Part shown: positions 1 to 40,565 of the stretch, piece by piece | Layout of the letters: the number at the start of each line of letters is the position of its first letter | Numbering within the stretch: the stretch's first letter is position 1 | Assembly: GCA_029262755.1 (NCBI GenBank) | Contig: JAJCYU010000038.1 | Location: 1-40,565 of the forward strand | Reading direction: 5' to 3' | Length of the DNA: 40,565 bases | Source of the DNA: Anaerolineae bacterium | Lineage (GTDB): Bacteria > Chloroflexota > Anaerolineae > Epilineales > Epilineaceae | Made by a program: the position numbers and the translations under genes | The notes under the pieces: generated by a model | Seen by the model: only the letters and a program-made list of their open reading frames with translations | Told to the model about the DNA's origin: nothing | Databases searched by the model: none

Positions 1-458
1 GCGCCGGGCGTGGCGTTGACCGTACGGACGATGCCGGCGGCGGGACTTCGTAGCTCGTTCTCCATCTTCATGGCCTCGAGGATGAGCAGGCTTTGGTCCG
101 CCTTGACCGCGTCGCCGGGCTCGACGAGCACCTTGACGACCAAGCCGGGCATCGGGGCTTCGATCGTGGCGCCGGAGGCCGCTTCGTGACCCCGGCGGCT
201 CATGGCGATGAGTTCTTTGAGGCGGGCCTGTCCGACGTCGACGGGGAAGCGGTTGCCGTCGATTACGACGTACCACATGCCCTCGCGGCGCTCGACGTGC
301 AATTCGTGGCTGCGATTGTCGATGATGAGCGAGTAGAGCGTTTGGCCGTCGATGGTGCGCAGATCGACCGCGTAGCGGTGGCCGTCGACCGTGACCTCGT
401 CGGGACGCGTGACGTCGATCTCGAAATCGCGCTGGCCGACGGTAGCCTGGTAGCGCAT
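1..458 (-). CDS. Biotin carboxyl carrier protein of acyl-CoA carboxylase (3' end missing)
   Basis: Carries the biotin that shuttles carboxyl groups between biotin carboxylase and carboxyltransferase. The biotinylation motif EAMKME is visible, with the target lysine at residue 131 (codon 66-68), inside a typical biotinyl domain that starts near 'EAPMPGLVVKV'. The first ~90 residues are beta-rich and resemble the BT-like region that joins the two halves of propionyl-CoA carboxylase alpha chains, so this looks like the detached C-terminal half of such an alpha chain. ATG at 456-458 is preceded by AGGAGTCC. It is the last visible gene of the carboxylase operon, 168 bp after the biotin carboxylase. 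The C-terminus lies outside the window; about 152 residues are seen. Confidence 0.9.
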   Translation of the reverse strand, partial: MRYQATVGQRDFEIDVTRPDEVTVDGHRYAVDLRTIDGQTLYSLIIDNRSHELHVERREGMWYVVIDGNRFPVDVGQARLKELIAMSRRGHEAASGATIEAPMPGLVVKVLVEPGDAVKADQSLLILEAMKMENELRSPAAGIVRTVNATPG

Positions 459-518
459 GGAGGGACTCCTCTAGAACCGAATCACTTCGCGGAAGCGAAA
501 GACGAAGGTAGCGTGATC

Positions 519-566
519 GAATGCGAGGTCGTGCACTCTGCCGAATGCGAGATCGAATGCGAGATC
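519..566. repeat. 12-bp direct repeats between biotin carboxylase and carrier genes
   Basis: GAATGCGAGRTC occurs at 519-530, 543-554 and 555-566. The intervening 12 bases (531-542) keep the phase but are diverged, so this is a decayed 12-bp tandem array. It lies in the 168-bp gap upstream of the carrier gene. It could be an operator or simple slippage; function unknown. Confidence 0.6.
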
Positions 567-626
567 GAGCGCACTATGGAGCTCCCTATCTACCGCGCGA
601 CCCGCGCGACGTGCGGCGAGCACGGG

Positions 627-2129
<1,503 letters not shown>

Positions 2130-2176
2130 GGGGCGCCTTCCGTGCCCGGTACCGGGCGTGTAGAACGAGCGAGAAG

Positions 2177-3763
2177 CTAGAGCGGGATGTTGCCGTGCTT
2201 CTTGGGGGGGTTGTCGTCGCGCTTGTTCTGGAGCATCTCGAGTGCGCTGATCAGCCGCTGCCGCGTCTCGTGCGGCTCGATGACATCATCGACGTAGCCC
2301 CAGGCGGCCGCCACGTAGGGGTTTGCGAAGCGCTCGCGGTACTCCTCGACGAGCTCAGCCTTGCGCTGCACGGGGTCATCGGCTTCGGCCAACTCGCGGC
2401 GGAAGATGATGTTCACCGCGCCTTCGGGGCCCATGACGGCGATCTCGGCCGACGGCCAGGCGTAGTTGATATCGCCGCGGATGTGCTTGCTGCTCATCAC
2501 GTCGTAGGCGCCGCCGTAGGCCTTGCGGGTGATCAGGGTGATCTTCGGCACGGTGGCCTCGGCGTAGGCGTAGAGCAACTTCGCGCCGTTGCGGATGATG
2601 CCGCCGTGTTCCTGGTTCAGGCCGGGCATGAAGCCGGGCACGTCCTCGAAGGTGACCAGGGGGATGTTGAAGCAATCGCAGAAGCGCACGAAGCGTGCGC
2701 CCTTGCGGGAGGCGTCGTTGTCGAGGACGCCGGCCAGCACCTTCGGCTGCTGGGCGACGATGCCCACCACGCGCCCGTTGAGGCGCGCGAAGCCGACCAG
2801 CAGGTTCTGGGCGTAATGATGGTGCACTTCCAGGAACTGACCGTCATCGACCACCTTGCGGATGACGATGGTCATGTCGTAGGGCTGGTTGGGGTTTTCG
2901 GGGACGATCGTGTTGAGCTCGGGCGCGGTGCGGAGCGGATCGTCCTGCGGTTCCTCGTAGGGCGCGTCTTCTAGATTGTTCTGGGGCAGATAGGACAGCA
3001 GCTGGCGCAGGACCGCGATCGCCTCGCCCTCGCTCCCGGCCGCGAAGTGGGCCACGCCGCTCTTGCGGTTGTGGACCATCGCCCCGCCCAGTTCCTCGAA
3101 GGTCACGTCTTCATGGGTGACCGTCTTCACCACGTCGGGGCCCGTGACGAACATATACGAGCTGTCCTTGACCATCACCACGAAGTCCGTGATGGCCGGC
3201 GAGTAGACGGCGCCGCCGGCACACGGGCCCATGATGGCCGATAGCTGCGGCACGACGCCGCTGGCCATGACGTTGCGCAGGAAGATGTCCGCGTAGCCGC
3301 CGAGGCTGACCACGCCCTCCTGGATGCGCGCACCGCCCGAATCATTGAGGCCGATCACAGGCGCGCCGTTCTTCATCGCCATGTCGAGCAGGGCGACGAT
3401 CTTGTCGGCATGGGCGCGGCCGAGTGAGCCCCCCAGCACCGTGAAGTCCTGGGAGTAGACGTAGACCAGGCGGCCGTTGATGGTACCGTAGCCTGTGATC
3501 ACGCCGTCGCCGAGGAATTTGTTCTTCTCCATGCCGAAGTCGGTGGCGCGATGGGTCACGAAGGCGCCGAGCTCGTGGAAGGAGTTCTCGTCGAGCAGGA
3601 GGTCGAGGCGCTCGCGGGCGGTGAGCTTACCCGAGTCATGCTGACGTGCGACACGAGCCTCGCCGCCGCCCTCGCGGGCCTCGGCGCGCATGGCGCGTAG
3701 GCGCTTCACCGAGGCCGGCACATCGTCGGAAGTGGGATCGGGCTTGGGCGTGGAATCGCTCAT
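2177..3763 (-). CDS. pccB: Propionyl-CoA carboxylase beta (carboxyltransferase) subunit
   Basis: Transfers CO2 from carboxybiotin to propionyl-CoA (or a related short acyl-CoA), giving methylmalonyl-CoA. 528 residues, normal for the family. Both crotonase-like halves are present: [15 protein letters not shown] near the N-terminus, the oxyanion-hole stretch GGARIQEGV in the first half, and [29 protein letters not shown] and [15 protein letters not shown] in the second. The C-terminus ends KHGNIPL as in PCC beta chains. The segment after PGFMPG reads 'LNQEHGG', where many homologues have an acidic residue before QE, so acyl specificity is uncertain. It starts 14 bp after the acyl-CoA dehydrogenase stop; no strong ribosome-binding site is seen, so coupling to the upstream gene is likely. 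Confidence 0.93.
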
Positions 3764-3777
3764 CGGGCGGCCCCGGC

Positions 3778-4926
3778 TCAGCCGGCCGCGCGCAGGACGT
3801 TGCGCGCGATGACGAGACGTTGGATCTCGCTTGTGCCCTCGTAGATCTCGGTGATGCGTGCGTCCCGGAAGTAGCGCTCGACGGGTAGCTCCTTGGAGTA
3901 ACCCATGCCGCCGTGCACCTGCACCGCCTTGTCCGTGATGAAGTTGGCGGCTTCGGACGCATACAGCTTGGCCATAGAGGCTTCCAGGGAGTAGCGCTCG
4001 CCGCGGTCCTTCTTTACGGCGGCGCGCAAGGTGAGCAGACGGGCGGCGTCGAGCCGGGTGTTCATATCGGCCAGCATGAACGCGATGGCCTGGTGGTCGG
4101 CGATGCGCTTGCCGAATGCCTTGCGTTCCTGCGCGTAGGACACCGAAGCCTCAAAGGCGGCGCGCGCAATGCCGAGCGCCTGCGAAGCGATGCCGATGCG
4201 GCCCGCGTCGAGGATCGTCATCGCGACCTTGAACCCGCCGCCGTCCTCGCCGAGCACGGCGTCGACCGGCGCCTTGTAGTCCTCGAACGTGACCTCGCAG
4301 GTGGCGCTGGCGCGAATGCCGAGCTTGGGCTCGGTCTTGCCGCGCTCGAAGCCGGGCTGCGTGGTGTCCACGAGGACGCACATCGTGTCGTTGTGGTCTC
4401 CCTTCGGGTTGGTGGTGACGAACACAACGATCGTGTCCGCGACCGGCCCCGAGGTCACCCAACTCTTGCGCCCGTTGATGAGGTAGTGGTCGCCGTCGAG
4501 GATCGCCGTCGTGTGCATGTTGGCCGCATCGGAGCCGGACTGCGGCTCGGTGAGGCTGTACGCGCCGATCTTCTCGCCGCTGGCCAGGGGTACGAGCCAT
4601 TCCTTGCGCTGGGCGTCCGTGCCGAACTTCTCGAGGCCGTAGCACACGAGGGAGTTGTTGACCGACATGATGACGCCGTGGCTGGCGCATACGCGGCTGA
4701 TCTCTTCCATGGCCAGCACGTAGCTGACCGTGTCCGCGCCGACCCCGCCCCATTCTTCGGCCGTGGTCAGGCCCATGAGGCCGAGCGCGCCCATCTTCAT
4801 CACGGTATCGCGCGGAAACTCGCCCGTTTCGTCGATCCGAGCTGCGATCGGTGCGATCTCGCCTTCGGCGAAATCACGGGCGAGATCGCGAATCATGCGC
4901 TGTTGGTCGTTGAGCTCCAGATCCAT
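3778..4926 (-). CDS. Acyl-CoA dehydrogenase (short/branched chain)
   Basis: FAD-dependent alpha,beta-dehydrogenation of an acyl-CoA. 382 residues with the family signatures: [12 protein letters not shown] (FAD/substrate loop), [11 protein letters not shown], and [10 protein letters not shown], in which Glu363 is the expected catalytic base. The reading frame is open further upstream to 5019, but I chose ATG 4924-4926: an AGGGGG stretch precedes it, the protein then begins in the usual way ([14 protein letters not shown]), and a strong promoter at 4990-5019 would lie inside the longer version. It is first in the operon with carboxylase genes, which fits branched-chain amino acid or short-chain fatty acid breakdown. 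Exact substrate not readable from sequence. Confidence 0.93.
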
Positions 4927-4989
4927 CCTGCCCCCTGCACGCGAGTCGGCCGCGGGCCAACGAGGGCCCGAGACGCACGATCGGCGGGC

Positions 4990-5019
4990 ATCATAACGTG
5001 CCCTATCGGGAAGGGTCAA
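4990..5019 (-). promoter_or_regulatory. Sigma70-type promoter of the acyl-CoA dehydrogenase/carboxylase operon
   Basis: On the minus strand TTGACC (5014-5019), an 18-bp spacer and TATGAT (4990-4995). Transcription would start near 4983, giving a leader of about 57 nt before the ATG at 4926. This is the best -35/-10 pair seen in the window. Confidence 0.65.
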
Positions 5020-5124
5020 CAGAACGCGGTGCGCAAGGACGCGCCACCGGCGTAGCGGCGCGTCGACGGCCGAACGCCTCCGCCACGCTTACCGGCGCCC
5101 CTTCGACCCCGATCGCGCTTGGGC

Positions 5125-5172
5125 TACGGTCGCGGCCACGTTCGCGGCTACGGCTGCGGCTACGGCTGCGGG
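5125..5172. repeat. Short GGCTAC/GGCTGC tandem repeats at the protease 3' end
   Basis: The plus strand reads as alternating GGCTACG, GGTCGCG and GGCTGCG units that run across the stop codon of the protease gene (TAG at 5160-5162) into the intergenic region. The last few codons of the protease lie within it. Looks like slippage-generated simple sequence in GC-rich DNA. Confidence 0.5.
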
Positions 5173-6821
5173 TTCAGGAGGGGCAGCCGGATCACGAATG
5201 CCGGCGCAGGCTCGCCCGTCGGCGTGGGCGTGGCGCTGCCCGCCGTGGACGTCGGCGAGACCGCCGCCGTCGGAGGAGGTGGCGTGCTCGTCGGCGCGTC
5301 CGGTGTTGCGGTAGCTTCCGGCGTGGCGCTGGCCGGCGGCGGCGTCGGGGTGGTCGTGGCGGGCGGCGTTGTCGGGGTGACGGTCGGCGGCAGCGTCGGC
5401 GTCGGCGAAGGCGGACCGGCCGGCGGTGTCACGTCGCTCAGAACGTCGTGGGCGCGGTCGACGCGGATCGTGCTGATCTCCATGCCCTCGAGGCGGATCG
5501 TCGGCCGCTGGCCCGTATCGGCCAGAGCCGCCAGAACATCGTCCGGCCCGGCCCATTCGAAGGCGCCGTAGAGCAAGGCCAAGGCGCCGGCGACGTGTGG
5601 CGCGGCCATCGAGGTGCCGCCCTGGCTGCGGTTGCGACCACCGATGAAGGTCGAGTCGACATCGACGCCGGGGGCGAGCAGGTCGAGGGTCGCGGAACGA
5701 TTGGTGAAATCGGCCACCTGGGCCGCCGCGCCTTGCGCGTCCGTGACGGCGCCCACGGCGATGACGTCCGCGACGCAGGCCGGTGCGGACATCTTGTTGC
5801 GTTCCCCGTCGTTGCCCGACGCCGCGACCACGCTCACGCCCTTGGCCTTGAGCGCCGCGACGGCCGCCGCGATCGGCCGCGTGAAGCCGTCCGCGGTGTC
5901 GCAATCGCCCGCGTACGTACTCGTCGTGCCGAGACTCATGTTCGCCACGCGCGCGACGTCTTCTTGAAGCAGGTAGTCCAACGAGGCCAGGATGCCGGTG
6001 CCGAAGGCGTTGCCCCGTTCCTCGATCATCTTGATGGCAACGATGCCTGCGTCGGGCGCCACACCGAATCCGGTCTGCCGGCCCCGTGAGGCTACGATGC
6101 CTGCCACGTGGGTCCCATGCCCATCAATGTCCTCCGCCGGATTCGGTTCGGCGGGGCATAGTTCGGCCGGGGAGATGAAGCAGCGCTGGGCCACGATGCC
6201 CGTCCGCAGATCCAGATGGTTGGTGTCGATGCCCGTATCGAGCACGGCTACGTTGATCCCCTCGCCCGTAACGCGCGCGCGGCGCAGCTTGTCCGCCCCG
6301 ATGAAAGGCACGCTGCTCTCGAGCATCGGCACGCCGAACAGGCGGAGCGTGGGGTCCTCCGTGATCGCGAGCACAGAGGGATGGCGTGCGATGGCCACGC
6401 GGCCGGCCCGGTCAGCGCGCACCACGAGCGCCGGCACCTGCCGGTAGCGCGCGAGCAGCTCGATGGGGCCGTGTGGGGGTCGCGCGGCGTCTTGCGACGG
6501 GCGTCCAGCCGCGGAGGCGATCCCGAGGTCGTCCAGCAGCGCGTCGCCCGCCGCGGCAATCGCCGGCGGGTCCGCGGCCGGCGCATCGAGCGCCACGATG
6601 AAGCGCGTCCCTTCGCCCTCGATCATGCGCGCGTCCAATTTGCCCGCCGGCCCCCGCTCGTCCGCGACCGTCGGATCGTCGCCGCCAGAGATAGGATCGC
6701 CCACGCGTCGCGCCCCGGCCCGCGGGGTGACAGCCGTGAGCGCCGTGGCGACGACCAACGAGGCGGCAAACGCGACGGCGCACATCCGCGCCAAACGGGC
6801 GCTTCGGGTGGGACGGGACAT
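5160..6821 (-). CDS. Secreted subtilisin-like (S8) serine peptidase with Thr/Pro-rich C-terminus
   Basis: 553 residues. A signal peptide (basic start, hydrophobic 13-32, cut probably after PRAGA) is followed by an I9-like propeptide (about 72-162, beginning RFIVALDAP) and the catalytic domain: Asp195 (VAVLDTGID), His235 (GHGTHVAG), oxyanion Asn337 (AASGNDGE) and Ser404 (GGTSMAAPH). All four key residues are intact, so it should be active outside the cell. Residues 465-540 are a Thr/Pro/Ser-rich linker, and the chain ends with a short hydrophobic tail (FVIRLPLLNPQP) like those of other secreted proteins in this group. ATG 6819-6821 has GGAG 9 nt upstream; the frame is open further upstream to 6974, but only this start puts the signal peptide at the N-terminus. 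Confidence 0.93.
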   Translation of the reverse strand: MSRPTRSARLARMCAVAFAASLVVATALTAVTPRAGARRVGDPISGGDDPTVADERGPAGKLDARMIEGEGTRFIVALDAPAADPPAIAAAGDALLDDLGIASAAGRPSQDAARPPHGPIELLARYRQVPALVVRADRAGRVAIARHPSVLAITEDPTLRLFGVPMLESSVPFIGADKLRRARVTGEGINVAVLDTGIDTNHLDLRTGIVAQRCFISPAELCPAEPNPAEDIDGHGTHVAGIVASRGRQTGFGVAPDAGIVAIKMIEERGNAFGTGILASLDYLLQEDVARVANMSLGTTSTYAGDCDTADGFTRPIAAAVAALKAKGVSVVAASGNDGERNKMSAPACVADVIAVGAVTDAQGAAAQVADFTNRSATLDLLAPGVDVDSTFIGGRNRSQGGTSMAAPHVAGALALLYGAFEWAGPDDVLAALADTGQRPTIRLEGMEISTIRVDRAHDVLSDVTPPAGPPSPTPTLPPTVTPTTPPATTTPTPPPASATPEATATPDAPTSTPPPPTAAVSPTSTAGSATPTPTGEPAPAFVIRLPLLNPQP

Positions 6822-7220
6822 GGGAAGACTCCGGGGGCGGTTGCAGGGGGCGGTCGTCGGGGAGGGTGGGTGGTAGAGATCCGCGCGTGCGGACCGTATT
6901 CGCTGGGTCAACGCGCGACGGAGTAGGCCAACGGCACGGGCCGATTGCACCTGTCCATGGCGCATCCCGAGCACACGTTCCTATGCGTCCGCGATCGCGG
7001 CACGCTGCTTGCGGACCGTCCTGAGACATTCCCCGGCCCGATCGCCCGATTATAATGACACGCTTGGATGTGGGCTCATCGGGCGACTGCGGTGCCGAAC
7101 GTTACGTGTCGAGCGGACCGGTTCCCGGTATCGCGACCTTCGCCACGCGATTGTTTCGGCTGTTGCATACCGTTTGCCGTTCGCTTCCCTCCCTCTTCTG
7201 CTCGTCCCCATGGATGAAAA
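6822..7220. other. Divergent intergenic region, protease / VanW-family gene
   Basis: A 399-bp gap between two divergent genes. It holds a TATAAT box (7051-7056) pointing toward the VanW-family gene, a leader of ~165 nt and a possible 12-codon leader ORF (7210-7248). On the minus strand TTGACC (6906-6911) could be a -35 for the protease, but I see no matching -10. No RNA gene or riboswitch was recognised. Confidence 0.5.
7029..7056 (+). promoter_or_regulatory. Putative promoter of the VanW-family gene
   Basis: A perfect -10 TATAAT at 7051-7056; the -35 is weak (TTCCCC, 7029-7034, 16-bp spacer). The start would be near 7063, leaving a leader of ~160 nt before the coding region. Confidence 0.5.
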
Positions 7221-7248
7221 ATGCTCGCTTCCCCGAGAAATCGCATGA
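7210..7248 (+). CDS. Possible 12-residue leader peptide overlapping the VanW-family gene
   Basis: ATG at 7210 opens a frame MDEKCSLPREIA that stops with TGA at 7246-7248. That TGA overlaps the ATG at 7245, which is an in-frame internal start of the VanW-family gene (residue 9). An ATGA overlap of this kind often signals translational coupling. No good ribosome-binding site precedes it, so it may be chance. Confidence 0.2.
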   Translation: MDEKCSLPREIA

Positions 7249-9020
7249 TCGCCGCGCTTGGCGCGGTGCTGCTCGTGCTTGGCGTCAGCGCCTGGAGCTA
7301 CGACCGGCTTTACCGTGGTCGCGTGTTGCCGGGGGTCGAGGTGGCGGGCGTGGAGCTAGGTGGACTCGACGAGCAGGAAGCAGCGCAGCGCATCGCGACC
7401 GATTTGCCTGGCGCGGCGCCGGTAGTGACCTTGCTTGACGTGGAAGACGGGCGGGGCTTCGAGGTGGCGCCGGAAGCGATCGGCTTGCCGTGGAGCGCCG
7501 GCTATCTCGCCGCGTTGGCGATCGAGGCCGGCCGGGAGGGCCTACCCTGGCGGCCGATCACCATATTGCTACGCGGACACGACGTAGCCGCGACGCTCCG
7601 TCTCAACGAGGCCGGAGCGGCGGCAGGACTGACGGCCCTCGCGCCGGAGGTGGACCAGGCCCCACGCAACGCGGCCGTAGAGCTGGTGGACGGCCGGTTG
7701 GTCGAGACCGAGGCGGAGCCGGGCAAGCAGCTCGACGTGTCGGCCTCACTCCAACGGCTGCGCGAAGCAGTACGACGGCCCGATATCGTGCCCGTCCTGC
7801 TGGAGACGACCCAGACCTCGCCACGGGTCTTCGACGACGAAGGCGTCGGCGAGGCGTATCGTTTGGCCACGAACAAACCGCTTCGCCTGCAGTGGCGAGA
7901 TGGGCGAAGTTGGGACGTCACCACGGATACGCTTCGCAGTTGGTACACGGTCGAGCAGCGCCGCAACGACGAGGGCGACGAGACGCCGTTCATCCTCGTG
8001 GACCGGGCCGCGGTGGAGCGCTTCGTCGCGCCGTTGGAGGACGAGTTGCGCCAAGCCCCACGCGACGCGCGATTCCAGAGCGGTGCCGAGGGCGTGGTGG
8101 TGCGCGAGATCGAGTCGCCGGGGCTCGAGCTCGACGTCGAGGCGACGATCGACCGGCTCATCGAGGCCGCCTATTGGGACGGGCGCGTGGTGGAGCCGAT
8201 CGTGGCGGTCCAACGACCGAGCCTCACGCGCAATGTTGCAGCGCAACTGCAAGGGCTGCGCGACAGAGCCCATGCCGCCACGTCGCTGGCCGGGCTCCCG
8301 CCCGAGCAGCAGCTCGTGCTGGCGGCCGCGGCGACGCGGCTCGACGGCATCGCGCTCTTGGACGGGATGCGGTTCTCGTTCCTGGACGCGCTGGGGCCGA
8401 CCGCAAACGAGGAGGCCTTCGCCGCCGCGTGGGCGTCCCGCGATGCGATGGACCAAGGCGGATGGCTGCTCGGCGGCATGGAGCAGATGGCCACGAGCGC
8501 GTTTCGGGCGGCATTGACCGCCGGCCTTCTGATAGAAGAGCGGCACGCGCCGCCGTGGCGCAGCGGCTGGTTGGAGCCGCCGGTGGGCCTGGATGCGGCG
8601 GTGGCGCCTGCGCGCGATGGGCAGCCGGCCCGCGACCTTGTCTTCATCAACGATTCCGGTGGACCGATCTTGCTCACCGTGTCCCTGGACACGCAACGGG
8701 GCGCGCTGATCTGGACCGTGCACGCCATGCCGACGACGTGGACGGTGCGCTTGGACGGCCCCGTGATCGGCGATGTCTCGGAGCCATCGGACGATTCGCG
8801 CTGGCCGACCGCGTTCCTACCTCTCGGCACACTGCGCCAAGTTGCTTGGGCGCGCAGCGGCGGCACGACGCAGTGGGTTCGCACGGTGCTGGACGGTACG
8901 GGCGCCGCACAACGTAGCGACACGATCGAGAGCACGTACCCGGCCACCGGTACCCGCGTGCTTGTCGGCACCGAAGCGCCGAACGCGGCTGTGCCTACAG
9001 CGGATCCGGGGACGCCGTAG
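7221..9020 (+). CDS. VanW-family protein with PG_binding_4-like repeats, membrane-anchored
   Basis: 599 residues. An uncleaved signal anchor (about 9-25) is followed by 'LPGVEVAGVELGGLDEQEA' and two PG_binding_4-like regions (about 35-200 and 200-330), then a VanW-like domain (about 335-490: LLDGMRFSFLDALGP, AFRAALTAGLLIEERH, DLVFINDSGGPILL). In typical VanW proteins the central motif is GGGxCQxSTTLY; here it reads GGMEQMATSAFR, so the conserved Cys is Glu421. The family is wall-associated, of unclear biochemical function. Residues 490-599 are beta-rich with a Thr/Pro-containing end. The start could instead be ATG 7245 (GAGAAA upstream), which would shorten it by 8 residues. Confidence 0.8.
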   Translation: MLASPRNRMIAALGAVLLVLGVSAWSYDRLYRGRVLPGVEVAGVELGGLDEQEAAQRIATDLPGAAPVVTLLDVEDGRGFEVAPEAIGLPWSAGYLAALAIEAGREGLPWRPITILLRGHDVAATLRLNEAGAAAGLTALAPEVDQAPRNAAVELVDGRLVETEAEPGKQLDVSASLQRLREAVRRPDIVPVLLETTQTSPRVFDDEGVGEAYRLATNKPLRLQWRDGRSWDVTTDTLRSWYTVEQRRNDEGDETPFILVDRAAVERFVAPLEDELRQAPRDARFQSGAEGVVVREIESPGLELDVEATIDRLIEAAYWDGRVVEPIVAVQRPSLTRNVAAQLQGLRDRAHAATSLAGLPPEQQLVLAAAATRLDGIALLDGMRFSFLDALGPTANEEAFAAAWASRDAMDQGGWLLGGMEQMATSAFRAALTAGLLIEERHAPPWRSGWLEPPVGLDAAVAPARDGQPARDLVFINDSGGPILLTVSLDTQRGALIWTVHAMPTTWTVRLDGPVIGDVSEPSDDSRWPTAFLPLGTLRQVAWARSGGTTQWVRTVLDGTGAAQRSDTIESTYPATGTRVLVGTEAPNAAVPTADPGTP

Positions 9021-9090
9021 CAGGCGCCGCGCATCCCAGCGACGTGACATCCGGGTGGCGCAATCGCGGCGCACGAATGTCCACAGGGCA

Positions 9091-9135
9091 TTGCGTGGCG
9101 ATAGGCACTATGGTAAACTACTAGAACATTTGTCC
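9091..9135 (+). promoter_or_regulatory. Putative recA promoter with LexA-like operator
   Basis: TTGCGT (9091-9096), a 17-bp spacer and TAAACT (9114-9119) form a moderate promoter. Directly at the expected start lies GAACATTTGTCC (9124-9135), one mismatch from the GAAC-N4-GTTC form of the Gram-positive LexA box. A further half-site ATGTTC sits at 9149-9154, making GAACAT-N19-ATGTTC. SOS control of recA is known in many bacteria; here it is inferred from the match. Confidence 0.45.
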
Positions 9136-9199
9136 GCCTCACGTAGGCATGTTCCATTTGCAACAAGCCGCGCGAGCACACCCTAAGGAGACATGGAGC

Positions 9200-10285
9200 A
9201 TGGCGGATAGCAAAGATCGCAAGAAGGCACTCGAAACGGCGATCAGCCTCATCAAGCGGCGCCACGGTGATGGCGCCATCATGAAGCTCGGCGAGCAGAC
9301 CGATCTGATCGTCGAATCCATCCCCACGGGCTCGTTGGCGCTCGACGCCGCGCTTGGTGTCGGCGGCGCGCCCCGAGGGCGGGTCATCGAGATCTACGGC
9401 CCGGAATCGTCCGGCAAGACCACGGTGTGCCAGCACATCATTGCCGAAGCACAGAAGATGGGCGGCACGGCGGCATTCATCGACGTCGAGCACGCGATGG
9501 ATCCGGTGTACGCCGCCAAGTGCGGTGTCGACATCGACGCGCTGCTGATCTCACAGCCGGACGCCGGCGAGCAGGCGCTCGACATTGCGGAAGCTCTCGT
9601 GCGCTCCGGAGCCATCGATGTGGTCGTGATCGACTCGGTCGCGGCCCTCGTGCCACGGGCGGAGATCGAAGGCGACATGGGCGACTCGCACGTCGGCCTG
9701 CAAGCCCGTCTCATGAGCCAGGCGCTGCGCAAGCTGACGTCGGCCATCAGCAAGTCGCACACGATGGTGATCTTCACCAACCAGTTGCGGCAGAAGATCG
9801 GCGTGATGTTCGGCAGTCCCGAGACCACTTCCGGTGGCATGGCGCTGAAGTTCTACGCAAGCGTGCGGCTCGATATCCGACGCATCGAGGCCATCAAGCA
9901 TGGCGGCGAGGTGATCGGCAACCGCACACGCGTCCGCGTCAAGAAGAACAAAGTTGCCCCGCCCTTCCGCCAAGCCGAGTTCGACATCATCTACAATGAG
10001 GGCATATCCCGCTCCGGTGACGTGCTCGACATGGCGGTCGTCCATGAGATCGTGGATAAGCGCGGCTCCTACTACTTCTACAACGACGAACGTGTGGGCC
10101 AGGGCCGTGAGAACGCAAAGACGGCGCTGCGCGACAATCCGGAGCTCGCCTTCGAGATCGAGAACAAAGTACGCGTCGTGCTCGGCTTCTCGCCGCTTGA
10201 CGCTCCGGCTGAGTGGCCGAAGCCGGCAGCCGAAGAGGCAGCCGAGGAGACGGAGACGGCGCAGGCCGAGCTCGTCGAAGCGTAG
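9200..10285 (+). CDS. recA: DNA recombination and repair protein RecA
   Basis: Forms ATP-dependent filaments on single-stranded DNA for strand exchange and SOS activation. 361 residues: Walker A GPESSGKT (67-74), Walker B VVVIDSV (141-147), loop L1 [14 protein letters not shown] (157-170), loop L2 around [10 protein letters not shown] (204-213), and KNKVAPPFR later in the core. The acidic C-terminal tail ([17 protein letters not shown]) is typical. The frame opens at 9149, but ATG 9200 has AAGGAG 9 nt upstream and gives the standard N-terminus ([12 protein letters not shown]). Followed by a terminator-like hairpin and recX. Confidence 0.98.
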
Positions 10286-10310
10286 CCCGCAGTTCAGGAC
10301 GGCCAGCCAC

Positions 10311-10357
10311 ACGCGGCGGGGTGGGGCGCACGCCCTCCCCCGCCGCGTTTCTTTTCT
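10311..10357 (+). terminator. Rho-independent terminator-like hairpin between recA and recX
   Basis: ACGCGGCGGGG (10311-10321) pairs perfectly with CCCCGCCGCGT (10338-10348); the 16-nt middle can pair a little more. It is followed by TTTCTTTTCT. It lies after the recA stop and before recX (10390), the place where partial termination limits recX expression in other bacteria. Confidence 0.8.
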
Positions 10358-10389
10358 GACGACCAAGCCCATTCCAGACGCTGAGCGCC

Positions 10390-11031
10390 ATGGCCGAGAT
10401 CACCCTCTTACAACTCCAACGCAAGCGCAGCGACCGCGTCAACGTCTTCCTCGACGAGGAGTACGCGTTCTCGGTTGCCCTCGTCTTGGCCGAGACCCTG
10501 AAGAGAGGGCAGCGCTTATCCCCGGCTGAGATCGATGCATTGCAGACCGAAGATGCCTACCGGGAAGCGTTGGACCGCTCCATAGGCTTGCTTGCTCGGC
10601 GGCCCCGAAGTCGGGTCGAGATTGAGCGCGCGCTGGAACGCAAAGAGATTCCCGCAGACGTAGTGCAACGCGTGGTGGAACGCCTCGTCGAGCTCGACTA
10701 CCTAGACGATGATGCCTTCGCCGCGTGGTGGGTGCAGAACCGCCAAACCCACAGGCCCCGTGGTCGCTGGGCCCTACGGCAGGAGCTCTCCGCCAAGGGG
10801 GTCGGAAGCGACGCCATCGCGGCCGCGATCGTGGCCGTCGACGAGCAGGTCGTGGCCCGCGAGGTCGCACTGCGGCGGGCGCCGCGGTATCGGGGGCTGG
10901 ATCGAGAAGGGCTCACGACGAAGCTGGGTGCCTACCTCCGTCGCCGGGGCTTTCCCTACCAGGCGGTGCACGCCGCGTTGGACGCCGCGTGGGAAGAACT
11001 CCACGCCGGAGACGACGACCCCGACGGGTAG
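10390..11031 (+). CDS. recX: Regulatory protein RecX
   Basis: Small modulator that binds RecA filaments and limits their activity. 213 residues, all helical, with three tandem three-helix repeats: ALDRSIGLLARRPRSRVEIERALERKEI, then VVERLVELDYLDDDAFAAWWVQNR with the family's 'LxxxxYLDDxxFA' pattern, and a last repeat ending QAVHAALDAAWEEL. The N-terminal ~55 residues form the usual beta-rich extension. Position directly after recA supports the call. The ribosome-binding site is weak, and a strong hairpin separates it from recA, so it is probably made at a low level by read-through. Confidence 0.92.
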   Translation: MAEITLLQLQRKRSDRVNVFLDEEYAFSVALVLAETLKRGQRLSPAEIDALQTEDAYREALDRSIGLLARRPRSRVEIERALERKEIPADVVQRVVERLVELDYLDDDAFAAWWVQNRQTHRPRGRWALRQELSAKGVGSDAIAAAIVAVDEQVVAREVALRRAPRYRGLDREGLTTKLGAYLRRRGFPYQAVHAALDAAWEELHAGDDDPDG

Positions 11032-11312
11032 CCACCGCGTCCGAACGCTTCGTACAAGCCGGCGTAAAGCTCTGCGCCAGGGGGTTCCCGCGGGACTCCG
11101 AGCGCGCCCGTGACACGCAGGAAGCGGATCCATACAACCTGCGATTTTCCGAGGGACCGCCGTGATTTTTGGTCACGTAGGCCCCCTTGTGCCGCGACCT
11201 CGCCGGGGCCCTACGGTGCTGCGTTCGCGGATGGCAGGGACCATTCTCGTGTGGTATTCTCACCGGCAACACCGTAGACGTACATTACGATGAACGAGAG
11301 GGTATAGAAACC

Positions 11313-12842
11313 ATGGACCCCACCTCAGCCCTACTGGGCGTGCTGGTGGGCTTGGTCGGCGGAGGAGGGCTGGGTTACGCCATCTTCCGCGTACAGGAGC
11401 GCCGCAAAGTACAGGCGGCGACCGATGCGGCATCGAACGTCATGAAGGAGGCCGAAGGTGCGGCGAGGGAGACCGTACTTGCGGCTAAGGACGAGGCGCT
11501 GGAAATCCGTGCGCGTGCCGAAGAAGAAGTCGGCCGCAAGCGAGGTGAGTTGGAAAAGGATCAGGAACAACTCAGCAAGCGCCGCGAAAAACTCGATCGC
11601 CGTTTTGACCAGGCCGAGCAGCGTGCCCGTACGCTAGATGAGCGGGAACGCGATCTGCAGGACCGCAGTCGCGAGATGGAACAACACGAGGAAAAGGCGC
11701 GCATCGAGTTTGCGCGCATTGCTGAGTTGACGCCCGAAGAGGCACGGATTCAGATCCTCGAGCAGGTCGAAGAAGAGACGCGTGCCGATTCGGCGCGTGT
11801 CATCCGTGATATCGAGAACGAAGCGCGCGATGCCGGCGAGGAACGTGCGCGAAAGATCGTCGTCACCTGTATCCAGCGCTGCGCTTCGGATACGGTAAGC
11901 GAGATCGTTTCCTCGACGGTCGCCTTGCCTTCCGATGAGATGAAGGGCCGCATCATCGGCCGCCAGGGACGCAACATTCGTGCCTTTGAACAAGCCACGG
12001 GCGTCGACGTCATCGTCGACGATACGCCTGAAGCCGTGACCTTGTCCTGCTTCGATCCGGTTCGACGCGAGATCGGCCGCAGGTCGTTGCTCGCGCTGAT
12101 CCAGGACGGCCGGATCCATCCGGCTCGCATCGAGCAGATCGTCAAGAAGGAAGGCGACGCGCTCGACAAGGTCCTGATCAAGGCCGGCGAGGATGCCGCT
12201 TTCGAGGCCGGCGTGCCGCGTCTCCACAAGGAGATCATTCGGCTGCTCGGTCGCCTCAAATACCGCACGAGCTACGGCCAGAACGTGCTCGACCACTCCG
12301 TGGAGGTCGCACACCTTGCGGCCATGCTGGCCCACGAGGTCGGCGCGAACCCGGAATTGGCCCGGGCCGGCGGACTGTTGCACGACATCGGCAAGGCGGT
12401 CACCCACGAGGTGGAAGGACCCCACGCGCTGGTCGGAGCCGATCTAGCTCGCAAGTACGGTGTGGGGCCGATGATCGTGAACGCGATCGCGTCCCACCAC
12501 CACGAGGAAGAGCCGGAGACGCTCGAGGCCATTCTCGTGGAGTCGGCCGATGCAATCAGCGGCGCGCGCCCCGGCGCGCGGCGTGAGTCGCTCGAGCTCT
12601 ACATCAAGCGCATCAAGGCACTTGAGAACATCGCCCGGGGTTTCCAGGGCGTCGAAGAGAGCTACGCCATCCAAGCGGGTCGCGAGATCCGCATCCTCGT
12701 TCGTCCGGAGCAGATCGACGATTTGGCCGCGGCGCGTTTGGCGCGCGACGTGGCGCGCAAGGTCGAGGAGACGCTCGAGTACCCCGGCCAGGTCAAGGTG
12801 ACGGTGATTCGTGAGACGCGCGCCGTGGACGTTGCCAAGTAG
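11313..12842 (+). CDS. rny: Ribonuclease Y (membrane-anchored endoribonuclease)
   Basis: Initiates mRNA decay at the membrane. 509 residues: N-terminal transmembrane helix (about 5-25), a long Arg/Glu-rich coiled coil (30-190), a KH RNA-binding domain with the GxxG loop GRIIGRQGR (212-220), and an HD domain with the metal pair His357-Asp358 (GLLHDIGK) and downstream AIASHHHEEEP. The frame opens at 11187, but ATG 11313 has GAGAGGG ~10 nt upstream and places the membrane helix at the N-terminus as in all RNase Y proteins. Its neighbours recA-recX upstream and spoVS downstream recall the Bacillus order recA...rny-ymdB-spoVS; no ymdB is present. A RicT homologue lies 1 kb away. Confidence 0.97.
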   Translation: MDPTSALLGVLVGLVGGGGLGYAIFRVQERRKVQAATDAASNVMKEAEGAARETVLAAKDEALEIRARAEEEVGRKRGELEKDQEQLSKRREKLDRRFDQAEQRARTLDERERDLQDRSREMEQHEEKARIEFARIAELTPEEARIQILEQVEEETRADSARVIRDIENEARDAGEERARKIVVTCIQRCASDTVSEIVSSTVALPSDEMKGRIIGRQGRNIRAFEQATGVDVIVDDTPEAVTLSCFDPVRREIGRRSLLALIQDGRIHPARIEQIVKKEGDALDKVLIKAGEDAAFEAGVPRLHKEIIRLLGRLKYRTSYGQNVLDHSVEVAHLAAMLAHEVGANPELARAGGLLHDIGKAVTHEVEGPHALVGADLARKYGVGPMIVNAIASHHHEEEPETLEAILVESADAISGARPGARRESLELYIKRIKALENIARGFQGVEESYAIQAGREIRILVRPEQIDDLAAARLARDVARKVEETLEYPGQVKVTVIRETRAVDVAK

Positions 12843-12908
12843 TGGCGGATCGGGCGGAGGTGCGCGTCTTGCCTTGGTGTCGCACGCAACATGCGCCGCA
12901 ACAGGTGC

Positions 12909-12941
12909 CCACGGTCGGAATACTCGATCCGGCCGTGGTTT
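12909..12941 (+). terminator. Hairpin after rny
   Basis: CCACGGTCGG (12909-12918) pairs with CCGGCCGTGG (12929-12938) with one G-T wobble around a 10-nt loop and is followed by TTTA. It probably ends the rny transcript before the spoVS promoter region. Confidence 0.5.
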
Positions 12942-12984
12942 AGGAATATTGAGCGATCGACCAGGATAGCGAGTCCGGCAGTGG

Positions 12985-12990
12985 TATAGT
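12985..12990 (+). promoter_or_regulatory. Possible -10 element for spoVS
   Basis: TATAGT at 12985-12990, 36 bp before the spoVS ATG. No convincing -35 at the right distance. Confidence 0.3.
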
Positions 12991-13026
12991 GCCTAACCGT
13001 GGTATCCCCCCGTGGAAGGTCGAACA

Positions 13027-13527
13027 ATGCCTGATATGATCAAGGTCTCCGCGCAGTCCCTCACGACCGCAGTGGCCGGAGCGATCGCGGGCGTAGTCCG
13101 CGACCACGGCCGCGCCGATGTGCAAGCAATCGGCGCAAGCGCGGTCAATCAGGCCGTCAAGGCCATAGCCATCGCACACGGCTATCTCGAAGAAGACGAG
13201 TTGGACATCTACTGTCTGCCGGCCTTCGTCGAGGTGGACATCGGTGGCCAAGAGCGCACGGCCATTCGCTTCGCGGTCGAGGTGCAAGGCAACGACTTCG
13301 TTCCGCGCCTAGCAGGCGGACAAGACGGTTCGGATAGCCACGGCAAGCGTGGCGACTATGCGCGCCGAGCCCGTGGTACCGCGTCCTCCGCACATCCGAA
13401 CGCCGGCGATACCCAGGACGAGCACGCATCGGGCGGGCAGGCGCAGGACGATACCGAGCCGCCCTTTGGCTCCGTCTCCGATTCCGGAGAGCGTGGCGCC
13501 TACCCCTACGCCGAGGAAGAAGACTAA
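13027..13527 (+). CDS. spoVS: SpoVS-family protein with long disordered C-terminal tail
   Basis: Residues 1-90 match the small Alba-like SpoVS fold: MIKVSAQSLTTAVAGAIAG, ADVQAIGASAVNQAVKAIAIA, LPAFVEVDIGGQERTAIRFAVEV. In Bacillus the protein is ~86 residues and affects sporulation; in non-sporulating bacteria its role is unknown. Here 166 residues: the last ~75 are hydrophilic and low in complexity (Gly, Asp, Ser, Ala, His), ending in an acidic EEED. ATG 13027 was preferred to the GTG at 13012 because GGAAGGT lies 6-7 nt upstream. It sits between rny and the convergent ricT. Confidence 0.88.
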   Translation: MPDMIKVSAQSLTTAVAGAIAGVVRDHGRADVQAIGASAVNQAVKAIAIAHGYLEEDELDIYCLPAFVEVDIGGQERTAIRFAVEVQGNDFVPRLAGGQDGSDSHGKRGDYARRARGTASSAHPNAGDTQDEHASGGQAQDDTEPPFGSVSDSGERGAYPYAEEED

Positions 13528-13764
13528 ATCTTCGTCTAGCTTGCATTCGCGGGCTCGGCAGCCACGGCGCTCGCGCCGGCGGTCCGCTGGTGATCGGCTA
13601 GCGCTCCACGATCGCCTCGTCCCATCGAAGCGCCTGCGCGTCACATTAGCTGCCTCACTACCCGCATCGGCAAGCTGGTTGGACTACTAGGTCGTGTCGC
13701 TGCCTCTCCGTACCGCAACGGCCGTGCACGACGGAATCGTCGCGCACGGCACCGGTACGCCACT

Positions 13765-13796
13765 CGTACAAGTTCGCGTTCACGCGAACTCGTGCG
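13765..13796. terminator. Inverted repeat between convergent spoVS and ricT
   Basis: AGTTCGCG (13771-13778) - TTCA - CGCGAACT (13783-13790) is a perfect 8-bp stem. After one mismatch it extends by five more pairs (13765-13769 with 13792-13796). It has no U tract, but it stands in the convergent gap just beyond the ricT stop. Terminator or transcript-end structure for either gene. Confidence 0.45.
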
Positions 13797-13804
13797 CAGT
13801 CGGC

Positions 13805-15547
13805 TCAGGTCTGCGAACCTCCGCCACTACCGCCGCCCGTGCCGCTATCGCCGCCACCGGAATTTCCGCTTCCGGAGCCGCCACTGGGCTTCCGCCGCCT
13901 TCGCCGCCGCTTGCGGCGCTTCGCACCGCCCTCGCCGGCAGGGCCTCCCGGAGCGCTATCACCTCGGCTACGCGATCCACTATCTTGCGGGCCACGATCC
14001 GTCGAAGGCGCTCCGCTATCACGGCTGGAATCGGCGCCCGAACCGGAGTCGTTCGGGCCGCTACCGCTAGCGCTGCTCCCACCACCGCGACGACGCCGTC
14101 CGCGTCCGCGGCCTCGGCCACGCCCACGTCCGCGGCCGCGGCCCTTGCCGCCGCCCTCGCGATCCGCGTCACCGGAACCCTCACCTGTCGTCCGCGGCGC
14201 TGTGGCTCCCCCTGTGGCTCCTCCGGTGTCGCCTCGCGGCGTGGTCGGGTCTCCGGGGACCGGGGCCTGATCGTCCGTCGCTTCGCGGGATCGAGCTTCT
14301 GCATCATCGTCGCGTGATGCGCCGCCGCGGCCCGATCGACCTCGCCGTGAACGGCTTGCAGCTTTTTCGCGCTCGCTCTTGCGTACGGCGCGCTCCGCGG
14401 CGGCGGCCCTTGCCTTCTCGGCCGGGGTACCGCCCGACGCCTCGGCCTCGCCGAAGGCCTTCGTCCAACGCTCACGCTGCTCGACGAAGGCGTCGCCGTC
14501 CACGACCACGCGCGAACCGTCTTCCCAGAGCACGGACACCTTGCGCGTCAGGAGGTTGACGTCCACCACGCGGCCTCGACCGACCGCGCTGGTGAGCTTC
14601 GCACCCACCTTGGGCATGCCGGTCTTGAGGTCGCGATATTGATCATCCTCGAATGCCAGGCAGCACAACAGTTTGCCGCACACGCCGCTGATCTCGTTAG
14701 GGTTGAGGGGTAGTCCCTGGTTCTTGGCCATGCGGATCGAGATCGGCTGGAAGTCCGGCATCCAGGAGCTGCAGCACAACTCGCGGCCGCAGCGATCGAT
14801 GCCACCGATGAGCTTGGCCTTGTCGCGCGGACCCACCTGGCGCAACAGGACGCGCGTCTTGCGGCTCCGCGCCAGATCGCGCACGAGCAGCCGGAAATCA
14901 ACGCGCTTCTTCTCGCTCGTGAAGTAGACCGTCAGGCAGCTGCCGTCGTAGTTGTATTCGGCCCGCACGGCGCGCATCGGCAGCCGGTGCTGCTTGATTT
15001 GCTCGCTGGCCTCGCTAAGCGCCGCCGGGGCTTCCGTCTCGAGCCGCGCCATGGTGCGAATGTCATTCTCCGTCGCACGGCGCTTGATGCGCTTGAGCTT
15101 GCCGAGCCGCGAGCCGACGACCTGATCCGGCGCGATGACGACGTAGCCGGCCTCGATGCCCTGGGCCGTATCGACCACGACCTGTTCGCCGACGGTAAGG
15201 TCCGGCTCCGCGCCGGCATGGAAGTAGTAGATCCGCCCCGCACGCTTGAACCGTACGCCCACGACAGGCGGACCTTCGCGCTTGGGCTTCGACTCGCTGC
15301 GATCTCGATCCGCATCCGGCGCGTCGTCTCCGTCTGCCCCCACTTCCTCCGCTCCAGCCGGGTGTGCGGTCGCTTCGTCCGATGCGGCGGGTACGGCAGC
15401 ATCGGTCGCGGGAACATCCTGCCGCGCGGGCGATGCCGCCGATTCTTCGGGCGACGGTGCCTCAGCGGCGGACGGCCTGGAATCCGAGGCGTCCGCGGAG
15501 CGCGGGGTGGAGGCTGCGGCGTCGTCCTGTTCGTGTCGTTCGTCCAT
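13805..15547 (-). CDS. ricT: RicT/YaaT-type PSP1-domain Fe-S protein with RGG-like tail
   Basis: In Bacillus, RicT (YaaT) with RicA and RicF binds Fe-S clusters and adjusts RNase Y cleavage. Here: an acidic/Ala-rich disordered start (1-90), the PSP1 core (about 92-360) with both cysteine motifs, C253-x4-C258-C259 and C290-x4-C295-C296, then a ~220-residue tail. The tail holds an uninterrupted Gly-Arg run (about 468-489, DNA 14081-14146), a Lys/Arg block (543-553) and a Gly/Ser end (554-580). Typical RicT proteins are ~275 residues, so this one is about twice as long because of the two flanks. It lies 16 bp after holB, the same pair order as in Bacillus (holB-yaaT), and convergent with rny-spoVS. 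The core assignment is firm; the RNA-binding role of the tail is inference. Confidence 0.92.
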   Translation of the reverse strand: MDERHEQDDAAASTPRSADASDSRPSAAEAPSPEESAASPARQDVPATDAAVPAASDEATAHPAGAEEVGADGDDAPDADRDRSESKPKREGPPVVGVRFKRAGRIYYFHAGAEPDLTVGEQVVVDTAQGIEAGYVVIAPDQVVGSRLGKLKRIKRRATENDIRTMARLETEAPAALSEASEQIKQHRLPMRAVRAEYNYDGSCLTVYFTSEKKRVDFRLLVRDLARSRKTRVLLRQVGPRDKAKLIGGIDRCGRELCCSSWMPDFQPISIRMAKNQGLPLNPNEISGVCGKLLCCLAFEDDQYRDLKTGMPKVGAKLTSAVGRGRVVDVNLLTRKVSVLWEDGSRVVVDGDAFVEQRERWTKAFGEAEASGGTPAEKARAAAAERAVRKSEREKAASRSRRGRSGRGGASRDDDAEARSREATDDQAPVPGDPTTPRGDTGGATGGATAPRTTGEGSGDADREGGGKGRGRGRGRGRGRGRGRRRRGGGSSASGSGPNDSGSGADSSRDSGAPSTDRGPQDSGSRSRGDSAPGGPAGEGGAKRRKRRRRRRKPSGGSGSGNSGGGDSGTGGGSGGGSQT

Positions 15548-15563
15548 GGTGGACGGCTCTCTC

Positions 15564-16610
15564 TCAGGCCGTGGAAACGGCCGGTGGATGGTTCAGGGTA
15601 GGCAGGCCGAGGAGTAGGACCTCCAAGACCAGCTGCGGGCTACCGTGGGCGGCCAACTCCGCCAGGGCGCGTTCGGTGGCGCGCAGGGCGTCGACGATAC
15701 GTGCGGTGGGGAGGGAGGCCGCTACGGGGCGCATCAACGGGCCGCGATCACCGTGTACGAAGGCCTCATCCACCCCGAGGTTGAGCAGGAGTAGATCGCG
15801 CCACCAGCCGTTCCAGAGTGTGAGTCCCGCCGGCAACGCGTCGCGATCCTTGGCCAGCGCATCGGCCAAAGCCATGCGCTCGGCTCGATCGGCGCCAACA
15901 ATGGTCTGTACTCGGTCGAGCCACTGCTCGTGCAAGGCGAGGGCATCCGCGTCGCCCAAAATCGCGATCGCGCGGCCCAGACAGCCGGCGCTCAGGCGCG
16001 CAAGCCGATCCGCTTCCGCGGCATCGGCGCCCCATCCAGCTTGGAGCGCAGACGCAGCGTCGGGCGGGGATAGAGGGCGCAGCAACAGACGGCGCGCACG
16101 GGATCGGATCGTCGGGAGCACTTCGGGCTCCGCGGCCGTGGTCAGCAACAGCGTGGCGTGTGCGGGCGGCTCTTCGAGCAACTTGAGCAAGCTGTTCGCT
16201 GCGCCGATCGACGCGGCCTCGATGAGCGGCAGCACGGCCACGCGATGCGCGGACTCGCTCGGCGCGAGCGCCAGCGCGGACTGCAATTCGCGCGCGGCCT
16301 CGATGCGCAGCGGTGTCTCGACCCAATGCAGGTCCGCATGGCCGCCCTGGGCGACGAGCCGGCAGGCCCGACATGCGCCGCAGGGTTGCTCTTCGGGTGC
16401 GCTCGTGCACAGCAACGCCTGCGCGATGCGACGCGCGAGCGTGCGCTTGCCGACGCCTTCCGGACCGGCCAGCAATACGGCGTGACCGAGCGAACCGGAG
16501 CGCGCGGCGCGCTCCAGGCCCGCGAGGACCTTGGCGTGGCCGTGAATTGGCACCCGATGGGTGGCCGACGTGGCGAGCACGTCGTTGGCTTGCGGGGAGG
16601 CGGACGTCAT
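15564..16610 (-). CDS. holB: DNA polymerase III delta' subunit
   Basis: Clamp-loader subunit. 348 residues: Walker A-like GPEGVGKR (49-56), a four-cysteine zinc module (Cys68, 77, 80, 83; PCGACRAC), then AANSLLKLLEEPP and PTIRSRARRLLLRPL, the region of the SRC-type arginine finger; here the motif reads SRAR, without the usual Cys. The C-terminal third is helical and weakly conserved, as usual. Its place directly upstream of ricT is conserved in Gram-positive bacteria. 54 bp separate it from the propeller gene upstream. Confidence 0.93.
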   Translation of the reverse strand: MTSASPQANDVLATSATHRVPIHGHAKVLAGLERAARSGSLGHAVLLAGPEGVGKRTLARRIAQALLCTSAPEEQPCGACRACRLVAQGGHADLHWVETPLRIEAARELQSALALAPSESAHRVAVLPLIEAASIGAANSLLKLLEEPPAHATLLLTTAAEPEVLPTIRSRARRLLLRPLSPPDAASALQAGWGADAAEADRLARLSAGCLGRAIAILGDADALALHEQWLDRVQTIVGADRAERMALADALAKDRDALPAGLTLWNGWWRDLLLLNLGVDEAFVHGDRGPLMRPVAASLPTARIVDALRATERALAELAAHGSPQLVLEVLLLGLPTLNHPPAVSTA

Positions 16611-16664
16611 GCGAGCAAGGCTAGCATGCTCGGGGGTGCTCGGTAAGCGCTACGCCCCGCGTCT

Positions 16665-17972
16665 TCACGGCAGATCGACCAACCAGAGGTCCCGCTCGCG
16701 CTCGTCCAACCACGCCATCGAGCCGCCGTCCGGCGAGATCGACCAATCGTTGCCCGCGATCCGGATGCCCAGATCGGCAGCCAAGAGCAGGCGGGTGGCA
16801 CCCGTGTCCGCGTCGAGCTGCCACAGTTCCTGCCCCTCTACGTCCAGGCCAAACGGCACGTAGGCCAAGGTGCTGCCCGTTCGCCACCGATACGCACCCA
16901 CCACGTCAAGCTTCCGCGCGGCGCCGTAGCTATCGGTCTGGGTGGGCGCCAGCCAGACCCCGTTGCGGGTCGGGTTGGCCCGGTCGAGGCTGGTCAGGTA
17001 CGCCACCCAGCGCCCGTCCGGCGAGAGCAAGGGTTCGGCCAACCATTCTCCGCGCGCGAGCTCGACCATGTCGCCGTCCAAGGTATTGAGGCGCAGCAGC
17101 GAATAGAGGGGGCGTTCCCGAAAGGGCCGTCCCAAGACGAGTACGTGAATGCTGTCCGGCAGGAACTCGACCACTCGCAGACCCCAGAGCGAAGCAAGCT
17201 CCACCGGCTCACCGCCACGCGCCGCAGCCGTCCAAACCCTGTTCAGGCCGTCCACATCGGCGCGGCCGCCCGTCGCCTCCCACCACACCGCCCGCGCGCC
17301 GTCGGGTGAGAGCAACAAGGGATTGCCGTCCGTAGGCAAGGTCCAACGCTCTCCGGAGATGCTGTCGCGCACGACGCTGACATTGCCCTGGGGCTCCACC
17401 CGCAGGCTCATCGCACCGGGCACCCGCCCGATCTCTCTGTCGACCACCCGGCCTTGCGCACCGGGTGGCCAGGCGTCGACACCGTATAGGGCCGTAACGG
17501 GCGCCCCTGCCGGCCGATCGATGTAGAGGACGGTGGCGCTGTCGGCGGACCACCAGGCGCCGGGGCAGCACCCGCCCGCGAGCAGACGGCGCGGCGCACC
17601 GGGCATCGTGCCACGCGACAAGCGCGGTGCGGCGGGCGCGGTGGGCAACACCGGGATCGTCGGCGGCACGACGACCGCCGAGGGCGGCATGGTCGGGCGC
17701 GGAGCGCCGCCCAATACGCCCGCCAGCCCGATCGCCGCTTCGCCCACGACCTGGCGTGCGTCTCGGCTCAGCCGGTCTCCGGCCTCGCTCAGGTCCGCGG
17801 GCAACACGGCCGCGCCCTCGCGCACCGCGATGGCCAGGGCCAGCGCACCCACCACAGGCAACGCGGCGGCCACCACCAACATGCGACGCGCAAACGGTCC
17901 GCGACGGCCGGCGCGCTCGCGTCGTCGCGCCGCACGCTCACGCGCGGTAGTGCGACCCATCCGTCCGCTCAC
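16665..17972 (-). CDS. Membrane-anchored TolB-like beta-propeller protein
   Basis: 435 residues: a very basic cytoplasmic start (1-30), one transmembrane helix (31-50), a Pro-rich linker (90-118) and a beta-propeller built of PD40-like repeats (LLLSPDGARAVWW, PLLSPDGRWVAYLT, WSISPDGGSMAWLDE). It should be held outside the membrane. A Cys-Cys pair (135-136) opens the propeller. The specific role is unknown. The start is GTG 17972, only 3 bp after the M23 peptidase stop, or ATG 17960 (residue 5). The spacing shows it is co-expressed with the peptidase, and a role in the cell wall is a fair guess. Confidence 0.8.
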   Translation of the reverse strand: MSGRMGRTTARERAARRRERAGRRGPFARRMLVVAAALPVVGALALAIAVREGAAVLPADLSEAGDRLSRDARQVVGEAAIGLAGVLGGAPRPTMPPSAVVVPPTIPVLPTAPAAPRLSRGTMPGAPRRLLAGGCCPGAWWSADSATVLYIDRPAGAPVTALYGVDAWPPGAQGRVVDREIGRVPGAMSLRVEPQGNVSVVRDSISGERWTLPTDGNPLLLSPDGARAVWWEATGGRADVDGLNRVWTAAARGGEPVELASLWGLRVVEFLPDSIHVLVLGRPFRERPLYSLLRLNTLDGDMVELARGEWLAEPLLSPDGRWVAYLTSLDRANPTRNGVWLAPTQTDSYGAARKLDVVGAYRWRTGSTLAYVPFGLDVEGQELWQLDADTGATRLLLAADLGIRIAGNDWSISPDGGSMAWLDERERDLWLVDLP

Positions 17973-17975
17973 CGT

Positions 17976-18797
17976 TCAGCTGCCGTCCGCGGGAAGGGCG
18001 TGCACGAAGTTGTTGAGCAACGGGCCGCCGAACGTGATCTCGGGCTGATCGTCCATGGCCTGCCAACGACGCGGATCTTCCAGGTTGCGCTCGAAGCGCT
18101 GCGGGCTCGCACCGAGCAGGGCGAGCCCGTGCCAGTCCGCGTCGATGAAGTGCACCGGGTTGAAAGCGCGGCGCAGGCTCTCGTCGCGGATCTCGAGGTG
18201 CAGGTGAGGCGATGCGTAGCAGGTCTCGTACATATCACCCGACAACGCAATCGCTTGTCCCTTCGTCACGGTCTGGCCGACCGCGAGCGCGGGTCGCTCC
18301 AACAGATGGCCATAGAAGCTCACGATGCCGCCTGCATGGCTGATCATCATATTGTGCGGCAAAGCGCCACCGGGGCCGTCGACGCTACGCACGGTACCAT
18401 CCGCGACTGCTGCGATCGGCGTGCCGCACGCGGCTGCGAAGTCCATGCCCATGTGCAGACCTTGGCCCGCCCGGTAGATCGTGGCGCGCTCGTAGTACGC
18501 GTAAATCGTGTTGCCGTAGGGTTGGGCGAGGTACCAGCTACCCAGCCCGGGCGGCTCGACAAATGGCAGGCCGAAATCGATTCCCTGCGCCACGGTCGAC
18601 TCGGGCGAGGGACGTGCCCACGCCGATTCCGGCGCGAGCAACACCGTCACGAGCGCCATCGCGAACGCGGCGCCGAACGTCGCACCGCGCGCAACACGAC
18701 TGGCGCGACCCGAAGCGGTGCGCCCCCTCCGCGTGCACGGCGAATCCGTGCCCGTCACGAGTGCGTTGGCACGGAGCTGCGCGCTCGCGCGCATCAT
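17976..18797 (-). CDS. Secreted M23 (LytM-type) metallopeptidase
   Basis: Probable peptidoglycan endopeptidase. 273 residues with a long N-region, a hydrophobic stretch (41-55) and a likely signal cleavage after SAWA (~61). The LytM zinc site is complete: His115 and Asp119 (HMGMD), His164 (FYGHL) and the pair His198/His200 (SPHLHLEI). ATG 18797 overlaps the SRPBCC stop by ATGA, so translation is coupled. It is one of two wall-degrading enzymes in the same run of genes (the other is the amidase at 20204-21400). Confidence 0.9.
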   Translation of the reverse strand: MMRASAQLRANALVTGTDSPCTRRGRTASGRASRVARGATFGAAFAMALVTVLLAPESAWARPSPESTVAQGIDFGLPFVEPPGLGSWYLAQPYGNTIYAYYERATIYRAGQGLHMGMDFAAACGTPIAAVADGTVRSVDGPGGALPHNMMISHAGGIVSFYGHLLERPALAVGQTVTKGQAIALSGDMYETCYASPHLHLEIRDESLRRAFNPVHFIDADWHGLALLGASPQRFERNLEDPRRWQAMDDQPEITFGGPLLNNFVHALPADGS

Positions 18798-19318
18798 GGT
18801 GCGGACCCCGCCGCCGGCTCGGCCGCCGTCTGGGAAGCAGACCCCGCCGCGGAACCTGTTGCGGGCTGCTCTTCAGCGATCCGCTTGAAACGGGCCAGGC
18901 CCTCGGTGAGTTCGCTTTCCGCTCGTCCGATCATGGCGCGCGCCCCGATCCGGGCGATCATGGATCGGAACTGCAACTCGACGGTCTGTCGGAAGCGCGT
19001 AGAGGATCCCCCCTTGCCTACGGCCTCCAAGAGCCACGTTACGTCCGCCTGAACGCTCAAGGCCTCGTGCGAGCCCCCGACCACCATCTGATTCGGCGGA
19101 TCCAGCTCCCTCACCCGCGCGTCGAGCGTGAGCACGCGGTCGCCGTCCGCGCCGAGCACGACACGCACCCGAGACCCCTCCACGATCTCCTCTGCGTCAT
19201 GGAGCAACCGGATCTCCCGCAGATACGGGATGAAGGCTGAGGCGCGCTCGAAATCCATCAACGTGCGCCATACGTCCTCTGGCGGCCGCTTGATCACGAC
19301 GACGTGGTCAAGTTTCAT
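18794..19318 (-). CDS. SRPBCC-superfamily (START-like) protein
   Basis: 174 residues. The opening (MKLDHVVVIKRPPEDVWRTLMDFERASAFIPYLREIR) and closing helix (MIARIGARAMIGRAESELTEGLARFKRIAEE) are those of the polyketide-cyclase/CoxG-like hydrophobic-pocket fold. The ligand is unknown. The last ~25 residues are Ala/Ser/Gly/Pro-rich and disordered. AGGAG lies 8 nt before the ATG. The start overlaps the end of scpA by 11 bp and the end overlaps the M23 gene by 4 bp, so it is embedded in the coupled run. Confidence 0.85.
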   Translation of the reverse strand: MKLDHVVVIKRPPEDVWRTLMDFERASAFIPYLREIRLLHDAEEIVEGSRVRVVLGADGDRVLTLDARVRELDPPNQMVVGGSHEALSVQADVTWLLEAVGKGGSSTRFRQTVELQFRSMIARIGARAMIGRAESELTEGLARFKRIAEEQPATGSAAGSASQTAAEPAAGSAP

Positions 19319-20207
19319 CGTCCCACTCCTCTCCGGTGAATGCGCCGCCCTCGCCGGGAACGGCGACTGTAGCTAGGGCCGAGCGGGCTTCGATTCGAAT
19401 GTTGCCGAACAGATCGTCTTGGGTCACCCGCACGGCCCAGCGGCGCAGCATCTCGAGCAGCGCCAGAAAGCTCACGATGACGAACTCGCGCGGCTCAGCA
19501 TCGGCCGGTCGGCCGGAAAGCACGATTTCTTCAAACGACGCGCTGCCCTGTCGTAGCAGGATTTCGCGAATCGTCGTGAAGCGTTCACGCAGGTGAACGC
19601 GGTGGGCGCGTACGGGCGGCCCGGTAGGTTCGTTCGTCTGCTTGGCCGCCTCCGCCAAGGCACGACGGAACGCGGCCGCGAGGTCGTCGGCCGTCGCCTC
19701 GTCATCCGGACGGGGCGCCGGGCCGCTGGGTGCAGGCGGCGGCGCCGCGGCGCGCGGAAAGGCACGCAGCCCCTCGCGCTCGCGCTCGGCGAGCCCCTCC
19801 GCGACGCGGCGGTAGCGTCGATATTCGCGCAGGCGCTCAAGCAACTCGGCCGCGTCCGCGTCCTCATCCAGCTCGTCGCCGGGGGGTCGTGGTAGCAGCC
19901 ACCTGCTCTTGATCGATACGAGCGTTGCCGCCGTTTCGCAGAAATCGGCAAGCTCCGGCACGTCCACGGCTTGCAGCGTGGCAAGATGCTTGAGGTATTG
20001 GTCCGTCACCATGGCCAGGGAAACCGTGGACAAGTCCAGCGCCTCGCGCCGGATCAAGGTCAGCAGCAGCTCGAGCGGCCCTTCGAAGACCGGCAACACC
20101 ACCCTCCATCGCGATCCAGCGCGTTCGAGCACGGAGGGCGGCGCCTTCGTCGCGACGGGCTCGGGCACCCGTTCGTGCTCGGGCTGTGTCGCCGGGGCAT
20201 CGCTCAT
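19308..20207 (-). CDS. scpA: Segregation and condensation protein A
   Basis: Kleisin of the SMC-ScpAB condensin. 299 residues with the signature start of the domain (LPVFEGPLELLLTLIRREALDL...VTDQYLKHL), then LADFCETAATLVSIKSRWLLP, a Pro/Ala-rich middle and a C-terminal winged helix (SFEEIVLSGRPADAE...VSFLALLEMLRRWAVRVTQDDLFGNI). The frame is open to 20291; ATG 20207 was chosen because it overlaps the amidase stop as ATGA. scpB, normally the next gene, is absent: the next gene is the SRPBCC protein. Confidence 0.93.
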   Translation of the reverse strand: MSDAPATQPEHERVPEPVATKAPPSVLERAGSRWRVVLPVFEGPLELLLTLIRREALDLSTVSLAMVTDQYLKHLATLQAVDVPELADFCETAATLVSIKSRWLLPRPPGDELDEDADAAELLERLREYRRYRRVAEGLAEREREGLRAFPRAAAPPPAPSGPAPRPDDEATADDLAAAFRRALAEAAKQTNEPTGPPVRAHRVHLRERFTTIREILLRQGSASFEEIVLSGRPADAEPREFVIVSFLALLEMLRRWAVRVTQDDLFGNIRIEARSALATVAVPGEGGAFTGEEWDDET

Positions 20208-21400
20208 CGTCGTGCGGTCGGGCGACCGGCAATGGCGACCTCGGACAGGAGGCGGCGCTTCCAGTCGGCATAGAAACGCGGGCCGGGGCACGGTGTTTGG
20301 ACGAGCTCGCCGTGGCCGCGCACCACCTCGGGCGGCAGACCGAGATCGTCGAGCACGCGCGCGATGAGCATGGCCGTACGGGAAAGCTGCACGGGGCTGG
20401 GTGAGGCGTGTGCGAAGTCACCACTCAGCGCAATGCCAACCGCGACGGGGTTGAACTGCCGAACGTGATGGCTGACCGCGCTTAGGTCCTGGGTCTGCCA
20501 CACGGTGCCATCGATGCCGACGACAAAGTGGTAGCCGATGCCCGGCCACCCGTGCGCTTCCACGTGCTCGCGCGCGATGTCGTGCGGGGTGACCTCAGCG
20601 GGCGCGCCCGTGTGGTGGATGGCCACGTAGCGGATGTCGGCCAGGGGCCGTCGCGGGTAGCCGCCCTGCTTCGAGGGCAGCGTGTCGATCAAGTCGACCA
20701 CGGCCAGGTCTGCTCGTGGACCGGATGTGCCGTTCTCGCCGTGCAGGGCGCGCGCCATCCGAAGCCAATCCGAGCCCAGATCCCGCGGGCGCACACGACC
20801 CGGCGCATGCTCCTGCAACGCGAGGCGCTCAAAGAGTTGGGTTCGGATCCCATCCATGAGCAACTCCCCGCTGATCGGGGCGCCGCAGAGCGTGGGTCCA
20901 AAGTGCTCGTAGAACGAAAGAAAGGGCCCGCGCACCTCGTATCCGCTATCGCCGAACACGCGGCGCGGACCGACATCGGCGTCCGGACCCGCACGCGGCG
21001 GCGCCGGCGGCAGCGCGATGCCTTCCGGGACTGGATTGGGGGCCGGGGCCGGGGATGGGGACGGGGCCGAGGACGTTGCAGGGGCAGGCATAGGACCGGG
21101 CGAAGGGTCCGGCGCAGCGTTGGGCGTACGGTCCGGCGCAAGGTTGGGCGACGGCGGCGACAGGACGGGAGGCGTTTCGGGTGTCGCTTGCTCGGCCGGC
21201 CCGGAATATCCGGCCGACCCGGAATCTACCGCCGGCGCGATTGGTGTGGTCGCGTGGGCGCGACCCGTCTCCGTCGTTTCGAGCGCATCGGCAGCTTGCC
21301 GCACGTCCGACGCAGCCGGCGTATCGGACGGGTCGGAGGCGGTGTCCGTCGCGGCAGCCGCGGCGCGTCTCGTTTCCAGCAAGTATTCGTCGAAGATCAT
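20204..21400 (-). CDS. N-acetylmuramoyl-L-alanine amidase (Amidase_2/PGRP type)
   Basis: 398 residues. Residues ~1-145 are an Ala/Pro/Ser-rich low-complexity region with no clear signal peptide; a middle domain (VFGDSGYEVRGPFLSFYEHFGPTLCGAPI) precedes the C-terminal Amidase_2 domain: RYVAIHHTG (first Zn His), GIGYHFVVG, and VRGHGELVQTPCPG (second Zn His and the Cys ligand). The frame can be opened at a GTG (21451), but a TATACT box at 21433-21438 and GGGAG 7 nt before ATG 21400 favour the shorter form. How it leaves the cell is not apparent. First gene of the coupled run leading to scpA. Confidence 0.85.
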   Translation of the reverse strand: MIFDEYLLETRRAAAAATDTASDPSDTPAASDVRQAADALETTETGRAHATTPIAPAVDSGSAGYSGPAEQATPETPPVLSPPSPNLAPDRTPNAAPDPSPGPMPAPATSSAPSPSPAPAPNPVPEGIALPPAPPRAGPDADVGPRRVFGDSGYEVRGPFLSFYEHFGPTLCGAPISGELLMDGIRTQLFERLALQEHAPGRVRPRDLGSDWLRMARALHGENGTSGPRADLAVVDLIDTLPSKQGGYPRRPLADIRYVAIHHTGAPAEVTPHDIAREHVEAHGWPGIGYHFVVGIDGTVWQTQDLSAVSHHVRQFNPVAVGIALSGDFAHASPSPVQLSRTAMLIARVLDDLGLPPEVVRGHGELVQTPCPGPRFYADWKRRLLSEVAIAGRPTARR

Positions 21401-21432
21401 GCGTCGCTCCCGCGCTTCGGCATCGGTGGGTG

Positions 21433-21438
21433 AGTATA
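21433..21438 (-). promoter_or_regulatory. Putative -10 element of the amidase-scpA-holB-ricT run
   Basis: TATACT on the minus strand, about 33 bp before the amidase ATG. No -35 consensus at 16-18 bp. It would start a transcript of about 7.6 kb. Confidence 0.4.
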
Positions 21439-21521
21439 GCGCGCGGAGCACGCCTCGCGCCGACCCGAGCGCCCGTCACATCGTGCCGAGCGGGCCGGCC
21501 GCCGTACGGGCGATGGAACCC

Positions 21522-22232
21522 TCAGCCGAAACCCAAGCCGCGTTCGCGCAACGAGATCCATCCGCGGCGGGCCAGGATCACGTGGTCGAGCACCTCGATG
21601 TCGAGCAGCCGCCCCGCCGCCACGATACGTTTGGTGATACGCACATCGTCGGCGCTCGGCGCCGGATCGCCCGACGGATGGTTGTGGGCCAAGAGGATGG
21701 CGGGGCAGTTTCGCCGCACCGCCTCGCGGAAGACTTCGGAGACGCGAACCAGGCTGCCGGACACCGAGCCTTTGTAGAGCTCGTGCACCCCGAGGACGTC
21801 GTGCCGCACGCTCAGCAGGACGACGCGCAGGTGCTCCTGCTCGAGGAGGATCATCTCCGGGCCGAGCAATGCGACGGCGTCCGCCGGTGTAGACACGCGG
21901 CGCGGGGCGTCCGCCGCGGCGTCCAGCCGGTGCCCGAGCTCGATCGCCGCACGCAACTGCGCGGCCTTGGCCGGGCCGCAGCCCGCGACGCGGCAGAGCT
22001 CTTCGTTGGACGCCGCGGCGAGCCCGGCCAACCCGAATCGCCCCAGCAAGCGCTGGGCGAGGGTCAACGCGCTCTGCCCGCGCGCGCCCGTACCCACGAC
22101 GATCGCCACGAGCTCGGCCGTGGCGAGCGAACGCGGACCGGCGCGCGCCAGGCGCTCCCGCGGCTGCTCCACCACCGGCAGGTCGCGAATACGATCGCCC
22201 GTGGCACCGGGCTGTGACGAATCGGCGGACAT
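21522..22232 (-). CDS. radC: RadC family JAMM-domain protein
   Basis: 236 residues. N-terminal helix-hairpin-helix region (LCRVAGCGPAKAAQLRAAIELGHRL) and C-terminal JAB/MPN metalloprotease-like domain with the full motif HNHPSGDPAPSADD near residue 190. The family is widespread, of disputed function (not shown to be a DNA repair protein). CGGAG lies 8 nt before the ATG. Separated from the amidase gene by 121 bp containing a -10 box, so probably its own unit. Confidence 0.95.
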   Translation of the reverse strand: MSADSSQPGATGDRIRDLPVVEQPRERLARAGPRSLATAELVAIVVGTGARGQSALTLAQRLLGRFGLAGLAAASNEELCRVAGCGPAKAAQLRAAIELGHRLDAAADAPRRVSTPADAVALLGPEMILLEQEHLRVVLLSVRHDVLGVHELYKGSVSGSLVRVSEVFREAVRRNCPAILLAHNHPSGDPAPSADDVRITKRIVAAGRLLDIEVLDHVILARRGWISLRERGLGFG

Positions 22233-22623
22233 GGCAATGCTCCGGGCAGTGTCGGAGGGGGTGACGCCGGAAGCCGCACCCTAATCACGGAGCTCGCCCG
22301 CGCCGGTCGAGCAACCGGTACGCGCCGGGCGGTCGGGCCTTGCGGGGATCGGTCCGGTACTTGATCCGGGAGGCGATGGAATGGCGGTGCGGTATGCGGT
22401 TCGCGCGGCGACCGGCCGGCGCTACGAGCGCGCCCGGCAAGCCTACCGCCTCCGGCCGCTGCGCCGGGAGAGAGTTTGCGCCGTGTTCGCGCCCCGATCG
22501 CGACATGCGACGCGTGCTGCGGTGAGACCGCAACGGTTGGGGCGTCGGCGGAACCTTGCGACGCGGCGCGGGCCTCCTTTATACTCGTCCGCCCTGCCGG
22601 CGCCATTCCAATTGGGACGTGCC
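22233..22623. other. Divergent intergenic region, radC / HAD hydrolase
   Basis: A 391-bp gap. It contains the HAD gene promoter (22556-22585). The HAD frame stays open back to 22381, but the Arg-rich upstream translation and the promoter inside it argue that it is not coding. No RNA gene seen. Confidence 0.5.
22556..22585 (+). promoter_or_regulatory. Sigma70-type promoter of the HAD hydrolase-rnd pair
   Basis: TTGCGA (22556-22561), 18-bp spacer, TATACT (22580-22585). The start would be near 22592, about 32 nt before the HAD ATG. Confidence 0.6.
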
Positions 22624-23280
22624 ATGACCCACAACCCAAGTACGCCCGCCGGCGTCCTCTTCGATGTAGAGGGTGTCATCGCCCATCCCGATCCTGCGGC
22701 CGCGGAGCGTCTGCTGTCCGCGATGGACCTGGATCTTGCGGCCGTGACCCGTGCTCGCAACACGGACGCCACGTACCCACTCTGGGAGCGGTACTCCATC
22801 GGGCGTCTCGCACCGGCCGACTATTGGGCAGCCGTCGCACGCGCTTTGGGGCGCACGGACGATGCGGAGACCGTCGCCGGTCTGCGCCGCGCTCAACGCG
22901 CAGCGTGGTGGGCGTGTATCGACGATGCGGTGCTGGCCATCGTCGACGAGTTGCGGTCCACGGCGGCGCGGGAGGACCGTGCGCTGCGCATCGGGCTACT
23001 GTCCAACAGCGCACCCGAACACGAGGCGTACATCGGTCGCTTCGCGGGGCACTTCGACGCCGCGTGCTTCTCGCATCGCACCGGCCTGCGCAAACCGGAT
23101 CCCGCGGCCTACCGGCTTGCCGCGGCGGCCATCGAGCTGCCCATGGAAGCGACGGCCTTCGTCGACGACAAGACCCGAAACACAGATGCGGCGCGAGCGC
23201 TGGGCATGGCCGCGATCCCGTTCACGGACGCGGCGGCGTTGCGCGTTTCGTTGGCGGGTCTTGGGCTCCTCGCGCGATGA
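22624..23280 (+). CDS. HAD-superfamily hydrolase (subfamily IA)
   Basis: 218 residues with all four HAD motifs: nucleophile Asp14 in FDVEGVI, motif II LLSNSAPEHE, motif III Lys in LRKPDPAAYRLA, and motif IV FVDDKTRNTDAARALGM. Closest in style to YihX-like sugar phosphatases. The usual acid/base Asp two places after the nucleophile is Glu16, as in a minority of HAD enzymes, so phosphatase activity is likely but not certain. The frame is open to 22381; ATG 22624 was chosen from the promoter position and the start of the fold. Its stop overlaps the rnd ATG. Confidence 0.88.
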   Translation: MTHNPSTPAGVLFDVEGVIAHPDPAAAERLLSAMDLDLAAVTRARNTDATYPLWERYSIGRLAPADYWAAVARALGRTDDAETVAGLRRAQRAAWWACIDDAVLAIVDELRSTAAREDRALRIGLLSNSAPEHEAYIGRFAGHFDAACFSHRTGLRKPDPAAYRLAAAAIELPMEATAFVDDKTRNTDAARALGMAAIPFTDAAALRVSLAGLGLLAR

Positions 23281-24416
23281 GTGCCCCCTTCCGACTGATC
23301 GACAACGAAGCCGCGTGGGACTCGGTTGCCGATGCCCTGGCCGCGGCGACGGCGCTCGCCTTCGATCTGGAGGCCGACGGCTTCCATCGCTACCCCGAAC
23401 GCACGGCCCTGTTGCAGGTGGGGCTGCCCGGCGGCGAGATCCTGATCGTCGATCCGCTGGCGATCCCCGACCTCGGCCCCTTGGCCACGGCCATGACCGA
23501 TCCCGCACGCCCGTTGATCCTCCATTCGGGCAGCTACGACGTCCGTGCCCTGGACCGTGACTTCGGATTGCGGGTCGGCGCGCTGATCGACACGGCGTTG
23601 GCGGCGCAGTTCTGCGGAGAACGCCGGTTGGGTCTCGGCAACGTCTTGCGCGAACGCTTGGATATCGATCTGCCCAAGCCCAAGCGGCTACAACGCTTCG
23701 ACTGGTCGCGCCGACCGCTGCCCGACGATGCGCTCGCCTACGCGGCCGGCGACGTCGAGCACTTGTTCGCGCTAGCCGAGGACACGGTCGGCGAGGTGGA
23801 GCGACTCGGCCGACGGGCGTGGTTGGACGAGGAGTGCGCGCGTCTGGCCGCCGTGCGCTGGGAGGCGCCTCCGCCGCCCGAGGAGGCCTTCCGACGGGTC
23901 AAGGGCGCTCGGGACCTCGACGACGCCCAACGTGCCGTGCTACGCGCGTTGTTTGCGTTCCGCGAGGTCGAGGCCGTGCGCTCCGGACGGCCCCCGCATT
24001 ACGTGTTGAGCAATGCGGCGATGCTGGCGATCGCGGTCGACTCCGCGCAGGACCCCTCACGGGTTCGCGGCATCGGCGGTATGCTCCGCGGCGACGGGAT
24101 GAACCGCCTCCGGGCGGCGATCCGCGACGGCCTAGCCGCAGCGCCGGAGCCGTGGCCTCGCCCGCGCGGTCGCAACCCGTGGACCCCCGAGGCACGTGAC
24201 CGACTCCAGAGCCTGAAGGCCTGGCGACGCGGCGTGGCCGAAGGCCTCGACCTCGATCCCGGCATCGTTTGGCCGGCCGCGCACTTGGAGCGTCTGGCCC
24301 TGGAACCCAGCGCCGAGCCTCGCTCGCTCGACGAGGGCTCGCCGCCGTGGATCCGTGAGTGGCAGTGGAACACGCTGGGCGAATCGCTCATCGAGGCCGT
24401 CGCGCGCATCAGCTGA
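23277..24416 (+). CDS. rnd: Ribonuclease D (3'-5' exonuclease with HRDC domain)
   Basis: 379 residues. DEDDy exonuclease: Asp30 and Glu32 (FDLEAD), Asp88 (LHSGSYDVRAL), Tyr155 and Asp159 (LAYAAGDVEHL). A single HRDC domain follows (about 205-290, LDDAQRAVLRALFAFREVEA...), then a C-terminal helical part ending in WNTLGESLIEAVARIS. In other bacteria it trims tRNA and other stable RNA 3' ends. The ATG (23277) overlaps the HAD stop as ATGA, so the frame's upstream extension is not used. Confidence 0.93.
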   Translation: MSAPFRLIDNEAAWDSVADALAAATALAFDLEADGFHRYPERTALLQVGLPGGEILIVDPLAIPDLGPLATAMTDPARPLILHSGSYDVRALDRDFGLRVGALIDTALAAQFCGERRLGLGNVLRERLDIDLPKPKRLQRFDWSRRPLPDDALAYAAGDVEHLFALAEDTVGEVERLGRRAWLDEECARLAAVRWEAPPPPEEAFRRVKGARDLDDAQRAVLRALFAFREVEAVRSGRPPHYVLSNAAMLAIAVDSAQDPSRVRGIGGMLRGDGMNRLRAAIRDGLAAAPEPWPRPRGRNPWTPEARDRLQSLKAWRRGVAEGLDLDPGIVWPAAHLERLALEPSAEPRSLDEGSPPWIREWQWNTLGESLIEAVARIS

Positions 24417-24463
24417 CACATCTGGTTGCTCGCGGTCACGCTGCCTTTGAGCCCATCGCCCTG

Positions 24464-25750
24464 CTACGGCAACGTGCCGGCGCCCGACGCGTCTGGCGCG
24501 CCTTGACCCGATGTGCCCACGCTGGATCCGGACTCGCCGCCCGGTTCCCCCTCGTCGATCGGCAGCATGTGCAGCATACCCTCGGCGGGTCCGCGTTCGG
24601 TGCGCTCGAGTTGGGATTTGAACTCCAGCGCGTAGATATCGACCAGGGCCAAAGTAATCGCGGCCAAGATCGGGCCGACGACAAATCCCATGACGCCGAA
24701 CACCGCGATGCCTCCCAGCGTCGCGAAGAAGATCACGAGATCGTGGAGGCCGGCGCCGCGGCCGACCAGACGCGGACGCAGGACGTTGTCGATCGTCGAG
24801 ATCAGCACCGCTGTGACGAGCAGGATGATCACGCCCTGCCACACGTTGCCGAGCAAGAGCTGCACGACGCCGATGGGATACATGACGATCCAGGTGCCGA
24901 GCAGGGGTACGACCGAGAGGATGATCATCACGACACCCCAGAGCATCGGGGCCTCGACCCCGGTCAACCACAGCAGCAGCCCGCCCGTACCGCCTTGGAT
25001 CAGGCCGATCAGAAACGAGCCGCGCAGCGTCGCGCGTGAGACGGAAACGAGGCGGTCGAGCAACAGCTGTTCGTAGCGTTCTCGAAGAGGCGACAGGTAG
25101 CGCAAACGCGCCACGATGCGCTCCCCGTCGCGGAAGAAATAGAACATCGTGAACAGCACGATGAACAGGTTGGCCAGGAGTTGGAACGCGCCGGATGACG
25201 TGCGGTTGACGACGCGGGCCGCGAGGTTGCCCGCCGTGCCGAACACGTTCTCGAAGGTGGCGGTCAGGTCCGGCTGCGGCAGGCTGAGCTGCCGGATCGG
25301 TTCGGAGAGCAGAAGCCTTCCGACCGGGCCCTCCTCCCACGCAGCCAATTGGACAGCCATCGAATCGCTGCTGCTCTGAATCCAGGCGAGGAACGGCCCT
25401 TCGGCGATCGTGAACAAGCGCACGACCTCGAGGCGAACGAGGCCGAAGGTGATGTACATCGGCACCACGACCAACGTGACGACGACCACGATGCTGATAA
25501 ACGCCGCGACGCCGGCGCGACCGCGCAGGCGCCGCACGAGCCCGACCTGCAACGGCCAGGCGAGCACCGCGACCACCGCGGCGATGATCACCGGTGTGAT
25601 GAAGAAGCGCATCAGGTAGAAGAAGACCGTGACGAAGATCGCCAACAGGCCGAGCAACCAGATGCGCCCGAAACGCTCCGCCGTTAGGACCGGTAACGCG
25701 ATCCTGCGACGCGCGGTGCGGGGTTCCGCGGGAGGGGAGTCCGGGCTCAC
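24464..25750 (-). CDS. AI-2E family (PerM/YdiK-like) membrane transporter
   Basis: 428 residues with about eight membrane helices in the family's layout: a paired N-terminal set (about 29-110), a soluble stretch (120-190) and a C-terminal set with the signatures LIQGGTGGLLLWLTGVEAPMLWGVVMIILSVVPLLG, 'VLRPRLVGRGAGLHDLVIFFATLGGI' and 'GFVVGPILAAI'. Members export various small molecules or ions; the AI-2 role of the founding member is not general. The last ~50 residues are hydrophilic. Starts with GTG (25748-25750), which overlaps the stop of the alpha/beta hydrolase by GTGA. Confidence 0.92.
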   Translation of the reverse strand: MSPDSPPAEPRTARRRIALPVLTAERFGRIWLLGLLAIFVTVFFYLMRFFITPVIIAAVVAVLAWPLQVGLVRRLRGRAGVAAFISIVVVVTLVVVPMYITFGLVRLEVVRLFTIAEGPFLAWIQSSSDSMAVQLAAWEEGPVGRLLLSEPIRQLSLPQPDLTATFENVFGTAGNLAARVVNRTSSGAFQLLANLFIVLFTMFYFFRDGERIVARLRYLSPLRERYEQLLLDRLVSVSRATLRGSFLIGLIQGGTGGLLLWLTGVEAPMLWGVVMIILSVVPLLGTWIVMYPIGVVQLLLGNVWQGVIILLVTAVLISTIDNVLRPRLVGRGAGLHDLVIFFATLGGIAVFGVMGFVVGPILAAITLALVDIYALEFKSQLERTERGPAEGMLHMLPIDEGEPGGESGSSVGTSGQGAPDASGAGTLP

Positions 25751-26577
25751 GCCTCGTCGAGGGTGGCGGCGATCTCGCCGAGGAAGGCTGAAACCGCCGC
25801 GTTGAAGGCCTCCGGACGTTCCAGCGTGGGCAGATGTCCGGCACCGTCGATCAGCACCAGGCGCGCGCCGGGAATCGCGGCAGCCATGGCCTCGGCTTCG
25901 GCGTGCGGGATCACCCGGTCGGCCGTGCCGTGGAGGACGAGCGTCGGAATCTGGATCGTCGGCAGCATGGCCGTCGAGTCCGCGCGATCGCGCATGGCGG
26001 CTAGCGCGCCCATCGTGCCCTCGACCGAGCTTGCGCGCAGGATGTCCTCGACTTCGTCGACGAGATCGGGATCGGATTCGTAGGTGGCCTCGGCCAGAAG
26101 CTTGGGCAGCATGCCCGCGACGACGGGGTCGATGCCATCGGCCGCCACCTTGGCGATCGTGGCGTCGCGACCGGACTTCGCATCGTCGTTGTCCGCGCCC
26201 GCCTTCGTGGAGGACAAGATCAAGCCGGCGAAACGGTCCGGCTGCTGGCGCACGAGTTCAAGCGCGATGTAGCCGCCCATGGATAGCCCACCGACCACGA
26301 TCGGGCCGTCGAGGCCGAGCGCGTCGAGCAGCGCCATGCAGTCGTCGGCCAGCTCGGCCATCATGTACTCGCCGTCCACAGGCTCGCTGTCGCCGAAGCC
26401 GCGTAGGTCCGGCGCGATCACGCGCGCGTGATAGCCCAGCTCGGCCAATTGCGGCTCCCACATCCGGCTGCTCAGCGGGAATCCGTGGATCAGCAGCAAC
26501 ACCAGGTCAGGCGTGCTGTCCGCATAGGCGAGGGTGATCATTTCCGGCATGCCTTCGTCGGCGCCGTTCTGGGTCAT
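25747..26577 (-). CDS. Alpha/beta-hydrolase
   Basis: 276 residues. Complete triad: nucleophile Ser in GGLSMGGY, Asp in HGTADRVIP, His in GAGHLPTLERP; oxyanion HGFPLSSRMW near the N-terminus and DLRGFGDSE. Resembles esterase/3-oxoadipate-enol-lactonase-like enzymes; substrate unknown. The frame is open to 26712, but ATG 26577 has AAAGAGAGA upstream. It is coupled to the AI-2E transporter gene by a 4-bp overlap. Confidence 0.92.
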   Translation of the reverse strand: MTQNGADEGMPEMITLAYADSTPDLVLLLIHGFPLSSRMWEPQLAELGYHARVIAPDLRGFGDSEPVDGEYMMAELADDCMALLDALGLDGPIVVGGLSMGGYIALELVRQQPDRFAGLILSSTKAGADNDDAKSGRDATIAKVAADGIDPVVAGMLPKLLAEATYESDPDLVDEVEDILRASSVEGTMGALAAMRDRADSTAMLPTIQIPTLVLHGTADRVIPHAEAEAMAAAIPGARLVLIDGAGHLPTLERPEAFNAAVSAFLGEIAATLDEA

Positions 26578-26705
26578 GGCGGGTCTCTCTTTGGTGGGCG
26601 CCGAGGGCGCTGCGATCGGCCGCGAAGGATACGCCGTGGAACCGTCGGTCGCCAATGGCGCTGCGATCCCTTGCCGGGCGGCAGCGCTGCCGACATCATG
26701 GCACG

Positions 26706-27923
26706 ATGACACCAGACATCTTCAAGATCGACGATCCCTCCGCCCCGCCCCTCACCTGGACCGACAGCGTCGTCGAGGCGGCGGTGATGCTCGGCGTCGT
26801 CGTGGCCGGCACGCTGCTGGCCTGGACGCTCCTGGCGCTCCTGGGTAGCCTCGCCCGCCGCGCCGTGCGGCGCACCGGAACGACGCTCGACGAGAAGGTC
26901 TTCGCTGCGCTGCGTCCGTTGGCCCGTCCCGCGGCCCTCACGCTGGCGCTGCAAGTTGCGCCCCCGGCAGCGCGCTCGGTGTTGGGCCGAGATGCCTTCA
27001 GCGAGAGCCTCAAGCCGACGCTGGAACCACTACTGTTCGTGATCTGGGCCCTTCTCATGGCCGCCGCGGCCATCCGGCTATCCGCCGCCCTGATGGACTG
27101 GTACACGCATGACATAGCCCACCGGACAGAGAGCAACGTCGACGAGCAGATCCTACCGTTTGCGCGCAAGGTCGTGTTCGTGCTCGTTTCCGCCGTCGCC
27201 GGGGTGATGATCCTCGGGCGCCTCGGCATCGACGTGAGCGCCTTGGTCGCGACGTTGGGCGTCGGCTCGCTCGCGGTGGCCCTCGCGGCCCAATCCGCGC
27301 TGGCCGACACGATCTCCGGTGTGTTGATCATGCTCGACCGGCCCTTTCAGGTGGGCGACCGGATCGAGATTCTTGAGATCGGCACCTGGGGCGACGTGCA
27401 GGATATCGGCTTGCGCTCCACACGCATTCGCACGATCGACAACCGCATGGTCGTGGTGCCCAACTCCGTGATTTCGAAGAACCTGGTGGTCAACTACTCC
27501 CACCCAAGCGACATGCTGCGGGTGGAAACGGATGTCAGCGTGGCCTACGGCACGTCCCTCGACGACGCGAGGCGTGTACTGCACGACGCGGTCGCGGATC
27601 AGGACTGGCTCGCGCCCGGCATGCCCGTCGAGGCGCTCTTCATGTCCATGGGCGATAGCAGCCTGGTCTTTCGCGTCCGGTGCTGGATCCCGCACTTCGC
27701 CGAAGCCCAGCGCATCAAGGACAAGCTAAACGGCCGCCTCTACGATGCTCTCCGCGAGGGAGGCATCGAGATTCCCTTTCCACAGGTGGTCGTGCACGGG
27801 GTCGGGGCGGAGCGCGCGGCGCGGGATGGTTCCGGCGACGAGGTCGACGCGGGAACTGACCTTGGACGTTCGGTCGGCGAGCGCGCAAGCGAAGATGGAT
27901 ACGGATCGAACGCAGACGGGTAG
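26706..27923 (+). CDS. mscS: MscS-family mechanosensitive channel
   Basis: 405 residues. Four to five hydrophobic helices; the pore helix reads VATLGVGSLAVALAAQSALADTISGV, followed by the beta domain start DRPFQVGDRIEI, the signature VVVPNSVISKNLVVNYS and a C-terminal alpha/beta domain. An acidic, Gly-rich tail follows. Opens under membrane tension to release solutes. ATG 26706 chosen over 26655 because the earlier residues look non-coding. Divergent from the hydrolase gene across 128 bp. Confidence 0.95.
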   Translation: MTPDIFKIDDPSAPPLTWTDSVVEAAVMLGVVVAGTLLAWTLLALLGSLARRAVRRTGTTLDEKVFAALRPLARPAALTLALQVAPPAARSVLGRDAFSESLKPTLEPLLFVIWALLMAAAAIRLSAALMDWYTHDIAHRTESNVDEQILPFARKVVFVLVSAVAGVMILGRLGIDVSALVATLGVGSLAVALAAQSALADTISGVLIMLDRPFQVGDRIEILEIGTWGDVQDIGLRSTRIRTIDNRMVVVPNSVISKNLVVNYSHPSDMLRVETDVSVAYGTSLDDARRVLHDAVADQDWLAPGMPVEALFMSMGDSSLVFRVRCWIPHFAEAQRIKDKLNGRLYDALREGGIEIPFPQVVVHGVGAERAARDGSGDEVDAGTDLGRSVGERASEDGYGSNADG

Positions 27924-28087
27924 CCGGCGCGCCATCAACGTTCTCCGGCCGACCGGCCCGTACCGTACCGTGCACCCCACCCGAACGGCCCGCGCTCCTT
28001 CACCCACGGCCTGCATGAACGCGCGACCCTGGCTGGCTCGAGCTAGTCGGTCGCTCTAGCGAATGGCCCGCGCCAAGAATCGACCTG

Positions 28088-29662
28088 CTAGCGGATGACC
28101 CAGGGCAAGAACAAACGGTTCGCGCGGAGCCCCGCCTCCGGATCCGCGGTCAAATCCACGGTCGGCGACCGGGTCGGCAGGAGATCGCCGGACGTGGCGC
28201 TGGCCGTCGGCTGAGGCTGGCCAAGGGGATCCGGATCCACACCGTCGCAAGGTCCGCGCAGATAGATATCCGCCGAACCGTCGCCCCCGGGCACCAGCTC
28301 GGCGGCGGACGAAGCGAACGCGACGTGCAGGCCGCCGCCGGAGACCGCGATGCCCTCGAAGGTCCGGGCCGCCGCATGCCCCGCCGCGCTCTCGCCGGCG
28401 CTCGTGACGCTCAGGCGGATCGTACGCTCGGCGAGCCGGTCGCGCACGTACACATCGACGTCGTCGTCCGTGTCGTCCGCGCTCAGGCGCGCCGATGACG
28501 CGAAGTAGGCGTAGCGACCGTCCGGCGAAAGGGCGGCCATCGGGCCGCTTGCGCCTGGTGCCTGGCCACCATCGTCCGCAACGCTCACGCGCTCGGTCCG
28601 TCCCCGCTCGCGGTCGCGGACGAAGACGTCGGCCGCCCCGTTCGTGTCGCCGGAAACAAGGTCGGTCGCGAAGGAACTGAAGACGACGTAGCGCCCGTCG
28701 TCCGAGAGCGCCTGCCGCGCACCGGAGGGCGACAGGTTGTCCGCCGGCCCGTCGTCGGCGTCGCGGCTGACGATCGAGAGCACGTTCGTCAGAGAGTCGT
28801 GCACGAATAGGTCCGCGACCCCATTGGTATCCCCCGGCACCAGATCGGGGCGCGTCGACGCGAACACCGTCCAGCGCCCGTTGCGTGAGATGGAGACGGC
28901 GTCCGCTCCGATACGTCCGATGGCGCCGCTATCGCCCGATCCTGTGGGCGCCCCGCGTACGTGGCTGATGCGCTGCGGCCGCGACCCGTCCGCGAGATGC
29001 CGGTACACATCGGATCGATCGTTGAAGTCGCGCCCGTCCAAGGCGTTGCTCGTCGACCAATACGCGATGACGCCCCCGTCCCAGCTCAGCGCCGGCCAAC
29101 GCGAATGGCGATCGCCCCGCACCCCGTCCGGATCCACGTCCAGCACCGTGAGCGGCCCGCCGTCCAGCCTGCGGCGCACGATGCACTCGCGCGCCGGCGC
29201 CGTGAGCGCCGTGGAGCAAACGAGCGGCCCACCCGGCTCCGCACGATTCACCCGCGTCGCGTAGACGAGCACGGCGCCGTCCGCCGAGAGAAACGCATCG
29301 CCCGCCCCGACGCCCGCATCCCGGGACCGTGGCTCCGACCAGGTGACGCGCCGGGTGACCCCCTCCAGGCGGTCGCGCAGGTAGAGGTCCATATTGCCGT
29401 TGGTATCGGCGGTCTCGAGCGCGGCGGTCGTGCCGAAGACGACGTAGCGACCATCCGCGGACATCGTCGGCGCCTGGTCTTGGCCGATGGATGCACGTCC
29501 GTCCTGATCGACGCTGATGCGCTCCGTGCAAAAGGGGCGCGTCAGGAAGGGTGATTCCTCTTGGGCCGCCGCGTCGCGGCCGCCCAAGAAGCCCGTCCCA
29601 AGGAAGAACACGACGACGAGCGTGACGACGAGCGCGACGAGCACCATGCGTTGTGCGTTCAT
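28088..29662 (-). CDS. Secreted PD40/TolB-type beta-propeller protein with 'FLPWVIR' tail
   Basis: 524 residues. N-terminal hydrophobic signal segment (about 6-26, then GGRDAAAQ) and six to seven blades of the type DGRYVVFSSxATDLVxGDTNGxxDVFVRDR. Several carry GDTNG loops that could bind calcium. A Pro/Thr/Ser-rich linker leads to the end NRLFLPWVIR, resembling the tail of the S8 protease. Function unknown; likely an extracellular or surface protein. ATG 29662 chosen because the signal segment starts there, although AAGGGGG is somewhat far upstream (~15 nt). It follows hisS by 55 bp on the same strand. Confidence 0.85.
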   Translation of the reverse strand: MNAQRMVLVALVVTLVVVFFLGTGFLGGRDAAAQEESPFLTRPFCTERISVDQDGRASIGQDQAPTMSADGRYVVFGTTAALETADTNGNMDLYLRDRLEGVTRRVTWSEPRSRDAGVGAGDAFLSADGAVLVYATRVNRAEPGGPLVCSTALTAPARECIVRRRLDGGPLTVLDVDPDGVRGDRHSRWPALSWDGGVIAYWSTSNALDGRDFNDRSDVYRHLADGSRPQRISHVRGAPTGSGDSGAIGRIGADAVSISRNGRWTVFASTRPDLVPGDTNGVADLFVHDSLTNVLSIVSRDADDGPADNLSPSGARQALSDDGRYVVFSSFATDLVSGDTNGAADVFVRDRERGRTERVSVADDGGQAPGASGPMAALSPDGRYAYFASSARLSADDTDDDVDVYVRDRLAERTIRLSVTSAGESAAGHAAARTFEGIAVSGGGLHVAFASSAAELVPGGDGSADIYLRGPCDGVDPDPLGQPQPTASATSGDLLPTRSPTVDLTADPEAGLRANRLFLPWVIR

Positions 29663-29717
29663 AGCGGCTTGGACGCCCCCTTCACGGAACAAGGGACGGC
29701 TAGACCTCCCCCAACTT

Positions 29718-31034
29718 CTACACCGCCCCCAACACCGTCCGCACATGTGCCTCGATTCCGTCCAGCGCGACCTCGCCCTGCTCGCCGGCCACCAAGTCCT
29801 TGACCATCGCCGTGCCCGCCGCAAGCTCCGTCTCGCCGATGATCATGGCGAAGCGTGCCCCGGAGCGGAAGGCTGCCTTCATCTGCTTGCGCAGGTTCTT
29901 GGAACCATAGTCGCATTGCGCGCCGATACCCGCCGCGCGCAAGCGCGCGCACAGACCGACGGCCGCGCGCTTCGTCGGCTCGTCGAAGTAGACGGCGAAA
30001 ACCTCGGGATCGCGCAGGCCGGGCGGCGCGATGTCCATGCCGCGCAGCACCGCAATCGCGCGCTCGATGCCCGCACCGAAGCCGACGCCGGGGGTCGGTT
30101 GGCCGCCGAGGAGCTCGATGAGGCCGTCGTAGCGTCCGCCGCCGCACAACGCGCTCTGCGCGCCGATGCCCTCGACGTGGATCTCGAACACCGTGCGCGC
30201 GTAGTAGTCGAGCCCGCGCACGAGGCGCGGATCGACCGCATAGGCCAGGCCGTTGTCGTCCAAGTACGTGCGCAGGGTCGCGAAGTGCTCGCTGCTCGCT
30301 GCGTCGATGTGATCGGCCAGCAACGGTGCGTCTTCGAGCATCGCGCGTGTACGCTCTTCTTTGCTGTCGAAGACCCGCAGCGGGTTCTTGGCCAAGCGCT
30401 CGCGGTCAATCTCGGGCAGGTCGGCACTACGTGCCTGCAACCACGGCACGAGGACGTCCGAGACGTAAGCCTTGCGCGCGGCAGGGGCGCCGATCGAGTT
30501 GAGCTGGAAGCGCAGCCCCTTCATCCCAAGGGCCGAAAAGTAATCCCAGAGCAAAGACATGATCTCGAAGTCGGCGAGCGGGTCGGACTCGCCGATGCAC
30601 TCACAGTTGAACTGGCTGTGCTGCCGGTAGCGGTTGGCCTGCGGGCGCTCGTAGCGGAAGACCGGTCCGATCGTGTACAGCTTGACCGGCTGCGGCCAGC
30701 TGCCCATGCCGTTCTGCAGATAGGCGCGCGCGAAGCCGGCGGTGAACTCCGGGCGCAGCGTGAGCGCGTCGGAGGTCGGGCGCGGCCGAAAGGTGAACAT
30801 CTCCTTCTCGACGATATCGGGACCGGCGCCGACGCCCCGCGCGAAGAGCTCCGTGTGCTCGTAGGCCGGCAGCTCGACCGGGCGATACCCGTAGCGCGCG
30901 GCCACCTCGCGCGCCGTGTCCTCGATCCAGCGCCAATACGCGGCATCGCTCGCGCCGCCGGGATCCTGATGCCCGGGGATGCGCGGCTCGGGCAGGATGT
31001 CTTGGGTTCCGGTCGGTCGTTGGTAGTCGGCCAT
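29718..31034 (-). CDS. hisS: Histidyl-tRNA synthetase
   Basis: Charges tRNA-His. 438 residues: class II core with motif 2 (PVFRYERPQANRYRQHSQF), HisA signature LVRGLDYYARTVFEI, GGGRYDGL, motif 3 (GVGFGAGIERAI) and a C-terminal anticodon-binding domain (VFAVYFDEP...GAQCDYGSKNLRKQMKAA). The motif 2 loop reads PQANRYRQH where most enzymes have PQxGRxRQF. ATG 31034 has GCGAGGAC 5-7 nt upstream; a TATACT box lies at 31073-31078. No T-box leader: the leader is only ~30 nt. Confidence 0.97.
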   Translation of the reverse strand: MADYQRPTGTQDILPEPRIPGHQDPGGASDAAYWRWIEDTAREVAARYGYRPVELPAYEHTELFARGVGAGPDIVEKEMFTFRPRPTSDALTLRPEFTAGFARAYLQNGMGSWPQPVKLYTIGPVFRYERPQANRYRQHSQFNCECIGESDPLADFEIMSLLWDYFSALGMKGLRFQLNSIGAPAARKAYVSDVLVPWLQARSADLPEIDRERLAKNPLRVFDSKEERTRAMLEDAPLLADHIDAASSEHFATLRTYLDDNGLAYAVDPRLVRGLDYYARTVFEIHVEGIGAQSALCGGGRYDGLIELLGGQPTPGVGFGAGIERAIAVLRGMDIAPPGLRDPEVFAVYFDEPTKRAAVGLCARLRAAGIGAQCDYGSKNLRKQMKAAFRSGARFAMIIGETELAAGTAMVKDLVAGEQGEVALDGIEAHVRTVLGAV

Positions 31035-31072
31035 GGTGTCCTCGCATTGGCAAGCCCGGACAGGCGGGCCGT

Positions 31073-31078
31073 AGTATA
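31073..31078 (-). promoter_or_regulatory. Putative -10 element of hisS
   Basis: TATACT on the minus strand, 39 bp before the hisS ATG. No clear -35; the 18-bp direct repeats begin just upstream (31101). Confidence 0.4.
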
Positions 31079-31100
31079 CGCGCCTGCCCGGCATTGGCCC

Positions 31101-31160
31101 GCGCCCCGCGCACTACCTGCGCCCCGTACACTGCAGGCGCCCCGTACACTGCAGGCGCCA
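31101..31160. repeat. 18-bp tandem repeats upstream of hisS
   Basis: Unit GCGCCCCGTACACTGCAG, present exactly at 31119-31136 and 31137-31154. A diverged copy is at 31101-31118 (GCGCCCCGCGCACTACCT) and a 6-bp partial copy follows at 31155. They lie ~22 bp above the hisS -10 box and ~120 bp before the MFS gene, so they could be an operator for either gene. Confidence 0.75.
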
Positions 31161-31278
31161 CGAACGGGCGACCCCGTTTCACCCTGCGCCCGTTTCCAAT
31201 TCTTAGGCACCTGATTCTTACACCTAGCCCCATCTGCTGCTTGCCCGTACTCACCTCTGCCTGAATGCCGGACGATCC

Positions 31279-32487
31279 ATGCACCTGCGCCGCATGCTGC
31301 GCCCAAGCCCGATTCCCCGTGCGCCCGGCGTCAGCCGCCGCCTGGTCGGCGTCGGGCTCGCCGCCCGATTCTTCGACGAGCTGCTATCGGGTCTACCCGA
31401 CGTCCTCATGCCGACGATCCGCGAGGCCCTCGGGCTTTCCTACGCGGAGGTCGGGCTGCTGCGCTTCGCGATGGACATGGTCGCCACCGTCGTCGAGCCG
31501 GTGAACGGCCTCTTGCTCGACGTTTGGCCGCGTCGGATCATCATGAGCTTCGGCGCGTTCGGCATCGGGGCCGCGTTGCTCGTGATGGGCTTCGCGACCG
31601 GCCTGCCGCCGCTACTCGTGGGCTACGGCCTATACGGGCTCGGTACGGGACCCTTGGCCCACACCGGCGACGTGCTGCTGGTCGAAGCGCATCCCCAGGC
31701 CCCGGAACGCATCTTTGTGCGCGCCAACGTGTTGGACACCATCGGCGCGCTCCTGGCGCCCTTGCTCGTTGTGGCGACGACGAGTGCGCGTCTTGGCTGG
31801 CGCGCCCCGTTGATTGGCTGCGGCGTGCTGGGCCTCGCGTACGGCGCGTGGATCGCGGGCACCCGATTCCCGCGGCGCGTGCCTTCCGCGGGCGAGGCGG
31901 AAGAGCGCCTCGCGACCACGCTGCGCCGCCATCTGCGCGAAGTGCTCGCTGATCGCGCGGCCCGGCGATGGCTGGCCATCCTGCTCGCGCTGTCGGTTAG
32001 CGACGCCGCCTACGTGTTTCTCACCGTTTGGCTAGCCGATGCGGGCGGCATGACACAGGCCCAGGTCGGCGCCTATGCCGCGATGTCGATGACGGTCACC
32101 CTCGGCGCGATCGTCGTCCTTGACCGCGTCCTGACGCACATCGACGGGCGCAAAGTACTGCTGTTCGCCTGCCTGGGACTGCTCGCCCTCTACCCGGCGT
32201 GGCTTCAGGCGCCCACGATCGCGTGGCGCTTCGCGCTCGGCGTACCGGTCGCCTTCCTCGCGGCCTTGCCCTGGCCGCTTGCTCGCTCGCGCGCGTTGGC
32301 CGCGCTTCCAGGCCGCGCGGGTACGGTAACGGCCATCCAGGGCGTGTACGGCATCATGCCCATCGCCCTCCTGATGGGCTGGGCGGGCGAACGCTACGGC
32401 CTGACCACCGCGTTCGGCGCCACATTGATCGGCGCGACAGCCGCCATGGCCGTGCTGGCCGGCCTCGCGATCCGGACCGAGGTGTGA
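31279..32487 (+). CDS. Major facilitator superfamily transporter
   Basis: 402 residues with about twelve hydrophobic helices in two halves. RFFDELLSGLPDVLMPTIREALGLSYAEVGLLRFAMDM opens the first; the loop between helices 2 and 3 (DVWPRRIIM) is the place of the MFS motif A but is poorly conserved. The second half ends AFGATLIGATAAMAVLAGLAIRTEV. Substrate unknown. Weak ribosome-binding site before ATG 31279. Its stop is immediately followed by a strong hairpin. Confidence 0.88.
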   Translation: MHLRRMLRPSPIPRAPGVSRRLVGVGLAARFFDELLSGLPDVLMPTIREALGLSYAEVGLLRFAMDMVATVVEPVNGLLLDVWPRRIIMSFGAFGIGAALLVMGFATGLPPLLVGYGLYGLGTGPLAHTGDVLLVEAHPQAPERIFVRANVLDTIGALLAPLLVVATTSARLGWRAPLIGCGVLGLAYGAWIAGTRFPRRVPSAGEAEERLATTLRRHLREVLADRAARRWLAILLALSVSDAAYVFLTVWLADAGGMTQAQVGAYAAMSMTVTLGAIVVLDRVLTHIDGRKVLLFACLGLLALYPAWLQAPTIAWRFALGVPVAFLAALPWPLARSRALAALPGRAGTVTAIQGVYGIMPIALLMGWAGERYGLTTAFGATLIGATAAMAVLAGLAIRTEV

Positions 32488-32513
32488 GCATTGGAAGCGT
32501 GGGCTTCCGATGC
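32488..32513. terminator. Hairpin between convergent MFS gene and PTPS-related gene
   Basis: GCATTGGAAGC (32488-32498) - GTGG - GCTTCCGATGC (32503-32513): an 11-bp stem with one G-T wobble and a 4-nt loop, starting right after the MFS TGA. No U tract follows on either strand, but the convergent location suggests a shared terminator. Confidence 0.5.
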
Positions 32514-32550
32514 GCGAGATTCGAGGGCCCCGCAGAGGCTTTCAGCCCCC

Positions 32551-35500
32551 TCAGTCCGTGCGTCGGGACCGCAACCGTTGTCGCGTGACGAGCCCGCGTG
32601 CGATCTCTTCCCCACCGGCCGGGTCGTAGACGACGATGCGCAAATCGTAGGTGCCGGTGGGTAGATCGGCAGGCAGATCGATCCAGCGGCGGTCGCGCAC
32701 CGGCCGCGCCGGCGCCCACGTGGTGGGCGGGCTGAAGCCGTAGAGCGGCGCTTTGTCGTCCTGCACGAGCGGCGTCGGATCCTGGACGCCGGCCGCCTCG
32801 TCGCGCAGGTGCTCCGGATCCTCGTCCGATGGGTCTCCTGCCGTCTCTGCTGGGTCCTCCGGCTCGGACGCTGGATCCAGCAGGCGAAGGGACACCTTGA
32901 AGTCACGCTCCGGCGTCGTGTCCGGCCACCAGGTCATCGATACCAAGAGCTGGTCACCCTCCCGGCTTAGCTCGACGTCGTGCAGCGCGATGCCCGGAGC
33001 GCGAAGCACGGGTTCCTCGTCGGGCGGGGAGGCATCGAGGTCGGACGGAGCGCGCACGCGGATCGGGCCGATGTACACCGGGCCGAGGGCACGGCCGCCT
33101 GCGCTCTCGGCGGGGATCTCGTCGCCGTCCTCGTCCAACATGCGCATGCGCAAGAAATACGCACCCGGTCCCGTGGCTTCGGGCACTTCCAAGACGAGCG
33201 ACTGCGCATCCGCGAGCGGCTCGGTCAGCACCGCGAGCACGTCCGGAACACCGAAGATCGCCGCCGCCGGCGAAACGAGGGCCACTTCGAGAGCACGATC
33301 GTCGTCCCGCTGTGACCAGGCCGGAGAGACGAGCAACGAGCCCCCGGCCTTGACCGGGCCCTCATCGGCCGAGGTATTGATTCCGGTCAGCCGCGTTCCG
33401 TCGAAGTCGACGCCGTCGACCGGGATGTGCGGCCACGGTGCAAGGGGCCAATCCAGAACCGTCAGGGGCGGGCTCTCGGTATCGATCGCGCCCAGCCCCG
33501 TCGGGACGAAGCGGGCCGCGAGCACGCTGAGTGCAAGGCAGAGGCCGACGGCGCCGAGCGCGCGCCAGCCGCGACCACGCTCGGTGAGCCAAAGCGCGAC
33601 CAATACGAGCATGGCGGCCACCGACAGCAGCTCGGACATGGCGCGCAGCGTGCTGCGACCCAACCACAAGCGCAGCGTGTGCGCGCCGGGCGGCGCCTCC
33701 ACGACCAGCCAGCCCGAGCCCGCCTCAGCGCCTGCTTCCTTGGGTACCCCTTCGTCCAGCGCATAGTGCCAGCCGGGAAAGGCGAAGGTCGGGAATGCCA
33801 ACTCGGCATCGTCCGGCCCGCCGATTTCGATCTGCCACTCCTGCATGTCCACTTCGTGCCGCAGCAGCGTGGCCGATTGCAGCGTGCCGCTCAGCGCGCG
33901 CGGGTCGCCGTCGCGACCCAACGTCACGTCGACGGATGTATAGGGTCGCGGTTCGACGGCGGCCGGCAAATACTCGCCGCGTACCGTCGAGCCGATGCTG
34001 CCGGAGAGCAACTCGAAGGCCTGCACGTCGCCCCGGCTCGGCGGCGCGACCGTGATGATCTCCGGCGTGAGCGCGAGCATCGATCCGGCGGTGAGGGCCG
34101 TCGCACAGACCGCCGCGACGAGCCATGCGACGAGCACGGGACGCGGTGCGCGCCCCAAGGCCGACGAGCGCTGCTCTCGCCGGCCATACGGGTCCTCGCG
34201 CTCTCCGACGGGATCGGTGAGACCGCCCGTTGCCCACGCGGCCAATGCCGGTGCGAGGGGCGCGGCGAGCATCGCGAGCGCGAGCGCCTGGACGGACAGC
34301 CAGCGCCATGGGAACTGCGCGTAGGCGATCAACGGCGCGACCCGCCAGATCGGCGCCGACAGTGCCGTCATCATAAGCGTTGTGATCAGCGCCACGGTAG
34401 CCCAGAACGCGACCGCACGGCCCGCGTCCTTGGGCGCCCCCGCGGCGTGGGCTGCCGCGCCCTCTCGCCGAAGGCCGAACGTGACGAGCGCGAAGCCGGC
34501 GAGCGCAAGGAGTGCCTGGAGCAGGCCGGTAAAGGCCGGCGCGCCGGCCTCCGCGTCGTAATCCGGCGTCAGGTCGAGCTGCAGCAGCTCGAAGCCGAGG
34601 AAATGGTTGCGGTAGTCGAAGTAGCCGGTCGTGCTCGCGCCCAGCTGCACGGCTTCGCGCTCCGCCAACGCCGGAAGCCAGAACCACGCCGCGAGCGCTG
34701 CCCCCAACATCATGCATGCGCCGAGCACAAAGGGCCGGAAGCGAAGCGTCGCGAGCCAGGGCCACATCCGCCATTCGAGGCGGGCCAAGCTCGTCTCGAG
34801 CGTAGCGACCCACGAGCGTGCCTCGGCACCGTAGCGCGCAGATGGTGCAAGCCTCGCACCGCCCACGGAGGTCACGCCCTCAGCCTCCGGCGGCGGCCCC
34901 GACGGCCATGCGAGGGAAGGCGTACGCGTGAGGCCCCGCCACAGGGCGTACGCGAGCAACACGGGCAGGAACAGCACCGCCGAGATGTTGTGGGCCAGGA
35001 GCAGCAACGCGATGGCCGTAGCCAGCCCGGCGGCGCGACGGGGCGTTGGCCGCGCGGCCACGGCGTCGACCGCCACCAAGACCCACGGGAACAGGGCGTA
35101 GGCGGCCAGCTCCGCCATAGCGTCACCGCGGGCGTACACGTTGACCATGTGATACGGGGCAAATGTGTAGCTCGCGGCCGCCAAGAGACCCGCCGCGTGG
35201 GAGCGCCAGGTATCGCGCGCAAGCCGGTATGCGCCCCAGCCGGCCGCTAGGAAACAGAGGGCCTGGCTGACCTTGATGGCCCCGACCACGCCGCCGCCCA
35301 GTGCCGCGATCAGACCGGCCCACAGGTAGACCAGCGGCGCATAGTAGTTCCAGAAGGGATAGCCGAGCCCATAGGCCGCGTCCGGCATCCAGCGCGGCGG
35401 CAGGTGCATGTCGTTGATGGCCAACGCCATTTGGTGCACCCGTAGCAGGTTGAAGGGGCTATCGCCGGCCGCCCGCGTGGCTACGATACCCGGGGCGAGC

Positions 35501-35592
35501 AGCGCCGGCGCCAGCGCGGCGAGCGCGAGCAGGCTCACCGCGATCCACGGCAGGGCGCGCACGAGCCTTCGGCGCAGCCCGAAGCCGCTCAT
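32551..35592 (-). CDS. Large GT-C-like membrane protein (6-PTPS-related domain family)
   Basis: 1013 residues. The N-terminal half has about ten membrane helices with the family's pattern in the first loop (GDSPFNLLRVHQMALAINDMHLPPRW, GLGYPFWNYYAPLVYLWAGL) and GDAMAELAAYALFPW. These resemble the PTPS-related membrane proteins that share a GT-C glycosyltransferase-like layout. A second helix set runs to ~630; the C-terminal ~340 residues are mostly outside the membrane, beta-rich, with a further Asp/Glu-rich stretch. A role in cell-surface glycan assembly is likely but not shown. Starts with ATG 35592, overlapping the previous stop by 4 bp. Confidence 0.78.
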   Translation of the reverse strand: MSGFGLRRRLVRALPWIAVSLLALAALAPALLAPGIVATRAAGDSPFNLLRVHQMALAINDMHLPPRWMPDAAYGLGYPFWNYYAPLVYLWAGLIAALGGGVVGAIKVSQALCFLAAGWGAYRLARDTWRSHAAGLLAAASYTFAPYHMVNVYARGDAMAELAAYALFPWVLVAVDAVAARPTPRRAAGLATAIALLLLAHNISAVLFLPVLLAYALWRGLTRTPSLAWPSGPPPEAEGVTSVGGARLAPSARYGAEARSWVATLETSLARLEWRMWPWLATLRFRPFVLGACMMLGAALAAWFWLPALAEREAVQLGASTTGYFDYRNHFLGFELLQLDLTPDYDAEAGAPAFTGLLQALLALAGFALVTFGLRREGAAAHAAGAPKDAGRAVAFWATVALITTLMMTALSAPIWRVAPLIAYAQFPWRWLSVQALALAMLAAPLAPALAAWATGGLTDPVGEREDPYGRREQRSSALGRAPRPVLVAWLVAAVCATALTAGSMLALTPEIITVAPPSRGDVQAFELLSGSIGSTVRGEYLPAAVEPRPYTSVDVTLGRDGDPRALSGTLQSATLLRHEVDMQEWQIEIGGPDDAELAFPTFAFPGWHYALDEGVPKEAGAEAGSGWLVVEAPPGAHTLRLWLGRSTLRAMSELLSVAAMLVLVALWLTERGRGWRALGAVGLCLALSVLAARFVPTGLGAIDTESPPLTVLDWPLAPWPHIPVDGVDFDGTRLTGINTSADEGPVKAGGSLLVSPAWSQRDDDRALEVALVSPAAAIFGVPDVLAVLTEPLADAQSLVLEVPEATGPGAYFLRMRMLDEDGDEIPAESAGGRALGPVYIGPIRVRAPSDLDASPPDEEPVLRAPGIALHDVELSREGDQLLVSMTWWPDTTPERDFKVSLRLLDPASEPEDPAETAGDPSDEDPEHLRDEAAGVQDPTPLVQDDKAPLYGFSPPTTWAPARPVRDRRWIDLPADLPTGTYDLRIVVYDPAGGEEIARGLVTRQRLRSRRTD

Positions 35593-36788
35593 CGTGCGCC
35601 CTCGACGTAGGCGATGCCGAAGAGCCAGCTTCCCACGAGCGCGGCGAGCGCGAACGCGGCCCAGCCGGATTGATCGATCAAGGTGGCCAGCGCGCGCTCA
35701 GCACGGGTCGGCTCGACCGACGCCGCCGGGTCGTCGTCGGCTCCCCGATCCGCACCTGTCGCTGCCACCCCACCGCGCGCGATGCGGGTTGCGGCGGCGG
35801 AGATGGTCGCGGCCGGATCGGGCACCTCGCCCAGCGACTCCGCGCGCGCCGTCGCCTCCACGGCCACGGAAAGCGCAAGTCCTTGGAGCCGAGACGCGGC
35901 GATAGCGGGGTCCTCGGTAACCGTGGGCACGGGCGTGATCGGGGTAAGCGTCGGCCACGGGAGGCGCGTCGCGGTCCCCGTCGGCTCACCGGCCGGCCCG
36001 AGGACCTGCAGGCACATGCCGTCCCAACGCGATACGTTGTGGCGCAAGATCCGCAGCGGCTGGCCGCGGCTGAACAACGTCACGACCGAGCGCTCCGACA
36101 CGGACTCCACGACCAACGGCTGCCACGCGTCCGTGATCGTTATGGGCGAGGTCCAGCTCACGGCTTCACCATTGGGATCCTCGCCGCCGCGGGGATCGAT
36201 GCCCAGCGTATAGGCGTAGGTTCCCGGCGGCTCCGAGAAAGCCTCTTTGTCCCCATTGGTCGCCCACGCGTAGACCCATGCGCGGGCTAGAATCTGGCTG
36301 CCTGCCGGAACCGCGACGCGCTGCCACAGCCCGCCGGTATGCGTGGCGTCGTCCGTCGAGATCTCGGCGCTCCAAACACCAAGACCGACCCTTCGACCGC
36401 CGGCCTCGTCGTCCCCCGCCCGTGCGCGGCGAGGCTGGAAGTGCGGAGGGTAGTTCAGGCCGTCGACGCCGGGTACCGTTGCGAACCACGGCGACCAACC
36501 GATCGGCACTCGTTCCTCGGCCCGTGGGCCCTGCTGGACTCCCTCTTCGAAGCCAGGGTTGACGAGCAGGTTGCCGGGGCATGGCGCGGGGTCGGGCCGA
36601 GCGGCCGTTGCGACGCCCGCAGCGCGATGTCCGATGCCGAGCGCCGCGGTAGCTCCGACAATCGCGGCGACGGCAATGGCGGCAACGACCGGAGCACGAA
36701 GTCCGGCGGCCGGAGCACAGCGGGACGCGCCCGCGAGGCCGTGACGCACGCGCATCACCAGCTCCCGCTCAAGAATGCCGCCGCCCAT
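35589..36788 (-). CDS. Membrane-anchored extracellular protein with 'LVNPGFEEG' module
   Basis: 399 residues. A hydrophobic signal segment (about 30-53) is followed by NLLVNPGFEEG, the opening often seen in carbohydrate-binding-like jelly-roll modules; the module continues with WSAEISTDDATHTGGLWQRVAVPAGS and ARAWVYAWATNGD. A Thr/Pro linker (about 258-270) and an Ala/Asp-rich region precede a C-terminal membrane helix (about 375-395). It thus seems anchored at both ends. ATG 36788 has GAGGAG 6 nt upstream; the frame's long extension to 37232 overlaps the next gene and is not used. Coupled to the PTPS-related gene by ATGA. Confidence 0.8.
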   Translation of the reverse strand: MGGGILERELVMRVRHGLAGASRCAPAAGLRAPVVAAIAVAAIVGATAALGIGHRAAGVATAARPDPAPCPGNLLVNPGFEEGVQQGPRAEERVPIGWSPWFATVPGVDGLNYPPHFQPRRARAGDDEAGGRRVGLGVWSAEISTDDATHTGGLWQRVAVPAGSQILARAWVYAWATNGDKEAFSEPPGTYAYTLGIDPRGGEDPNGEAVSWTSPITITDAWQPLVVESVSERSVVTLFSRGQPLRILRHNVSRWDGMCLQVLGPAGEPTGTATRLPWPTLTPITPVPTVTEDPAIAASRLQGLALSVAVEATARAESLGEVPDPAATISAAATRIARGGVAATGADRGADDDPAASVEPTRAERALATLIDQSGWAAFALAALVGSWLFGIAYVEGAR

Positions 36789-36959
36789 TCCTTGCTCCTC
36801 GTGCCTGAAGTCCGGTGCTCGTCCACATGATTCGTACTCCGGGCGAAGCAACCAATCGGTTCTCGCCGGCCGCGGGTAGCCCTGGCGGCCGGCGCAGCGG
36901 GTCCCTGTACATATGGCCGAACAACGCGTCGCCCGACCACGTGCGCCGTGCGGCCCGCC

Positions 36960-36965
36960 ATTATA
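36960..36965 (-). promoter_or_regulatory. Putative -10 element before the LVNPGFEEG protein gene
   Basis: A perfect TATAAT on the minus strand, about 170 bp before the ATG. No -35 match at 16-18 bp. The long leader resembles the arrangement at 7051. Confidence 0.4.
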
Positions 36966-37020
36966 GTCGGCCCAACGGCCATCCCCGCCCCGCGTGGGCG
37001 CGCGCATGAATCGTCGGCGT

Positions 37021-39981
37021 TCACGGCCACACCAACAGCAGCGCGTTGCCGTCCACTCTTTCGCCTTCCTCGACGTCAAGGGGACGTCCGTCCAGCCCCT
37101 CGGTAAGCATGAGGCCGAAGCCCGACACGCGACCGTCCGCGACGGCATGCCCCACCCGTGCGTCGAGCGCATGCACGATCTCGACACGCTGGCCTGCATG
37201 CCACGCGGATGGCGGGAAGACGCCCAATCCAAGGGGCCACGCGAGCGTCGAACCGCGAACTCCGTCGCCGGGAGGCAGCGGTAGTACGACCAACCACGGG
37301 TCGCCGCTGCGCAACGCGACCGCTTCCGGCAGGCTCCAGCGCATCACGAGCTCGGTCCCACTGCCGACCATGGCCCTGCGCAGCCATCCCACCTCTAGCG
37401 CAGGCCCATCGCGATAGCGCCCGCTCGCGCCATCGTGTCGATTCGAACGCCCCACACGGCTACCGGGTGCGGTCGAATCGGAGGCCGTCGCACCCACGGC
37501 CTTCGCGCTCGCGCCCGTCGCATCTACACCCGCGGTATCCACCGCAATCGCGCCTTCCACGCTTGCGGCCCGTGCCTCCCAGTCTCTGGAGGCGTCCAGC
37601 TCGCCGGATCGCGCGTCGATGCTCGCCAGGTCATCACCCCCGTCCACGCGGACCGCAAGCAGTCGCGCCCGCGGCTCCAAGTCGCCGCGCTCGGCCCCCA
37701 AGGCGCGCATGCGAAGCGTGCTCGTCGCAGGCAGCGAGGCCCACATTCGGACCGGGTCGAGCCCGTAGGGCATCAAGAACGCACTGCCGCGCCCGGCCTC
37801 GAGGACGGGATCGTAGGGATCCACCAGCCGCAGCGCTTCGATGGGTGCCAGGAAGGCCACGCTCGTCCAGCCGTCGCGCAGCCGCCGGTCGAGCCACACG
37901 GCCGCGCGCTCGCCCGGTGGAGGCCCACGCGTCTCGCGCCCGACGCCTGCGGCCTCCGCAGCGCCGAGCCGCGCCCCGATCGCGTCCGCTCGCGTCGTGG
38001 CCGGCCACGGCGCCGACCACCCACCCGTCCAGCCATAGCCCGTGGCCACAGCCGCCTGGCGCGCGACCTCGACCGCGGCGCCGTCGAAGGCGAGGTACAG
38101 CTCGGACCAGGCCCTCAGGGGATCGCGATGCGCGCGCCGCGGCGGGGGCATGGCTCGGCGAAGCAGCGCACGGGCCCGCCCGGAAGCCGGCCGCGAGTCG
38201 ATCATTCGCCCTTCGTCTTGCCCAGTGAAGGCGATTGTTTCGGCGCCCGGTGGCGCGCCGCCGGCCCCACCCCGTTCCCGGTCCGTGGACGCGACCCGCG
38301 AACGAGGCGCAAGCCCCCAGAACGCTCGTAGCTCGGCAGAGGCGTCGCGCGCCGCGGACGACGGCCAGCGCACGAACTCGGCCGCGGCAGCGCGATGGGC
38401 GAATGGATACTCAGCACGCCCGGAGGCCAGCAGCCGAGCGTAGGCGCTAGTGCCGGCCGCCTCGAGGCCGAGCGCTAGCGTCAAGCCGAGTCCGGCGCCG
38501 ACGAACGCCGCGGATCCGCGCCGCTGCGACCAGCCCATTACGGTGGCGCCCCCCACCCCGGCGATGACCGCCAGCGCCGGTAGCAGGCCCACCGCCCGTA
38601 CGAAGTGCGGCGCGTCCTGCGCCAAGGCCGTCGGCAAGGCGAGCGCGACGATCCACGCCAGCAGCGCGAGCGCGCTCCCCCGCCCCACGTGCTCGCCCGG
38701 CCCTCGCATCGCGACAACGTCCCCGGACTCGCGGTCGCCGCCGTCGTTGCGGTAGCGGTCGTCGTTGCGGTCGCCGCCGCCGTTGCGGTCGATTGCGCCG
38801 CCGTCGTTGCGGTCGGTTGCGCCGCCGTCGTTGCGGTCGCCGCCGTCGTTGCGGTCGGTTGCGTCGCCGTCGCTGCCATCGCCTTCGCCGTCGCCGTCGC
38901 CGTGGCCGCGCGACCTCCTTGGGCCTCGCCGGCCGGCAGCAAACTCCCGACCCACGGTCACGCGCAGGACGATGAACAGTCCGAGCAGCCAGACCGCGGC
39001 CATGGGTGGTGCGAGCAAGGGACGCCCCGGAACGTTATGTCGAGCTATTAGGTCGCCGTGTACGAAGACGAGGCCCGCTGCGCGGCCCAGACCGGCCAGC
39101 AGGGCGCCGGTCAGTGCGACGATGACCTCCATGCCCGCGGCCTCGGTGCCAAGCTCACCAGCGGCAGGCGCGACGCCGGACGCGACCTGCGCCGCGCGCG
39201 TCCAAGGCGCGCTGCCCGACCGGACCGCGGCCAGGACGACGGCCCCCGCGATGACGCTCCATGGCGCGAGCCACGCGGCCACACGCGCCGCCAATCGTAG
39301 GCGTGCCCCCCGCCGCGACGTGCCGATCCGTCGCCGGCCCGCACGGCGACCGAGGGCGGCCCACGCGACGCCCCATGCGAGCACGCCGAGCGGTGCAGCC
39401 CAGGCGGCCGTATAGGTCGCGTGCGCCAGGCCGGCCAGCGCTCCGGAGCCTGCCAGCCACCATCCGGCTCGGGGCGCCCCCGCCGCGTGGCGTCGCCATC
39501 CCACGACCGCCGCCGCACCCGCAAGCGCCAGGACGGCGGGCAACAGGCCGGCACGCAGACCGACGCGCCCCATCCACACCGGCCACGGTGCGATCGCCAT
39601 GACCGCTGCCGCGATCATGCCCGCCCGCCGTCCGGCCATCACGCGACCCAACGCGCACGTTGCCGCGATCGCCACGGCGCCGGCCAAGGCGATAGGCAAC
39701 CGCAACGCAGCGGGCGACGGGCCCAGCAGAGCAACAAACGGCGACGCGATCCAGACAAACAAGGGCTCGCGACCGTTGTTGGCCGGATACCACCCTCTGG
39801 GCCCTTCGATGACGGTGGCCAGCGCGTCCAACCCGTACCAGGCCTCATCGCGGTACATCCCGGGCGGCGCAAGCGCGTCCGGCAAACGCAGCAGGAAGCC
39901 ACCGATCACGAGCAACGCAACCAACCCCTGCCAGGCAAGGCGGGAAGACCGGATACGTTTCCATGGCCACCGTCGCGTCAT
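37021..39981 (-). CDS. GT39-like glycosyltransferase membrane protein with Asn-Asp-Gly repeat loop
   Basis: 986 residues. First membrane helix (about 15-31) followed by the GT39/RgtA-type motif GMYRDEAWYG (Asp45-Glu46) and PANNGREPLFVWIASP, then about eight more helices to ~345 and further ones to ~510, and a large C-terminal soluble domain (510-986). GT39 enzymes move sugars from polyprenyl phosphates to proteins or glycans. Residues 360-420 are a hydrophilic insert of repeated DRNDGG-type units between two helices. ATG 39981 chosen because the first helix then starts near the N-terminus; the frame opens earlier at 40143. Confidence 0.85.
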   Translation of the reverse strand: MTRRWPWKRIRSSRLAWQGLVALLVIGGFLLRLPDALAPPGMYRDEAWYGLDALATVIEGPRGWYPANNGREPLFVWIASPFVALLGPSPAALRLPIALAGAVAIAATCALGRVMAGRRAGMIAAAVMAIAPWPVWMGRVGLRAGLLPAVLALAGAAAVVGWRRHAAGAPRAGWWLAGSGALAGLAHATYTAAWAAPLGVLAWGVAWAALGRRAGRRRIGTSRRGARLRLAARVAAWLAPWSVIAGAVVLAAVRSGSAPWTRAAQVASGVAPAAGELGTEAAGMEVIVALTGALLAGLGRAAGLVFVHGDLIARHNVPGRPLLAPPMAAVWLLGLFIVLRVTVGREFAAGRRGPRRSRGHGDGDGEGDGSDGDATDRNDGGDRNDGGATDRNDGGAIDRNGGGDRNDDRYRNDGGDRESGDVVAMRGPGEHVGRGSALALLAWIVALALPTALAQDAPHFVRAVGLLPALAVIAGVGGATVMGWSQRRGSAAFVGAGLGLTLALGLEAAGTSAYARLLASGRAEYPFAHRAAAAEFVRWPSSAARDASAELRAFWGLAPRSRVASTDRERGGAGGAPPGAETIAFTGQDEGRMIDSRPASGRARALLRRAMPPPRRAHRDPLRAWSELYLAFDGAAVEVARQAAVATGYGWTGGWSAPWPATTRADAIGARLGAAEAAGVGRETRGPPPGERAAVWLDRRLRDGWTSVAFLAPIEALRLVDPYDPVLEAGRGSAFLMPYGLDPVRMWASLPATSTLRMRALGAERGDLEPRARLLAVRVDGGDDLASIDARSGELDASRDWEARAASVEGAIAVDTAGVDATGASAKAVGATASDSTAPGSRVGRSNRHDGASGRYRDGPALEVGWLRRAMVGSGTELVMRWSLPEAVALRSGDPWLVVLPLPPGDGVRGSTLAWPLGLGVFPPSAWHAGQRVEIVHALDARVGHAVADGRVSGFGLMLTEGLDGRPLDVEEGERVDGNALLLVWP
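38722..38904 (-). repeat. Coding minisatellite (Asn-Asp-Gly-Gly-Asp-Arg units) in the GT39-like gene
   Basis: The plus strand reads as imperfect repeats of GCCGCCGTCGTTGCGGTC with variants GTTGCGGTCG. On the coding strand they give RNDGG(D/A/AT)DR units, after a DGDGEG stretch. At least six RND or RNG units are present. The imperfect copies and changing lengths suggest expansion by slippage. Confidence 0.75.
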
Positions 39982-40565
39982 GAGCGGCTTATCGCAGGGC
40001 GTGGGCGAATGGAGGTGTAGACGTCGATCACCGGCGCGGCAATGCCCCGTGCCGGTGGGCCGCGCAGGCTCCGCGGACCCCGTGAGCGGTGCGTATGACG
40101 TCGATCGCCGGACACGCGCGGATCGCCAGGCGCGCACGAACATTGAAGAGAACGCGATGCCAACGAATCGAGCTAGTCCCGTCGAACCCGACGATCCCGT
40201 CGCAGGCGATCATCCGTTTGCGCTACGTCGACCGCGAATGCGTCCGGCACCATCCAAGCAATGAGGCCTTGCGCGACGAAACAGAATGGAGCGCTACCGA
40301 ACGGAGCGCACCCACGGGCAACCAGGAAGCGCCGACCCGCCAGAGGCGCGAGTATAGCCCGACCGCCCGGCAGGCGCTTGGAACGATGGCTGTACGCCGC
40401 ATCGACCTGCGATACCATGGACGGCATGAGCGATCACGCGCATCGTACGTGCGCGCTTGAACCACGTGCACCCTGTACTCCCCGCAAGCATCCGGCGACC
40501 ACCCCGATCCGCGCGCCCTGAGGGCCAGACGGCAGGGATGCGAACCGCAGCGGCACCACCACGCC
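39982..40565. other. Right-edge region without a supported gene
   Basis: 584 bp upstream of the GT39-like gene. Only short or Arg-rich frames are open on either strand. A TATACT box on the minus strand (40351-40356) has no recognisable gene at a normal distance (the next minus ATG of the GT39-like gene is 370 bp away). An ATG at 40538 could begin a gene outside the window but shows no proof. Confidence 0.4.

Follow-up and report, generated by a model that had tools for sequence, protein, structure and literature searches.

The contig analysed here (the window, 40,565 nt from an Anaerolineae bacterium of the Chloroflexota) carries a ricT gene whose product continues for 229 residues beyond the RicT core, which ends at residue 351. 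These residues include 48 K/R, 30 D/E and 57 Gly. The locus raises the question of what such a tail would do on a cofactor of RNase Y, and whether it is peculiar to this genome. A sequence-only reading had proposed that the tail could hold mRNA near the membrane nuclease. The coordinates of the features are given in Table 1.

Table 1. Positions in the window of the ricT gene, its neighbours and the parts of its product.
Feature	Residues	Position	Strand	Remarks
rny (RNase Y)		11187..12842	(+)	convergent to ricT; TIGR03319 655 bits, cut-off 454.35
spoVS		13012..13527	(+)	between rny and ricT; PF04232 E=3.7e-34
ricT (yaaT) ORF	580 aa	13805..15547	(-)	NF041131 RicT_YaaT_fam and Pfam PSP1
Gly/Ser-rich C-terminal end	557-580	13808..13879	(-)	
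Disordered tail (predicted)	403-580	13808..14341	(-)	AlphaFold2, pLDDT mostly <50
Lys/Arg block KRRKRRRRRRK	543-553 (K543-K553)	13889..13921	(-)	five different codons
(Gly-Arg)8 run	469-484 (G469-R484)	14096..14143	(-)	mixed synonymous codons
Predicted helix between core and disordered tail	375-402	14342..14425	(-)	AlphaFold2, block pLDDT about 72-88
Conserved RicT core	92-351	14495..15274	(-)	with CX4CCX30CX4CC
Acidic N-terminal region (predicted disordered)	1-91	15275..15547	(-)	24 D/E vs 9 K/R; AlphaFold2
holB (DNA polymerase III delta')		15564..16610	(-)	16 bp upstream of ricT

The gene encodes a bona fide RicT. Its product matched the family model NF041131 RicT_YaaT_fam at 240.3 bits (cut-off 70) in a profile search, and Pfam PSP1 (PF04468) matched at residues 152-238 with 83.2 bits (cut-off 27). 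The normal core with both C-x4-CC motifs at the classical spacing, as read earlier, was borne out, the six cysteines being spaced CX4CCX30CX4CC as in the published pattern of B. subtilis RicT (PMC6751060). Ligand cysteines are present for a putative [4Fe-4S] cluster. C259, the equivalent of B. subtilis RicT C167, was invariant in an alignment of 37 RicT sequences; the codons of C258-C259 occupy positions 14771-14776 of the window. This cysteine was kept in the 37 RicTs although most Chloroflexota genomes lack RicA/RicF. In two loci of one family (L063 and L068, family f18), the last Cys of RicT is changed to Ser (CGRLLCSLA), a position that corresponds to Bacillus C204, reported to be dispensable for cluster binding. 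Four genomes (G310, G099, G149, and G255) had two PSP1 matches each, possibly RicT paralogues.

No solved RicT structure was found by sequence, the sole match being SNF2 (E 0.025) to the low-complexity tail. When the predicted core (residues 92-365) was searched using Foldseek, repeated matches were obtained to RbfA and uS3/KH folds in the PSP1 region and to Tudor domains in the C-terminal barrel, all with E 0.03-0.3, and none fell below E 0.001. One RbfA match was 2dyj (TM 0.58 on target, E=0.075). RbfA and type II KH-like folds recurred as structural matches with individually insignificant E-values (0.05-0.3) and without a sequence match to RicT. As a lead only, the core is a possible KH-like RNA- or ribosome-binding fold, which would suit contact of RicT with RNA or the ribosome.

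The two minus-strand genes, holB and ricT, probably share an operon; B. subtilis has the same holB-yaaT linkage. A HolB match adjoins ricT in 81 of 140 Chloroflexota loci, and SpoVS does so in 23 of 140. The convergent rny-spoVS/ricT-holB cluster (11187-16610) was kept in the three genera of the family and in G004 (L005) of the order. The rny gene thus lies close to ricT in the window; its true start is probably downstream of the listed TTG. No RNA element in the window matched Rfam. Second translated ORFs across the tail, at 13694-14317 or 13839-14270 on the plus strand and at 13780-14475 on the minus strand, were considered and rejected by inspection as low-complexity shadow ORFs.

The structure of the window RicT was predicted using AlphaFold2 with a 37-sequence alignment. 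The disordered part of the tail comes to about 178 residues in this prediction, and low confidence is confined to about residues 403-580, with a predicted helix ahead of it, so the earlier figure of about 220 residues without fold was too long. The alternating Gly-Arg (GR) run, which had been placed at residues 468-489 (14081-14146), is real, and its exact extent is that given in Table 1, the rest being its flanks (GGGK before and RRRGGG after). The Lys/Arg block and the Gly/Ser end were found where they had been read. The length of the 16-residue GR run was reached in 0/20,000 shuffles of the tail's own residues (maximum 10), and that of the 11-residue K/R run also in 0/20,000. A tri-RG element consists of three or more RG dipeptides close together, and the run has eight in tandem. 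It is an RG repeat rather than the RGG-like sequence first described, and just two isolated RGG triplets, far apart, occur in the tail, which makes no tri-RGG element. The tail has no Cys.

The acidic N-terminus (residues 1-91) did not figure in the earlier reading; its charge is opposite to that of the C-terminal tail. RicT of a sister genus (G002, L002), with a core 66-73% identical to that of the window RicT, also has an acidic N-terminus (30 D/E and 6 K/R in 93 residues), and its tail is long, with R/P/D repeats and then RPRRQRRRRRGGGGGG. A third genus of the family (G001, L003) has just 19 residues after the RicT core. In that protein, no acidic N-terminal extension is evident, and the basic tail is likewise missing.

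The tail is part of the ORF, which stays open to the end, contrary to the possibility that the protein is not translated past the core. GC3 was 0.66 in the tail vs 0.86-0.87 in the core, so codon-position composition alone does not establish the reading frame. Support comes from the sister genus, in which a similar R-block followed by poly-Gly closes the tail in frame. A wrong frame or a frameshift at the tail was provisionally rejected on these grounds, despite the low GC3.

Tails were then compared over 140 Chloroflexota loci, 136 of them with a closed frame, in a non-random sample weighted to close and high-scoring relatives. The phylum was assigned from the same-class locus L021 and the same-phylum locus L034, since their tails match those of the named records L169 (Ardenticatenia) and L173 (Chloroflexota). 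For the outside set, 80 named loci were taken from a public collection of genomes, and 69 of them were treated as non-Chloroflexota, nearly all of these being Bacillota. A basic C-terminal end was defined as at least 7 K/R in a 15-residue stretch of the final 60 residues. Of the 136 Chloroflexota RicTs, 59 had such an end, including 12 that also have Cys, and these 59 are spread over 31 of 76 family codes; the remaining tails were Cys-rich only (32), acidic (8), short (30), or other (7). The basic level in the last 60 residues was reached by 62/136 RicTs vs 4/242 other long ORFs in the same loci. Basic C-termini were found in 10/69 non-Chloroflexota (mostly Bacillota) RicTs. K/R runs of 6 or more occurred in 37/136 Chloroflexota RicTs, 0/242 other ORFs, and 1/69 non-Chloroflexota RicTs. 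On a FastTree tree of 215 RicT cores, the basic state required 30 changes, compared with a shuffled minimum of 51 and a mean of 60. This value below the shuffled minimum, together with the spread over family codes, indicates that the basic end is inherited and has also been repeatedly gained or lost.

Among the sampled RicTs, only that of the window has a GR run longer than 6 residues. The basic end recurs across families, and the long GR run was found in one genome. It had also been stated that no RicT with such a tail is described; none was described in the papers found, but basic tails are common in Chloroflexota RicT sequences. Going by the sampled sequences, only the GR run is special to the window genome, where it decorates, as a lineage-specific feature, a kind of tail that many RicTs of the phylum have.

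A second recurrent tail type is Cys/Gly-rich and corresponds to the Cys-rich class above (at least two Cys, no basic end). Examples are CGSGGCGSGGG, CSTCGGCS, and CDRHEGGGCTCG, and such tails were seen in L014, L016, L018, L037-L043, L053, L055, L058, L074 and others. They could bind metal or Fe-S in place of the missing ligands from RicA/RicF. Outside Chloroflexota, RicT of a Selenomonas ruminantium MAG (L222) has a 148-residue R-rich tail, and Com_YlbF was not found in that genome.

The inventory of partners differs from that of B. subtilis. RNase Y was present in 216/216 good Chloroflexota genomes, PSP1/RicT in 140/216, and Com_YlbF (the RicA/RicF family) in 9/216. The Com_YlbF model (PF06133) had no match in the window genome (G000, 84% complete), in the sister genus G002 (96% complete), or in G001. 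It matched 26/28 named non-Chloroflexota genomes and can therefore detect the family, though it may overlook divergent partners. The sequence-only reading assumed the B. subtilis setting for RicT, but no RicA/RicF was detected in this genome, nor in any but a few of its relatives. In B. subtilis, the only organism in which a stable RicT-RNase Y complex has been shown, RicA and RicF are required for loading RicT stably on RNase Y (PMC10470536), and they share the second Fe-S cluster with RicT C167 (PMC6751060).

The reading that we prefer, with a probability of roughly 0.55, is that the basic tail acts as an arm that binds RNA or ribosomes and supplies RNase Y, and that RicT is here independent of RicA/RicF. 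RicT would work without these two proteins, its core binding an Fe-S cluster and partnering RNase Y. The basic disordered C-terminal tail would serve as a non-specific, multivalent arm for RNA or ribosomes and would raise the local substrate concentration at the membrane-anchored RNase Y, and the GR run would be a lineage-specific extra RNA-binding block. The analysis itself shows the RicT identity, the composition of the tail, its predicted disorder, the recurrence across families, the codon evidence of amino-acid-level constraint (see below), and the partner inventory. Low-complexity regions rich in Arg are over-represented among prokaryotic RNA-binding proteins (PMC6821194). RNase Y and ribosomal proteins are recovered in pull-downs of tagged YaaT, and rRNA degradation is driven or started by the Y-complex (PMC13230545); RicT may direct Rny to transcripts (PMC10470536), and YaaT dynamics depend on ongoing transcription (PMC8945944). 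RNA binding, condensates, and membrane tethering are each suggested for the tail by analogy, and we infer that RNase Y is contacted without RicA/RicF. No biochemical data on any Chloroflexota RicT were found in the literature. Against the proposed arm, the tail is dispensable, as in G001 and the 30/136 short tails; other Chloroflexota RicTs have Cys-rich or acidic tails, and the GR run is in one genome.

It is unlikely, on balance, that the polybasic tail instead attaches to anionic lipids of the membrane, or to an acidic surface of RNase Y, and so keeps RicT at the membrane next to the nuclease, with RNA binding secondary. The tail would then do the delivery that falls to RicA/RicF in B. subtilis, where RicT needs them to join RNase Y stably (PMC10470536), and Com_YlbF is nearly absent in Chloroflexota. 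Raw counts do tie basic tails to Com_YlbF absence, with 60/149 in genomes without it vs 8/57 with it overall (raw Fisher p = 0.0003) and 6/16 vs 4/53 in non-Chloroflexota (raw Fisher p = 0.008). The association was lost, however, on phylogenetically independent pairs (0.7 for, 1.5 against, median p = 1). Within Chloroflexota, its direction was opposite, as 4/4 RicTs in genomes with Com_YlbF carry basic tails. Gly-Arg repeats without hydrophobic residues are, moreover, more typical of RNA binding than of membrane binding. On these independent pairs and this reversal, the notion that the tail replaces RicA/RicF was not supported.

That the tail is neutral low-complexity sequence without particular function, extended by slippage in a genome of high GC, is also improbable, although several observations agree with it. 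Tail length varies widely, with G001 tail-less, and basic ends are commoner at high GC (24/38 above 65% GC). Tandem Repeats Finder reported a degenerate 6-base array at the GR run (81% matches), from which the run may have started as an expansion. By eye, GR-pattern sites elsewhere in the genome resemble GC-rich repeats of six bases, and many of them lie in frames with no obvious gene. The codons argue the other way. In the GR run, 8/16 codons depart from GGC/CGC, in every case at the third position, so that half of the third positions and 0/32 first and second positions are changed, a count partly conditioned on the run being intact. Changes at third positions only would hardly be expected of an array that is recent or neutral. 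Arg runs are likewise written in mixed codons, AGA/CGN mixtures included (in L027, CGT AGA CGA CGT AGA CGC CGT CGC AGA CGC), and are therefore not slippage products. Basic ends also occur at 46-54% GC (L027, L029, L100), and L027, at 53% GC, has RRRRRRRRRR. The contrast between 59/136 RicT basic ends and 4/242 C-termini of other ORFs, which seldom score in the same loci, led us to reject a GC-rich artefact. Recent slippage in one strain, named earlier as the case that would undo the proposal, fails for the basic end, given its presence in 31/76 family codes, the mixed codons, and the low-GC cases; it is partly kept for the GR run, which was seen in one genome only.

Binding of the basic tail to DNA, or action at replication forks rather than in mRNA decay, is quite improbable. 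The gene stands directly behind holB, and a HolB match adjoins it in more than half of the Chloroflexota loci counted above, but the same linkage is found in B. subtilis, where the established role of RicT (YaaT) is RNA processing. By sequence inspection, there is no AT-hook (GRP) core in the window RicT tail. Lys-rich low-complexity regions are enriched in DNA-binding proteins, whereas an Arg/Gly composition favours RNA over DNA (PMC6821194); a paper on RNase recruitment to B. subtilis replication forks mentions YaaT (PMC11352351). Just as little is to be expected of a tail that mainly drives condensation, its acidic N-terminal partner (1-91) and the basic GR and KR blocks phase-separating with RNA into RNase Y bodies like RNase E or Rho condensates, since the basic tails of the phylum mostly consist of one short block of low valence, even though the block charge pattern fits and complex coacervation with RNA can be promoted by K/R blocks together with Gly or Glu-rich patches (PMC13269538).

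With the RNA- or ribosome-binding arm retained as the preferred reading, the protein can be set beside known systems. With B. subtilis RicT (YaaT) of the Y-complex (RicA/RicF/RicT and RNase Y), it shares the PSP1 core, the cysteine pattern, the holB neighbour, and RNase Y in the genome; it differs in its 580 aa, in the acidic N-terminal and basic C-terminal regions predicted to be disordered, and in a genome where, as in the sister genus, Com_YlbF was not found. Like the RG/RGG-motif low-complexity regions of RNA-binding proteins, the tail has eight tandem Gly-Arg dipeptides and Gly-rich flanks, but it is RG and not RGG, it sits on a bacterial RNase cofactor, and its RNA binding is putative. 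The C-terminal region of RNase E and the IDR of Bacteroides Rho (PMC4435900, PMC13269538) are likewise charged disordered regions on an RNA-processing or transcription factor, whereas the tail described here is on the cofactor of a nuclease, not on the nuclease, and is unrelated in sequence.

A broader proposal is that, in Chloroflexota and perhaps other bacteria without RicA/RicF, RicT is a stand-alone specificity factor for RNase Y whose own variable tail, either basic and RNA-gripping or Cys-rich and binding metal or Fe-S, does the substrate capture and cluster completion done by RicA/RicF in Bacillota. We regard this as doubtful, and the raw association behind it was lost under phylogenetic control. 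If true, the tail would be a lineage-tuned selector for RNase Y.

The value of the finding is moderate, since a basic tail, once seen, would be expected to bind RNA, and its function is putative. In B. subtilis, the way in which RicT gives RNase Y its specificity is entangled with RicA and RicF. The nuclease cofactor, as distinct from the nuclease, would be a further bacterial location for disordered sequence of the RNA-binding type. Chloroflexota offer a simpler system, where RicT and RNase Y are retained with hardly any RicA/RicF and where RicT often has a separable basic tail.

Follow-up and report, generated by a model that had tools for sequence, protein, structure and literature searches.

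A run of seven genes on the minus strand

The window analysed here, a stretch of 40,565 nucleotides, is one contig of a fragmented Anaerolineae draft genome that is 84% complete. Seven minus-strand open reading frames follow one another within it, and a plus-strand run converges on them. The features are as follows.

20204..21400, minus strand: amidase (Amidase_2; PGRP/T7-lysozyme type), 398 aa from the ATG at 21400; profile score 68.9 bits (cut-off 26)
19308..20207, minus strand: scpA, kleisin of SMC-ScpAB, 299 aa; SMC_ScpA 81.6 bits (cut-off 24.6)
18794..19318, minus strand: SRPBCC protein (Polyketide_cyc2/COXG-like), 174 aa; Polyketide_cyc2 45.4 bits
17976..18797, minus strand: M23 peptidase, 273 aa; Peptidase_M23 70.6 bits
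16665..17972, minus strand: beta-propeller-like protein, 435 aa; PD40 21.9 bits, a weak match (cut-off 20.9)
15564..16610, minus strand: holB, DNA polymerase III delta' subunit; DNA_pol3_delta2 140.5 bits (cut-off 27)
13805..15547, minus strand: ricT (PSP1/YaaT); RicT_YaaT_fam 240.3 bits (cut-off 70)
21433..21438, minus strand: TATACT, a possible but weak -10 element ahead of the amidase start codon, absent from the promoter-scan output
13027..13527, plus strand: spoVS, the last gene of the recA-recX-rny-spoVS run that converges on ricT (context)
11187..12842, plus strand: rny (RNase Y), facing ricT in convergent orientation (context)

The amidase and scpA overlap in ATGA, scpA and the SRPBCC gene overlap by 11 bp, and the SRPBCC and M23 genes again share ATGA; gaps of 3, 54 and 16 bp then separate M23 from the propeller gene, the propeller gene from holB, and holB from ricT. 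All reading frames, strands and junctions agree with the seven near-gapless genes of the original prediction. The amidase ATG is preceded by GGAG, and the frame also contains a GTG at 21451. HolB scores 169.2 bits on TIGR00678, just under the cut-off of 180.6, and RicT carries six cysteines (CX4CCX30CX4CC) and a long low-complexity C-terminal tail.

The run is a genuine cluster. Its spacing makes co-transcription, proposed earlier as a single transcription unit with coupled starts, plausible, and the coupling of amidase and scpA recurs in the class. A sigma-70 scan of positions 13400-22500 returned 0 promoter-like sites against 0.5 expected in shuffles, numbers too small to discriminate. The lone TATACT at 21438-21433 fits the mRNA start that had been guessed near 21425, without proving it.

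The complete order is confined to one family

Among the fetched scpA and ricT loci, the same seven-gene order was not found in relatives outside the family of the window. The family comprises three genomes, and the order is broken in one of them, so the expected conservation beyond close strains did not hold. In G001 the order is probably continuous, although a contig end interrupts it and the SRPBCC gene is missing at that place. In G002, holB-ricT lies on a separate contig from the remainder; the propeller gene is missing there, and moeA lies nearby in divergent orientation. The SRPBCC gene stands at the run in the window and in G002, that is, in two of the three genomes.

The pieces also occur apart. 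M23-propeller neighbours were found at three loci on contigs other than that of scpA (G001, G002 and G005). With ricT neighbourhoods taken from 48 of 54 further genomes that had a match, holB lies upstream of ricT at 37 of 48 ricT loci; by its gene order, holB-ricT is evidently a separate, older pair. In all 52 further scpA neighbourhoods that were fetched, ricT is missing (40 reach far enough, 12 are too short to tell). The two genes share a contig in 4 of the 48 genomes that have both, namely the window and three others, in which they are 69 kb, 736 kb and more than 1 Mb apart. As far as these gene orders go, no join of the scpA side to holB-ricT is seen outside the family, and the run is best described as a mosaic of older groups of genes, specific to the family.

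It had been proposed that the run, joining condensation, wall cutting and the clamp loader, coordinates chromosome segregation with cell division. An operon coordinating condensation, wall cutting and clamp loading would account for the close spacing of all seven genes and for the probably continuous order in G001, the missing SRPBCC gene excepted. We consider it very improbable: the order is broken in G002 of the same family, ricT is absent near scpA in every other fetched locus, and the amidase has no visible export signal in a hydropathy scan. The idea that segregation, division and clamp loading are jointly controlled is thus not supported, because the order is family-confined, holB-ricT is a separate older pair and M23-propeller also occurs elsewhere. 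Nor is the supposed conserved link to replication supported; besides its absence from the other scpA neighbourhoods, ricT is not a replication gene, its product being a partner of RNase Y in Bacillus subtilis.

The amidase-scpA pair recurs across the class

The linkage of amidase to scpA is the sole linkage of the run that recurs across the class. At 20 of 53 class loci, in 15 of 42 families, the gene immediately upstream of scpA encodes an Amidase_2 protein, and a 4-bp NTGA overlap joins the two genes at 7 of the 20 linked loci (raw count). This recurrence makes chance an unlikely source of the junction. The linked ScpA proteins share just 30-57% identity with that of the window, yet adjacency and tight spacing persist in 15 families. 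At the other 33 class loci no amidase adjoins scpA. Within 1.5-kb flanks, none was found at scpA in 8 additional genomes of the class, which belong to a single family, or at 18 scpA loci outside the class. Three contigs (G032, G049 and G054) end at the amidase, so that adjacency to scpA is not scorable there.

On the ScpA tree, which is poorly resolved, the amidase label is clustered: it requires 11 changes, compared with 16.9 in shuffles, and 1 shuffle in 500 was as low. These 11 changes point to repeated loss or gain. Kin of the amidase are also encoded on contigs other than that of scpA in two genomes (G014 and G057). In the openly accessible literature, the titles and abstract openings listed for scpA with amidase or gene neighbourhood in Chloroflexi/Chloroflexota did not concern the pair, nor did any title among those listed in broader searches.

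Such a pattern could be left by a frozen ancestral operon, kept by the dependence of scpA on the upstream promoter and ribosomes, with proteins that have no functional relation. The absence of the pair from 33 of 53 loci, hence from many families, and the amidase kin on other contigs speak for it; its persistence with tight spacing despite the divergence of ScpA speaks against it. We give this reading slightly less than an even chance. It is compatible with our preferred explanation, set out below, and differs just in denying a shared role.

The window ScpA itself has both its N- and C-terminal parts: NF000994 spans residues 38-275 of 299, although its 121 bits fall below the equivalog cut-off of 234. 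Its partners are encoded elsewhere in the same genome, scpB on contig C163 and SMC_N matches on C109 (first half) and C405 (last part), the latter two apparently being one gene split by contig ends.

The scpA-linked amidases are probably cytoplasmic

The predicted structure of the window amidase (pLDDT 89.2, pTM 0.65) includes an additional domain of roughly 70 residues at the N-terminus. Many relatives carry tandem degenerate amidase domains. At the zinc ligand positions, which we take to be the His, His and Cys of T7 lysozyme and PGRPs, the window amidase is intact. Overall, 19 of 20 last or only domains keep the ligands, versus 0 of 19 other domains. Coiled-coil matches between the domains of larger members stay below the cut-off. 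NEPN-like strings in the N-terminal part of large amidases hinted at a glycosidase-like domain; this candidate was rejected, Glyco_hydro_cc reaching 19.8 bits in one protein (cut-off 21), and a PDB search with one of them gave no match at E 0.1.

In a simple hydropathy scan, the 18 scpA-linked amidases with a complete N-terminal frame showed no signal-peptide-like segment, and that of the window showed no N-terminal hydrophobic segment or anchor as in a secreted wall hydrolase. Four of six control proteins scored 2.49-2.92, and the two low ones probably have misassigned starts. The amidase probably remains in the cytoplasm, as AmpD does. The M23 and propeller proteins, in contrast, have hydrophobic N-terminal segments, and pairs of M23 and propeller genes are also found away from the scpA contig; the earlier picture of one run cutting the wall with two enzyme types is hence not borne out.

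Phage endolysins are the best structural matches of the amidase (Foldseek: 6fhg, E 7.7e-13, and 6su5), and its sequence also matches endolysins and PGRPs. These matches would suit an autolysin of division that is released without a classical signal, like a phage-type lysin. We regard such an enzyme as rather unlikely: 0 of the 27 window reading frames scanned matched a phage family in Pfam, and the place next to scpA recurs in different families. Alternatively, a dedicated partnership might exist, in which a cytoplasmic PGRP-type protein senses muropeptides from wall turnover and sets the amount or activity of ScpA. One ligand-complete domain beside degenerate, possibly binding ones, the sub-threshold coiled coils and the recurrence of the pair in the class all fit this idea, but the pair is absent in most families and kin are encoded elsewhere too, and we hold it to be highly unlikely.

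A probable joining of three older pieces

The explanation we favour, and consider likely, is that three older pieces were joined within one family: the amidase-scpA, M23-propeller and holB-ricT pairs. The SRPBCC gene would go with the M23-propeller piece in two of the family's three genomes. We infer that the run is probably co-transcribed and that amidase and scpA are coupled, such that ribosomes ending the amidase would re-initiate at scpA via the NTGA overlap and the kleisin level would track the amidase message. ScpA would work with SMC and ScpB in the usual way. The amidase would act in the cytoplasm, with muropeptides as substrates, in the manner of an AmpD-type recycling enzyme, and the degenerate domains of its larger relatives may serve as binders. 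On this explanation, segregation, clamp loading and division would need no common control. The amidase-scpA pair represents a specific, testable candidate link between wall metabolism and SMC in a poorly studied class; the rest of the run is mostly ordinary.

Comparison with known systems

A holB-yaaT(ricT) cluster exists in Bacillus subtilis. There, as in the window, holB is directly followed by ricT, and the RicT proteins of B. subtilis and of the window share CX4CCX30CX4CC. The window differs in that its ricT is convergent with recA-recX-rny-spoVS. Com_YlbF (the RicA/RicF family) had no match in 20 of 21 genomes, and a search for RicAFT found no PF06133 match in the genome of the window, itself 84% complete.

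The window ScpA belongs to the same kleisin family as that of the scpA-scpB pair. Of the best 80 of 584 named loci, 65 have scpB after scpA in the same orientation, no more than 2 kb away, whereas none of the 53 class loci has scpB adjoining scpA (at 47 of them the sequence extends 1.3 kb or more downstream). At two class loci scpB lies on the opposite strand at a distance of 4-5 kb, and at 20 the gene upstream of scpA is the amidase. It is conceivable, though we would bet heavily against it, that in Anaerolineae scpA swapped its scpB neighbour for an amidase of the PGRP type, located in the cytoplasm, which would read fragments from wall turnover and tune how much SMC-ScpAB is present or how active it is. 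If true, this would directly link wall metabolism to chromosome organisation.

Finally, the window amidase has the fold and zinc ligand pattern of the AmpD/PGRP/T7-lysozyme-type Amidase_2 enzymes. It differs from them in its additional N-terminal domain and its linkage to scpA, and its relatives differ in their tandem degenerate domains.

Gene order and starts of the run

The seven minus-strand genes at 21400–13805 (amidase, scpA, SRPBCC, M23, propeller, holB and ricT) and their junctions are present as the original prediction described, with identities taken from Pfam and NCBIfam. The window corresponds to contig C38 of a draft genome of 5.06 Mb (428 contigs, 84% complete). ATG 21400, which is preceded by GGAG, is the likeliest start of the amidase; an alternative in the same frame is GTG 21451, with an isolated TATACT on its downstream side. 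A sigma-70 promoter scan returned zero sites against a chance expectation of 0.5, so inner promoters are neither backed nor excluded by it. The run may be co-transcribed. The SRPBCC protein weakly matched an Rv0910-type toxin model (27.6 bits versus a cut-off of 100); this identity was not accepted. Genes near the start of the window are:

627–5019, minus strand: consecutive genes for biotin carboxylase, carboxyltransferase and acyl-CoA dehydrogenase
5160–6974: subtilase (Peptidase_S8) gene

The amidase–scpA pair recurs in the class

We compared 60 genomes of the window's class, very probably Anaerolineae (Chloroflexota), including the window's own, with scpA found in 53 and ricT in 55. At 20 of the 53 loci, window included, the kleisin part of scpA is immediately preceded by the end of an Amidase_2 gene on the same strand; these loci represent 15 of the 42 families with an scpA locus. 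Starts of scpA (ATG, GTG or TTG) were sought from −40 to +60 bases around the amidase stop. As raw counts without a chance expectation, 7 of the 20 pairs have a start at a 4-bp NTGA overlap and 11 have another start, the nearest lying 8 bases before to 22 after the stop; the pairs of genomes G012 and G024 have none within this range. The remaining 33 loci showed no amidase upstream of scpA, with at least 1.7 kb searched in each. Likewise, none was found within 1.5 kb of scpA in eight further class genomes, all of family f31, or at 18 loci outside the class. At three more amidases (G032, G049 and G054) the contig stops at the gene, leaving adjacency unreadable, and 447 bases past that of G022 contain no recognisable scpA. 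Amidase relatives also occur away from scpA in several genomes.

On the ScpA tree, which is weakly resolved (good support on 17 of 56 inner branches), the amidase label is clustered, with 11 changes versus 16.9 in shuffles (1 of 500 as low). These 11 changes indicate that the linkage was repeatedly lost or gained. The amidase–scpA portion is the part of the run that merits further work.

Anatomy of the linked amidases

The window amidase has a single Amidase_2 domain with intact zinc ligands, and a conserved domain of ~70 residues lies N-terminal to it. The predicted structure of both domains (240 residues; pLDDT 89.2, pTM 0.65) resembles phage endolysins and PGRPs in a structure search. Relatives carry one to three amidase domains each, and the H/H/C ligands are complete in 19 of 20 last or only domains and in 0 of 19 others; the sole exception, G008, has a degenerate single detected domain. 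Three large scpA-linked amidases have three Amidase_2 domains, with full zinc ligands only in the last:

Locus L101, 5432–9589
Locus L074, 5230–9285
Locus L098, 5448–9635

Coiled-coil models match below cut-off between domains of the larger amidases. Among eight relatives scanned with Pfam, NBR1-type Ig-like domains matched in L101, L074, L106 and L120, above cut-off in L120 only.

A 12-residue hydropathy scan covered all sequence ahead of the first amidase domain. Scores of the 20 linked amidases peaked at 1.92, if an internal site in the G043 protein (2.15) is set aside; 18 of these proteins were fully read, and those of G001 and G038 run off the contig at the N-terminal side. Four of six controls (the M23, propeller and VanW-like proteins of the window and the M23 protein of G001) reached 2.49–2.92; the G002 M23 protein and a subtilase scored −0.56 and 0.45, their starts probably being misread. 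Fifteen relatives not seen beside scpA gave 0.67–1.99, with internal peaks, indicating that the lack of a signal characterises the amidase family rather than its scpA-linked members. The amidase may be cytoplasmic.

The complete run was seen only in the window's family

We took up to ~10 kb per side around the 52 other scpA matches, many ended by contig ends, and the surroundings of 48 of the 54 other ricT matches. In the window, ricT starts ~4.1 kb past the end of the ScpA match. It is absent from all 52 other scpA surroundings, 40 of which are long enough (at least ~4.1 kb downstream) and 12 too short, leaving unsupported the proposal that the whole run coordinates segregation, clamp loading and division. 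Some of its genes may be functionally linked. scpA and ricT share a contig in 4 of the 48 genomes having both: the window's, G016 (69 kb apart), G033 (736 kb) and G036 (>1 Mb).

The comparison covered seven genomes of the window's order, three of these in its family. Conservation of the gene order probably extends to G001, on split contigs and without SRPBCC, and is broken in G002. In G001, contig C164 carries amidase–scpA–M23, and its final bases past the M23 stop resemble, as judged by eye, the hydrophobic start of a propeller protein; C389 opens inside the propeller gene and continues to holB–ricT. The two contigs, which share no overlap, fit one unbroken run without SRPBCC. In G002, amidase–scpA–SRPBCC–M23–propeller on C66 is followed after ~0.5 kb by a subtilase ORF (L071, 10100–13339; Peptidase_S8), and holB–ricT lies on a separate contig, C69. 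Because G002 is closer to the window than G001 on the ScpA tree (support 99/97), the join probably dates back to the family ancestor and was later broken in G002; two gains within the family are conceivable.

Two pieces of the run also occur elsewhere. Upstream of ricT, holB lies on the same strand at 37 of 48 loci, within 500 bp at 35; it was not found at 10, and one was not judgeable. The M23 and propeller genes adjoin at three loci off the scpA contig:

L256, contig C4 of G002
L257, contig C228 of G001
L254, contig C212 of G005

Comparison with known systems

Among the best 80 of 584 named loci, from many phyla, scpB lies within 2 kb after scpA in 65; the other 15, some ending at contig ends, include eight Anaerolineae or Chloroflexi records. 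No same-strand scpB was found beside scpA at the 53 class loci (enough sequence in 47), and two have scpB 4–5 kb away on the opposite strand. The window genome carries scpB on a separate contig, C163.

At 11 of 48 ricT loci, rny is close by, and another 11 have <2.5 kb of downstream sequence. At 9149–16610 of the window, recA–recX–rny–spoVS is convergent with holB–ricT. The window RicT has the exact CX4CCX30CX4CC spacing reported for Bacillota RicT (PMC6751060). The motif has the 30-residue spacer at 40 of 48 fetched loci and a 31-residue spacer at one, and was not found at seven. In B. subtilis, a stable RicT–RNase Y complex requires RicA and RicF (PMC10470536). Their Pfam family had no match in 20 of 21 genomes searched, including the window's, with B. 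subtilis as a positive control. Retention of the six cysteines where the RicA/RicF family is missing hints at a RicT–RNase Y link that operates without RicA and RicF.
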